This document shows, in pieces, positions 1 to 64,000 of a stretch of DNA of 64,000 nt. The stretch covers positions 806,001 through 870,000 of the forward strand of contig OX439038.1 of assembly GCA_949317995.1 (NCBI GenBank). Direction: 5' to 3'. The notes beneath the pieces are model-generated. The model was not told the origin of the DNA. It worked only from the letters and a program-made list of their open reading frames with translations, and made no database searches. Source of the DNA: Acholoe squamosa (lineage: Eukaryota > Annelida > Polychaeta > Phyllodocida > Polynoidae). Position 1 is the stretch's first letter. Each line of letters opens with the position of its first letter. The position numbers and the translations under genes are program-made.

Positions 1-1408
1 TTATTTGAGTCTATGTTGTACGACAGGTACAGTGGTAAGTAGAGTTATTCAAGTCTATGTTGTATGACAGGTACAGTGGTAATTAAGTAGAGTTATTCAA
101 GTCTATGTTGTATGACAGGTACAGTGGTAAGTAGAGTTATTTAAGTCTATGTTGTATGACAGGTACAGTGGTACGTAGAGTTGTTAAGTCTATGTTGTAT
201 GACAGGTACAGTGGTAATTAAGTAGAGTTATTTAAGTCTATGTTGTATGACAGGTACAGTGGTAATTAAGTAGAGTTATTTAAGTCTATGTTGTATGACA
301 GGTACAGTGGTACGTAGAGTTATTTGAGTCTATGTTGTACGACAGGTACAGTGGTACGTAGAGTTATTTAAGTCTATGTTGTATGACAGGTACAGTGGTA
401 CGTAGAGTTATTTAAGTCTATGTTGTATGACAGGTACAGTGGTAAGTGGAGTTATTTAAGTCTATGTTGTATGACAGGTACAGTGGTAAGTAGAGTTATT
501 TAAGTCTATGTTGTATGACAGGTACAGTGGTAAGTAGAGTTATTTAAGTCTATGTTGTATGACAGGTACAGTGGTAATTAAGTAGAGTTATTTAAGTCTA
601 TGTTGTATGACAGGTACAGTGGTACGTAGAGTTATTTAAGTCTATGTTGTACGACAGGTACAGTGGTAATTAAGTAGAGTTATTTAAGTCTATGTTGTAT
701 GACAGGTACAGTGGTACGTAGATTATTTAAGTCTATGTTGTATGACAGGTACAGTGGTAATTAAGTAGAGTTATTTAAGTCCATGTTGTATGACAGGTAC
801 AGTGGTACGTAGAGTTATTTAAGTCTATGTTGTATGACAGGTACAGTGGTAAGTAGAGTTATTTAAGTCTATGTTGTATGACAGGTACAGTGGTAAGTAG
901 TTATTTAAGTCTATGTTGTACGACAGGTACAGTGGTACATAGAGTTATTTAAGTCTATGTTGTATGACAGGTACAGTGGTAATTAAGTAGAATTATTTAA
1001 GTCTATGTTGTATGACAGGTACAGTGGTAGGTAGAGTTATTTAAGTCTATGTTGTATGACAGGTACAGTGGTAAGTAGAGTTATTTAAGTCTATGTTCTA
1101 TGACAGGTACAGTGGTAAGTAGTTATTTAAGTCTATGTTGTATGACAGGTACAGTGGTAAGTAGAGTTATTTAAGTCTATGTTGTATGACAGGTACAGTG
1201 GTACATAGAGTTATTTAAGTCCATGTTGTATGACAGGTACAGTGGTACGTAGAGTTATTTAAGTCTATGTTGTACAACAGGTACAGTGGTAAGTAGAGTT
1301 ATTTAAGTCTATGTTGTATGACAGGTACAGTGGCAATTAAGTAGAGTGATTTAAGTCTATGTTGTATGACAGGTACAGTGGTAAGTAGAGTTATTTAAGT
1401 CTATGTTG
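1..1408. repeat. 44/48-bp satellite array, left part
   Basis: This is tandem repetition of a unit of about 44 bp (core TCTATGTTGTATGACAGGTA) with a 48-bp variant that carries an extra AATT-type insertion before the GTAGAG end. Copies differ by scattered single-base changes. The array runs off the left edge and is interrupted at 1408/1409 by the LTR element; the broken copy resumes at 14270, which shows that both parts are one array. No gene is seen in it. Confidence 0.97.
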
Positions 1409-1785
1409 TGTAAGGGTTTGTGGCCTTATGGACCTGGGGGGTTCGGGTCTTACGATTCGGAAAGAAAGAGTAAGACAGTATTCCAAGTGTATGCCAACGG
1501 TTAGGTTTATTACTTAATGCACACTCACGGCTGCCGAATGATATCAAAGAGGCAGCTAATATTAAAAGGCAGTGGTTTACATAGTGTGGAGGCCAGAAGG
1601 GCCTCTGACGCAGCGGCTGAGCCCTGGGCTTTATATACGGACCCAGGTGTTCGTCGTCAGATGTCCCCACAGACCCGGATCGGTGCTGCCACCTATCCGG
1701 AACCTGAGGAACGTCCGACGACTCGACTCACCCGCCACGTCAGACGGTACCCAACTCCTATGGTTTAGTAAAGTGTACCTCTACA
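1409..1785 (-). repeat. 3' LTR of the Gypsy element
   Basis: This 377-bp repeat starts TGTAAGGG and ends CTCTACA on the plus strand. It matches 13893-14269 apart from one base at 1429. In element orientation it is the downstream LTR and abuts a polypurine tract at 1786-1798. Confidence 0.95.
1506..1511 (-). terminator. AATAAA polyadenylation signal in the 3' LTR
   Basis: On the minus strand an AATAAA hexamer lies about 125 bp downstream of the LTR TATA box (1631-1637). This matches the usual U3-R-U5 layout, with transcript ends shortly after the hexamer. The copy in the 5' LTR is at 13990-13995. The role is inferred from position. Confidence 0.6.
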
Positions 1786-1798
1786 CCACTCCCCCAGA
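1786..1798 (-). other. polypurine tract (plus-strand DNA primer)
   Basis: Read on the minus strand, TCTGGGGGAGTGG lies directly against the 3' LTR, where LTR elements keep the purine run that resists RNase H and primes second-strand synthesis. Confidence 0.8.
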
Positions 1799-3303
1799 CA
1801 TTTAGGAGGGTGTTATACATATAATATTACTAGGATAACATTTCTACATGTCTAAACCTTTAGTAATAGAGGTACAACCATAGGTATAACATTAACACTA
1901 AATAAATTGTGAACCAGATGTCATATATATATATTCGATAGTGAAATTTAGTTACATATAACGATTAGGATGTTGAAATATTATACGAATTACTTGAAGA
2001 AGAGACAGTTATGTGAAACGGAACTGTCTATTTAATTATTATACCACATAATATTGTATTATATTTCAGGTATAATTAATAAGACAAGTAATATGAATCG
2101 TATACATGTGATGATGACAGCTATATGTAACGGAACTGTCGATAATAAAACATATCACAAAATAACATCCGTATGTGTGTTTGTAGTCATTGACACCACA
2201 TTTGAATATGTAGTCTTAAAGAAGACTGTTATAGTAACATCACTATCTAATGACATGTCGTATATTAATATTATACGAATCCGTTAAGGATTCCGTGAGT
2301 AGTATGAATAGGATTATTTATAACATACACTTGAAAAAAAAGAAAAAAACATCACGGTGTAGTAATGAATATAATAATATATTATCACCGTGTACCTAAT
2401 AACTTTTATAGCACCAGATCATTATACTTATTATATAATTTGTCTCGCAGGACAATAATATGTGTTATCTGGTGAAGTTTAACGGATCTTATAATATAAA
2501 TACTAATAGTGATTAGAGATCCGTATCAGGAAATGTCCATGTACCCGTATTATAATATGTATCTAGTGGATATGTACATACATATAATATTATAGAAAAA
2601 TAGAAATATGACATTATATACAATATACAGGAGTTATAAATGCTGCTGGAGTCTTCTGCTGTATCCTCCGGGTACTAGTAGGTAGGTGTGGTCAGCTAAC
2701 CACGGGATGGACGTGCTAAAGTTTATAGTTTCCTTATATTGAGTGAACACGGTAGTTGATTTGGGGCAGCTACCCACAATCCTCTAGTAGTGCTAAAGTT
2801 TATAGTATATCCGAATGGTGTAGATTTGTAGAATATTAGTCCGGATGTGTCAACTGTGTAGAGAACGTAATCCTTTTTAAGTTTTAGTTGACATAAGTAA
2901 AATAATAGTCCGATATAGGTTGATCCGGAAGTAATAGTAGTAGAGATATAAGTCCATTCGGGAGTACAGATGAGTTGTAGAGGTAAATCGTAAAGTCCAT
3001 CCTAGTAATTGGTTAGCACGGGTAACAGCAGGAGTCTGGAACTGGCATCCGGATGCGTCTCACAGCAGCAAGTCTACTATCGGATTGTTCATGGATGAAA
3101 TTATAAATCCGAATAGGCTATTCAGGGTGTAATAAATGTTATACAACCTGAATAATAGACTGGTCAAAGGAACCCGGAACACATAGCATAGGTGTTCATG
3201 CACTAGAAAAAGCATTCGCAGACCTATAGGGTTCCGCAAAGACTATATCTGGTCATTTGGTGTTGGAAAAAAAAAATTATGGAAGAAATAACCCTAGCAT
3301 GCT
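1799..3303 (-). other. AT-rich non-coding 3' region of the Gypsy element
   Basis: About 1.5 kb lies between the ORF3 stop and the polypurine tract. It is strongly AT-rich with many stops in all frames; the only open frames are under 80 codons and resemble nothing. Short words recur, for example CGGAACTGTC near 2019 and 2132 and CTAAAGTTTATAGT near 2716 and 2791. It may be a long 3' UTR or the remnant of a lost ORF. Confidence 0.75.
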
Positions 3304-6252
3304 TTAAACGGATTTCTTAGCATGCTTCTTCTTCAGAAGAGCTAAAGCCGACTCGGGAGTGCCGTCCCACTCGTCCAAGTCGACTCCGAACACCCTCATG
3401 AACTTAGTGTTCAGGTTGGTGTTCCGAGTGATCTCCTCCTTTACACGTTTTTCCAACACGTGTACATCCATAGCTGCTTTTTCTTGAGCAGCTGAGGCAG
3501 CCTCCTCCTGGGCCTTTACATCGTCCCGGATGAGAGTCTCGAGACGTTGCTTTTCAGCGTCGCCCACCTGTTTCATACACAACAGGGTTTCGTTTAGGAG
3601 ACCCTGATGAAACTCGATCGCTTTCTCACGAACGGTCTTCTCCCAATGGGTGTAGATGGCCTTCTGGACATCTGCCTCCCCTTGGCGAGACTTCTCAAAC
3701 CAAACTTCCGCATTACCAGTTTTAATGGTAATGGCGTCCTTCGGTTTCTCAGGTGCCGCGACAGCCTTGGGAGGAGTCGAGGCGGCCTGTGGACCACTTC
3801 CGGGTTTAGGACTCCCGGACACACCTGTCGTTGGTACACAGAAGGCAGGTGGTATATTCTGTTTCAGTCCCATTTGCAGGTACATGTTTAACTGCTCCTG
3901 GGTAAAGGTAACTGGTGGGGCGGCTGGAGCGGATGCAGATCCGGCGGCAGCAGATGCGGTGGTCTTCTTTGGCATAAGGCGACCATCCTTTCCTACCACC
4001 AAGGTCTGGCTCTCAGGTCCAGGTCCCTGGTTTAAGGACGGAAAGTTTCGAGAACTCACTTTCCCAGGTTTAGATACGGCTCCAGCGTATCCGGCAGGTT
4101 CAGGCTTCTTGAACACCGGAGTGCCTTGAGCCTGTTCTGCGGGGTGCCTTGTCAGAGGGGACCTGGAACGGTCCTCTGCTCTGACCTTTGGTTTTGTTGT
4201 GCTCTGACCATTACCGTTGCCGCCACGGTTCTGGTCTCTCCTGCTCCTTTCACGAGCTCTCTTTGCATCCTTTCCGGATTCCTCGCACTTCTGCCAGAGA
4301 GACTCGTGCATGTCCAATTTACCCTTTCCAGGAGTCAGGACTATCTTTGCTCGGAGTTTCGAATCCTTGGTCTTCGGAACTTCGCAGAGGACTTGGTCCC
4401 CTGGTCGGATCTTAGACCAAGCATCCTCGCTCAGGCTATCGAACTCCTTCATGAGTTCCTGATGAAGCTCCATGATGCGCTTCCGGGCCCCGTCCAAACC
4501 TTCTGCGTGGCATTTCTTCTGGTGTCTAGCCAGATCACTACGTCGGTTGTATTGCACCTTCGTAGTACACTTCTTGCCCTTCTTACCATAACTCGGATCA
4601 CAAATGTAAACCGGGTGATGGTGGAAGTGGGCCTCTACCAGATGCCTTTGGAACCGGGCTGGAGTACTCCAGGTCCGGATCAAGACATCACTCGCATCCT
4701 GGCAGATAGAGAAGGGACAGGACTTTTGATCGTCACCGTACCACTTCTCTAAAGCCCAACGCAGCTTCCTCCTCTGGGTATAAGTGTAATACCCTTCGGT
4801 GTGGTTTAGCATAAGCCACATCTTTCGATAGGCTTTGCTCGGATTGGGGTCCTCGTCCGAAAGGCGCATCCAATCTTCATCATCCGACTCATCGTTCTTA
4901 TTGATTGAGTCTGGACAGGCATAGAGGGTAGAGCCGTCCTTCTTAACTCCGTACGCACAGTCGGAGAAACACGTCGGGATCCGGGTTTTGAATCCGGATT
5001 TGGCGTTAGCCCAACGTTCGGCCTCGGTTTGAGTTGATGGAGTGGCCTTCTCATCATACTCAACCGAGGATTCGTGCACCGACTCCTCGTCAGACGACTC
5101 AACCTCCATGGCAGTACTACCAGTGGTTGAGGTGCTGGGTTTCGGCTCGGCTCTCGCAGAATCCGGGAGATTCTTGAGCTTCCGAGCAGCGGATCGTCGG
5201 TTCTTACTGACCTTCCAGTCTTCCTCCGGTTCCTGGGTTCCGGATGTGCTGGAGGTCGTGGCTTCTACTGGAGTAGTAGTGCTGCCGGTAGCTGATGTAG
5301 CACTGGCGGAGCTTCTGGTGGCAAGCTTCAGGTCGGGGATAGGAGGTGCGGGTGCTTCCGCAGCCCTCTTAGCCTCTTCCTGTGCCTCCTGTTCGGCAGT
5401 CATGCGGCGGACAATAACCTTCCGAAGGGCTGCAGCTCGGTCCAATCCGATTAGTGAATTGTTCTGGACATCCACCAATTCCTGTTCGGTTATGTAGTAA
5501 CCGTCGTCCCACTGCTCGAAGTTAGCAGCGGCCTCCCGGAATTCCTTAGTGGTCCGGCACGGCGTCCGGATAGCACTAGGGCGTGGGTAGGTCTGGCCAT
5601 CGGTATCCCAGACACAGCCTACCCAGTTAATGTTCGTAGCCTTGACGTTCCACAGGGACTTGTCAGTCTTCGGATACGCTCCGAGCTCGAAGGCTCGGTT
5701 AGCTGCGTACACGGTTTCACGGAAACCGGCGTCCACCATAAGTCCCCGTTGGAACCACGGCCAGTCTCGAAGCCACTCGGGAGGCATCCTGGTTAGCTGT
5801 TCGGGAGCCATGACGCCCTCGATAGCTATCCTGACTTTCGGGTCCATCCTGACTGGTGTCCCGTCCGCGTAGGTCACTTGTGCCTGCAGTTCCGGGTGGA
5901 CATACAGGTAGCGACCATCATAACTAGCTGGAAAAGGCTCCGCCACTGCTGGCTTCCACTCATCCTTCTGTCCGTCGACTTGGGTAGTTTCGGACTCTGT
6001 CGCTGCGGGTTCAGCACTCGCAGTCGCTCCGGATCCCTCTGCTGGGAGTGGAGATAGCAGTTTCTCTGGCTCATTGAGTGAGAATGAAGCCAGCTTCTCC
6101 TCGAACGAGCGATCCGTGGGTTCCTCCACGTCCATCATCTCGCTCTCTTCCTGTGTAACAGGCGACAAAGCTTCCGGAAAAGCTTCTGCGGACGGAGTCA
6201 GCTTATCCGGGTCACCGGATAGCTTGGCTGCAGCTACGGATTCCTCAGCCAT
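3304..6252 (-). CDS. Gypsy ORF3: 982-aa accessory protein with zinc-finger-like motifs
   Basis: This single open frame begins at ATG 6252 (the frame is open six codons further to a GTG, but ATG is preferred) and ends at 3304. The order is an acidic Ser/Glu/Pro-rich N-terminus (residues 1-95); a Trp-rich, probably folded block (about 100-290) with the words WPWFQRGLMVD and NWVGCVWDTDG; a low-complexity Ser/Thr/Ala segment; an acidic patch; a C2H2-like pair near 511-580 (CPFSIC ... RHLVEAH, then C-x10-C ... RHQKKCH); a Lys/Arg/Gln-rich disordered stretch; an Ala/Pro/Ser-rich stretch; and a helical, probably coiled-coil C-terminus (about 830-960). There is no signal peptide and no membrane segment, so it is not an envelope protein. 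The GC-rich codons contrast with AT-rich gag and pol. I do not recognise a family; a nucleic-acid-binding accessory role is inferred only from the Cys/His pattern and basic segments. Confidence 0.85.
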   Translation of the reverse strand: MAEESVAAAKLSGDPDKLTPSAEAFPEALSPVTQEESEMMDVEEPTDRSFEEKLASFSLNEPEKLLSPLPAEGSGATASAEPAATESETTQVDGQKDEWKPAVAEPFPASYDGRYLYVHPELQAQVTYADGTPVRMDPKVRIAIEGVMAPEQLTRMPPEWLRDWPWFQRGLMVDAGFRETVYAANRAFELGAYPKTDKSLWNVKATNINWVGCVWDTDGQTYPRPSAIRTPCRTTKEFREAAANFEQWDDGYYITEQELVDVQNNSLIGLDRAAALRKVIVRRMTAEQEAQEEAKRAAEAPAPPIPDLKLATRSSASATSATGSTTTPVEATTSSTSGTQEPEEDWKVSKNRRSAARKLKNLPDSARAEPKPSTSTTGSTAMEVESSDEESVHESSVEYDEKATPSTQTEAERWANAKSGFKTRIPTCFSDCAYGVKKDGSTLYACPDSINKNDESDDEDWMRLSDEDPNPSKAYRKMWLMLNHTEGYYTYTQRRKLRWALEKWYGDDQKSCPFSICQDASDVLIRTWSTPARFQRHLVEAHFHHHPVYICDPSYGKKGKKCTTKVQYNRRSDLARHQKKCHAEGLDGARKRIMELHQELMKEFDSLSEDAWSKIRPGDQVLCEVPKTKDSKLRAKIVLTPGKGKLDMHESLWQKCEESGKDAKRARERSRRDQNRGGNGNGQSTTKPKVRAEDRSRSPLTRHPAEQAQGTPVFKKPEPAGYAGAVSKPGKVSSRNFPSLNQGPGPESQTLVVGKDGRLMPKKTTASAAAGSASAPAAPPVTFTQEQLNMYLQMGLKQNIPPAFCVPTTGVSGSPKPGSGPQAASTPPKAVAAPEKPKDAITIKTGNAEVWFEKSRQGEADVQKAIYTHWEKTVREKAIEFHQGLLNETLLCMKQVGDAEKQRLETLIRDDVKAQEEAASAAQEKAAMDVHVLEKRVKEEITRNTNLNTKFMRVFGVDLDEWDGTPESALALLKKKHAKKSV

Positions 6253-6761
6253 GACTGGGGAATCGACCACGGGAGTAAACTACTCCTTTTTCCGGCTTTT
6301 ACGGCGCCGGGGCCGGCACAAACGGAGTCTGTCTACCAGGAGACAGACTCTGGAGGAGCAGCGGGGGGTTTGCTTAGCCGGTAAAATCCAAGAAGGGAGC
6401 GAGCTCGACCGTCTTGAACGTTACCGAAAACAAATATGGCGACAGGCCAGCTTTCGTGACGTCATTTCCCCGCGGTCCGCGAGGTCACGAGAGGTCAGCC
6501 GAGACTGGACACGGTGACGTCATGCGGAAACGCACGTGCTACAGGCGGTACATCAACAAACTGATTGTTTTTAGGTAATTATCGCTCACCCCGATGACTC
6601 GACTGGGGATTTAAGTGGAGATTATGGAAAGCTTAAGCAAATCCACCGGATTATCCGTCCACTACCCATTGGTACATCATGCGGGGGCGACAAATAAGCC
6701 TTTAGGGTCAGTTGTCATCCGTTCCTCTAAATGTAAACATTACACTCGTTGTGTATACAGG
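6253..6761 (-). other. pol-ORF3 spacer
   Basis: About 500 bp between the pol-related frames and ORF3 has no convincing ORF. The half nearest ORF3 is GC- and CpG-rich and carries the CRE/E-box cluster. Composition changes here from AT-rich pol to GC-rich ORF3, so this may be a junction of different origin. Confidence 0.6.
6457..6538. promoter_or_regulatory. two CRE palindromes and an E-box upstream of ORF3
   Basis: Perfect TGACGTCA palindromes occur at 6457-6464 and 6515-6522, and CACGTG at 6533-6538, within a CpG-rich stretch 205-290 bp before the ORF3 ATG. TGACGTCA is the classical CREB/ATF site and CACGTG a bHLH site. Clustering ahead of a separate ORF suggests an internal promoter. This is an inference; a spliced subgenomic RNA is the alternative. 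Confidence 0.4.
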
Positions 6762-7004
6762 TTAGGTCACTGCAGTCCTCTGGGCAATTCGGGGGCTGCG
6801 GCGAACGTATCTCCCCTTCTCGGATAGTTCTTTATCGGACCTGACAGTCTGAAGAGCTTTCTCTAGGTGCTTCTTAGCCTTAGAAACACCTTTCCTCTTC
6901 TTTTTGTCTTCACCTGCCGAGACTTTTTTAACTCCCCCACGCTTAATCGGTGTTGGCGTGGGTGTTACTGATTCGGAACACTTTTTTGGGTCTACCTTGA
7001 CCAC
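6762..7004 (-). other. possible integrase C-terminal tail in an offset frame
   Basis: This 80-codon frame overlaps the 3' end of pol in the +1 register. It is Lys-rich, has a PTPTP stretch and ends near YVRRSPRIAQR, a basic ending like many Gypsy pol C-termini. The two frames cross around a run of six A residues (minus strand, near 6980), so a length change there could have moved the tail out of frame. It could also be chance. Confidence 0.3.
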
Positions 7005-10000
7005 GCTTCACTGTAGTGTTCTTTACCTGGTCTATTATGCGATTCTGATTCAGGATCCTTTCGGAACCTTCACCATACATTTCTGTGGAGGTCTCCCTCC
7101 CAGACCATCTCCTTAATCTAGCCACATTTGACTTATAGAGTCGACCAAGGTCAGATTTAATAATTACGGTACAATCACTGATAATTTGTGTTATAGTAAA
7201 GGGACCGTCCCAATTAGACGCTAATTTTATGTGTCTAAGTGGTTCATGTAATCTAAGGACTCTGTCTCCGGATTGGAATTTCCGATGTTTTAGATCGGTA
7301 TCGTATCCTACTTTCTGCCATTTGGCACTTTTCTCCAAATCAATTCGGACAGACTCATATGCTTTTCTAAATCTGTCTCTTAAACATTCCACAAAAACTA
7401 CATGGCAAGGTAGTTCAGGGTCCATTCCTACGACTCCAAAAACTAGGTCAGCAGGCATTATCAAATCCTCTCCGAATACTAAAAGGTTCGGAGAACAATT
7501 TGTACTTGAATGTACTGTACTATTATAAGCATGTGTCACAAAATGACATTGCTCATCCCAGTCATCCATATGTTCATTAACGAGTGACTTTAGGACTTGG
7601 ATGAGGGTTCTATTGAACCTTTCCACTAATCCGTCGCTTTGTGGTCTATACGGATTGGTTCTAGTCTTGCAAATAGCCAAGTATTCGCACATACCCTGCC
7701 AGAGATTTGATTCGAACTCTCTGCCTTGGTCACTGTGTAACATTAATGGTACACCGAAGCTTAGTACCCAACCTTTTACAAAAGCTTCGGCGCAAGTAAT
7801 TGCTTTGTGATCCGGTAGTGGAAATACTTTAGTGTATTTCGTATAATAATCACACACTACCATCATACAGGTATTATCATTAGCGGTTGTATTAAATCCA
7901 CTAATAATATCTACCCCGATTCTTGCGAATCTAACTCCGAAAAGTTCTTGGGATAGGGGAAGTTTGCCCATCCCGGGTCCGGGTTTGTTTTTACAACAAT
8001 CCGGACAGGTGGTTATCCATCTTTGCAAGTCCCGTGTCATGCCAGGCCAATAGTATTTCTTGGAAAGTCGTGCTAGCGAGCGTTTCCTTCCGAAATGACC
8101 ACTGGTCCGATGTCCATGACAAAAGTACATAATGTCATGTCTCATGGCATGTGGTATCACCACTTGCATGATTCTATCACCATTATTACATGGCTTCCAA
8201 CGGTATAACACGCCTTTCCGGACTTCAAGCTCTGTCCATTGAGCAAGAAACCTTCTCATTTCTCGATTTTCCAGAGAGACCTCTGGTCTAACTGGACGTA
8301 TACCCTTTGGTAATAATTGCAGTAGCTGTGCAGTTATCGAGTCAGCTTCCTGGAAATGTCGTATGTGATCCATAGACCAATCCAGTATACTGGCAACTAG
8401 GGGTACGAATGGTCTTCGAATCCCTGCTAACACTGCCTTATGAGCTCCACAATCAGTACAATCCGGATTATCACATTTCCGGATTGGTATTCGAGACAAA
8501 GCATCAGCATTTAAATGCTTAACTCCGGGTCTATGCTGAATCTGTTGATGTTCAAGCCCATATTCGGATAAATGGGCTAGCCATCGGCCTAACATGCCTT
8601 CAGCATCTCGGAAGTTCAGTAGCCACCTTAAAGAGGAATGATCCGTACGCAAAGTAAAGTTCGTTCCCCATAGAAAATGTTTGAACTTCTTGGTATATAC
8701 GACTACTGCTAACAACTCTCTTTTGGTTGTGCAGTAATTGCGCTGGGTCTTGCTCAGTGTATTGCTGGCAAAGGCAATTGGCACTTCTCTCCCATTTTGG
8801 ACTTGCGAGAGAGCTGCACCAATGCTATCATTACTAGCATCAGTATCCAGTATGAAATGATCCGTCTCATTCGGATATTGCAATACGGGAGTACTCGTGA
8901 ACAGGTCTTTTAGCTTTTGGAAAGCGGTTTCCTGTTCATGCGTCCAAGGAAATTTTTCCTTGGTACTTCCTGGAGTCCAGTTAGCTATTGCTTGTAATGG
9001 GTAACTGACTCTAGAATAATTCGGAATAAATTCCCTGTAATAGGAACAGAATCCTAAAAAGGACCTCACTTCTTTGGGTGTTTTAGGTCTATTCCAATTC
9101 GTAACTGATTCGATTTTTTCCGGATCAGCCTTTATTCCTTCATCACTGATGATGCGGCCCAAATAATTTATGGACTTTCTAAACATGTGGCATTTCTTAG
9201 GTTTCAATTTGAGACCATTTGAAATAATACGTTCTAGTACCATTTTTAGGTTATTAGAACATTCTTCGAATGTTTTTCCGAAGACAATGACATCGTCTAG
9301 ATATACAAGACATCTTTTCCACAATAAATCACTTAGAATTGTTTCCATCATTGCTTCAAATGTTGCAGGTGCATTGCACAATCCAAACGGCATTACATTA
9401 TATTGGAATAATCCGATATGACTTGAAAATGCAGTTTTCTCCATATCTGACGGGTTCATTCCCACTTGCCAATAGCCTGATTGCAAGTCTAGGGTACAAA
9501 ACCAACTGTTTCCTCCTAAGGAGTCAATGGTTTCATCTATTCTCGGTAATGGATACGAATTCTTTTTCGTTATTCCATTCAACTTCCTGTAGTCTATGCA
9601 GAAACGGATAGTACCGTCTTTTTTTGTTACCATACACACAGGACTACTCCATGGACTATTGGAAGGGACTATTACATCCTGTTCCAACATCTTATTTATT
9701 TCATCCTCAGCTACTCTCTTTTTTGCTAAGGGTAACCGTCTATACGGTATCTTAAAGGGTTCGGCATCTCCAGTATCTATTTTATGTAATACCTTATTTG
9801 TCGTACCTAGTTTTTCACCAGGTTTGGCAAAGGCAGTATGATACTGACAGAGCATATCATAGAACTCTTTCCGGTGTTCCGGATCTTCTAATGAAGTTTC
9901 TTCATACAACTTAAGTAAGTCTTCCGAAATTTCATCATCTCCTGTTACCTTCTGTAAGCTTAGCTTACTATCCGTTACAGTTTCCGAAAGGGTCACGTTT

Positions 10001-10290
10001 CCAAAAACTTGTCCCTTTTTCAAGTAGATAGTAGTGTTTCCAGTATTGGAGACAGGTACTACCGACCAGGATGCATTCGCTACTATCGTGTCTACAGAAT
10101 TTAATCCAATACCTGACAAAGTAACTACATCCGGTTCTATCACTGCAGGTTTGTTACGCATTGCAGGATCACTTCTTACAAGCACATCACAGGCTACTCC
10201 CGGAGGGATTCGCACAGTGTGTGCCACACTAGCCATACTGCTCACTTGTCTCAGTGCACATCTAACCTTCACGGGGTACGGGTATCTCAC
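6943..10290 (-). CDS. pol: Gypsy pol: reverse transcriptase, RNase H, integrase
   Basis: This frame of about 1115 codons makes the enzymes that copy element RNA into DNA and insert it. RT shows CIDYRKLNG, the LDLQSGYWQV and PFGLCNAPATF blocks and the catalytic YLDD at 9292-9303 (about residue 330). RNase H follows with ILDTDASN (about 473), a TTKRELLA block and TDHSSLRW. Integrase has the HHCC zinc module (CHGHRTSGHFG ... CPDCC, about 720-765), the DDE residues in VDIISGF, HSDQGREFE and DGLVERFNR (about 791, 855, 889), and a GPY/F-type module (WDGPFTI). The frame has no ATG near its start and is -1 relative to protease; translation must come from a Gag-Pro-Pol readthrough, which the 11-bp duplication at 10278-10299 complicates. 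All catalytic residues I looked for are present. Confidence 0.95.
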   Translation of the reverse strand: MRYPYPVKVRCALRQVSSMASVAHTVRIPPGVACDVLVRSDPAMRNKPAVIEPDVVTLSGIGLNSVDTIVANASWSVVPVSNTGNTTIYLKKGQVFGNVTLSETVTDSKLSLQKVTGDDEISEDLLKLYEETSLEDPEHRKEFYDMLCQYHTAFAKPGEKLGTTNKVLHKIDTGDAEPFKIPYRRLPLAKKRVAEDEINKMLEQDVIVPSNSPWSSPVCMVTKKDGTIRFCIDYRKLNGITKKNSYPLPRIDETIDSLGGNSWFCTLDLQSGYWQVGMNPSDMEKTAFSSHIGLFQYNVMPFGLCNAPATFEAMMETILSDLLWKRCLVYLDDVIVFGKTFEECSNNLKMVLERIISNGLKLKPKKCHMFRKSINYLGRIISDEGIKADPEKIESVTNWNRPKTPKEVRSFLGFCSYYREFIPNYSRVSYPLQAIANWTPGSTKEKFPWTHEQETAFQKLKDLFTSTPVLQYPNETDHFILDTDASNDSIGAALSQVQNGREVPIAFASNTLSKTQRNYCTTKRELLAVVVYTKKFKHFLWGTNFTLRTDHSSLRWLLNFRDAEGMLGRWLAHLSEYGLEHQQIQHRPGVKHLNADALSRIPIRKCDNPDCTDCGAHKAVLAGIRRPFVPLVASILDWSMDHIRHFQEADSITAQLLQLLPKGIRPVRPEVSLENREMRRFLAQWTELEVRKGVLYRWKPCNNGDRIMQVVIPHAMRHDIMYFCHGHRTSGHFGRKRSLARLSKKYYWPGMTRDLQRWITTCPDCCKNKPGPGMGKLPLSQELFGVRFARIGVDIISGFNTTANDNTCMMVVCDYYTKYTKVFPLPDHKAITCAEAFVKGWVLSFGVPLMLHSDQGREFESNLWQGMCEYLAICKTRTNPYRPQSDGLVERFNRTLIQVLKSLVNEHMDDWDEQCHFVTHAYNSTVHSSTNCSPNLLVFGEDLIMPADLVFGVVGMDPELPCHVVFVECLRDRFRKAYESVRIDLEKSAKWQKVGYDTDLKHRKFQSGDRVLRLHEPLRHIKLASNWDGPFTITQIISDCTVIIKSDLGRLYKSNVARLRRWSGRETSTEMYGEGSERILNQNRIIDQVKNTTVKRGQGRPKKVFRISNTHANTD

Positions 10291-10299
10291 GGGTATCTC
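10278..10299. repeat. 11-bp tandem duplication at the pro/pol junction
   Basis: ACGGGTATCTC is present twice head to tail (10278-10288, 10289-10299). Eleven is not a multiple of three, so the second copy puts protease and pol in different frames and supplies the stop that ends protease. Confidence 0.9.
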
Positions 10300-11009
10300 A
10301 CACTCAACACTCCTGTTTGGGGTTCCAATACAGCACCATACAGGGATGCGAAATCCAACCCGAGTATCCCCTCATCTGCTATATCCGCAACGGTGGCGCT
10401 CATGACATAGTCATGTATACCATCTAACTGTAGTCTCACACAAGTTCTACCATACGTTTGCAAGGTACTGCCGTCGGCCGTCTGAGCACTTCCTCCCGAT
10501 TTGAGAGTATCATGTTCATCCGGTATAAGGTCGTAGAACCCCTTGGAGATACAAGAGTGGCTAGCTCCCGTATCCACAAGGAATTCGGCAGACCTTCCGT
10601 TAACAGTAAGGCAAACATACCACCGCCTTCCGTTTAGAACAGAGGGCATGTCCGTGACAATCGGAACGTCATTTTTCACACCAGGAGTCAATCCACATCC
10701 TTTTAAGAATTCCAGACAAGGATGACCCGGGGGCAGGTGGGCACCACAGACCTTGGCTAACGAATAGCCGCCTGCCTCGTTACTGATATTGGGTTTCCCC
10801 TGTGCTCCCATAGCACCTGTTATATCAGCTTCCCTAACCTTCCGGGTGTCTACAACCACCTCGGTGTTAGGCGATCTTGTTACTTCATGTGAACTATCAT
10901 CACGGATGGTGATATCATGGCAAGATTTGTCACTGGGATCCCCTTCTTTGCCCCTCGGGAGACCCCTCCTTAGTTTTCCTCTGTACTTACTCCAGAGACA
11001 CTCTCCTGT
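10287..11009 (-). CDS. pro: Gypsy aspartyl protease
   Basis: This retropepsin-like protease would cleave the Gag-Pro-Pol polyprotein. The catalytic motif is FLVDTGASHSCIS and the partner strand motif is ILGLDF, with normal spacing of about 70 residues. The frame is open from just after a TAG at 11010-11012, overlaps the last 40 bases of gag, and lies -1 to gag; no ATG is suitably placed, so a -1 ribosomal shift before the gag stop is likely. The gag end reads GAG-GAA-AAC-TAA, an A-rich site but not a textbook X-XXY-YYZ heptamer. The frame ends within the 11-bp duplication. Confidence 0.9.
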   Translation of the reverse strand, partial: TGECLWSKYRGKLRRGLPRGKEGDPSDKSCHDITIRDDSSHEVTRSPNTEVVVDTRKVREADITGAMGAQGKPNISNEAGGYSLAKVCGAHLPPGHPCLEFLKGCGLTPGVKNDVPIVTDMPSVLNGRRWYVCLTVNGRSAEFLVDTGASHSCISKGFYDLIPDEHDTLKSGGSAQTADGSTLQTYGRTCVRLQLDGIHDYVMSATVADIADEGILGLDFASLYGAVLEPQTGVLSVRYP

Positions 11010-13753
11010 CTACGAGGGACAGGTTTTTCAGCCATACATTCTGGAGCATAATGCCCCAGTTTCTGGCATCTGAAACATCTCCTCTGGGATTTGTCAACTC
11101 TCGGTCTCTTTAGAGCTTCTGTTAATCCGGCTAATAATGTTTCCATCATGTTAGTCGGAGCAACAGTGGCTGCTACAGTTGGGTTCGCCGTAGAGGCTAC
11201 ACTGCCAGGTTGAGTTGATCCGGAAGCTGTTTTACCAGCAACTGATCCTCCTCTCCCTCTCGAATGTACTTTCCTATACCGCTTTTGTCGGTAATATTTT
11301 CCAGCTACATGCACTGAACCAATATAATCTCCGTTTTCATCGGAGACATATTCATCATTCTCATCAACTTCATTCGATTCAACCGGAGCTAATTGGGAAG
11401 TATCATATACCGGAGCAGGTGTACCTCCGTATTGGAATGGAGCTGCTCTTATTGGATTAGGTCCGAGACCTACCAGACGTTTCTTCATGTCATGTCCATC
11501 GATTGCTATGAACAGATCACTGAAGGAAGTGTCATCTTTCCAAGAGTCCCAGACCACTTGCTTGTGATCCGGATCACGCAATCCACTGTAGAATTGTATA
11601 AACAATTCTTGTAGATAACAATCATCATCATGAGCCCAATTTGGACGTGCTTTCGAAAGCAAGTCCTGTAGCTCCAAACCAAAGACTTTGTGTGATTCTT
11701 TAGGTTTTTGTGTCCTCTTCTTAAAGCTTACCCACGGATCTTCTCTAACGATTGATCCGAAAAGGTATGCGGCACATTCGACCAATTGATCATAGGTACC
11801 ATATATTCCATAAGCTGCTCTCCATTGGTTGAGAGCTACTTTTCCGCCTTTATTTAACCAACAAATCAAATATGGCAGAGCTTCTTCTTTTGTCCAGCCA
11901 CTACAATTGACTTCGTCAACAAAAGCTTGATACCTGTCCTTCCATGGATCATTAGAATCATATGGAGGGGGTATCCGTGCCTGCCTACGTGCCGGATTAT
12001 TGCATCCGCGTAGTCTATCTGCTTCTCGCATGCTCCAGTTCATGACTTCCATGCCGTCTGCTCCCTTTCGGTAGCAGTCAATGCCAAGGTTTTGTATACA
12101 TTGGCTTCTATCAAAGATGGTTTGCATCCCTGCAGGCATAGAAGTTCTCCTGTTAGGTTTCCTGCCATCTCCTCCTGATCCTGATCCTCCGAATCCGGAT
12201 CCTCCTGGGCCGCCTAGAGGGTTTCCTCCTGGTGGACCATTATTATTATAGCCTCCAGATGAACCACCAGGGTATCCACTATTGTGACCGGTGTTTCCAG
12301 AAGAAGCATATCTAGGGTAAGAATCATTTTGATTCCCTCCCTGGTTATAGCTATTACCATTCTGATAATTGCCACTTCCCGATGGATTATAATTATTTCT
12401 ATATCCATAGGAAGATGTTCTCGGTTGGTACGTACCGCCGTTGGTATTGTTTTGTGGCGGATTTGGTCTCGGAAAATGTCCATCAGTAGGACCATTACCA
12501 GAACCTGGGGGTGGATTCGGTAATCTTGGTACTGCTGGTGTACTGTGGCCGGGTTGGGGGAAATATGAAGGTGGTGTCAACATATGTCTCATTGGTCCGG
12601 GTGCTCTTGGTTGTGCCACGGGTGAATTATTATTAATCCCTGTAGCACCATCGTGAGTCGCTTTGATTTTGTGACTCAAATCTGGTATGGGTGGTGCTGG
12701 TCCTATCGTATCCAGCATTGGAACTACTGGTTTAGATGCGGTTCCATTTACTGCAGCATTATCCGGTTTCTTATAGATTCCGGATACCACATTCTTGTCA
12801 GCCCCATCATCAACGAATGGGCTGTATCTAATTGGGGTTGCATCTTTAGATGTCTTTCCCAACATTGTAGATACCACAGCTGGGTCTATATTACCTATAG
12901 TTAACTGGGCTGCTTCTACATATTTATCTAGAGTTATTGCAGTGGCCTGCAATTCCTGAAGCTCATTCGTGAGTTTCTGTCTATCCTCCTCCAGTTGTTT
13001 GTTGTAAGCTATAATGCCTACCCGGATGGTCTCATTATCTTCAGCTTGTTTACTGCACTGAAGTTTCAATTTATCCAACTCCTCCTGATAATGGCGAATT
13101 TCGGATTCGAATTTTGTCTTATCAAGGTTTAGTTGGTCGTTCGTATCTATGTATGTTTGGATACGAATGTGCCTATTGTCATATTCTTTATTGAATGAAT
13201 CTCTCATAGATTGAAGTTTTAGTTCTTCACTCTCGAGTTCTTTCATGTACTCGCTCCTTCTGGCTTCGAATTCCTTTCGCATGCCAGTTAGGTCCTCTTC
13301 CATTTGAAGTTTTTCATGCAATACTTCATCCTTAGCTTTGACCAAGGTATTTAAATTCTCGTTCAAAGTTACATAAGTTTCATTCAACAACAGGACATCC
13401 GGTCGTTTTAATTCTTCACCTTCCGGTACCGCATAGGTTAAGTCGCCATCTATAGCGCTATAATCTAATATTGGTAATTCGGGCCTGGGTAACCTATAAG
13501 GTAGTTCTCTGAATGTTACCCTTTTTCGCATTGGTGCCGGATGTTCTGGGTTAGTACTACCACCGACTTCGAACATCGAATCACATAATTCGTCAACAAT
13601 TGAATGCTGGCCTATTAAGTTACTATGTCTCTGTATGGACTGTTCGCGTCGTACAGAGTCTGGCAGATTCTCCTCACTATCATTATAGTGGGGTCCGGGA
13701 TCTCTCCAGGATGCTGATTCTGCATCTTGTGAGTTCGAATGGGCTTGGAGCAT
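10970..13753 (-). CDS. gag: Gypsy gag with coiled coil, Gly/Asn-rich region, capsid and CCHC knuckle
   Basis: This is the structural protein that packages element RNA. The first in-frame ATG is 13753 (927 aa). The frame is open upstream to inside the 5' LTR without another ATG, so a non-AUG start is possible. The order is: Ser/Asn-rich start; long Glu/Lys-rich coiled coil (about residues 120-290); Pro-rich linker; Gly/Asn/Tyr/Ser-rich prion-like segment (about 428-534, DNA 12150-12470); a capsid-like helical domain with the words WLNKGGKVALNQWRAAYG and LFIQFYSGLRD; a Gly/Thr/Ala linker; and one zinc knuckle CFRCQKLGHYAPEC (11036-11077), C-x2-C-x4-H-x4-C. It is about twice the length of a usual Ty3/Gypsy Gag because of the N-terminal coiled coil and low-complexity segment. 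Confidence 0.93.
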   Translation of the reverse strand: MLQAHSNSQDAESASWRDPGPHYNDSEENLPDSVRREQSIQRHSNLIGQHSIVDELCDSMFEVGGSTNPEHPAPMRKRVTFRELPYRLPRPELPILDYSAIDGDLTYAVPEGEELKRPDVLLLNETYVTLNENLNTLVKAKDEVLHEKLQMEEDLTGMRKEFEARRSEYMKELESEELKLQSMRDSFNKEYDNRHIRIQTYIDTNDQLNLDKTKFESEIRHYQEELDKLKLQCSKQAEDNETIRVGIIAYNKQLEEDRQKLTNELQELQATAITLDKYVEAAQLTIGNIDPAVVSTMLGKTSKDATPIRYSPFVDDGADKNVVSGIYKKPDNAAVNGTASKPVVPMLDTIGPAPPIPDLSHKIKATHDGATGINNNSPVAQPRAPGPMRHMLTPPSYFPQPGHSTPAVPRLPNPPPGSGNGPTDGHFPRPNPPQNNTNGGTYQPRTSSYGYRNNYNPSGSGNYQNGNSYNQGGNQNDSYPRYASSGNTGHNSGYPGGSSGGYNNNGPPGGNPLGGPGGSGFGGSGSGGDGRKPNRRTSMPAGMQTIFDRSQCIQNLGIDCYRKGADGMEVMNWSMREADRLRGCNNPARRQARIPPPYDSNDPWKDRYQAFVDEVNCSGWTKEEALPYLICWLNKGGKVALNQWRAAYGIYGTYDQLVECAAYLFGSIVREDPWVSFKKRTQKPKESHKVFGLELQDLLSKARPNWAHDDDCYLQELFIQFYSGLRDPDHKQVVWDSWKDDTSFSDLFIAIDGHDMKKRLVGLGPNPIRAAPFQYGGTPAPVYDTSQLAPVESNEVDENDEYVSDENGDYIGSVHVAGKYYRQKRYRKVHSRGRGGSVAGKTASGSTQPGSVASTANPTVAATVAPTNMMETLLAGLTEALKRPRVDKSQRRCFRCQKLGHYAPECMAEKPVPRRQESVSGVSTEEN

Positions 13754-13876
13754 TAGCGATCCATTTCCATTCTCTTGGGCAAGTGATTGCCCTGCTGGGT
13801 TAGCTTCCCTAAGGGTGTCTAACCCATGTACTAGCCGTTCGGACGTTATAACGTCCGGGCTATACACCAGAATTAA

Positions 13877-13891
13877 CTGGTCACGGCACCA
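13877..13891 (-). other. primer-binding site
   Basis: One base inside the 5' LTR the minus strand reads TGGTGCCGTGACCAG. TGG complements the CCA end of a tRNA, as expected of a minus-strand primer site. The first eight bases fit tRNA-Phe-type 3' ends but the rest does not, so the primer tRNA is not assigned. Confidence 0.75.
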
Positions 13892-13892
13892 G

Positions 13893-14269
13893 TGTAAGGG
13901 TTTGTGGCCTTACGGACCTGGGGGGTTCGGGTCTTACGATTCGGAAAGAAAGAGTAAGACAGTATTCCAAGTGTATGCCAACGGTTAGGTTTATTACTTA
14001 ATGCACACTCACGGCTGCCGAATGATATCAAAGAGGCAGCTAATATTAAAAGGCAGTGGTTTACATAGTGTGGAGGCCAGAAGGGCCTCTGACGCAGCGG
14101 CTGAGCCCTGGGCTTTATATACGGACCCAGGTGTTCGTCGTCAGATGTCCCCACAGACCCGGATCGGTGCTGCCACCTATCCGGAACCTGAGGAACGTCC
14201 GACGACTCGACTCACCCGCCACGTCAGACGGTACCCAACTCCTATGGTTTAGTAAAGTGTACCTCTACA
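13893..14269 (-). repeat. 5' LTR of the Gypsy element
   Basis: This is the 377-bp partner of 1409-1785. In element orientation it is upstream and carries the promoter used for the genomic RNA. It is followed by the target duplication GTTG. Confidence 0.95.
14115..14121 (-). promoter_or_regulatory. TATA box in the 5' LTR
   Basis: The minus strand reads TATATAA inside CCGTATATAAAGCCC, about 155 bp into the 5' LTR and upstream of the AATAAA at 13990-13995. It is the likely core promoter of the element. Confidence 0.7.
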
Positions 14270-17200
14270 GTTGTATGACAGGTACAGTGGTAATTAAGTA
14301 GAGTTATTTAAGTCTATGTTGTATGACAGGTACAGTGGTAATTAAGTAGAGTTATTTAAGTCTATGTTGTATGACAGGTACAGTGGTAATTTAGTAGAGT
14401 GATTTAAGTCTATGTTGTATGACAGGTACAGTGGTAAGTAGGGTTATTTAAGTCTATGTTGTACGACAGGTACAGTGGTAAGTAGAGTTATTTAAGTCTA
14501 TGTTGTATGACAGGTACAGTGGTAAGTAGAGTTATTTGAGTCTATGTTGTACGACAGGTACAGTGGTACGTAGAGTTATTTAAGTCTATGGTGTATGACA
14601 GGTACAGTGGTAAGTAGAGTTATTTAAGTCTATGTTGTATGACAGGTACAGTGGTAAGTGGAGTTATTTAAGTCTATGTTGTATGACAGGTACAGTGGTA
14701 AGTAGAGTTATTTAAGTCTATGTTGTATGACAGGTACAGTGGTAAGTAGAGTTATTTAAGTCTATGTTGTATGACAGGTACAGTGGTAATTTAGTAGAGT
14801 TATTTAAGTCTATGTTGTATGACAGGTACAGTGGTAATTAAGTAGAGTTATTTAAGTCTATGTTGTATGACAGGTACAGTGGTAAGTAGAGTTATTTAAG
14901 TCTATGTTGTATGACAGGTACAGTGGTAAGTAGAGTTATTTAAGTCTATGTTGTATGACAGGTACAGTGGTAATTTAGTAGAGTTATTTAAGTCTATGTT
15001 GTATGACAGGTACAGTGGTAAGTAGAGTTATTTAAGTCTATGTTGTATGACAGGTACAGTGGTAAGTAGAGTTATTTAAGTCTATGTTGTATGACAGGTA
15101 CAGTGGTAAGTAGAGTTATTCAAGTCTATGTTGTATGACAGGTACAGTGGTAAGTAGAGTTATTTAAGTCTATGTTGTACGACAGGTACAGTGGTTAGTA
15201 GAGTTATTTAAGTCTATGTTGTATGACAGGTACAGTGGTAGGTAGAGTTATTTAAGTCTATGTTGTATGACAGGTACAGTGGTACGTAGAGTTATTTAAG
15301 TCTATGTTGTATGACAGGTACAGTGGTAATTAAGTAGAGTTATTTAAGTCTATGTTGTATGACAGGTACAGTGGTAAGTAGAGTTATTTAAGTCTATGTT
15401 GTATGACAGGTACAGTGATAAGTAGAGTTATTTAAGTCTATGTTGTATGACAGGTACAGTGGTAATTTAGTAGAGTTATTTAAGTCTATGTTGTATGACA
15501 GGTACAGTGGTAATTAAGTAGAGTTATTTAAGTCTATGTTGTATGACAGGTACAGTGGTAAGTAGAGTTATTTAAGTCTATGTTGTATGACAGGTACAGT
15601 GGTAAGTAGAGTTATTTAAGTCTATGTTGTATGACAGGTACAGTGGTAATTTAGTAGAGTTATTTAAGTCTATGTTGTATGACAGGTACAGTGGTAAGTA
15701 GAGTTATTTAAGTCTATGTTGTATGACAGGTACAGTGGTAAGTAGAGTTATTTAAGTCTATGTTGTATGACAGGTACAGTGGTAAGTAGAGTTATTCAAG
15801 TCTATGTTGTATGACAGGTACAGTGGTAAGTAGAGTTATTTAAGTCTATGTTGTACGACAGGTACAGTGGTTAGTAGAGTTATTTAAGTCTATGTTGTAT
15901 GACAGGTACAGTGGTAGGTAGAGTTATTTAAGTCTATGTTGTATGACAGGTACAGTGGTACGTAGAGTTATTTAAGTCTATGTTGTATGACAGGTACAGT
16001 GGTAATTAAGTAGAGTTATTTAAGTCTATGTTGTATGACAGGTACAGTGGTAAGTAGAGTTATTTAAGTCTATGTTGTATGACAGGTACAGTGATAAGTA
16101 GAGTTATTTAAGTCTATGTTGTATGACAGGTACAGTGGTAATTTAGTAGAGTTATTTAAGTCTATGTTGTATGACAGGTACAGTGGTAATTAAGTAGAGT
16201 TATTTAAGTCTATGTTGTATGACAGGTACAGTGGTAAGTAGAGTTATTTAAGTCTATGTTGTATGACAGGTACAGTGGTAAGTAGAGTTATTTAAGTCTA
16301 TGTTGTATGACAGGTACAGTGGTAATTTAGTAGAGTTATTTAAGTCTATGTTGTATGACAGGTACAGTGGTACGTAGGGTTATTTAAGTCTATGTTGTAT
16401 GACAGGTACAGTGGTAAGTAGGGTTATTGAAGTCTATGTTGTATGACAGGTACAGTGGTACGTAGAGTTATTTAAGTCTATGTTGTATGACAGGTACAGT
16501 GGTACGTAGGGTTATTTAAGTCTATGTTGTATGACAGGTACAGTGGTAAGTAGGGTTATTTAAGTCTATGTTGTATGACAGGTACAGTGGTAATTTAGTA
16601 GAGTTATTTAAGTCTATGTTGTATGACAGGTACAGTGGTAAGTAGAGTTATTTAAGTCTATGTTGTATGACAGGTACAGTGGTAAGTAGAGTTATTTAAG
16701 TCTATGTTGTATGACAGGTACAGTGGTAAGTAGGGTTATTTAAGTCTATGTTGTATGACAGGTACAGTGGTAATTTAGTAGAGTTATTTAAGTCTATGTT
16801 GTATGACAGGTACAGTGGTAAGTAGGGTTATTTAAGTCTATGTTGTATGACAGGTACAGTGGTAAGTAGAGTTATTTAAGTCTATGTTGTATGACAGGTA
16901 CAGTGGTAAGTAGAGTTATTTAAGTCTATGTTGTATGACAGGTACAGTGGTAAGTAGGGTTATTTAAGTCTATGTTGTATGACAGGTACAGTGGTAATTT
17001 AGTAGAGTTATTTAAGTCTATGTTGTACGACAGGTACAGTGGTAAGTAGAGTTATTTAAGTCTATGTTGTATGACAGGTACAGTGGTAAGTAGAGTTATT
17101 TAAGTCTATGGTGTATGACAGGTACAGTGGTAAGTAGAGTTATTTAAGTCTATGTTGTATGACAGGTACAGTGGTACGTAGAGTTATTTAAGTCTATGTT

Positions 17201-20200
17201 GTACGACAGGTACAGTGGTAAGTAGAGTGATTTAAGTCTATGTTGTATGACAGGTACAGTGGTAAGTGGAGTTATTTAAGTCTATGTTGTATGAAAGGTA
17301 CAGTGGTACGTAGAGTTATTTAAGTCTATGTTGTATGACAGGTACAGTGGTAAATAGAGTTATCTAAGTCTATGTTGTATGACAGGTACAGTGGTAATTA
17401 AGTAGAGTTATTTAAGTCTATGTTGTATGACAGGTACAGTGGTAATTAAGTAGAGTTATTTAAGTCTATGTTGTATGACAGGTACAGTGGTAATTAAGTA
17501 GAGTTATTTAAGTCTATGTTGTATGACAGGTACAGTGGTACGTAGAGTTATTTAAGTCTATGTTGCATGACAGGTACAGTGGTACGTAGAGTTATTTAAG
17601 TCTATGTTGTATGACAGGTACAGTGGTAATTTAGTAGAGTGATTTAAGTCTATGTTGTATGACAGGTACAGTGGTAAGTAGAGTTATTTAAGTCTATGTT
17701 GTATGACAGGTACAGTGGTAATTTAGTAGAGTGATTTAAGTCTATGTTGTACGACAGGTACAGTGGTACGTAGAGTTATTTAAGTCTATGTTGTATGACA
17801 GGTACAGTGGTAATTTAGTACAGTGATTTAAGTCTATGTTGTACGACAGGTACAGTGGTACGTAGAGTTATTTAAGTCTATGTTGTATGACAGGCACAGT
17901 GGTAATTAAGTAGAGTTATTTAAGTCTATGTTGTATGACAGGTACAGTGGTAAGTAGAGTTATTTAAGTCTATGTTGTACGACAGTTACAGTGGTAAATA
18001 GAGTTATTTAAGTCTATGTTGTATGACAGGTACAGTGGTACGTAGAGTTATTTAAGTCTATGTTGTACGATAGGTACAGTGGTACGTAGAGTTATTTAAG
18101 TCTATGTTGTATGACAGGTACAGTGGTAAGTAGAGTTATTTAAGTCTATGTTGTACGACAGGTACAGTGGTAAGTAGAGTTATTTAAGTCTATGTTGTAC
18201 GACAGGTACAGTGGTAATTAAGTAGAGTTATTTAAGTCTATGTTGTATGACAGGTACAGTGATAAGTAGAGTTATTTAAGTCTATGTTGTACGACAGGTA
18301 CAGTGGTAAGTAGAGTGATTTAAGTCTATGTTGTACGACAGGTACAGTGGTAAGTAGAGTTATTTAAGTCTATGTTGTATGACAGGTACAGTGGTACGTA
18401 GAGTTATTTAAGTCTATGTTGTACGACAGGTACAGTGGTAAGTAGAGTGATTTAAGTCTATGTTGTATGACAGGTACAGTGGTAAGTGGAGTTATTTAAG
18501 TCTATGTTGTATGAAAGGTACAGTGGTACGTAGAGTTATTTAAGTCTATGTTGTATGACAGGTACAGTGGTAAATAGAGTTATCTAAGTCTATGTTGTAT
18601 GACAGGTACAGTGGTAATTAAGTAGAGTTATTTAAGTCTATGTTGTATGACAGGTACAGTGGTAATTAAGTAGAGTTATTTAAGTCTATGTTGTATGACA
18701 GGTACAGTGGTAATTAATTAGAGTTATTTAAGTCTATGTTGTATGACAGGTACAGTGGTACGTAGAGTTATTTAAGTCTATGTTGTATGACAGGTACAGT
18801 GGTAAGTAGAGTTATTTGAGTCTATGTTGTACGACAGGTACAGTGGTACGTAGAGTTATTTAAGTCTATGGTGTATGACAGGTACAGTGGTAAGTAGAGT
18901 TATTTAAGTCTATGTTGTATGACAGGTACAGTGGTACGTAGAGTTATTTAAGTCTATGTTGTATGACAGGTACAGTTGTAAGTAGAGTTATTTAAGTCTA
19001 TGTTGTATGACAGGTACAGTGGTAAGTGGAGTTATTTAAGTCTATGTTGTATGACAGGTACAGTGGTAAGTAGAGTTATTTAAGTCTATGTTGTATGACA
19101 GGTACAGTGGTAAGTAGAGTTATTTAAGTCTATGTTGTATGACAGGTACAGTGGTAATTTAGTAGAGTTATTTAAGTCTATGTTGTATGACAGGTACAGT
19201 GGTAATTAAGTAGAGTTATTTAAGTCTATGTTGTATGACAGGTACAGTGGTAAGTAGAGTTATTTAAGTCTATGTTGTATGACAGGTACAGTGGTAAGTA
19301 GAGTTATTTAAGTCTATGTTGTATGACAGGTACAGTGGTAATTTAGTAGAGTTATTTAAGTCTATGTTGTATGACAGGTACAGTGGTAAGTAGAGTTATT
19401 TAAGTCTATGTTGTATGACAGGTACAGTGGTAAGTAGAGTTATTTAAGTCTATGTTGTATGACAGGTACAGTGGTAAGTAGAGTTATTCAAGTCTATGTT
19501 GTATGACAGGTACAGTGGTAAGTAGAGTTATTTAAGTCTATGTTGTACGACAGGTACAGTGGTTAGTAGAGTTATTTAAGTCTATGTTGTATGACAGGTA
19601 CAGTGGTAGGTAGAGTTATTTAAGTCTATGTTGTATGACAGGTACAGTGGTACGTAGAGTTATTTAAGTCTATGTTGTATGACAGGTACAGTGGTAATTA
19701 AGTAGAGTTATTTAAGTCTATGTTGTATGACAGGTACAGTGGTAAGTAGAGTTATTTAAGTCTATGTTGTATGACAGGTACAGTGATAAGTAGAGTTATT
19801 TAAGTCTATGTTGTATGACAGGTACAGTGGTAATTTAGTAGAGTTATTTAAGTCTATGTTGTATGACAGGTACAGTGGTAATTAAGTAGAGTTATTTAAG
19901 TCTATGTTGTATGACAGGTACAGTGGTAAGTAGAGTTATTTAAGTCTATGTTGTATGACAGGTACAGTGGTAAGTAGAGTTATTTAAGTCTATGTTGTAT
20001 CACAGGTACAGTGGTAATTTAGTAGAGTTATTTAAGTCTATGTTGTATGACAGGTACAGTGGTAAGTAGAGTTATTTAAGTCTATGTTGTATGACAGGTA
20101 CAGTGGTAAGTAGAGTTATTTAAGTCTATGTTGTATGACAGGTACAGTGGTAAGTAGAGTTATTCAAGTCTATGTTGTATGACAGGTACAGTGGTAAGTA

Positions 20201-22751
20201 GAGTTATTTAAGTCTATGTTGTACGACAGGTACAGTGGTTAGTAGAGTTATTTAAGTCTATGTTGTATGACAGGTACAGTGGTAGGTAGAGTTATTTAAG
20301 TCTATGTTGTATGACAGGTACAGTGGTACGTAGAGTTATTTAAGTCTATGTTGTATGACAGGTACAGTGGTAATTAAGTAGAGTTATTTAAGTCTATGTT
20401 GTATGACAGGTACAGTGGTAAGTAGAGTTATTTAAGTCTATGTTGTATGACAGGTACAGTGATAAGTAGAGTTATTTAAGTCTATGTTGTATGACAGGTA
20501 CAGTGGTAATTTAGTAGAGTTATTTAAGTCTATGTTGTATGACAGGTACAGTGGTAATTAAGTAGAGTTATTTAAGTCTATGTTGTATGACAGGTACAGT
20601 GGTAAGTAGAGTTATTTAAGTCTATGTTGTATGACAGGTACAGTGGTAAGTAGAGTTATTTAAGTCTATGTTGTATGACAGGTACAGTGGTAATTTAGTA
20701 GAGTTATTTAAGTCTATGTTGTATGACAGGTACAGTGGTACGTAGGGTTATTTAAGTCTATGTTGTATGACAGGTACAGTGGTAAGTAGGGTTATTGAAG
20801 TCTATGTTGTATGACAGGTACAGTGGTACGTAGAGTTATTTAAGTCTATGTTGTATGACAGGTACAGTGGTACGTAGGGTTATTTAAGTCTATGTTGTAT
20901 GACAGGTACAGTGGTAAGTAGGGTTATTTAAGTCTATGTTGTATGACAGGTACAGTGGTAATTTAGTAGAGTTATTTAAGTCTATGTTGTATGACAGGTA
21001 CAGTGGTAAGTAGAGTTATTTAAGTCTATGTTGTATGACAGGTACAGTGGTAAGTAGAGTTATTTAAGTCTATGTTGTATGACAGGTACAGTGGTAAGTA
21101 GGGTTATTTAAGTCTATGTTGTATGACAGGTACAGTGGTAATTTAGTAGAGTTATTTAAGTCTATGTTGTATGACAGGTACAGTGGTAAGTAGGGTTATT
21201 TAAGTCTATGTTGTATGACAGGTACAGTGGTAAGTAGAGTTATTTAAGTCTATGTTGTATGACAGGTACAGTGGTAAGTAGAGTTATTTAAGTCTATGTT
21301 GTATGACAGGTACAGTGGTAAGTAGGGTTATTTAAGTCTATGTTGTATGACAGGTACAGTGGTAATTTAGTAGAGTTATTTAAGTCTATGTTGTACGACA
21401 GGTACAGTGGTAAGTAGAGTTATTTAAGTCTATGTTGTATGACAGGTACAGTGGTAAGTAGAGTTATTTAAGTCTATGGTGTATGACAGGTACAGTGGTA
21501 AGTAGAGTTATTTAAGTCTATGTTGTATGACAGGTACAGTGGTACGTAGAGTTATTTAAGTCTATGTTGTACGACAGGTACAGTGGTAAGTAGAGTGATT
21601 TAAGTCTATGTTGTATGACAGGTACAGTGGTAAGTGGAGTTATTTAAGTCTATGTTGTATGAAAGGTACAGTGGTACGTAGAGTTATTTAAGTCTATGTT
21701 GTATGACAGGTACAGTGGTAAATAGAGTTATCTAAGTCTATGTTGTATGACAGGTACAGTGGTAATTAAGTAGAGTTATTTAAGTCTATGTTGTATGACA
21801 GGTACAGTGGTAATTAAGTAGAGTTATTTAAGTCTATGTTGTATGACAGGTACAGTGGTAATTAAGTAGAGTTATTTAAGTCTATGTTGTATGACAGGTA
21901 CAGTGGTACGTAGAGTTATTTAAGTCTATGTTGCATGACAGGTACAGTGGTACGTAGAGTTATTTAAGTCTATGTTGTATGACAGGTACAGTGGTAATTT
22001 AGTAGAGTGATTTAAGTCTATGTTGTATGACAGGTACAGTGGTAAGTAGAGTTATTTAAGTCTATGTTGTATGACAGGTACAGTGGTAATTTAGTAGAGT
22101 GATTTAAGTCTATGTTGTACGACAGGTACAGTGGTACGTAGAGTTATTTAAGTCTATGTTGTATGACAGGTACAGTGGTAATTTAGTACAGTGATTTAAG
22201 TCTATGTTGTACGACAGGTACAGTGGTACGTAGAGTTATTTAAGTCTATGTTGTATGACAGGCACAGTGGTAATTAAGTAGAGTTATTTAAGTCTATGTT
22301 GTATGACAGGTACAGTGGTAAGTAGAGTTATTTAAGTCTATGTTGTATGACAGGTACAGTGGTAAGTAGAGTTATTTAAGTCTATGTTGTACGACAGTTA
22401 CAGTGGTAAATAGAGTTATTTAAGTCTATGTTGTATGACAGGTACAGTGGTACGTAGAGTTATTTAAGTCTATGTTGTACGACAGGTACAGTGGTACGTA
22501 GAGTGATTTAAGTCTATGTTGTATGACAGGTACAGTGGTAAGTAGAGTTATTTAAGTCTATGTTGTATGACAGGTACAGTGGTAAGTAGAGTTATTTAAG
22601 TCTATGTTGTACGACAGTTACAGTGGTAAATAGAGTTATTTAAGTCTATGTTGTATGACAGGTAAAGTGGTAAGTAGAGTTATTTAAGTCTATGTTGTAC
22701 GACAGGTACAGTGGTACGTAGAGTGATTTAAGTCTATGTTGTATGACAGGA
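14270..22751. repeat. 44/48-bp satellite array with higher-order repeats
   Basis: This is the same 44/48-bp unit as at 1-1408, about 8.5 kb here. Marker variants recur at fixed distances: the GTGGTTAG variant is at 15191, 15867, 19559 and 20235, giving a 676-bp local period and a 4368-bp large period. The large block (about 14.5-18.8 kb) is duplicated at about 18.8-22.7 kb with two extra units. The array lies in the intron downstream of the exon at 22962-23110 of the minus-strand host gene. A short degenerate piece continues to about 22803. Confidence 0.96.
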
Positions 22752-22961
22752 GGACTCAGCTATGGTGTAAAACATTAATGGTACAGTGGTAAGTAGAGTT
22801 ATTCTGAAAAGGTGCAAGTATTTAAACATCACGAAATGTCCTTTCATCAATTCAAAAACTGAGATTTAACTAAAACTCAATGGACAACTACTTCAACAGA
22901 TTTTACAGTAAATTCTTTTCTCCTCCAAAATAAAACAGTCTTTGATAGAATTTGACCATAC
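22752..22961 (-). other. unique intron sequence beside the satellite
   Basis: About 200 bp lies between the array end and the host-gene exon. It begins with a hybrid stretch holding a last satellite fragment (22780-22803). It contains the donor GTATGG of the exon and nothing else that I recognise. Confidence 0.6.
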
Positions 22962-23110
22962 CTTGAAGGGTTTGGCCCACTCAGGAATGCTGTCATCAAA
23001 TATCTCTGGGGGCATGTCAGCTTTTTCCTTGGCCTGTTGTTTCTGAAGTCGGTGTGTGTAGGCAGCTATGACGGCCGCACGACGGCGCTCCTCCTGTTCT
23101 ATCAGGTCAC
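22962..23110 (-). CDS. RGS22: RGS22 coding exon 16, last in the window
   Basis: 149 bp, phase 1 to 0, acceptor CATAACAG, donor GTATGG. It encodes a charged helix ([20 protein letters not shown]) and [16 protein letters not shown]. The donor shows that the gene goes on; no further exon is visible between 1 and 22961, so the next intron is over 22.9 kb. Confidence 0.87.
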
Positions 23111-26100
23111 CTGTTATGGAGAATTATCACAGATATACCAGTAGTAGGATACAGTTGTATGTGTAGGTTGTGTTTTAGTACTTATTTCAGTTAAGGAAGA
23201 CAAAGGTCCCAGTGGGTAGGAAAATGTTTTATAATTCAAAAGAATTTAATTTCACATCAAATATATCAAAAACCAGCACTCTGAAAAGAGCGCCTATAAA
23301 AAATTGTTAAAAATGGCTGTAATAGGATTTTTTAAATATCCTATGGGAAAGTTCTTTTTTGACGTTTAGTAAAACACAGTTGGCAAACTAAACAAATATC
23401 TTCTCATGAGGTAAACAATAGCAAACATATTCTTGGATTCATTATGATGAAAGCTAACTTACGTCTTCTCATGATGAGTAGTTTTTTCAGAGTGAGGCTG
23501 CCCGACGTGTCATCCCCGTTATACACCAGATCCTTCACAGGGAGCGGCTCCATCAACAACGGCTCTAAATCTACAACAAATTAAACATGTCATATATACA
23601 CCAAGTCCTGTACAGGGAGTGGGTCCATCAGTAACGGCACTAAATCTACAACAAATTAAACACATTATACACCAAGTCCTGTACAGAGAGTGGTTCCATC
23701 AGTAACAGCTCTAAATCTACAACAAATTAAACATGTTATACACCAAGTCCTGTACAGGGAGTGGTTCCATCAACAACGGGTCTAAATCTACAACAAATTA
23801 AACACATTATACACCAAGTCCTGTACAGGGAGTGGTTCCATCAACAACGGCTCTAAACCTACAACAAATTAAACACATTATACACCAAGTCCTGTACAGG
23901 GAGTGGTTCCAACAGTAACGGCTCTAAATCTACAACAAATTAAACATGTTATACACCAAGTCCTGTAAAGGGAGTGGTTCCATCAGTAACGGCTCTAAAT
24001 CTACAAATTAAACATGTTATAAATACACCAAGTCCTGTACAGGGAGTAGGTCCATCAGTAACGGCACTAAATCTACAACAAATTAAACATGTTATAAATA
24101 CACCAAGTCCTGTACAGGGAGTGGGTCCATCAGTAACGGCACTAAATCTACAACAAATTAAACATGTCATAAATACACCAAGTCCTGTACAGGGAGTGGG
24201 TCCATCAGTAACGGCACTAAATCTACAACAAATTAAACATGTCATAAATACACCAAGTCCTGTACAGGGAGTGGGTCCATCAGTAACGGCACTAAATCTA
24301 CAACAAATTAAACACATTATACACCAAGTCCTGTACAGGGAGTGACTCCATCAACAACGGCTCTCAATCTACAACAAATTAAACATGTTATACACCAAGT
24401 CCTGTACAGGGAGTGGTTCCATCAACAACGGCACTAAATCTACAACAAATTAAACATGTTATAAATATACCAAGTCCTGTACAGGGAGTGGGTCCATCAG
24501 TAACGGCACTAAATCTACAACAAATTAAACACATTATACACCAAGTCCTGTACAGAGAGTGGTTCCATCAACAACGGCTCTAAATCTACAACAAATTAAA
24601 CACATTATACACCAAGTCCTGTACAGGGAGTGGTTCCAACAGTAACGGCTCTAAATCTACAACAAATTAAACACATTATACACCAAGTCCTGTACAGGGA
24701 GTGGTTCCATCAGTAACGGCACTAAATCTACAACAAATTAAACATGTTATACACCAAGTCCTGTACAGGGAGTGGGTCCAACAGTAACGGCTCTAAATCT
24801 ACAACAAATTAAACACATTATACACCAAGTCCTGTACAGGGAGTGGTTCCATCAGTAACGGCACTAAATCTACAAGGAAGTCATTAAACACATTCTGTAC
24901 ATTTAAAAATAAGCAGAGTCACAGAGAGCAGGTTGACCAGCAGCAACCCTAGATCTAGATACTTGGCATGACAAAGTTATTTTAACGGATCACAGGTACA
25001 ATACACACTGATAAGTGCAGACTGAAAGCAGCTAGGTTTAAGTTGCCAGGTATGAATACTGGTAGCAGTAACAAGTCTCTAAGCACAGCTTTACACATTA
25101 TATTACTCTATGGTAAGGGCCAGTTACCTATATTGTTGACGTATGCAGTGAACTGCAGGGCCCTCCACATACGACGCTCCAGCAGCACTATACTATAGTA
25201 TATAAAGTGTATAATTACCTATATTGTTGATGTATGCTGTGAGCTGCAGGGCCCTCCACATACGACGCTCCAGCAGTCCTTTGTGGTCCTCCTGAGTGAT
25301 CAACATTCCATTCTCATCCTCCACCTCCTCCTTGTCTATCTGTAATAGGGAGTTTAATGTCAGATGATAAAAGGAATTCATCCATGTATCAGTTTCTGTA
25401 TTAAACACATTATCAAAATAAGTAAGAATTTAACAAGTGGAGAAAGCAAAATTTTAGTAAGGAAAGGTTTCAAAATATTTTTAGATTAGCTTTTGGAATA
25501 ACAACATGTTTATACCTTTTCTGCTGGTTCCTTATTTTCTGCACCTGGACTCTTAGAACTTTCATCGCCTTCTTTATTTTCATTGCCCTGCTCACTTTCC
25601 TTGGCTTTTTCTTCCTTTCTCTCCTCTGAGACATCCTTTGTCTTGTCCTGCAGTTTGTCCTTCTGTTGTTTTCCACCTACTAGGCTCGCGGCCTCCTGGC
25701 GCACCCCCCTGGATGGAGTGCCCTGAGCCAGGGGAGGGAGGATCCTCTCCCCTCGTTGTCTTGGCATGATGCAGGGCATAAGAGGAACCTGCCGAGAACG
25801 GTGGATGCGACCACCTGGTTTGTTGTAGATCTGAAATGGACAATTTATCATTTTAGATTTTGGGTTCATTAAGAATTCTTGGAAAAGGATGCTGTCTGTT
25901 GATGGACCTTGCATGCAACAATACACACAAATGACAAGAAAATCTACTGGGTATTTTATACCTTACTGAAAAAATGAATATGCAGATCAACTATTTCAGC
26001 CTTTGTAAATGTTTTAATGATTTTGAAGTCTACGGGTACCTTTAACACCGAGGCACATCTGCTTGTGTACCTAACCAATTTACCTAGTAATAAAAGAATG

Positions 26101-29100
26101 AGGAGAGAAAAAAGCCATTGTCATTTACTTACGGCTGACTCCATGAAGGTCTCCCTGTCCATGTGTACGTAGCTCTTCCACAGCCCATGGAGACTCTGTA
26201 AGGGGAAGGGTAAAGTATAATGTATGGGTATATGGACCACAGCCCATGGAGACTTTGTAAGGGGAAGGGTAAAGTATAAGGTATGGGTATATGGACCACA
26301 GCCCATGGAGACTCTGTAAGGGGAAGGGTAAAGTATAAGGTATGGGTATATGGACCACAGCCCATGGAGACTCTGTAAGGGGAAGGGTAAAGTATAAGGT
26401 ATGGGTATATGGACCACCGCCCATGGAGACTCTGTAAGGGGAAGGGTAAAGTATAAGGTATGGGTATATGGACCACAGCCCATGGAGACTCTGTAAGGGG
26501 AAGGGTAAAGTATAAGGTATGGGTATATGGACCACAGCCCATGGAGACTCTGTAAGGGGAAGGGTAAAGTATAAGGTATGGGTATATGGACCACCGTCTA
26601 TGGAGACTCTGTAAGGGGAAGGGTAAAGTATAAGGTATGGGTATATGGACCACCGCCCATGGAGACTCTGTAAGGGGAAGGGTAAAGTATAAGGTATGGG
26701 TATATGGACCACCGCCCATGGAGACTCTGTAAGGGGAAGGGTAAAGTATAAGGTATGGGTATATGGAGCACAGCCCATGGAGACTCTGTAAGGGGAAGGG
26801 TAAAGTATAAGGTATGGGTATATGGACCACAGCCCATGGAGACTCTGTATGGGGAAGGGTAAAGTATAAGGTATGGTTATATGGACCACAGCCCATGGAG
26901 ACTCTGTAAGGGGAAGGGTAAAGTATAATGTATGGGTATATGGACCACAGCCCATGGAGACTCTGTAAGGGGAAGGGTAAAGTATAAGGTATGGGTATAT
27001 GGACCACAGCCCATGGAGACTCTGTAAGGGGAAGTGTAAAGTATAAGGTATGGGTATATGGACCACAGCCCATGGAGACTCTGTATGGGGAAGGGTAAAG
27101 TATAAGGTATGGGTATATGGACCACAGCCCATGGAGACTCTGTAAGGGGAAGGGTAAAGTATAAGGTATGGGTATATGGACCACAGCCCATGGAGACTCT
27201 GTAAGGGGAAGGGTAAAGTATAAGGTATGGGTATATGGACCACAGCCCATGGAGACTCTGTAAGGGGAAGGGTAAAGTATAAGGTATGGGTATACATACC
27301 TCAGCTTTACCCATTACATTATAATATGGACAAAACAGGTTTGAATCCCTCATCATTCTGATTGCAAACGATTTTCCCTGTACCATCATTAGATGTTGGA
27401 GTATAAGTGAGAAAACCTCCTCAGCCTAGGAGGTTCTGTGCCATAATCTCCACCTCCGCAGAGGTTTTCCATCCCATTATGGTGGACAATACTATATTGG
27501 TATAATGCCATGTAATGGTGCATACCTGACTAAGGTAGTCCTGTACATGTATCAGCAGACTGTCGGCTTTACCCATGACGATCAGTTTACGTACAGCTGC
27601 ACTAACACCTGGTGGCAGTTGGACAAACTCAGGACAGCAGCCTTTTTTACGCTGCAGCGGGTTAGGGTCTGTCTCATTAAGGAACCTGAAAAAGGGGAAA
27701 CAAAATAAAAAGTGACTGACAATCTTCAAAATTGTCAACAATCTGTAATAATAACTTGCAACAGGTCTATTACAATGATCCCCAACTTGTAAAAACAACC
27801 AATAACCTGTAAAGATAAAACTACCAACAATCTTCAACCTGTAAAATATATGTTCACATATCTCGCACACATTTTCTTCTTTTGCCATTGTTGTGAGATT
27901 GTTCATTGCGTCAGTCGCATCTACCGCGCAGTGCTGCTGCATGGTGTTAAAAGTAGATACTACTGTAACTACCATTGTTATGGGTTGCCCAGTCTATGCG
28001 TAACCGTACTTCTGTCAATAAAACAACTGTTGTTCGGGCCATGTCATCGTTCACATGAGTTTCTCACCGAGCAGATAAACCCATCCTAAAACAGCCATAG
28101 GTACTGTTGAGTGTAATTTTCTTTCCTTTAGAAATGGGCTCTAGCTGTACAAATCTAGGTCAGAAATGGAGGTAGACCTCCATATTTACTTGTTTACCAG
28201 TGTATACCTACTGTACATCTCCATTGTAAACTTGTATACCTCTCACTGTATACCTACCTTAATATAAGTTGGTTAGCCCTCCAGTGCCTGAGTTGTGTGG
28301 TGCGAGGTTCCTGAGGCATTATCGTGTTTAGTGACAGGTAGACATGGATCTCCTCCCACAGCCTCACGCACCGCGCCTCTGCCTCATGTTTGTACCGCAG
28401 CAGGTAGGAGACAAATGGATGTCCACACTGCAGGTCTGCAGCTAGGGAACGCACCAAGACCTGTCATATAGAGATTTGTAAGTTGCATGGTAAGACGCCA
28501 GTAAACACATCAATACCTGTCACAAGGGAAGTAATCTCTTTCCCATTTTCCATCATTTGAGCTAGAACTAAAGAGGCAGTTTAAAATGCTCTGTCAGTTC
28601 TTTTTCCAATGATGAATTTCTAGGTTACATTTGGAGAAAGGGAGAGACAAATATGCTTAGTGCTATTGAAAGAGAAATGCTCTTTAGTTATAGTAGTTAA
28701 TTGAAGTTTATTTTGAGTTTTGAACTTTGTCATTTTAAGGTCCATATTGTATGCTTTTTCTGACTGAAATTTTGATGATCCCTCATCAATTGCAAAAGAG
28801 TGAATATCAGTTTCTTGAATAATCTTTAAAAAGAAGTAACTAAAATCTGCACTGTTTGGAGAGGAAAGAGAGCTGTTTTTAAAGCTGGTTTAAAGTAGAG
28901 TTTAACTGTTAGATTTACCTTGTTGTCGTAGCGGTAGTTGCCCTCAGATATATTGGTGTAGGAGAAACCGAGTGGAGTAATACTCGCTGGTTCCCTCTCA
29001 CCGAGCCTGGCCATGTCCCCAGTACTAAGGGATGGCAGGGTGTTGGTGCACTTAGTGGCAGATATCAGGCTCCTCCTTGTTAACCTCTGTCTGTGGTGCG

Positions 29101-32100
29101 AAGGCGATCTAGGACCGGCCTTCACCCCATGGCTCGCCTTTAGACTCGGCAGCTTCAGGTCCTCATGCATCGACCCGGTTCCCTTTAGCTCATTATTTGT
29201 TTTTGTGTCACTGAATTCACATGTCCTAGACCGTGATAGGCCAATCTCTGAGTACAAGGTCACCGGCTGACCTTGGATTTGGGTTTTACCTTGGATTTGT
29301 TCAAACAAGGCGAGGTTGTCAGTGACGATTCTCTTTCTGCGCTGTTCTTCCTCGGCTATCTGTGCCACCAGGTTCCTCGTTACCTGCTCAGGGTCGACTT
29401 CATCTGGGATCAACTTCGGGTACATTGGCGCCACCTCTGTACAGATGAAAAACAAAGACTGGATGAAACAAGCCTTAATTATGTGAGTGTAGACATGAAA
29501 ACTACAACTAAGGTTTCAACCATTTGGAAAGGAAAAGTTCAACAAAAGAATTATTTACTGCTTCAAACTCTTCTTAAAATTGACTTTTCCACAAACTCAG
29601 GTTGCGTCTTATTTACGGTATTATGTATGATACTTAGTGCATCATGAAGGCACTATACTGCACTTAATGTGATAATCCCATGTGTAACTTATTGTCATAT
29701 CGCGATAGTCTATGATTATCAGTTATATAGACATGACTGATATTAGTTTGCGGTAAAGGTGTATTTATTACAGCATATTGTAAAGTCTTAAGGTATAGAT
29801 GATGGTAGTAATGCGGTGTATGCTGGTGTCTCCCAGTAAGTTGGAGTGCAGCGTGTATATAGAGTAGATGGGTATGGGTATGTGGTACTAGGGCGCAGCC
29901 TAGGCATCTGTTTAGTACATGGTACAGTAAGGTTTAACGTATATAGCGGTGAAATATATGTGATAATGATTAACATATGTAGATGGAGGTTTCAATATAT
30001 AACATTATAACAAATAAGCAGCTGATAAGTACCTACCCCATTGTAGCTCCTGAGAACATATAACATTATAACAAGTAAGAACCTACCCCATTGTAGCTCC
30101 TCCTGAGAACATATAACGTTATAACAAGTAAGTACCTACCCCATTGTAGCTCCTCCTGAGAACATGTAACGTTATAACAAGTACCTACCCCATTGTAGCT
30201 CCTCCTGAGAACATATAACGTCATAACAAGTAAGTACCTACCTCATTGTAGCTCCTCCTGAGAACATATAACGTTATAACAAGTAAGTACCTACCCCATT
30301 GTAGCTCCTCCTGAGAACATGTAATGTTATAACAAGTAAGAACCTACCCCATTGTAGCTCCTCCTGAGAACATATAACACTATAACAAGTAAGTACCTAC
30401 CCCATTGTAGCTCCTCCTGAGAACATATAACACTATAACAAGTAAGTACCTACCCCATTGTAGCTCCTCCTGAGAACATGTAATGTTATAACAAGTAAGT
30501 ACCTACCCCATTGTAGCTCCTCCTGAGAACATGTAATGTTATAACAAGTATGTACCTACCCAATTGTAGCTCCTCCTGAGAACATGTAATGTTATAACAA
30601 GTAAGTACCTACCCCATTGTAGCTCCTCCTGAGAACATATAACACTATAACAAGTAAGAACCTACCCCATTGTAGCTCCTCCTGAGAACATATAACACTA
30701 TAACAAGTAAGTACCTACCCCATTGTAGCTCCTCCTGAGAACATATAACACTATAACAAGTAAGTACCTACCCCATTGTAGCTCCTCCTGAGAACATGTA
30801 ATGTTATAACAAGTAAGTACCTACCCCATTGTAGCTCCTCCTGAGAACATGTAATGTTATAACAAGTATGTACCTACCCCATTGTAGCTCCTCCTGAGAA
30901 CATGTAATGTTATAACAAGTAAGTACCTACCCCATTGTAGCTCCTCCTGAGAACATATAACGTCATAACAAGTAAGTACCTACACCATTGTAGCTCCTCC
31001 TGAGAACATGTAACGTCATAACAAGTATGTACCTACCCCATTGTAGCTCCTCCTGAGAACATGTAATGTCATAACAAGTATGTACCTACCCCATTGTAGC
31101 TCCTCCTGAGAACATATAACGTCATAACAAGTAAGTACCTACCCCATTGTAGCTCCTCCTGAGAACATGTAATGTCATAACAAGTATGTACCTACCCCAT
31201 TGTAGCTCCTCCTGAGAACATATAACGTCATAACAAGTAAGTTCCTACCCCATTGTAGCTCCTCCTGAGAGCATGTAATGTTATAACAAGTATGTACCTA
31301 CCCCATTGTAGCTCCTCCTGAGAACATATAACGTCATAACAAGTACCTACCTCATTGTAGCTCCTCCTGAGAACATATAACGTCATAACAAGAAAGTACC
31401 TACCCCATTGTAGCTCCTCCTGAGAACATATAACACTATAACAAGTAAGTACCTACCCCATTGTAGCTCCTCCTGAGAACATGTAATGTTATAACAAGTA
31501 AGTACCTACCCCATTGTAGCTCCTCCTGAGAACATGTAATGTTATAACAAGTATGTACCTACCCCATTGTAGCTCCTCCTGAGAACATGTAATGTTATAA
31601 CAAGTAAGTACCTACCCCATTGTAGCTCCTCCTGAGAACATATAACGTCATAACAAGTAAGTACCTACACCATTGTAGCTCCTCCTGAGAACATGTAACG
31701 TCATAACAAGTATGTACCTACCCCATTGTAGCTCCTCCTGAGAACATGTAATGTCATAACAAGTATGTACCTACCCCATTGTAGCTCCTCCTGAGAACAT
31801 ATAACGTCATAACAAGTAAGTACCTACCCCATTGTAGCTCCTCCTGAGAACATATAACGTCATAACAAGAAAGTACCTACCCCATTGTAGCTCCTCCTGA
31901 GAACATATAACGTCATAACAAGTAAGTACCTACCCCATTGTAGCTCCTCCTGAGAACATATAACGTCATAACAAGAAAGTACCTACCTCATTGTAGCTCC
32001 TCCTGAGAACATGTAACGTTATAACAAGTAAGTACCATACTTCATTGTAGCTCCTCCTGAGAACATATAGCGTCATAACAAGTAAGTACCTACCTCATTG

Positions 32101-33148
32101 TAGCTCCTCCTGAGAACATATAACGTTATAACAAGTAAGTACCTACCCCATTGTAGCTCCTCCTGAGAACATATAACGTTATAACAAGTAAGTACCTACC
32201 CCATTGTAGCTCCTCCTGAGAACATATAACGTTATAACAAGTAAGTACCTACCCCATTGTAGCTCCTCCTGAGAACATATAGCGTCATAACAAGTAAGTA
32301 CCTACCTCATTGTAGCTCCTCCTGAGAACATATAACGTTATAACAAGTAAGTACCTACCTCATTGTAGCTCCTCCTGAGAACATATAACGTTATAACAAG
32401 TAAGTACCTACCCCATTGTAGCTCCTCCTGAGAACATATAACGTTATAACAAGTAAGTACCTACCTCATTGTAGCTCCTCCTGAGAACATATAACGTTAT
32501 AACAAGTAAGTACCTACCCCATTGTAGCTCCTCCTGAGAACATGTAACGTTATAACAAGTACCTACCCCATTGTAGCTCCTCCTGAGAACATATAACGTC
32601 ATAACAAGTAAGTACCTACCTCATTGTAGCTCCTCCTGAGAACATATAACGTTATAACAAGTAAGTACCTACCCCATTGTAGCTCCTCCTGAGAACATAT
32701 AACGTCATAACAAGTAAGTACCTACCTCATTGTAGCTCCTCCTGAGAACATATAACGTTATAACAAGTAAGTACCTACCCCATTGTAGCTCCTCCTGAGA
32801 GCATGTAATGTTATAACAAGTACCTACCCCATTGTAGCTCCTCCTGAGAACTGCTCTCTGAGCTGCTGCTGCTGCTCTCAAAGTAACGCTCCAACATGAC
32901 CTCAAACTCTGACCCCAGCCGGGTCAAGGTCACCTCCCCGTCCACGTGTGACGTCACAATGTCGCCTGATGTCAGGAATGTGTCATCAATCTGTACACCC
33001 GGGAACATGGACATCCAGTTTGCTTTGGCTCCGTCAGCCTTGGTCTTTTTGTTAGGCATGGTGGCACCCTGCGCCACAGTGAGGGCCTGTGTGAAATGAG
33101 TGGATAAAGGACAATGAATGACAAACATCGAATGATTGGAGATGTTGA

Positions 33149-33216
<68 letters not shown>

Positions 33217-35130
33217 GTCATTCCAAGATTTACTGGACATGTTCCTTGGGCATATAATAGCAAGGGGAAATACTTCTACACCACCAATAATATTGTTATT
33301 CCTTAGTGGGGGGTCATAGATTTCCATATGGTTTGGGTGAGTCTTGGGGCATAATTTATGTTTTATATGCATTTAATGTTCACGAGTGGAATGTTACTGG
33401 TAGAGTCTATCTAACCTGGTTAGGGAATATCACCAGTCTTCTCATCATATGCAATCAAGAGGTACCTGGGGGGGGTCTTCCATAAAAAAAACCTGTTGAT
33501 GTACTCTGGGAATTACCCATGCCAGGTACATATATGTGATTTTCAATGCACACCACAATCAGTAACGTTCCAGGGGCGTTACTGATGGTTACAGATATTA
33601 TTGGATAGTCAAAGTTATATTTACCACCTTGTATAGTGTTTGTAGCATTTCTTTTCAATTGTAGACGTGTCTGGCTTAAGTGAAAAGAGTACTTGGTGTA
33701 TGTAAACATACATTTTAGCACCACATATGAATAGGGAACGTTTTTGAGATGATTAGAGGTCTACTTTTATAGTACCAACTTATTATCTTGTATGGTGTTT
33801 CTATCAATTGTATTCAATTGTAGACATGTTTGGCTTATGAGAAAAGACTACTGTAATCTCTCACGTATAAGGCGCATCTCGCGTACAAGGCGCACCTAGA
33901 GTTGAAGAATATTGTCAAAAAAAAAAAATTCATAACTTTGGTTCTACTGAATGAATTTTCAAAATTCAAAAAGCTATGTGTAGCTAGGGCCCCCCACACC
34001 CCGTTGAATACCCCTATGTTATTTTTTGAGTTAGGGGGAGTGTAACATCAAAATAAAGCTCTTGGTTTCCCCCTTGCCGATCCAGGAAGAACTAAAACCC
34101 TTGTATAAGACGCGCCTTATATGCGAGCGATTATGGTATTTGGTGTATGTAAAGATACATTTTAGCACCATATGGCATGTGAACGTAGCAACAAGTGTAC
34201 AAAAAGTTGTGATTTTTAATTTTCAAAGTGATCTAAGACGCCCAAGATGGGCCTCATGCATTTTTAAATGACTCTATATATGTAGTACATATTTTATCTT
34301 TTATTATTGTTTATGTGATGCCAATGGTATATGATGATGCAAGGATGAGCTGAGATCATTTTTTGAATGGTTAATGAATAGGGAAGGTTACTGATAGTAC
34401 ATGCAATATGGCCTCTACGCAGGTACTGACTATGCAGTACAAGTATTACATATCAGGCTAATTGTAATTATTCTGTAGCTCTACTAGAAACCATGGACAG
34501 TTAATATAGTCATTGTATAAAGGATTTTGAATGAGCCAGGTTAAAATTAAGAAATGGGAGAATAAATTTCCAAATTTTCAGCGGGCCTCCCCAGCCCCAG
34601 GCCATCTTTAAAAGGGGTCTATGTCTTGCTTTTCTATCCTCTCTGAGTGTGGGTGGTGTCCATATGCGCGGGCACTGGCACATATTCGTTCCTTGAATCT
34701 CCTCTTTCCTGTCCCCTCTTTCTTACATGTGTCTGGTGTCCATATGCACGGGCACAGGCACATGTATTCCTTTGTGACGTGATGTCTAATGTACTTTTTC
34801 CGCCATGAATATGACCTTAGCTGTCGGCTTGGCGTTAAACAACCATTACTCACTCACTCACTCAAATTTTCAGAGTTTCCAATTTTTCCGCCAATGCCTA
34901 ACTTCAAGAGTTTTCGAGCCTCACTTTAGCTTTTTGGTATACATAAAGTCATACTTTTTTGGAAGGTTTTAGGGCATCTGTGATAAAAACTGACATCTTA
35001 GGAGTTGGATCCTTGAATGAACCTTTTTAATAATCCAAGATATAGGGCTATCAATAAAATATGTTATTAAGAAATACTGAGTTTGTTATTTCCAGTCCCA
35101 GGACCCCCAGGACCAGTAAATCCATATATG

Positions 35131-35220
<90 letters not shown>

Positions 35221-38200
35221 TGCAGGGCATGTCTAAGAATTACAAGTCAATCATCCCATGTTTTCAACCTTAGTCATAAGCATGGTACCCATCTGATAAC
35301 TGTTATCAACGGTAACCAGGTTCAGCAATGGTTACCTCCATATAAAGGTCCACCTCTTTCTCTATACAGATGATTGGTATACAAACTGTAATAGGAGGTC
35401 TAAAACTTCCATTTAGGCCCATCTAGTGGAGTATAGCTCCAAAGATGGGAGTGCATGATTGCATTTTAGGGTATGCGTGCTGATCAAGTCAAATACAATA
35501 AAGTAACTACAAACCTTGTTTGCTTTATATGTTATACTGCACATTAGAAGAGAGACAAATCCATCATTGTGTGAATCAGTTGTAAGAAATAACACATGAT
35601 GTGCTCTTGCAACAAGTTTCTGTGTGAATTATGCATCAATAATTAGATTTCACCATTGTTTGGTGTCGTCCCACACTGTCACTACCTAAGCAACATGGTG
35701 ATCAACTTTTCGATCTGACGCGTTTCAACATCCAACATAATCGGCCAATCTTGTCACTTTCAAATACTACTCACAACTAAAACAGACTTATTTTATCTAC
35801 AGGTCTAGATTAGTTTCAATAATTTCGAATCTTAATTACTAGTCATATCTTGACTTTGAAAAGTGTGAATGTAAACAATCCGTGGGGTTGACGATTTATT
35901 TTCACATCAAAACCAATTTTCCTTATAAAATATTTATGAATTGACAAATTCTAATTGCACACAAATACGTATTTGACAGAGGGCTTTTACATGGTATAAA
36001 GGTTTATTATAAAAAAAAGAAATCATGAATCGACTTTTGTGGACTTTGAAATTTCGCCACCCCCTGACTGCAGAAGCCAAGTCAGGACTATGTATCCTCA
36101 ATATGTGATAAGCCTCAGCTCTCATATGTCCCTCCTGGCTAATTGTGTGAGTAAGTTGTTTAAAATGTGTACAAACCTTGTCTATGTCCTCCATGTCTTG
36201 TAGAAGACGTAGGTGAGACACACTCTGTATCTTGGTGGAGTCCTCAGGAGGCGGTTGTTGTTTGAGCCGCAGTGCTTTATGGTGCAGTAGGTACTTCTGC
36301 AGCCAATACTGCTGCACCAAGGTCATCACCGAGTTCTGAAGGTCACGGAAAGATGCCGGAACATTTTCATCTGATTCCAGGTCAAAGTCAGCAGCTGTGT
36401 TGCCATCTGGGAACATGGAATACATGTGTGTATAAGACAACATTCTTTTAAGTTTTGACGACCATACAAGTACTAGAACCATTAGGGGTATAAAATGACA
36501 AAATGTATTTCCTCTAGAGCACCTTACACTGCCTCACAAGGACTTGCACTCACTACATAAACATCACATGAATATGATACATGTCAGGAATGGTCCTGAT
36601 GGGCATCAGATATGCCAAACTACTCATAACTTCTGTTTAGACTTTTTTGCAACCAAATGATACTTACTGTCTTGCTAATGAACTCAATGTTTATTATATG
36701 GACCAAGAAACACATACAGTATGGTTCAATAAATCGGTCTGGAAGATTATTTAGATCTCGATGAAGACCACAAAAAAAAAGGGAAAAAAAGACTAATCTC
36801 TCTCGTAGAAGGCACAGCCCGAGTAGAAGGCACACCCACAACTTAAAGAAGGCTGGTTCGTGTAGAATTGGTATACTGAAAAACCCCGCGTATAAGGCGC
36901 ACCCCCAACTCAGGGGATCTGGTCCGCGTACATGGCGCACCATGTGCATGGCCTGCATACAAGAGTCTCCTTGTAGTTGGGGATAGCCTTAGTTAGGGCT
37001 AAGATCAGATTGGGTATCTGATCATGATCATTTATAATCATGTATTCAATAGGAATGATTCCTAGAAGTGCCACCCGATGGAGCCAGTATACCATTTATA
37101 TACACTTGCTATATGTTTGACTTAAGAATAGATGTTCAAACTATGTTTAGATAATGTTTTGATTTAAATTCATTCCCTAACATGCTACAACATTGATAGA
37201 ATGCATGAATGTATGAAAAGAAATCAAAAGAACTGATGATACAATGTTAGAGATAAGTTCTACTTCTGTTCACACCTCATTTGTAGCATTCAAACAAATA
37301 TATGATCAGCGTCACACCCAACCTGATCTCAATTGAGATATCAGAAAAACCAGCATATAAGGCACACCCCCAACTCAAGGCAGCCTGCCTCTTGGTATAA
37401 GACCCACCTACGAGCTGATTTGCATATAAGACGCGCCTTATACGCAGGAGATTAGGGTACTACAAAATGATAACAAAACAAACTATAACAATCCTTACCA
37501 TTGAGAGCCTGCCATAAGCCATTGTTACCCAGGTTGGTCAGCCCCTCTGGTTTATAATACTTAATCTGAATCTCTCTGAACAGAAGTCGCCTCAGGCCAC
37601 GCTGTCTCGTTCTGTGAAACCGCTCAGCATCCTTCCAGAATTCTAATATCTGATATAGGATATAATATATAGTAAAAATGATAGCCTGTATAGATTAACC
37701 CTTTAAATCCCCATACTGCATATATGCAGTACTATAACACTGTATTTGGGGATCATTTTTCATCATATCAACTATTCAAATGATTGATCTGGTAATTTTA
37801 GGATGAGAAAGCACACATTTTCAGGTTTCCAAAACTGTTTAAATTGAAAAAAAATTGCACCACAATGGAGGTGAGGGTTTTGAGAGATTATTTTTGTAAT
37901 TTGTAATTTTTTCAAAGGATGCAGATTTTTTGGGGTATTTTTGTTTGTAGAATGGTGATAAAAACAGTACATGCGGCTGATTTTAATAGATGCGGGCGGT
38001 ATCCCCAAAGCTGACTATCAATTTTATGCAGCCTCACATATTTAAATTGAATATAATTGTACAGTACCAAAAGTTTTTGCTCAGTGGCTTATCAAATGCG
38101 AAAAAAAAGAGCAAAAAAAAAAAGAAGAAGAGAACTCACTCTTGCCCCAGTGGAGCCTGCGAGGTACAACCTGAACTGGCACATTCCAACAACATGACCA

Positions 38201-41200
38201 ATCACAGATCTCACAAATGTCTTGTCCTCCAAGATCCGGAACTTCTCTGAAAAATAGACAAGAATGAAATGAGCTGGCACCAAGTTTAACTCAGAGTGAG
38301 AAGCTAACTACAGCCATGGCACCAAGCTTAACTCAGAGTGAGAAGCTAAACTACAGCCATGGCACCAAGTTTAACTCAGAGTGAGACGCTAACTACAGCA
38401 ATGGCACCAAGTTTAACTCAGAGTGAGAAGCTAACTACAGCCATGGCACCAAGTTTAACTCAGAGTGAGAAGCTAACTACAGCCATGGCACCAAGTTTAA
38501 CTCAGAGTGAGAAGCTATACTACAACCATGGCACCAAGTTTAACTTAGAGTGAGAAGCTATACTACAGCCATGGCACCAAGTTTAACTCAGAGTGAGAAG
38601 CTAACTACAGCCATGGCACCAAGTTTAACTTAGAGTGACAAGCTATACTACAGCCATGGCACCAAGTTTAACTCAGAGTGAGACGCTAACTACAGCCATG
38701 GCACCAAGTTTAACTCAGAGTGAGAAGCTATACTACAGCCATGGCACCAAGTTTAACTCAGAGTGAGACGCTAACTACAGCCATGGCACCAAGTTTAACT
38801 CAGAGCGAGAAGATAACTACAGCCATGGCACCAAGTTTAACTCAGAGTGAGAAGCTAACTACAGCCATGGCACCAAGTTTAACTTAAAGTGAGAAGATAA
38901 CTACAGCCATGGCACCAAGTTTAACTCAGAGTGAGACGCTAACTACAGCCATGGCACCAAGTTTAACTCAGAGTGAGAAGCTATACTACAGCCATGGCAC
39001 CAAGTTTAACTCAGAGTGAGACGCTAACTACAGCCATGGCACCAAGTTTAACTCAGAGTGAGAAGCTATACTACAGCCATGGCACCAAGTTTAACTCAGA
39101 GTGAGAAGCTAACTACAGCCATGGCACCAAGTTTAACTTAGAGTGAGACGCTATACTACAGCCATGGCACCAAGTTTAACTCAGAGTGAGAAGCTAACTA
39201 CAGCCATGGCACCAAGTTTAACTCAGAGTGAGAACCTATACTACAGCCATGGCACCAAGTTTAACTCAGAGTGAGAACCTATACTACAGCCATGGCACCA
39301 AGTTTAACTCAGAGTGAGAAGCTAACTACAGCCATGGCACCAAGTTTAACTCAGAGTGAGAAGCTAACTACAGCCATGGCACCAAGTTTAACTCAGAGTG
39401 AGAAGCTAACTACAGCCATGGCACCAAGTTTAACTCAGAGTGAGAAGCTATACTACAGCCATGGCACCAAGTTTAACTCAGAGTGAGACGCTAACTACAG
39501 CCATGGCACCAAGTTTAACTTAGAGTGAGACGCTAACTACAGCCATGGCACCAAGTTTAACTCAGAGTGAGAAGCTAACTACAGCCATGGCACCAAGTTT
39601 AACTCAGAGTGAGAACCTATACTACAGCCATGGCACCAAGTTTAACTCAGAGTGAGAAGCTAACTACAGCCATGGCACCAAGTTTAACTCAGAGTGAGAA
39701 GCTAACTACAGCCATGGCACCAAGTTTAACTCAGAGTGAGAAGCTAACTACAGCCATGGCACCAAGTTTAACTCAGAGTGAGAAGCTATACTACAGCCAT
39801 GGCACCAAGTTTAACTCAGAGTGAGACGCTAACTACAGCCATGGCACCAAGTTTAACTTAGAGTGAGACGCTAACTACAGCCATGGCACCAAGTTTAACT
39901 CAGAGTGAGAAGCTAACTACAGCCATGGCACCAAGTTTAACTCAGAGTGAGAAGCTAACTACAGCCATGGCACCAAGTTTAACTCAGAGTGAGAAGCTAA
40001 CTACAGCCATGGCACCAAGTTTAACTCAGAGTGAGACGCTAACTACAGCCATGGCACCAAGTTTAACTCAGAGTGAGACGCTAACTACAACCATGGCACC
40101 AAGTTTAACTCAGAGTGAGACGCTAACTACAGCCATGGCACCAAGTTTAACTCAGAGTGAGAAGCTAACTACAGCCATGGCACCAAGTTTAACTCAGAGT
40201 GAGAAGCTAACTACAGCCATGGCACCAAGTTTAACTCAGAGTGAGAAGCTATACTACAACCATGGCACCAAGTTTAACTCAGAGTGAGAAGCTAACTACA
40301 GCCATGGCACCAAGTTTAACTCAGAGTGAGAAGCTAACTACAGCCATGGCACCAAGTTTAACTCAGAGTGAGATGCTAACTACAGCCATGGCACCAAGTT
40401 TAACTCAGAGTGAGAAGCTAACTACAGCAATGGCACCAAGTTTAACTCAGAGTGAGACGCTAACTACAGCAATGGCACCAAGTTTAACTCAGAGTGAGAA
40501 GCTAACTACAGCCATGGCACCAAGTTTAACTCAGAGTGAGACGCTAATTACAACCATGGCACCAAGTTTAACTCAGAGTGAGACGCTAACTACAGCCATG
40601 GCTGCACTTATGGTCATTCGTTGTTTACACAGTGTGGTGTTTGTAGTAAACAGTTAGTCTATTACCAGGGTATATATGCTTGAACTTACCATAGTCTATA
40701 TCATGTGAACTGGTAGAGAAGTGAGGGCGTATGGTCATGAGTTGTTCACACAGCAGGTACTCAAGGTAGTACTCTGAGCGTGTGAAGTATGGCAAGCGCT
40801 CCTGACGCAGCCACTTTGTTAGCTTCTGCTTCTCCAGCACCTACAGAGAAAACAAGAGATCATAACAAAAGCCAACAGTTAGAACTATGTGCTTCTCCAG
40901 CACCTACAGAGAAAACAAGAGATCATAACAAAAGTCAACAGTTAGAACTACCGTATGTGCTTCTCCAGCACCTACAGAGAAAACAAGAGATTATAACAAA
41001 AGTCAACAGTTAGAACTATGTGCATTGCATGGTCCATTAATGTTTGTAAACAACACTTGGCATCTTCTACTTGGCTTTTATCATCTACTTGGTTTTCTTA
41101 TAAGTGTGATATGTGTCTCCATGGTACACAGACGTTACTGTAAAACCTGCAGTCTAAGCCACAGCTCGGGGAAAGCCTTGTTATTGGGGTGCTCCCAAAG

Positions 41201-44200
41201 TTATGGTGTGGCATCTGCCCAATGTGAGGGCAGAATTGATATTCATAAGTAAGGGTCCCATTTTATAGTGTCATGTAATGCAGGTTTACCTGTTGCCGGC
41301 GTTTGAGTGGAGGGTCAAACTGGAAGGTCTTTTTATCATACATATACATCAGCCTCTGTGAGAAGGACTGCAAGGGAAAAGACAGAATTATCTCTGGTTA
41401 CAAAGTGGTTTAAATAGTACAAGTTGCCTATGAGACAGAATTATCTCTGGTTACAAAGTGGTTTAAATAGTACAAGTTGCCTATGAGACAGAATTATCTC
41501 TGGTTACAAAGTGGTTTAAATAGTACAAGTTGCCTATAAGACAGAATTATCTCTGGTTACAAAGTGGTTTAAATAGTACAAGTTGCCTATGAGACAGAAT
41601 TATCTCTGGTTACAAAGTGGTTTAAATAGTACAAGTTGCCTATGAGACAGAATTATCTCTGGTTACAAAGTGGTTTAAATAGTACAAGTTGCCTATAAGA
41701 CAGAATTATCTCTGGTTACAAAGTGGTTTAAATAGTACAAGTTGCCTATAAGACAGAATTATCTCTGGTTACAAAGTGGTTTAAATAGTACAAGTTGCCT
41801 ATGAGACAGAATTATCTCTGGTTACAAAGTGGTTTAAATAGTACAAGTTGCCTATAAGACAGAATTATCTCTGGTTACAAAGTGGTTTAAATAGTACAAG
41901 TTGCCTATAAGACAGAATTATCTCTGGTTACAAAGTGGTTTAGATAGTACAAGTTGCCTATAAGACAGAATTATCTCTGGTTACAAAGTGGTTTAGATAA
42001 TACAAGCTGCCTCTAAGACAGAATTATCTCTGGTTACAAAGTGGTTTATATAATACAAGCTGCCTATAAGACAGAATTCTCTCTGGTTACAAAGTGGTTT
42101 ATATAATACAAGCTGCCTATAAGACAGAATTATCTCTGGTTACAAAGTGGTTTAGATAATACAAGCTGCCTATAAGACAATTATCTCTGGTTACAAAGTG
42201 GTTTATATAATACAAGCTGCCTATAAGAGTAGTATATAGTGTTTATAAGATTACAGACTGCTGCAACTTCTCCCAGTAGCTCCTGGTGCAGCTTTTTAAC
42301 AAACATACAAAGTTTGAAGTGCCTTTTATACACAAAGATGTACTCTATCATATGATCATCGTTTTTTTTTATTAGATTATTTTTCTTTTACTATATATCC
42401 AGTCAGAAACCAACAGAGCCAAGTCTACTCACTGGTAGTGACAGGAAGACATTGAAGAAATCAACAAAGGTTTCATCCATCATTAGATGGCCAAAGTCAT
42501 CCTCAGAGATTTCTGAAAAATGATTAAAACAATTCCATTTAATGTTGATTTTTCATACTGAAAGTTGTCACATATATTTGCATTATGAATGTTTTAAGAA
42601 GGTGGCCTCAGCTAGCTCTGTGGTAGAATATAATCGTCAAGTTGCTTTAGAGTACTGCCTACTGGTGCCCCTCCTAGTAAAATAGAGATAAAAGGATAAG
42701 GGACGAGTCATTTATTGCCAGGTGGGGGGGGGGGCTTTTCAGATATAGGGGGGCATTTTGAAAAAGCCCCTTGGTGGGGGGGCAAAACCGAATAAACCTT
42801 CACATTGGGGGGGGGGGGGGGTCAAAACTAAATATGGGCAATTCAAATACCTATTGTGTCATGTCATTCCATGCATGTATCTGATTTTTTTTTTTTTTTT
42901 TTTGGGGGGGGGGGGGGCGTGGTCATTTTGCAAAATCAGTTCTTATTGGGGGAGGGGCACAATCATTTTTGTCATAATGGTTGGGGGTGGGAAAAAAATC
43001 TGTCGATTGGCCAAAATCCATCTAGCCCCCCCACCCATCCATTGGCAATAAATGACACACAATCTACTAAGCTTTCTCAGTGGAGCTGCCTTGCCCTAGG
43101 CTTAGCTTAGGTTTCTAAATAAATATTTTTAATTCATGCGATATCCAGTTACCACTTGAAAATGAAATCAAACTTCAATTAAAAGAAAATATAACTCGTT
43201 TTTCTAGTGTTATTGACATTGGGTGCACACATGGCAAGGAAATTGGTCAGAGAAAATCAGCTAAAGACAAGTGTATTAAATCTTGCTGTGACTGTGAGTC
43301 AGGGGAAATCTGCCAAATTCATGACTGACATTTTTATAATAGAACAGAAAAGGGGGGTTCGGGGCTGTGCTCACATTTTACCGACTGATAAAAGAGAGTT
43401 CCAATGAACTCTTCCATCAAAACCCCATGATCTAAGGGGCTGTATACAAATGACGTCATGCAGGAGGGGGGTCCCATTCTCCATGACCAAGCATGACAAG
43501 GGAGTCATGGGCTGCATGACATCATGTCATCAAGAAATCACAATTTACTTTGGTTTTGTCAAAAAAAAAAGAGACAAGATTTGTAAAGGTAGGAAGTTAA
43601 ATGCATTCATTTGACATAAAATATCTATTCCCTATACATGCATGCTTTCCTCAAACATCCCTCTCAATGAGTGTCATGGGCATGAATGTCAATGTTGGAT
43701 GTCCAGGGTCCACTGCTCTATCCTACCTCTAATCTAAGCCCCATACCAATTTAAAGGAGCTCTGAATTGGCGATGTTGCCACAGTGCAAAAGTGGGCGGA
43801 GTTAACTCCTCCATTCAGTCTCAGAGAGCCTTTAGAATACCCTTTGTGTTGGATCTATTTTACAATAGCACCCCATATATAGGTTGACCCCCCCCCTATG
43901 TAATATGTACCCTGACATAGAAAGATTCGAAATGACATAACTTCTATTCTAATTAATTTTTTTCCCAATTCAAAAACCTATGGGTGATTTAGGGAGTGCT
44001 TGTTTCTCATAAACAGGGGCGTGGTGGATTTCCATGTACAGGCGCAGACTGCAATATTCTCAGTCATCCCCTTTATTTCATAGTAATTCACAGGCTTTTT
44101 GTTTGCTGAAAAGGAACCCCTGTTGAAGTGTCAAAATTATTTTGCTCCACACCCCCCCCCCAATCTACCCCCTCCCCCTCTTGATAAATAATGAATGAGC

Positions 44201-47200
44201 TCTCCACCATCCTGTTGCAAGTTTTATTGGGGGGAGTCCCCAAGGGTAGACACTAACACTGGCCCGGTGGCCAATGGCCAGTAGTTTTGAGTGCTGGCCA
44301 GTGATTTTTTTCAAAACCATGCTTCCTACTGGCCCGGGTGTCCAGTGGACTTTCCCCCCTTTAATTCTGTGACTAAAGACAATTCAAAACTGTGATATTT
44401 TTTATGGGATTTTTGTGTACCAGGGACGTCAACTTGTAGGCTAATATTGCCAGTATCATAGAGTGTCTAATTTTCAACCTTTTCATCACAACTCCTGGGC
44501 CAACAGCTTTAGCTGCGGGCCCATAGATTTCCAAGGCTGTTGGCCCGGGTGGCCACTGGCTCAAAGAGGAGGCTTGGGGAGATGTTAAGCCCCCACCCCC
44601 CACAACCTCACTCTCCACACCTTTGTCTGAATGGAACTGTATGGGCTTCACCTTGATAAGGCCAAAAAGAACAAGTGCTGAAGCGATTGTTATCGCTGGT
44701 AACTCGGAAAGGAGTGTTTTTTTTTTGTATGAATGTGATTTAAATTGCATGCAGTAGGTGACAGGATGTAGGTGACCTCAGCACTGTTCTATAGAGGTGG
44801 TGCCTCCTGGTGAGTTATGAGTGAACTAGGCAGTTGCAGCTGGCTCATATTTTAGCAGGGGGGATACTGGATGTACTTAAAATAGGTGGACCAAGTATCA
44901 GAAAATCTGCCGCCTACAATATATCATATTTTTTCCTATAATTCATTTCATATTGAGTGTCAGAATAATGCTATTATAGAGAGTTATATCTTGCTACTTT
45001 CAAATTGGAACCAACCAAGAAGAAAACACTATGGTATGGCATATTCATCTCCCATTGCCCCTTAGCTGGAAACACCTCAGTTCCCCCCTACTAAATAATG
45101 AACAATGAGAACACCATTCTGCTGAAAAGGGCGGGAAAACCCGTCACCCAAAATGTCACCCCCATAGAAAAGCATTGAGTGCACCAAGTGTCTAAGTTGG
45201 ACTTCAGGTGACCTACTTTTTTTTTAACCTAAATTTTACAAAAATTATAATCTTATAAGAGGTAAATATTACACCCCATGATCTTGAACTTGTACACTAT
45301 CACATGACAGGTTTCATTTCATCTCATATTTGATGGTTTTGATGTAATTTGAGGGTAAACTCAACCACCTCTTCTCAGAAATGCTCACTTCCGGTCTTAA
45401 AAATGTCCTCAGCCCCTACCTGTGTCTTAAAACTCGGCTTTCCGAGTTAAAAATCTGTGTTTTCGGTAACATGGTCCAAAAAGTTGAGGTAGGTAGGTCG
45501 GATCTTTTTTTTTTAATTATTTTCTTTTTTTTGGTCCAAGGTCTCATATAGTCATTCTTTCCTGAGTTTTCACTGGTGGATGTTGGAAAAGTTCATTTCC
45601 TGCATGGGATATTAGAAAACCATTGGGAAATATGTCCCTACATGTCGAATAACAATTTTGGAAGAGAATATGTTTCAAAAAATTCTGAGGTTGGCCCTAT
45701 TTAGCTGAGGACGGTCGGGTGACCGGAAACAAACCTTTCTTTCTTTTGCCTAATATGCAGGTTCTACTTCTAAAGGTTTGAGTACCGGTACATATCAGAC
45801 TATTGATCTCAACAGTGTTTTAGGACCTTTTGTGACAGGAAATACTTGTCTATGATCACTACCATAATTATACTGATACAGTGCCCTGTGTATAAGGTAC
45901 AATGCACTTATGTTGTGAAGGTGCATCCCACGCAAAAGGTGCATCCCCGGTATATGGACCCATATTAGCTGAAGCTGACAGTGCTTGGCATGTTACTCTG
46001 TTTGTTGTTGATCAGTGCTAGCTCATCTTTTTTACTTTGGTTGTATAACATCTGTGATTGCCAATTCACACCCACTGTATGTCCCTTTGAACCATTTAAA
46101 TTTGTTTATACTGAGGCAGAACTCTCAACTCTCACGCATCTGGCGTGAGTCTCACGCACTCACGCAGAGCAGGCTATTTCTCACGCATTTTAGGCTTCAA
46201 AAAATCAGTATATGCTTGTAGAGTGAACTTGGCCCTTTCCTCACTGTTTGGTGTAGGAAAGTCAGCCAAATTGTCTTTATTTTTTCAAAATTTTCTTGGG
46301 GGCCAGGCCCCTCAAACCCCCCAGTTTTACCTAAATTGTGACAATTCCCCATATGTTTGGAAATTTCTGAGCGCCCCGGCAAAGTCTCACTCTTTGGCTT
46401 CATCAAAACTTGAGAGCTCTGCTGAGGCAATACGCTATTTGCATGGGGGGGGGGGTATCACTCTGCATGATCATGTTGAGGGGGGGTCAAGTGCTGTATC
46501 ATGTCGCAAATCGTGATTCTCAAAAAGGCCTCGTAGTGCAGACTCGCGAGCGTCACTGTCAGAGCAAATAGCCTTGATCCAATTTTTATAAACTATAATA
46601 GTTTTGGCAAAAGTAGTTCTACGGCGTAGGGACACTATCCTTAGCCCTTTAATTGTTTCTAGTTCTATTATAGTTTAGAGTATGTAATCATGGTTTGTAC
46701 GGCCTTACTTATCTGGATCGAGATTAATGCTAGATCACGTGACTAGATAAGCTGTACCACGTGACTACGTGGGCTTTCTGAGATCGCACGCTAGCCGTAT
46801 CATGTGTATGACGCAACATGACAAGGCCCAAGGGGGAGGGGGGTAGTCAAAAATGGTTAAAAAAAGTATGACATCATTTGTACACAACCCCTAAAAACTC
46901 TAGCTTAGAGATGGATCTAAACCCTCATCTCTGTACCACCGTGCAGAGATGAGATAGGGACTTTAGGTCAATTTTTTAGAGGCTCCATTCTTCTAAGATG
47001 ACCAGTGCACTATGTAGAGGACAGTCATACGATCTCAACGTACTTGGAATCAAGTCTCTACTCCTATTATTCGCTGAGATATTCCAGGTTGAAGTTCGGA
47101 AATTGAGCTCTATTCCTGGACAGGCTGCCAATACATAGGGTATCCCAAAAGTGGCACGTAGACTGCCTTCTGGGTGGGTAGATGGATGAGAAGTGCTTAG

Positions 47201-50200
47201 ATTTGAAATAGATGATCTCATAGATTGGGTATATCTAGAGAACCGTTAAAGATACGGCCTTGAAATTTTCCGTGTGTACCCAGGTCAGTATGAACTTTAT
47301 CTAGGTCAAGTGAAGGTGACCTTCCTGAAAGGTCAAGGTCACAGGGTTAATATTCAGGGTTTCTAGGTCAAACTGGCCAAATTCTAAATATTTTGACCAT
47401 TTATTGTATATTATGATGCAATGTGATTAGCAATATGGTTTTTAACTGGATAGTTCCCTCAAATGATCTTGATGAAGGTCAAGGTCACAAAAAGGCCATG
47501 GCAAAGGTCAAAAGCCCATATTTTGCTTCAAATCTGAGGAAAATCATATTTGAAGACACCAAACATTGTCCCATGTAGAGCTAAGGCCATCTACCACTTG
47601 AATTATTATAACTGCCTTATTCAAGGTCAAGGTCATCTGCAAGGTCAAGGAGACTGGGCTAATTTTAGCTTCAATTCTGAATAACTCAGTAAATAATTGG
47701 AGTAGAGACTTGATTCCAAGTGCGTTGAAATCGTATAGATGAGCTCTTTAAGATCTGCTACCTTGTTCAAGTGCATGCTGACCATGACCATACATCATTT
47801 AAAGCCAGTAGAAAGTTCAAGGTCAAGTCTTAACTAAACAGTCGAAAAAAGTCTGAAAATACCATATCCCCCTGCCCTTGAGGTTTGCGCACAGAGATCG
47901 AGCATTGGGACATGCGATGCGCTATCGTTACCGTAACGTAATACATTTCCAAATATGCATTGTGCTATTCATTATTGAAGTATTCAAAGATACATAACAG
48001 TGTTTAGGCATGTATATTTGACACAGGGGTAGACACCAACTTTTCTAGCCACTGGCCACCTAGGCCAAGAGCCTTGGAAATCACTCACAACTACTGGACA
48101 TTGGCCACCGGGCCTGTTTAAGTGTCTACCCCTGTTGACAAAAACTGACAATAGTATGAACAGATATTCAAAAAATTATGAGATCTATTTCAATGTTTAT
48201 TCCAGACACTGCTGAAGAGTGCTATTTGTCCACCACAGTAGAAGGTATCTAAAATCTAGTGGATGCTAAGCATTGAAATAGATAAGTGTTCCTTGTTTAT
48301 TTGTATTGTTTGTCATCGTTGGATTTACAGTTTGCAGTTGATCACTTGCCATCTTTCATAACAATACTTGGTAAGTGTTGCTGTCTATTGCAAATATTAT
48401 TTTCAGTAAAATGAACACACAAGCCCAAGAAAAGTAAAGTGTTGTTCATGTATTGAAACCCTAATACCGTAAAACCCCGCCTATAAGTCGACCCCCTCTT
48501 TGAGAAACAAAATCGACCTATAGAAAAAAGGCTTGAGAAATATTAACACTATAAACTGTTATATAAAAACCCCACCTATAAGTCGACCCTCCAACTTGGG
48601 ATCAAAATCGACTTATACAAGAAAAAAATGTTTTTAAAAAATCGACTTATAGGCGGGGTTTTACGGTATGTACTGTAAATTCTCGTATAAGCCGCACCCT
48701 TGTATAAGTCACACTCCCGACTTTAGAGGCACCTATAAGTCACTTTCGTTGCTTGAAAATTGTACTCTTTAGTACTGCTCTATAGTACCAAATACCCTCC
48801 TATAAGCTGCACCCCTTCTTTCGGCATATCCTACAACCCTCATCTTGATTTGGATTCAAGTACCAGCCATGGCTTATATGGAAGAATTTACAATATATGT
48901 GCTTGCTCTAAAATTCTTTCTCATATTTTGAAAATCTTTGCATGCATTTGGACAAAAATTTTCAATCATTCCTATGTCAGTATTTTGACTGCAAATCTTA
49001 GGATAATTTAGAAAAAGAAATTTGTTGCCTGAACACACATCCCTTCTTTTTAACCCACAAGTTCCACAAAAACCAGTGTCTTGCTCTAGTCTTTTGGGGC
49101 ATAAATTTCAAATTGAATCCCTATTGTTGTATATCTAAAGATGATTCTCATCAAAACAGATTAGAAGAAATATCATAACACATTGATTCTGCATTGCAGG
49201 TTATACAACTTGAGGAAGGCAGAAAACAGAATGACACATCATTGAGACTCCCTCAGATACCACAGAAGCCTGTCTCAACAATGTCATGAAACCAATCTTA
49301 GAAGAGATCCATCAACATAGAATGTATACCAATATAAATAAACAATATGTTAAAAAACTGTTTTATCTTTGATGTCCATCGTGTTCTCCTTTTTTAACAG
49401 TCCCCTGAAAGGTAACCTCAGTGATTGATATAAATCCCTGTGCAAAGTTTAAATAAATCACATATACCTTCGTGTTGTGGTTACGCTACCTCCTGGCCAA
49501 TAAGTGCAGTGTTATAAAAGGGGCATGCTATGGATGCAAGGGCCCTTGCATGACCGCAACAATATGTATGGCTCCTCATAAAAATGATAACTGAGACCTG
49601 CAGGTATGTTATATGCTGCTTAATGGAGAATTGGGACAATTATGATCTGCCACCAGATATACTGGCCATTCGTCAGCAGTTCATGTATATAACACCAGTG
49701 GTGCCACTCCCGAAAAACACTGGTAGCGGGGATTCTACAGGGCATTACATAATAATTAGCTATGGGATTATTCCATTTTTCACAAATATTGCTGTAAATA
49801 TCCATATATTGGTTGTGTGGACTAACCAATCACACATGGATTCATATTGATGGTCCGCATTGAATGGTTACCAGACAATCAGGCTACAAGGTAGTTAAAG
49901 GTGCGTTCACTGCTGTAGGAATGGTAAAGAATAGGCAGTTTTCCAACCGGACATCCTGCATGTTGGGGTTGGTGCATGATCAAATTTTCTATACTAGCCT
50001 AGTAGGTAACCTGTATTGACCCCACCATCTACTCATTCAGAGATGCCACTTTTCCTGGTTTACCAGGAATTCCTGGTTTTGTCTTTTTGAGATTTCTGTA
50101 CTAATCATATTGATTTCCTGGGAAAAGATATCCAAACACCAGTTTTCCTGGTTTTTGTCAATCGGCCAGTGGCATCTCTGCTCATTAGAATTCCTCAGTG

Positions 50201-53200
50201 CTGAAATAGAAATGAGCCAATGAACCATGTCTGAGAGATCAAAGGCTGCGGTTTATCTGGCCATGTCTATGAGCCAGGCAAATGAGAGAATGCTTTCGAA
50301 AAGAGTTGGGGATGTGCCCAGGTATCACTTTTCTGCCTCACCCATAGATTTGGTCATCCATAGATGTGATCACTGCTTGTCGCCTTGGTGCAAGAAGCTT
50401 GTAACTGACATTTTGGCAAAAATGAGTTTTCTTTTGTTTTAACATCTATTGGACTTTATCTAGCTGCTATGGAAGTATTGAGGCTCTCTCTCTAATATAA
50501 GGGCCTACAGACCCCAGTGCAATATTGATGTATCCATGAAGTTCTAAGGTAAGGCCAAAAAAACAAATTGTTTGTTTCTGGTAACCTGACCCTACCTAGC
50601 AAAACAAGGCCGACCCTAGATTTTTTCTCCAATTTTGAAGAAAGATATGGTCATTCTTGAGTCATTGATGTGAGGTGCGAGTTGTCAACCGAGTCGCGAG
50701 TCACTATACCAGTTAAAAAATTTACAAAAAAAAAATCCGACCTACCCTACCTAATTTTTTCCAGTATGTTTTTTTTAGGTTTGAAAATGTGTGTTTATTG
50801 CCATTTCATGATTACAATAAAGTGATATGTCTATCTTAACCTAATATGTGTATGATATGTGACATAATAAGTGAATGTGATGAACAAAACAGATACAATG
50901 TTATCTGTAAGATAAAACGTAATAACAGTTGGTAGCTAAAATGAAAAATGGTGTTGATAAAAGACAATTGATACCTGAAACAATTTTTTTTTGGCCTAAG
51001 TAGAACACTTGATTTGCCTCTTGTACAAAACTTGAAAAATGCAGTTAAAACCTTGCACTAAGGCTATGTGCTGTGATGGAGATGCAGCATATGAATACCT
51101 GTCTGTTTTGGACATGCAGCTGTCCAGTTTGAGAAAAGAATTTACGGTCTGAATGTTAGGAAACTAATGAATTATTGAGGCAGTGCCATAATGTTTAATC
51201 ACCTTAGGTCATCAATCATTATATCTAAATACACTGAAAAGCAAACTGCAAGACAACAGAAGCCATCCAAACAACCATAGCAGTTTGAGCCATGAGGTTT
51301 CGGGCTAGATGGATTGACACACAGGTAGGATAAAAAGCCAGTGCAGGCTATGCCTATTGTCAATGAAATTTCATTCTATAATGCCATTTAATTAAGGTAA
51401 CTTGGATCAGGATCCACCGCTGGGATTACTGGCAAAATAGAGGGGGGGGGGGGAAATCAATTTTTTTTCCTCTGGCCGCACGGATTTTTCAAGATTTTCT
51501 GTGAAAAAAAAATCCATGGACATTTGCAAACACCCAAAGTTCTCGACCTTAACTACCGTAAAACCTTGTGGGCAATCCATAAATGATGTCATGCAAAATT
51601 TGACCATTTTTGACCCCCCTCCCCTTTGTCATGTTTTTTGTCAATTTTGCAATGCTGAAGGTATATGGAAAATTAATTCCGTCATGTGGGGCCTCAGTGA
51701 GTGAGTAATAGTTGTTTAACAGCTAAGGTCATATTCATGGCGAGAACTACATTACACAATTTCACAGAGGAAAGTGTCAGTGCCTGTGCATATGTACAAC
51801 ACACATACAGAGGGGACAGGAGGACCCTTTTAAGTGGGCTAGGGAAGACCGTCATGTGGGGCCTGACCCCGCTCCCCCTCCAGCATGATGTCATTTGTGG
51901 ATGGGCCCTTGGTCATAAGCCGGGGTTAGACTTTTTTTATAGGAAATATTAAGAGTGACTACAGCCTAACAATCAAAATCACTACAAAGTTAGGAGGTGG
52001 GGGCTGGTGTAAAAACTTTTGAGCCCTCTTGAATTGAGGGCCTAAAAGATGTATTCCCTTTTTAATAAAAAAAAAAAACAAAAAAAAAACCAGCATGCTA
52101 GAGTAGATCAAAAAGGGGTGTGAAAAAGAGGGGGACAAATTATTTACCGCCACCCCAGGTGGGGGGGATAAATTTTCACCACACCCCTGTTGATAAATAA
52201 TGACCACCCCCTAAGAGGTGATCAGTATCTTCATTTTGATGTATTACTTGACCCGTTTTGCAGATTAATAAGGATTTTGGCGTAAAAGATGAAAATTGAT
52301 GCCCAATTGACAGTCATCTTCGATTTCTTTTTCTGGGAGGGGGGTATAGATGAAAATGCCTGATGGCTTGTCATCTAGATCTAAGGGAGTGGTCATTATT
52401 CATCAACAGGGGGTGGTGGGTTTGAGGGGGGTAGTAAAAATTGAGGTGGGGGGGGCTAAAAAAAAATTCAGACCCCTCTGGAGGGGGTGCCAAAAAAATT
52501 AACCCTCTTGTTAGCAAAAAAGCCGGTGTGCTACTATAGATCAAACAGGGCGCGAAATTTGAATGCTTTCGAGGGGGGGCGAAAACCCACCACTCCGCCC
52601 CCCCCCCCCGTTGATAAATAATTAATGACCACTCCCTAAAGAGGAAGTCCGTAAAATCATTTTGAGATATTGCATGAACAATTCCATTGATAGATAAGGA
52701 TTTTTGAGAAATAGAAGGAAAATATATGCCCAATTAGCGGCCATCTTGGATTTTGAAACTGGGGGGGTGGATAAAAATTAATGTTGGCTTCCAATCAAGA
52801 TTGAAAGAGAGGTTAAATATGAAATAACAGCATATAAATCTGCTAGAGCAGTGAATGATACCCAGTGAATGCCTAAATACACATGGAAATACCAGTAATA
52901 ATTAGCTGACCATTGGGAAAATGTTCGATTTATACATGGATTTAGATAAAAATCTGGGTCAAAAATACCATGAGTGTAAACCTTAGACTATGTAGATTAA
53001 AAATCTGTGTGAGGCTTGTAGGTTTGATAAAGATAAAGTTATATTTGGACCCATTTACATAATGCAGCTGCACTGCATTTGGCACTGCACTGCTGCATTC
53101 CCATAGACTTAGCACTGCGTGGTGCACAGAGTCAATTTTGAGCCGACAACCGACTTTCAGTGTTAATTTATCCATACTAATATCTATTTTAGCCCATAAA

Positions 53201-53898
53201 CACCTATACAACAAATGATTGATAATTGCATCATCTACAAGATGCCATGTGCCACCAAACAAAATACCTTGAATTACTATAAAAACAACAGTCATTCTTA
53301 GAGTGCAGATCACAGTTACTAAACTTCCCAACCGACATCCCCCAAAAAATATGGAACTTCAAGCAGAGGTGATCCCCCAACCACCTGGCAAGGTCTAATC
53401 ATTGTAAAAGAACAAGATCTATGCTTGGAGAGTGCTGGAAGTTGGGCCTAATCTGGTTCCTGGAACGTGCCACATTCAGTGCTGCAGCAGCAGCCAACAT
53501 TCTGTCCAAATGTTGTCATGTGTTTTTTAACCTCATACGGTCAAAATACTCCGATTTGCTTCAGCAAGGAGTCAAAATGAAGCTAAGACATCACTGATTA
53601 CAGATGGCACAAGATTGAAATGATAAAAGTAAGTCTTCCCTCTGAAAAATGCATCGTTTTGCCGCGGCGCGCATCGGAAATTCACGTTTCCGCCCCTGTC
53701 CGATGCACGATCTTTGGCGACGTAACTCCCTAGATGAGAGATGATAACCTATTATTAAAGCTAGTACAAACTCCGGCTCTGCGGTTACAAAGACAAAGAC
53801 AAAAGTAGGCGCAGCCTCAGAACCTATCCAGTCTAATCCAATGGCTCTTCACAAACCTTGGAAAATGGTGAAATTAACTCACCTTCTTTCCCGGTCAT
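22962..53898 (-). CDS. RGS22: RGS22-like protein gene, 16 exons, 3' part outside the window
   Basis: Sixteen minus-strand exons with GT-AG borders chain in phase from ATG 53898 to a donor at 22961, coding 903 residues without a stop. The N-terminal module (about residues 1-108) has the RGS22-type words [12 protein letters not shown] and [21 protein letters not shown] first RGS-type helical domain spans about 109-271 ([12 protein letters not shown] then [11 protein letters not shown], and [11 protein letters not shown]). An acidic/Ser linker follows (272-530), then a second RGS-type domain at about 531-672 ([23 protein letters not shown] ... [10 protein letters not shown]), a Lys/Glu-rich low-complexity stretch (673-777), and a tail (778-903). 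Vertebrate RGS22 is a long multi-RGS protein mainly of testis and binds G-alpha subunits; function here is transferred from the family. Human RGS22 is about 1260 residues, so roughly a third, with any further RGS domain, should lie beyond the left edge. Introns are stuffed with minisatellites. RGSL-type relatives are the main alternative. Confidence 0.82.
23111..23462 (-). other. RGS22 intron 15
   Basis: 352 bp of AT-rich sequence with normal splice ends and no repeat recognised. Confidence 0.7.
23463..23570 (-). CDS. RGS22: RGS22 coding exon 15
   Basis: 108 bp, phase 1 to 1, acceptor TTGTTGTAG, donor GTAAGT. It encodes [20 protein letters not shown] and [11 protein letters not shown]. Its acceptor and first 50 or so bases are repeated about 18 times upstream. 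Confidence 0.87.
23581..24876. repeat. RGS22: 71/75-bp minisatellite spanning the exon 15 acceptor
   Basis: There are about 18 tandem copies. Read on the minus strand each copy has intron sequence, the acceptor TTGTTGTAG and about 50 bases homologous to the start of exon 15. The exon-derived part keeps the reading frame ([16 protein letters not shown]) in most copies. Copies share changes that the true exon lacks. Confidence 0.93.
24880..25121 (-). other. remainder of RGS22 intron 14
   Basis: Ordinary AT-rich intron between the 71-bp array and the duplicated exon 14 fragment; nothing recognised. Confidence 0.6.
25122..25185 (-). pseudogene. partial duplicate of exon 14 with donor site
   Basis: About 64 bp resembles the 3' half of exon 14 (25213-25275) and its GTAA donor with a few changes. 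It lacks an acceptor, so it would act only as a decoy donor downstream of the real exon. Confidence 0.85.
25219..25339 (-). CDS. RGS22: RGS22 coding exon 14
   Basis: 121 bp, phase 0 to 1, acceptor ATTACAG, donor GTAATT. It encodes [20 protein letters not shown]. Its 3' half with the donor is duplicated at 25122-25185. Confidence 0.87.
25516..25830 (-). CDS. RGS22: RGS22 coding exon 13
   Basis: 315 bp, phase 0, acceptor ATTTCAG, donor GTATAA. It encodes a Pro/Arg stretch ([19 protein letters not shown]) then a Lys/Glu/Asp-rich disordered tail. Confidence 0.85.
26133..26195 (-). CDS. RGS22: RGS22 coding exon 12
   Basis: 63 bp in phase 0, acceptor CCTTACAG, donor GTAAGT. It encodes [20 protein letters not shown] and A, the closing helix of the second RGS domain. 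Its acceptor and first bases are copied about 19 times in the upstream array. Confidence 0.88.
26181..27295. repeat. RGS22: 59-bp minisatellite spanning the exon 12 acceptor
   Basis: There are about 19 copies, including the true junction. On the minus strand each holds CCTTACAG followed by AGTCTCCATGGGCTGTGG, which is the acceptor plus the start of exon 12. As 59 is not a multiple of three and the unit has no stop in any minus frame, the array is open throughout (up to 390 codons). Confidence 0.94.
27526..27685 (-). CDS. RGS22: RGS22 coding exon 11
   Basis: 160 bp, phase 2 to 0, acceptor TTTTCAG, donor GTATGC. It encodes [17 protein letters not shown] and [14 protein letters not shown], then [11 protein letters not shown] within the second RGS domain. 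Confidence 0.88.
27686..28257 (-). other. RGS22 intron 10
   Basis: 572 bp with GT-AG ends. No array; a somewhat more GC-rich block at about 27880-28080 has no recognisable content. Confidence 0.6.
28258..28460 (-). CDS. RGS22: RGS22 coding exon 10
   Basis: 203 bp, phase 0 to 2, acceptor ATGACAG, donor GTAGGT. It encodes [16 protein letters not shown] and [13 protein letters not shown], the first helices of the second RGS domain. Confidence 0.9.
28461..28918 (-). other. RGS22 intron 9
   Basis: 458 bp, AT-rich, no repeat or ORF that I can support. Confidence 0.6.
28919..29436 (-). CDS. RGS22: RGS22 coding exon 9
   Basis: 518 bp, phase 1 to 0, acceptor TGTACAG, donor GTAAAT. It is a linker with a Glu/Gln/Arg-rich helix ([13 protein letters not shown]) then Ser/Pro/Arg-rich sequence, likely disordered. 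Confidence 0.85.
29437..30032 (-). other. array-free part of RGS22 intron 8
   Basis: About 600 bp next to the exon 9 acceptor with AT-rich unique sequence; nothing recognised apart from the acceptor and its pyrimidine tract. Confidence 0.6.
30033..32850. repeat. RGS22: 53-bp minisatellite spanning the exon 8 donor
   Basis: There are about 53 copies filling most of the intron between exons 8 and 9. On the minus strand each holds TTCTCAG, then GAGGAGCTACAATGGG (identical to the end of exon 8), then the donor GTAGGTAC. Every unit thus looks like a 16-base micro-exon with both splice signals. Confidence 0.94.
32828..33086 (-). CDS. RGS22: RGS22 coding exon 8
   Basis: 259 bp, phase 0 to 1, acceptor CACACAG, donor GTAGGT. 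It encodes a linker with [18 protein letters not shown] and a Ser run (six plus three) before SQEELQWG. The last 16 bases with the donor form part of the 53-bp repeat unit that fills the next intron. Confidence 0.85.
33148..33214. repeat. (AT)n microsatellite
   Basis: An uninterrupted AT dinucleotide run of about 65 bp in RGS22 intron 7. Confidence 0.97.
33215..33848 (-). other. RGS22 intron 7, unique stretch
   Basis: About 630 bp of AT-rich intron. A short 89-codon minus-strand frame at 33455-33724 has no recognisable motif. Words near 33655 recur near 33810 (GTAGACRTGTYTGGCTTA), showing a degenerate local duplication. Confidence 0.5.
33849..34138. mobile_element. MITE with TAC(T/C)RTAATC inverted ends
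   Basis: The left end TACTGTAATCTCTCACGTAT and the reverse complement of the right end (TACCATAATCGCTCGCATAT) match imperfectly for about 27 bp. It is a 290-bp element with ATAAGGCGC motifs just inside both ends. TA at both borders suggests TA target duplication. No coding capacity. Confidence 0.7.
34608..34860 (-). mobile_element. SINE-like dispersed repeat, copy 1
   Basis: Read on the minus strand it begins with a TGAG run, then GGTTGTTTAACGCCAAGCC, a TCATATTCATGGCG block and two GCATATGGACACCA blocks. A shorter relative lies on the plus strand at 51694-51850. Two related copies in one window show a dispersed family; no A/B box was confirmed. Confidence 0.6.
35130..35216. repeat. (TA)n microsatellite
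   Basis: A TA dinucleotide run of about 85 bp in RGS22 intron 7. The short Ile-Tyr frames across it are artefacts. Confidence 0.97.
35217..36176 (-). other. RGS22 intron 7, exon 7 side
   Basis: About 960 bp of AT-rich unique intron; no gene, array or element that I can define. Confidence 0.55.
36177..36406 (-). CDS. RGS22: RGS22 coding exon 7
   Basis: 230 bp, phase 1 to 0, acceptor TTCCCAG, donor GTTTGT. It encodes the end of the first RGS domain ([20 protein letters not shown]) and a Gln/Pro linker. Confidence 0.9.
36407..37498 (-). other. RGS22 intron 6 with MITE fragments
   Basis: 1.1 kb of intron. At about 36795-36945 and 37340-37460 are pieces with the ATAAGGCGCAC motif of the family at 33849-34138; the second ends in a recognisable inverted end (GGAGATTAGGGTACT). 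The rest is plain AT-rich sequence. Confidence 0.55.
37499..37649 (-). CDS. RGS22: RGS22 coding exon 6
   Basis: 151 bp, phase 0 to 1, acceptor ATATCAG, donor GTAAGG. It encodes [18 protein letters not shown] and onwards; F-W-x-D-x-E is the helix of an RGS bundle. Confidence 0.9.
37650..38139 (-). other. RGS22 intron 5
   Basis: 490 bp with normal ends, T- and A-rich; a poly-A/AAAG run near 38100-38130 adjoins the exon 5 donor. No element recognised. Confidence 0.6.
38140..38246 (-). CDS. RGS22: RGS22 coding exon 5
   Basis: 107 bp, phase 1 to 0, acceptor TTTTTCAG, donor GTGAGT. It encodes the start of the first RGS domain ([19 protein letters not shown], then AGSTGAR). The intron before it is almost wholly a 42-bp minisatellite. 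A missing exon before this one cannot be excluded, since vertebrate RGS22 is longer here. Confidence 0.82.
38283..40600. repeat. 42/43-bp minisatellite in intron 4
   Basis: About 55 copies of a unit containing ATGGCACCAAGTTTAACTCA fill nearly the whole intron between exons 4 and 5, ending 37 bp before the exon 5 acceptor. Because 42 is a multiple of three, the plus strand gives long [14 protein letters not shown] repeats; these are not genes. Confidence 0.94.
40690..40840 (-). CDS. RGS22: RGS22 coding exon 4
   Basis: 151 bp, phase 0 to 1, acceptor CTCTGTAG, donor GTAAGT. It encodes [20 protein letters not shown] and [13 protein letters not shown], matching the RGS22 N-terminal region. Its acceptor and first bases are repeated twice more upstream (40841-41030). 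Confidence 0.9.
40826..41030. repeat. RGS22: 63-bp, three-copy repeat spanning the exon 4 acceptor
   Basis: The junction CTCTGTAG|GTGCTGGAGAAGC occurs at the true exon and twice more upstream, with 63-67 bp spacing. This looks like an early-stage junction minisatellite. Confidence 0.88.
41290..41367 (-). CDS. RGS22: RGS22 coding exon 3
   Basis: 78 bp in phase 0, acceptor CCCTTGCAG, donor GTAAAC. It encodes [17 protein letters not shown] and onwards, continuing the N-terminal module. Upstream in the intron a 52-bp minisatellite stops a few bases short of its polypyrimidine tract. Confidence 0.88.
41380..42235. repeat. 52-bp minisatellite in intron 2
   Basis: About 16 copies of a unit with ACAGAATTATCTCTGGTTAC fill most of the intron between exons 2 and 3. 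The last copy overlaps the start of the exon 3 polypyrimidine tract but does not include the AG. Copies drift in sequence toward the exon 2 side (TTTAAATAG to TTTATATAA). Confidence 0.93.
42433..42512 (-). CDS. RGS22: RGS22 coding exon 2
   Basis: 80 bp, acceptor TTTTTCAG and donor GTGAGT, phase 1 to 0. It encodes [16 protein letters not shown] followed by [11 protein letters not shown], the most recognisable N-terminal RGS22 motif. The preceding intron is 11.4 kb. Confidence 0.9.
42707..43056. mobile_element. G-rich MITE with GTCATTTATTGCCA ends
   Basis: Perfect 14-bp inverted ends GTCATTTATTGCCA enclose about 350 bp made largely of poly-G blocks and AT-rich spacers. Related ends occur at 52384-52637. 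Non-coding. Confidence 0.7.
47026..47737. mobile_element. foldback/MITE element with about 70-bp inverted ends
   Basis: 47026-47094 and 47669-47737 are inverted copies sharing CTTGGAATCAAGTCTCTACT exactly and matching well on both sides. The interior carries many AAGGTCA heptamers, often as tandem AAGGTCAAGGTCA. No ORF. The borders are set by the extent of pairing; no target duplication was found. Confidence 0.75.
48024..48134. mobile_element. 111-bp MITE with perfect 6-bp target duplication
   Basis: Perfect 13-bp inverted ends CAGGGGTAGACAC are flanked by direct TTGACA on both sides (48018-48023, 48135-48140). The interior is rich in GGCC and TGGCCA words, which recur near 44240-44350 and 44520-44570. 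Confidence 0.8.
48206..49345 (+). other. possible spliced unit antisense within RGS22 intron 1
   Basis: On the plus strand there are exon-like blocks: 48206-48244 (acceptor TTATTCCAG, donor GTATCT), 48331-48370 (acceptor GGATTTACAG, donor GTAAGT) and a terminal block from 49200 (acceptor TTGCAG) with a 29-codon frame ([17 protein letters not shown]...) ending TGA at 49287-49289 and AATAAA at 49337-49342 with a T/GT-rich region after it. The phases do not join cleanly, so this may be a non-coding transcript, an incomplete set of exons, or chance. Confidence 0.25.
48465..48668. mobile_element. 204-bp MITE with 27-bp perfect inverted ends
   Basis: The first and last 27 bases are exact inverted copies starting TACCGTAAAACCCCG. 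TA at both edges suggests a TA target, as in Tc1/mariner-type or related elements. The interior repeats a CTATAAGTCGACC word. A diverged relative follows directly at 48669 (TACTGTAAATTCTCG). Confidence 0.85.
50038..50180. mobile_element. 143-bp MITE with perfect 6-bp target duplication
   Basis: 13-bp perfect inverted ends CAGAGATGCCACT are flanked by CTCATT on both sides (50032-50037, 50181-50186). The interior is T-rich with repeated TTTCCTGG. The same end length, CAG start and 6-bp duplication as the element at 48024 suggest the same transposase class. Confidence 0.82.
51569..51908. mobile_element. inverted-end element enclosing a SINE-like copy
   Basis: Ends GGGCAATCCATAAATGATG... and its imperfect inverse (ATGATGTCATTTGTGGATG...) enclose 340 bp. 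Inside at 51694-51850 is a plus-strand relative of the SINE-like repeat at 34608. Similar TGACGTCAT / GACATCATTTG pieces lie near 43450 and 46866. Confidence 0.6.
52384..52637. mobile_element. G-rich MITE with AGGGAGTGGTCATTA ends
   Basis: The inverted ends AGGGAGTGGTCATTATT and its partner run about 40 bp with small gaps and include TTGATGAATAATGACC-like words. The interior is G-rich. A related end with GTTGATAAATAATGACCACC lies just upstream at about 52189-52213. Confidence 0.7.
53883..53898 (-). CDS. RGS22: RGS22 coding exon 1
   Basis: ATG at 53898 starts MTGKE; the exon is 16 coding bases ending in phase 1 at a GTGAGT donor. The ATG was chosen because the phase joins exactly to the next exon. 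It lies at the edge of a CpG-containing region typical of a promoter. Confidence 0.75.
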
Positions 53899-54036
53899 GA
53901 CGTCTAGTTGGCTTTTGATGTTACTAGAAACAACTAACTACAGAACATTCTGCGCAATTTTCACTAAGAGAAGCCAAAACGCGTGTCATGTCCGCGGCGC
54001 GGTCCGTTGTCTCCTGTATCCTTGACGACACTAACG

Positions 54037-54049
54037 GTAACTTAGCAAC
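54037..54049. promoter_or_regulatory. RGS22: X-box-like motif upstream of RGS22
   Basis: GTAACTTAGCAAC matches the RFX X-box (GTNRCC, short spacer, RGYAAC) with one mismatch, about 140 bp upstream of the start codon in a CpG-rich segment. RFX sites mark ciliary and sperm-flagellum genes, which would suit a testis-type RGS22. The match is short and could be chance. Confidence 0.35.
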
Positions 54050-54271
54050 CGTCACTCTCCCAGCACAGGTTCCAGCTCCATTGCTGTAGTTTAATAGCTT
54101 CTCACTCTGAGTGTAAATTAAGCTATCAGAAATGTCTCTTGGATAGAGTTACGGACGTGTAATACAGAATTGATAGATATGTCATTTGATATGTGGAAAT
54201 AGATCTAGGTGAAAAAAAAAATAAGAGAGTGGCGTGTGACGTCACTGTACAGAACATACCGAACGTCGAAC

Positions 54272-54597
54272 GACGTTGTCGCATGCAGAATGTCGCTACC
54301 ATGCAAAATGTTTCCAGCGTTCTTCCAACAGACTTTGCACCCTCTAAATCATATCATACAAGATCAAAACATCTGCTTGAAGAGTGATAAACTTTACTTA
54401 ATCTCGAAACAAATAGTTTTTTCTTTGAAAGGAAGACACCATGAAAATATCCCTCTCCTCTTTTAATATAGAAATTGAAAAAACAACAACCCTAATGATA
54501 CTGCCCCTACGCCATAGAAGTATGATTAATGCAAAGTCTAACTTGATTTTCCGCGGAAACATTTTGCATGGAGCGACATTTTGCATATTACAACGTC
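54272..54597. mobile_element. MITE with about 47-bp inverted ends
   Basis: 54272-54319 and 54551-54597 are inverted copies sharing CATGCAAAATGTTTCC and a GACGTTGT start. The interior is AT-rich and non-coding. It sits 370 bp upstream of the RGS22 start codon. Confidence 0.78.
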
Positions 54598-54608
54598 TTG
54601 ACTATTGG

Positions 54609-54932
54609 CATACATGTCAACTCTCCCAGATTCGCCGGGAGACTCCCGGATTTTGACGATTTTTCATGCTTTCTCCCGGCCTGGACTTATCCCTCCATTT
54701 CTCCCGGTTTTTCACCAATCTCCCGGTTTTTGAAACATTTCTGCACTTCCAGCTATATAAAATCTCCCGGGATTAGATATTTTGAGGCTTTGTCAACTTA
54801 GAAGATGCACAAAAAATGCTTTTTTTGAGATAGAGTTTTTCAAAATTTTCTGTGGGAATGCCCTTCAAAATCACTTTGGTCAATATTCAAAAAGGTCTCC
54901 CGGTCTGGGGCCCGGAAATGTTGGCATGTATG
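54609..54932. mobile_element. CTCCCGG-rich MITE-like element
   Basis: The ends CATACATGTCAAC and CATACATGCCAAC (inverted, one mismatch) enclose a block with at least seven CTCCCGG words. A similar design with CTCACGC words is seen near 46118-46190 and 57720-57795, probably a related family. Confidence 0.55.
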
Positions 54933-55025
54933 TATTGGGACAGACGGGCTTCAACTGTTACGTTCACAAGACGTTTAAAAAAACGGTTATCTCCAGGTTA
55001 AAATCCCTTTCCTGTAAACTTCCGG

Positions 55026-56266
55026 TCTTGTGTATTGATCACAGTGGATGAATACACAAGATGCCTGCTTTGGGTAGACGATGTAGCTATTGTATCAAAC
55101 AATATCCAAGACCAACACACAGTGCTAAAGATAACAGAAAAAGTCTCAAACACCCTAAGAGTAGTATTCGGCAAAGACAAATCAAAAATACTACAAATTG
55201 GAACAGCGACTAACCCTGACAACCCCAAAATCAACGACATGGAAATAGAGAAAACAGACAAATACAAGTACCTGGGCGAAACGCTCAACTCAAAGAATAA
55301 CCTAGACGACCATATAGACACGATAAAGAATAAAGCAGAGGGAGCCCTACAAACGGTCCTATACATAGCGGGCAATGAAAACTACAACAACATAGAGCTT
55401 GAAACTATCTGGAAACTCGTGGAGACCTGCATCATCCCGACAATAACCTACGGTGCTGAAACATGGAACACAAGGAAAAAAGACACTGATGCCCTCAACC
55501 AAATCCTAGACAACCAACTAAAAAGAATCCTACGACTACCCCAAGCAACCCCAAGGGAATGCATATATGATGAGCTTAGAATCCTTGACATAGAACACAG
55601 AATCCTAGAACTACAGGTCAACTACCTGACCAAAATAACTAAATCCCAAGGCGAAGAGATCACAATAGCAAACACGAGAGCAAGACCGACCTCATGGATA
55701 CAGAAGACCAAAAAAGCATCCGAAGAACTCCAAACCCCGATCAACATACTGACAGACCTACCCACCACCAAGCGCAAAACGACCATAAAGAAAGCAGTGA
55801 AGGCAAAACAAGCACTCTGCATGAAAACAACCGGCGTAAAAAAAAGCAAGTTCAATTACCTGACTGAAAACAAAAGGAAATACAGCTGCGAATCTCATGA
55901 CTACCTGACCAAACTAACTAAAGAACAAGCAAGGAGAATCTTCATGGCCAGAACCAGAATGATAAGAGCGAAAGATAACTACAGGAAAATGCACCACACA
56001 CAAGAGTGTAGGGGGTGTGGCCACACTCCAGAAACCCAACAACACCTACTAGAAACGTGCCCAACCATACATAACAACCAAGACTCCACAACCCAAATCA
56101 AACTAGAAGACATCTTCACTGACAACCTAACCCTACTTAAGAGGACAGCATCCAAACTAGACATGATAGAAAAACAACTCAACATATGGGAAAATGCATA
56201 GCCGCCCTACCCCCAGGGAGCACCCTGGTTACCCAGGGAACATGCACGTAGTATAGTATAGTATAG
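55026..56266 (+). pseudogene. 5'-truncated non-LTR retrotransposon (reverse transcriptase C-terminal part)
   Basis: An open frame of about 388 codons (55035-56201) begins inside a reverse transcriptase: LLWVDDVAIVS is the catalytic F/Y-x-DD region, followed by KYKYLGETLNSK, the thumb-like region, and a C-terminal CCHC motif CRGCGHTPETQQHLLETCP. It has no ATG start. A short 3' UTR with a CCCAGGG hairpin ends in a TATAG/AGTAT repeat tail (about 56248-56266), as in many LINE-type elements. The domain fits a LINE clade with a terminal Cys/His motif; the clade is not assigned. The frame is intact, so the copy is fairly recent despite truncation. Confidence 0.88.
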
Positions 56267-57851
56267 TGTGTGAGGAACTACGGTCGTAATCGGCACCTTA
56301 GGCTTGGCTTGGATGATTAAATCAATGAAGAACAGAGGTCATTTCTGATTTGAGGGATCTACTGTAGGCACTTACCTAGTTTTCAAGACTTTGTGACTTT
56401 GTCCCATGCAATTTATCTTTTAAAGGGGGGGCTGGCATGGAAAATTACCATGCCAGGGCCCCTTTAAGCGATGGATAGATCTCATCAAAAGAAATGGATT
56501 TGCTCTTTAAAGTGGGGCTAGCACGGAAAATATCAGTACTGGTACCTGATCAAAGACACGCCATAAATTCGCGGGACCCAGCTAAAAATTTGCAACGATC
56601 TCATTGGTCAAGGAGTGGTCACGTGACTTCCTAAGACGGGTATGTCTTAGCCGTGCTAGCCCTCCTTTAAATGAAGTCTTTATGCCAAGTATAAGGGAAG
56701 TTATGAATGATCAAAGACCCCAAATCGAACCGAAATTCTGCCACTGTTAGGAGTTTAAATAGGGCCCAGATTTGTGATCAAGCATAGATCTATCTGATAC
56801 AGGAGTGGCTACATCTCTTAAATCATTATTTTTGACTATTTTCTTTCCATGTATGGAAGAGTTCCCCATAAAAGGTTGAAAATCAATGTATCATATCAAA
56901 ATTTAACAATTTAAAGGGATTTTATCTTGACCTAATATCATCTGCGGTTTAGCGATCGCACATAATTGGCGCAAAATTATGGAGTTGATATGAGATCTTT
57001 AATCGGTCAGAATTTCCCTTTAAATTGATGTAAAGACTTCATTTAAAAAGGAAATCCACTTATTTTTATCAGCTTTATCCATTGCTATATAAATGATATA
57101 CATAGGATTGGCAAACAGACAAGGACCTAACATGGAGAACCTGGTGGAAGGGTGATAGCGAATGGCACGCTAAAATTTTGTTGGGGTCTGGCAAACATCC
57201 TGTTCCCCTATGAAATGGAAAAACCTAGACAGTTTCTAAACCATTTTTTTCTGTAGAAAGTGTGGGAACTATTCTCTTTTATGTGAGATTTGGCCTTTAT
57301 ACCAAAAAATGATTTCAAAGTTATGGGGTAACTTCACTTGGGGAGAATGGGATGTTTATCTGAATCAATTATTTCCCAAATAGATTCTTATTAAACCCTT
57401 AATCAATACCTTTAAAATGAGCCCATGTTTGTTAAGATCCTCCAATAAATAGCTACACAATGAGCTTGCAAAAAAAGGAGAGTTTAGCACTCCCCAGTTT
57501 CAGCTTATCACAGTTTCACACCTCCACTGCAGCAGAACCATGCACTGGGGGTAGGTAAGTGCCTATCTACTGTAGGAACGAATTTCAATGTCGCGGCTGC
57601 TGCCAATCGCGGACTCACAGCTCTAGCAATTTGAAAGATAACCTTTATGCATCTTTCTTTTTAATCCTTTTATTTTATATGTATGATAATCATAATGAAG
57701 AACATAAAGCCTTTTGGACAACTCTCACAAATTTGGCGAGTCTCACGCATTTGGGGGCTTTCTCAGGCAAAATTGCCTATTTCTCACGCATTTTGGGACC
57801 TGTGCATGGGGTCAGTATAAAGGGCCTGTTACATTGGCTGCATTTGCAGTG
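56267..57851. other. intergenic sequence, AT-rich
   Basis: About 1.6 kb without a gene. An inverted pair around AGGGGGGGCTGGCATGGAAA (about 56426) and GGGGCTAGCACGGAAAAT (about 56513) / GCCGTGCTAGCCCTCC (about 56650) hints at another decayed inverted-end element. A CTCACGCATTT block lies at about 57740-57795. Confidence 0.5.
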
Positions 57852-58918
57852 CCGTAAAGCGGGGCTACTTTGGCTCATTCAAGACAATTTTTTACTGATT
57901 ACTGTATGTAAGGTTATTTTTTACCAAAATCTAATTCTCTCCTATAATGTCTATGTGAAAGACCTACCTGTATGTGTGTTGCCATGGCAATGGGTCTGTG
58001 ACTTTTTTGGCATTAAGTGGTCTTCAAAGTAGCCCTTCTATTCGGGGCTACTTTGGCTACTTTTTATAGAATGTCGTTTCTTTTGTATTTGACTCCATTT
58101 TCCCCCTATTTTTTCTTTCATATAATTTTTTTTCAATAATTAATGTTTCAAATTAGACACCCAACTATATAATTTTACTGCCATTTGGAAATTATTCCTT
58201 TTATATCAACAGCTAAATTGTGTTTCCATCTCACTGGGACAGATAGCGCCATAGCCATAATTTGTACATGCAGTTTGGCTGTCTTTTACACTTTGACTCA
58301 TTGATGTATGGTAACAACCTTCAAGTAGAAGGGCCAAAATACATCCTTTTATTTGATTTATACACACTTTAATATATATTTTATGCAGAACTTGACTCTG
58401 GCTTTATTATGAACCAATTGCGCACATTATTCATTAAATTGGCACAGACACAACAGGGAATTTCTGCTAAAGTAGCCCCTTTTTCCATAGACTTTTAGAG
58501 CCAAAGTAGCTCCATTTTCGCACGGACAATGACTAAGGTTCACTGAATGTTAATTTTCTCAATTAATTGGGAGAGTTGATTCATCCCATTAGGCATGTGG
58601 TATGTCAGTGTGTTGTTAATGTTTCAGATGGGGGTACATGTGGTGACACCTAAATCTTGGTCTCCATGGCAACGCAATTTGACACTATGAAAAAAATAGG
58701 GAAAAAATTTGCATTTCAAAATGATCCCCCCTAGGGGTGCATGTTTTGACTTGGAAAAAACAAAAAAGGCTGTAATGAAGTCTAATTGAGTTAATCTTTG
58801 ATATTGATAGGTTTGATAATCCAAAAACATGCTTTACTGTCTCCACTAAGTCAAAACAACACTTTTTTGGGTCAACCGCAAAGTAGCCCCGGGAATGCAA
58901 AGTAGCCCCGCTTTACGG
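57852..58918. mobile_element. 1.07-kb element with 21-bp perfect inverted ends
   Basis: Ends CCGTAAAGCGGGGCTACTTTG are exact inverses. A direct near-repeat GCTGCAT(T/C)TGCAG flanks both sides. The AGTAGCCCC word recurs inside. AT-rich, no ORF over 160 codons and none recognisable, so it is a non-autonomous DNA element. Confidence 0.8.
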
Positions 58919-59099
58919 TGCTGCATCTGCAGCAGAGCTTGCTGTGCTGTGAAATAATCTATCATTTAGTGGACCAATTCAAGTTGTGAAAGAATACACA
59001 TGCAACATCAATTTAACGGAAACTGGAAGTAACTCATTTTTATTTAGGTATCACAACACAAATTCTCATATACGTTTACGACACTCGTCCCTCTAAATC

Positions 59100-59925
59100 A
59101 AGACTTACAAGTTTAGTTTTTGAGGAGGTTTAACCATACGAACAGCTCTGCTAGTAGTAGCATTGACAGAAGTGTCATAACCAGGAACTGATGAACGTTT
59201 TGGAGAGACTGTAACACTGGTACAGGAACAAACCTTTCTGTAACTTCCCTACCTGCCTCGTTTCCAACATCCACAGGTGGATTCGATGGACGTGGCCCTA
59301 GACTACTAGGCACTTCAACATGACCTGGTCTTTCTTCATTAAACAATCTCTCCCTTCCCTCTTCATGGAACCTCTTGTCACCAACACCCTTATCACAAAT
59401 CAACCCATCATCCCTTATGATATGGTCTACATGAACCACCCGCCTACCTTGGCCATTAATACATACCACATAGGAGTAAGGACCTCGCCTCTCAACTACT
59501 GTACCTTGGACCCACTTAACACCCCTACGCATATTCCTTACCCTGACCTGTTGGTCAACCTCAAATGATCACATTGGCGGGTTTGCACCATCGTGGTACA
59601 ATTTTGCCTTAACCTGCAGGCAGGGTTTCACCAAACTGAGCCCTGCCCGTGGGGTACAATCCCAGTAGTAGTGTGCAGGGTGTTACAATAATTAAACAGA
59701 ACATTTGCAACCCTATTACACACAATTTAGTCTTTTTGTACATCCTCTTGAAAGTCTGTACATGTCTCTCAGCCAGCCCATTACTAGCTGGATGGTATGG
59801 TGGGCACAAAGTCTGCTTGATTCCATTCCTCTGTAGGAAATTCTTGAACTCATGAGCAATAAACTGAGGTCCATTGTCCGAAACCACATGCTGTGGCAAT
59901 CCCCAACATGCAAATAAACGGCATA
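59100..59925 (-). pseudogene. decayed Gypsy integrase fragment
   Basis: Two minus-strand pieces: 59609-59925 carries the integrase core (HVVSDNGPQFIAHEF, then PYHPASNGLAERHVQTFKR with the catalytic E), and 59113-59570 carries the C-terminal module (VKWVQGTVVERRGPYSYVV, HVDHIIRDD). They are separated by stops and a frame change, and RT and LTRs are absent. The sequence differs from the intact element at 1409-14269 and belongs to another Gypsy lineage. Confidence 0.85.
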
Positions 59926-59959
59926 TATAGAATAGGATTTTGCCCCACAGGGGTATATG

Positions 59960-60235
59960 GAATTGGGTGAAGGTCCTTCAATATGGAATAGAAAGGAAGC
60001 TTGCCCCACAGGGCTTTTAATATGGAATAGAAAAGAAGTTTGCCCTGCAGGGCTATTATTATAGAATAGAATAGAACTTTGCCCTGCAGGGCCATTAATA
60101 TGGGATAGAAAAGAAGTTTGCCCTGCAGGGCTATTGATATGGAATAGAATAGAATTTTGACCCACAGGGCCATTAATATGGGATAGAAAAGAGGTTTGCC
60201 CCACAGGGCTATTAATATGGAATTGAGTCAGGGTC
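59960..60235. repeat. 38-bp minisatellite
   Basis: About seven copies of a unit with TTTGCCCTGCAGGGC and AATATGGAATAGAA; alternating variants suggest a 76-bp dimer period. It directly follows the integrase fragment. Confidence 0.85.
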
Positions 60236-60359
60236 CTTCATACTAGATAAAGGGAATATTGAGCTTTATCTAGTAATATAGAAGAGAAGTTTGGTTGCTT
60301 CTATTTCTAAATAAAGGAAATTTCCCCTTTTTAGTATGAAATATGATTTTTTTTCTTAG

Positions 60360-60413
60360 CGCCCTCCCACACTGCAAAGCGGCAGTACCGCGAAGCGGTA
60401 TGGGAGTGCGCTA
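60360..60413. other. imperfect hairpin
   Basis: GCGCCCTCCCACACTGC pairs imperfectly with GCGGTATGGGAGTGCGC across an AAGCGG-rich centre. Function unknown. Confidence 0.5.
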
Positions 60414-60576
60414 TGATGATTGCATTTGCCCCATGTGATGAGGTCTCACAATACAAAATTGATAATTGTGAAATCTTGATGTCTGCTTTTATGAGACATG
60501 TCATCAAACACTTGAAATACTAGTTAATCCCTATCATGTACAAAATTATGATTGTGAAACTTCATTCTCTCTTGTG

Positions 60577-60649
60577 CAAGAAATGTATTTGTGACCGCAT
60601 ATAAAAACGGTGGGAGGCGTTTTTACGCGGTCACAACTGCATTTCTTGT
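60577..60649. other. hairpin with about 31-bp arms
   Basis: CAAGAAATGTATTTGTGACC at the left pairs with GGTCACAACTGCATTTCTTG at the right, with pairing continuing through the CGCATATAAAAACG side to a loop of about 10 bases (GGTGGGAGGC). It may be the fused ends of a deleted inverted-end element or a small-RNA hairpin. Confidence 0.6.
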
Positions 60650-60837
60650 TTTAAATAAATAGCAAGTTGTGATAATGTTAACAAGTTTTTATTGATCCTC
60701 TCTGCTACTTTCTGTACAGGTGCCTATACATGTGGAATAATACAGAGTAATGATGATAATAACCCAATAGCTGACTATCACAGGGTGACCAGTAGCTAAC
60801 CGCCATGCAGAACACCAAGCAGCTCGATGCTGCTCTT

Positions 60838-61140
60838 GTTATACACTCTGAGTGAAGCTCATCGTGTAGAGGCGTACTGTTTACACTTACACTCTGAGTT
60901 AGAAGAGCTCATTGTGTAGAGGAGTACTGTTTACACTTACATTCCGAGTTAGAAGAGCTCATTGTGTAGAGAAGTACTGTTTACACTTACACTCCGAGTT
61001 AGAAGAGCTCATCGTGTAGAGGAGTACTGTTTACACTTACACTCCGAGTTAGAAGAGCTCATCGTGTAGAGGAGTACTGTTTACACTTACACTCCGAGTT
61101 AGAAGAGCTCATTGTGTAGAGGAGTACTGTTTACACTTAT
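60838..61140. repeat. 50-bp minisatellite
   Basis: About six copies of a unit with GTTAGAAGAGCTCATYGTGT and GGAGTACTGTTTACACTTAC. On the minus strand each copy has an ATG, a short open frame (MSSSNSE) and a GTAAGT donor-like sequence. Confidence 0.93.
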
Positions 61141-61998
61141 ATTTGTATAATGCAAGTTATACAAATATATGATACAGGCGGAACAATCTCACCTTATTCT
61201 TAGCCTGAACACAGATTTTAGATGATTTGGATGATGAAAACATTTGGTATCTAAACATATATCAAAAACAAAGGGGTAAATTGGGGTGAATAGACAATAC
61301 AAACAGAGTGTTCCTATTGAAAGGCGCCAAAAGAACAGACACAGAGTTTTCGTTGATTATTGTTATACATGATAATTTGAAACATGCAACACTTCCTCAG
61401 TGATAAACAGATCATGAACAACCAACACAATATTCCCAGGCAATGCCAGCAAAGATATGTTATTTGAATTTAGTGTTCTCCTCTATAACAAGCAACTCCA
61501 AATCCATTGATCAAACATACAACATATAAGCACTTTTTTACACTAAACAAAGCCTTCGCCTAATTTACTATCACAATCTTCAGTTGAACTGTGCTTATTC
61601 GGTTTGCATAATATTCAATAATAATGGCATTTTTTTTTCTGATAACTGCATAAAACATCCATGGGCCTCATTGTCAGCTCTAAAAACAATACCTGTCCTT
61701 TCATTTCTTTCTTTTTTGTATTTACTTATAATATTCAAATCAAAGTGGGAATGTGTGCAAAGTTGTCAACCCATATTTGCTGGTGATCATTTAACCTGAC
61801 AGCATAAATACAATGTCGTCACTAGTATAGTGTTTACTGTCAAATGAATATCGTTTAAAAAGGAGAAAAACTCTGCCAGACAACACTTTTTGCCATACCT
61901 CTTATTGAAACAAGCTAAATAAACTACAGGGTTAGATTATACGAAGTCTTGATCCAATAGCTTGTAAATAAATCTTTTTATTTGGGTAGAATTAACCC
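61141..61998. other. AT-rich sequence between minisatellites
   Basis: About 860 bp with no ORF, element or splice structure that I can support. Confidence 0.55.
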
Positions 61999-62450
61999 CT
62001 AAAGTCAGAGGTCTACTTATATGCAGACTAGTCCAGGACACATTATGTGTAAAGTCAGAGTTCTACTTATATGCAGACCAGTCCAGGACACATTATGTGT
62101 AAAGTCAGAGGTCTACTTATATGCAGACCAGTCCAGGACACATTATGTGTAATGTCAGAGGTCTACTTATATGCAGACTAGTCCAGCACACATTATGTGT
62201 AAAGTCAGAGGTCTACTTATATGCCGACTAGTCCAGGACACATTATGTGTAAAGTCAGAGGTCTACTTATATGCCGACTAGTCCAGCACACATTATGTGT
62301 AAAGTCAGAGGTCTACTTATATGCAGACTAGTCCAGCACACATTATGTGTAAAGTCAGAGGTCTACTTATATGCAGACTAGTCCAGCACACATTATGTGT
62401 AAAGTCAGAGGTCTACTTACATGCAGACTAGTCCAGCACACATTATGTGT
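61999..62450. repeat. 50-bp minisatellite
   Basis: Nine copies of a unit with AAAGTCAGAGGTCTACTTAT and GCAGACTAGTCCAGCACACA. Variation is confined to a few sites. No splice signals stand out. Confidence 0.94.
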
Positions 62451-63860
62451 ATTCTCTAACAAACTTTAGCACACATTCCAGCTTTGACTTGTTCTCTTGT
62501 GTTTCTTGTCAATGGGGAAATAAAACAATTGATAAAGTAAATATTTTATTATGAACATACAAGGTTAAAGGCTGACACGATTACTTAATGCCCCCTGGTG
62601 AAATCACAGATAAATAAACTTTTGATAATCAAAAAACTGCTTAATTTAGTGTCTGCTCTCTGTGTTTGCATTTCAACACCAGAAGACAAATTCTGAACAA
62701 AACATTAATAAGAACCTGTAACTGCCACAGTGGCAGTCATATGTAGTTTGGTTATAAGTAGCCAGGCTGAAATCTGCATTATCCAAGCCCTACCTTAGCA
62801 CTGTGTAGCCTGTACCTACCAATAAACCAATGCAGGAAGGTCTAAAAGCTGACTCTGTAATAACATCATAGCTATGTGCATAGTCCGTCAATCAAGTAAC
62901 TATCAAACTCCACTCCGTCTCCGTCAAACACGCATATCAACACAATTATAAGTTTAACAAGGGACGGGCCGTCCATGGGCGGCCTTTATACCGCACACAA
63001 AACAGCCATACTCAAGACTTTGTCAGGTCTGCTGGGGTGTATGTGAAACCAGCCTAAGGCCCACGAATACTGAGGAACACCAGCCTTGGCGTAATGCTTG
63101 CCTTAACAGCCAACAATTGGGGGTAGAAAGTCATTAAAAAGTTTATAGGGGGTTGTTTTGCCTTTACAAGCTTAGTCAGGTCTTGTTCTCCAGATTTGTG
63201 TAAATTTTTATGATTTAATGAGAATTAGTTTTTTATATGCAGAAATAGCAGTGGCCCAATACAGAGCTTACAGGTAGGTGGGCATCAGGTCGGAACTGGG
63301 ATCAATAATAAACCCATTACACTTCTTAAATTGTGACATGTATGGATCACTTCAATAATACAAAGTTGTAAAGAGAAGACAAAATACTCATTGACCAGCC
63401 ACTACTATGTAGTTGTTGTATGTGTATATAGCATAGTAGCGGCACATAACGGGAGAAGCCATCGTACACCAAACCTTGCCCCATCATACACCAAACCTTG
63501 CCCCATCTATGTACATGAATGGAAAATGGTAACTGGGTTTGATGTGTGTCGCTCCGATGATGTGTCGGCAATGGTTGCACACAGACCATGTAGATGTGCC
63601 CGGGATGGTTAAACTAACATGAATAATGAGTTGTTTATTATTATTGATATTATGGTTGTATTTGTCCATCATCACAGGCTGCAATGTAAGGGTTTTATAA
63701 TAACCTGCCACCACTACCTGGCAGCTCAAGCTGAGGCACTAAATCACCACTAGGTGGCAGCAGCAGCAGCAGTGCCACTCTGCCACCCACCACTAGGTGT
63801 CAGCACGACTTTGCTGCTACCACATGAGACAGCACTGAGCCTGACACGGTCAGGGCGCAT
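62451..63860. other. intergenic sequence
   Basis: About 1.4 kb of AT-rich sequence. Short minus-strand frames at 63347-63729 have no recognisable motifs. A CAG run lies at about 63757-63771. Confidence 0.5.
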
Positions 63861-63861
63861 C

Positions 63862-63908
63862 ATGGCCGCCCTGAGGTCTGTCTGCCCCTCAGTGTCTACA
63901 ACAACAAG
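63862..63908 (+). CDS. possible first coding exon of another gene
   Basis: ATG at 63862 has A at -3 and G at +4 and opens MAALRSVCPSVSTTTR, an Arg/Ser/Ala-rich stretch that could be a mitochondrial presequence, ending at a GTAATA donor. The sequence around it is CpG-richer than its surroundings. The opposite strand is equally suggestive: an acceptor TTGTTGTAG at 63896-63904 leads into a 47-codon frame ending TAG at 63750. Only one is likely to be right. Confidence 0.3.
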
Positions 63909-64000
63909 GTAATAATGTATATTCAGGTATCAACCAGCTTATATTGTTTATCATCATAAGTCTTGATAAAGACAACCTTTGCTAGAATGTTTTGAATTAG

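What the first reader, a model, noticed from the sequence alone, without database searches (positions are those of the whole stretch)
23463..41030. Minisatellites seeded on splice junctions in one gene, at five separate sites
In the RGS22-like gene at least five repeat expansions have units that contain a true splice site plus adjacent exon bases: the exon 4 acceptor (3 copies), exon 8 donor (about 53), exon 12 acceptor (about 19), exon 14 donor (2) and exon 15 acceptor (about 18). The units are unrelated in sequence and length (63, 53, 59, about 90 and 71 bp), so the events were independent. The common feature is the junction. This suggests a process (R-loop, replication-transcription conflict or repair at splice sites) that repeatedly amplifies exon-intron borders, with copy numbers from 2 to over 50 showing stages of growth.
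Basis: partly seen in the sequence, partly recalled or inferred. Interest (0 to 1): 0.85.

Follow-up and report, generated by a model that had tools for sequence, protein, structure and literature searches.

The report
Repeat arrays copying splice junctions
Near the chromosome ends of this invertebrate genome, short stretches that straddle exon-intron borders have been copied in tandem, up to about 100 times, inside introns, much like the "mirages" of amphioxus and the "exon stuttering" of chicken, while the coding message appears to stay readable.

Summary
In detail: a phase-consistent RGS22-like exon chain gives the five junctions, copy numbers and unit lengths as stated. I extended the gene and modelled two neighbours (a coiled-coil gene and CYLD): 50 introns, 100 junctions. 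A uniform scan found 30 intronic tandem arrays; 12 span a splice junction (8 donors, 4 acceptors), 18 do not. Random placement expects 5.4 in the same introns (P 0.002) and 3.6 in any intron (P 6e-5). The two genes not used to pick the finding give 6 of 16 against 2.3 (P 0.015); RGS22 alone is weak (6 of 14, P 0.055), CYLD alone is not significant. So junctions are favoured about 2-3 fold, not exclusively. The window lies 0.8 Mb from a contig end; arrays are dense within about 2 Mb of ends and sparse inside. Four interior CCT genes (about 68 junctions) have no array at a junction; two of three subtelomeric loci on other chromosomes have one. The kind is known: amphioxus mirages, chicken dot-chromosome exon stuttering. 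New here: a probably protostome genome, subtelomeric setting, AT-rich introns, up to 99 copies, and a chance model. The cause of the junction bias is unresolved; R-loops or conflicts were not tested.

The parts
22962..53898 (-). RGS22-like gene, exons 1-16 (continues leftwards outside the window to exon 25 and an exon 26 acceptor)
   Evidence: GT-AG chain, consistent phases, 903 aa open in the window, 1348 aa to exon 25; RGS domain; homologues
40690..40840 (-). Exon 4
   Evidence: homology to P0001 and P0002
40827..41023 (-). 63-bp array, 3 copies, spanning the exon 4 acceptor (14 exonic bases)
32828..33086 (-). Exon 8
30026..32851 (-). 53-bp array, about 53.7 copies, spanning the exon 8 donor (24 exonic bases)
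26133..26195 (-). Exon 12
26178..27294 (-). 59-bp array, about 18.9 copies, spanning the exon 12 acceptor (18 exonic bases)
25219..25339 (-). Exon 14
25124..25276 (-). Two-copy tandem duplication (period 91) spanning the exon 14 donor (58 exonic bases)
   Evidence: converted from gene-sense positions
23463..23570 (-). Exon 15
23518..24894 (-). 71-bp array, about 19 copies, spanning the exon 15 acceptor (53 exonic bases)
38275..40602 (-). 42-bp array, 55 copies, intron 4, ends 28 nt from the exon 5 acceptor; does not span a junction
41379..42228 (-). 53-bp array, 16 copies, intron 2, ends 11 nt from the exon 3 acceptor; does not span a junction
14270..22750 (-). 44-bp array, intron 16, right part; does not span a junction
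1..1409 (-). 44-bp array, intron 16, left part (continues to -4984 outside the window), split from the right part by a retrotransposon

Best explanation
These are mirage- or exon-stuttering-type minisatellites. In a subtelomeric region where short tandem duplications arise and expand often, segments of roughly 40-150 bp are duplicated locally; a segment that straddles an exon-intron junction is hit 2-3 times more often than random placement predicts. Unequal exchange, conversion or slippage then grows and homogenises the array. Shown: the arrays, their junctions, the moderate enrichment in three pooled genes, the chromosome-end setting. Inferred: only the exon-proximal copy is used in splicing (exon definition), because use of other copies would nearly always break the frame, so that the array is tolerated rather than useful. 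Unsettled: why junctions are favoured; recombination or repair starting at GC-richer, transcribed exon edges is my preferred guess.
For: 12 of 30 arrays in three genes span a junction against 5.38 expected in the same introns (P 0.0022) and 3.55 in any intron (P 5.8e-5); 6 of 16 against 2.32 (P 0.015) in the two genes not used for picking. Both donors (8) and acceptors (4). Array-bearing pieces: 5 of 9 within 2 Mb of the ends of C4, 2 of 11 inside; 5 of 8 at 1.0 Mb on eight other contigs. Interior CCT genes: 0 of about 68 junctions. Donor-spanning arrays at subtelomeric loci on C14 and C6. Copies: 217 of 220 found keep GT or AG, 3 of the 217 would leave the frame open. Exon GC 0.515-0.55, intron GC 0.376-0.391. 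Same anatomy in amphioxus and chicken.
Against: The bias rests on pooling: RGS22 alone P 0.055, CYLD alone 3 of 12, P 0.2. 18 of 30 arrays do not span a junction, 4 of them ending within 30 nt of one. At 300-400 nt inside introns the spanned fraction is not zero (1 of 26, 1 of 20). The subtelomeric C1 locus has arrays on both sides of its exon and at neither junction. Old two-copy duplications may be easier to see when they contain exon. No transcripts and no second individual were available. Splice dinucleotides of the copies are no better kept than much of the unit.
Confidence: 0.7

Rival explanations
1. No junction bias: a subtelomeric minisatellite-rich region hits anything, introns are short, and junction-spanning units are those that happen to fall there; splicing tolerates them.
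For: Array cover is 0.43-0.45 of intron bases in the three genes; median collapsed intron 385 bp, about 5 of 30 expected by chance; RGS22 alone P 0.055 and CYLD alone P 0.2; 18 arrays miss junctions.
Against: Pooled P 0.0022 in the strictest model; TRF-only arrays 10 of 24 against 4.17 (P 0.003); genes not used for picking P 0.015; spanned fraction falls from 12 of 100 at the junction to 3 of 96 at 80 nt inside the intron.
Confidence: 0.22
2. One reading: R-loops, replication-transcription conflict or repair at splice sites repeatedly amplify exon-intron borders.
For: Junction excess; recurrence in at least five genes counting two subtelomeric loci elsewhere.
Against: Does not by itself explain the concentration near chromosome ends or the 18 arrays away from junctions; interior CCT genes, expected to be transcribed, have none at junctions. 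Not tested directly.
Confidence: 0.2
3. The copies are kept because they do something, e.g. as spare splice sites or regulators of splicing.
For: 217 of 220 copies found keep GT or AG and 150 of the 217 score as well as the true site within 0.5 (the search for copies favours this).
Against: Splice dinucleotides are not better conserved than 24-47 other fully conserved columns of the unit in the larger arrays; 3 of 217 copies would leave the frame open.
Confidence: 0.05
4. Assembly artefact or wrong exon models.
For: One assembly only; no reads or transcripts could be examined.
Against: Copies differ from one another; chains are phase-consistent and open; CYLD aligns to PDB 2vhf, E 3.8e-114; a retrotransposon interrupts one array.
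Confidence: 0.03

Closest known systems
Amphioxus mirages (Adh3, globins BflGb6 and BflGb9, troponin C, PGBD5)
   Same: Minisatellite-like tandem duplications that span intron-exon boundaries, at 5' and 3' boundaries, several genes, copies mostly with intact splice signals (PMC3087553 passages; PMC3902484 passages).
   Different: There 10-160 bp units and, for BflGb6, 3 or 6 units, with RT-PCR showing normal splicing and somatic or haplotype length variation reported; here up to 99 copies, no RNA or population data, and a genome that does not look cephalochordate.
Exon stuttering of avian dot chromosomes (PMC12954441)
   Same: Introns filled with local repeats of tens to hundreds of bp, some including an exon edge with its donor or acceptor; special chromosomal compartment; exon parts 20-187 bp, median 36, 1 to 44 copies there (passages, section 7 part 1), 14-79 bp, median 26.5 here.
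   Different: Chicken genes are GC-rich and the authors propose GC content and recombination as drivers; here exon GC is 0.515-0.55 and intron GC 0.376-0.391, and the compartment is subtelomeric.
Ordinary subtelomeric minisatellites
   Same: Unit size, homogeneous arrays, position near chromosome ends (general knowledge; positions).
   Different: 12 of 30 here include a splice junction, more than placement predicts.

Membership tests
Mirage | Tandem duplication spanning an intron-exon boundary | tested here: met
   12 of 30 arrays in three genes
Mirage | Both 5' and 3' boundaries can be duplicated | tested here: met
   8 donors, 4 acceptors
Mirage | Many copies keep AG or GT signals | tested here: met
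   217 of 220 copies found; the finder missed diverged copies and looked at six dinucleotides only for donors
Mirage | Regular splicing is not disturbed | not testable with these tools
   No transcripts at hand; only the open exon chains
Mirage | Length instability among haplotypes or in the soma | not testable with these tools
   One assembly
Mirage | Found in cephalochordates (where the term was coined) | tested here: inconclusive
   Genome unnamed, 1.48 Gb; best named CYLD hit is the brachiopod Lingula anatina, 56%, then arachnids and bivalves; RGS22 hits are a hemichordate, an echinoderm and a gastropod
Exon stuttering | Repetitive introns with local expansions, some from exon edges | tested here: met
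   23 of 50 introns hold an array, 0.44 of intron bases; 12 arrays include an exon edge
Exon stuttering | Concentrated in a special chromosomal compartment | tested here: met
   Near contig ends: 5 of 9 and 5 of 8 pieces against 2 of 11 inside; a sample, not the genome
Exon stuttering | GC-rich genes | tested here: not met
   Exon GC 0.515-0.55, intron GC 0.376-0.391
Exon stuttering | Extensive length variation among individuals | not testable with these tools
   One assembly

The most novel reading that the evidence does not exclude
Exon-intron junctions are preferred starting points of tandem duplication wherever local recombination or repair is intense, in animals as distant as amphioxus, birds and this probable protostome; subtelomeres here expose the process without need of high GC, and leave rows of dozens of intact, similarly strong splice sites among which exon definition must choose one.
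Probability: 0.35. Interest if true: 0.8.

Novelty: new member of a known kind. Interest (0 to 1): 0.55.

Why it matters
If the bias holds genome-wide, splice junctions are hot spots of tandem duplication in at least three animal lineages. That bears on intron gain, on intron length and on how the spliceosome picks one site among dozens of near-identical ones. The AT-rich introns here argue against GC-richness as a needed cause, and the gradient towards chromosome ends points to recombination or repair. The arrays are natural material for a direct test of exon definition against first-site choice.

Tried and rejected
Selection on the copies: no special protection of splice dinucleotides seen. 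Common origin of the units: rejected. Microhomology at duplication ends: looked at by eye at a few sites, no conclusion. More subtelomeric genes by domain search: Pkinase gave two matches within 2 Mb of an end besides a repeated subtelomeric family, fn3 none, WD40 one; each of these lists is capped (129 of 929, 150 of 351 and 150 of 699 candidates scored), and right-hand ends of C8, C10, C11, C13 and C15-C18 could not be classed because I did not know their lengths. Paper searches for earlier reports showed, for junction-spanning arrays, amphioxus and chicken only; an earthworm metallothionein paper describes intron minisatellites, in the passages I saw without junction units; an amphioxus VCBP paper was looked at in passages only. 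The library lacks most subscription journals; the original Adh3 mirage paper is known to me by citation and recall, not read. Phage, RNA-family and tRNA searches found nothing.

Weak points of my own models: the interior control is coarse (about 34 introns counted by me from the domain pieces; CCT genes only). Exon 1 and exon 26 of RGS22 and exon 4 of CYLD rest on phase and open frame, not on homology; the exon part of the exon 26 copies is strongly diverged. LG has no family search behind it; 'coiled-coil' is my reading of the sequence. The copy finder missed diverged copies (0 in LG intron 3, 2 in LG intron 4, 3 in RGS22 intron 25). At C14 the spanned donor belongs to the exon next to the matched one, and at C6 only about 4-9 exonic bases are in the unit. 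Exon models of L052, L053 and L062 come from my own simple gene finder.
Full report
CHECK OF THE OBSERVATION. The window holds an RGS22-like gene on the minus strand. Sixteen exons form a chain with GT-AG ends, consistent phases and 903 aa without a stop. Pfam finds an RGS domain (E 4.7e-7); the three homologues found come from Ptychodera flava, Diadema setosum and Batillaria attramentaria, 30-33% identical over 25-30% of the query.

WIDER GENE SET. I fetched the 100 kb on either side. Tandem arrays cover 2% to 66% of 24-kb bins. RGS22 continues leftwards to exon 25 (1348 aa open); the acceptor of exon 26 is preceded by a 64-bp array of about 8 copies whose exonic part has drifted. Two other genes were noticed from coding potential, not from arrays: LG, 12 exons, 999 aa and a stop, at -80953 to -67473 in window coordinates, plus strand; and CYLD, 15 exons at 65817-86750, minus strand, 914 aa and a stop, incomplete at its start. 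CYLD matches PDB 2vhf (E 3.8e-114) and many CYLD proteins; three of its upstream exons were found by homology, one by phase. Junction-spanning arrays there: LG exon 3 donor (about 2 copies; by eye the second is interrupted by a MITE-like insert), exon 4 donor (6), exon 11 donor (99); CYLD exon 1 donor (2.7), exon 2 donor (16), exon 8 donor (12).

CHANCE MODEL. A uniform scan (TRF with period 20 or more; self-BLAST for short duplications; at least 6 bases on either side of a junction) gave 31 rows in 50 introns; the 44-bp array split by a retrotransposon was counted once, leaving 30. Twelve span a junction. Each array was collapsed to one unit and placed at random. In the same intron 5.38 are expected (P 0.0022), in any intron of the three genes 3.55 (P 5.8e-5). 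Subsets, same-intron model: TRF-detected 10 of 24 against 4.17 (P 0.003); three copies or more 9 of 20 against 4.04 (P 0.0085); eight or more 7 of 15 against 2.95 (P 0.013); LG plus CYLD 6 of 16 against 2.32 (P 0.015); LG 3 of 4 against 0.72 (P 0.013); CYLD 3 of 12 against 1.60 (P 0.2); RGS22 6 of 14 against 3.07 (P 0.055). Sliding the point into the intron lowers the spanned fraction from 12 of 100 to 6 of 100 at 50 nt and 3 of 96 at 80 nt; at 300 and 400 nt it is 1 of 26 and 1 of 20. Four further arrays end within 30 nt of a junction without crossing it. The bias is moderate and rests on pooling; P values treat arrays as independent. An earlier run on 46 introns gave 10 of 21 against 4.25 (P 0.0032).

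CHROMOSOME CONTEXT. The window is C4:806001-870000 of a 91.3-Mb contig. Of twenty 2-kb pieces along C4, 5 of 9 within 2 Mb of an end hold arrays against 2 of 11 inside, mean cover 0.39 against 0.04 (my tally). At 1.0 Mb on eight other contigs 5 of 8 one-kb pieces hold arrays. A kinase frame repeated close to many contig ends suggests that these are chromosome ends. Seven RGS loci elsewhere have array cover of at most 0.027. Four CCT genes inside chromosomes (about 34 introns by my count of the pieces) show no array in three genes and, in the fourth (C14), one TRF array and one adjacent duplication lying inside an intron. Twelve of 100 against 0 of about 68 junctions gives P 0.0017. CCT genes are conserved housekeeping genes, so this control is coarse.

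OTHER SUBTELOMERES. Of Pkinase, fn3 and WD40 matches within 2 Mb of an end of a contig whose length I knew, leaving out the repeated kinase family, there were three, and I read all three. C14, 0.71 Mb: the exon next to the matched one, ending in HRDLKPENLL, has a donor-spanning array of 2.5 diverged units of 55 bp. C6, 1.9 Mb from the end: a WD40 exon is followed by 15 units of 61 bp that include its donor and about 4-9 exonic bases. C1, 1.1 Mb from the end: arrays of 11 and 7 units lie on either side of the exon, at neither junction. So two of three loci hold a junction-spanning array.

COPIES. Across the 12 arrays 220 copies were found by similarity; 217 keep GT or AG, 150 of these score within 0.5 of the true site or better, and 3 of them would leave the frame open. 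In the six larger arrays splice dinucleotides are well kept, but so is much of the unit (22 to 47 fully conserved columns). I see no sign of selection on copies, and infer that exon definition picks the exon-proximal copy. For the exon 12 acceptor array this means the last of about 19 similar acceptors, against a simple first-site rule.

COMPARISON. The anatomy is that of amphioxus mirages (PMC3087553 passages; PMC3902484 passages) and of chicken exon stuttering (PMC12954441: passages; first parts of sections 7 and 9). The chicken authors report that over 90% of exon sources lie within one base of the exon border, suggest GC content and recombination as drivers, and know it otherwise only from gerbil genes; the word mirage does not occur in their text. 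Here introns are AT-rich, so high GC is not needed. I found no report in a protostome in seven searches of an open-access library.

VERDICT. Real, recurrent, moderately biased to junctions, regional, and of a known kind. The mechanism of the bias is open.

Noticed in passing
G000 contig ends, e.g. C7:588-1190, C6:57860-58462, C1:127042068-127042670: A protein-kinase frame (316 aa open, Pkinase positions about 57-263) recurs close to the ends of at least 11 large contigs and on small contigs C21, C36, C38 and C40: a subtelomeric repeat family.
   Followed up: no
window 1409-14269: A Ty3-like LTR retrotransposon with long open frames sits inside the 44-bp array of intron 16; its LTRs are 99.7% identical over 378 bp (one difference) and the flanks share GTTG. 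Described only.
   Followed up: partly
window 40603-40690: By eye, a degenerate stretch resembling part of exon 4 (40730-40760) lies beyond its donor: perhaps an old duplication of that donor; not found by the scan and not counted.
   Followed up: no
window 25124-25276: The extra copy of the exon 14 tail is close to the exon (3 differences in about 60 bases by eye) while the intron parts are much more diverged.
   Followed up: no
window 55035-56201: A 388-aa reverse-transcriptase-like (LINE-type) frame upstream of the gene; hits up to 57% identity, many with the RVT domain.
   Followed up: partly
G000:C17:15068710-15172866: Many fn3 matches on one strand within about 100 kb: a giant titin- or twitchin-like gene (the name is a guess).
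   Followed up: no
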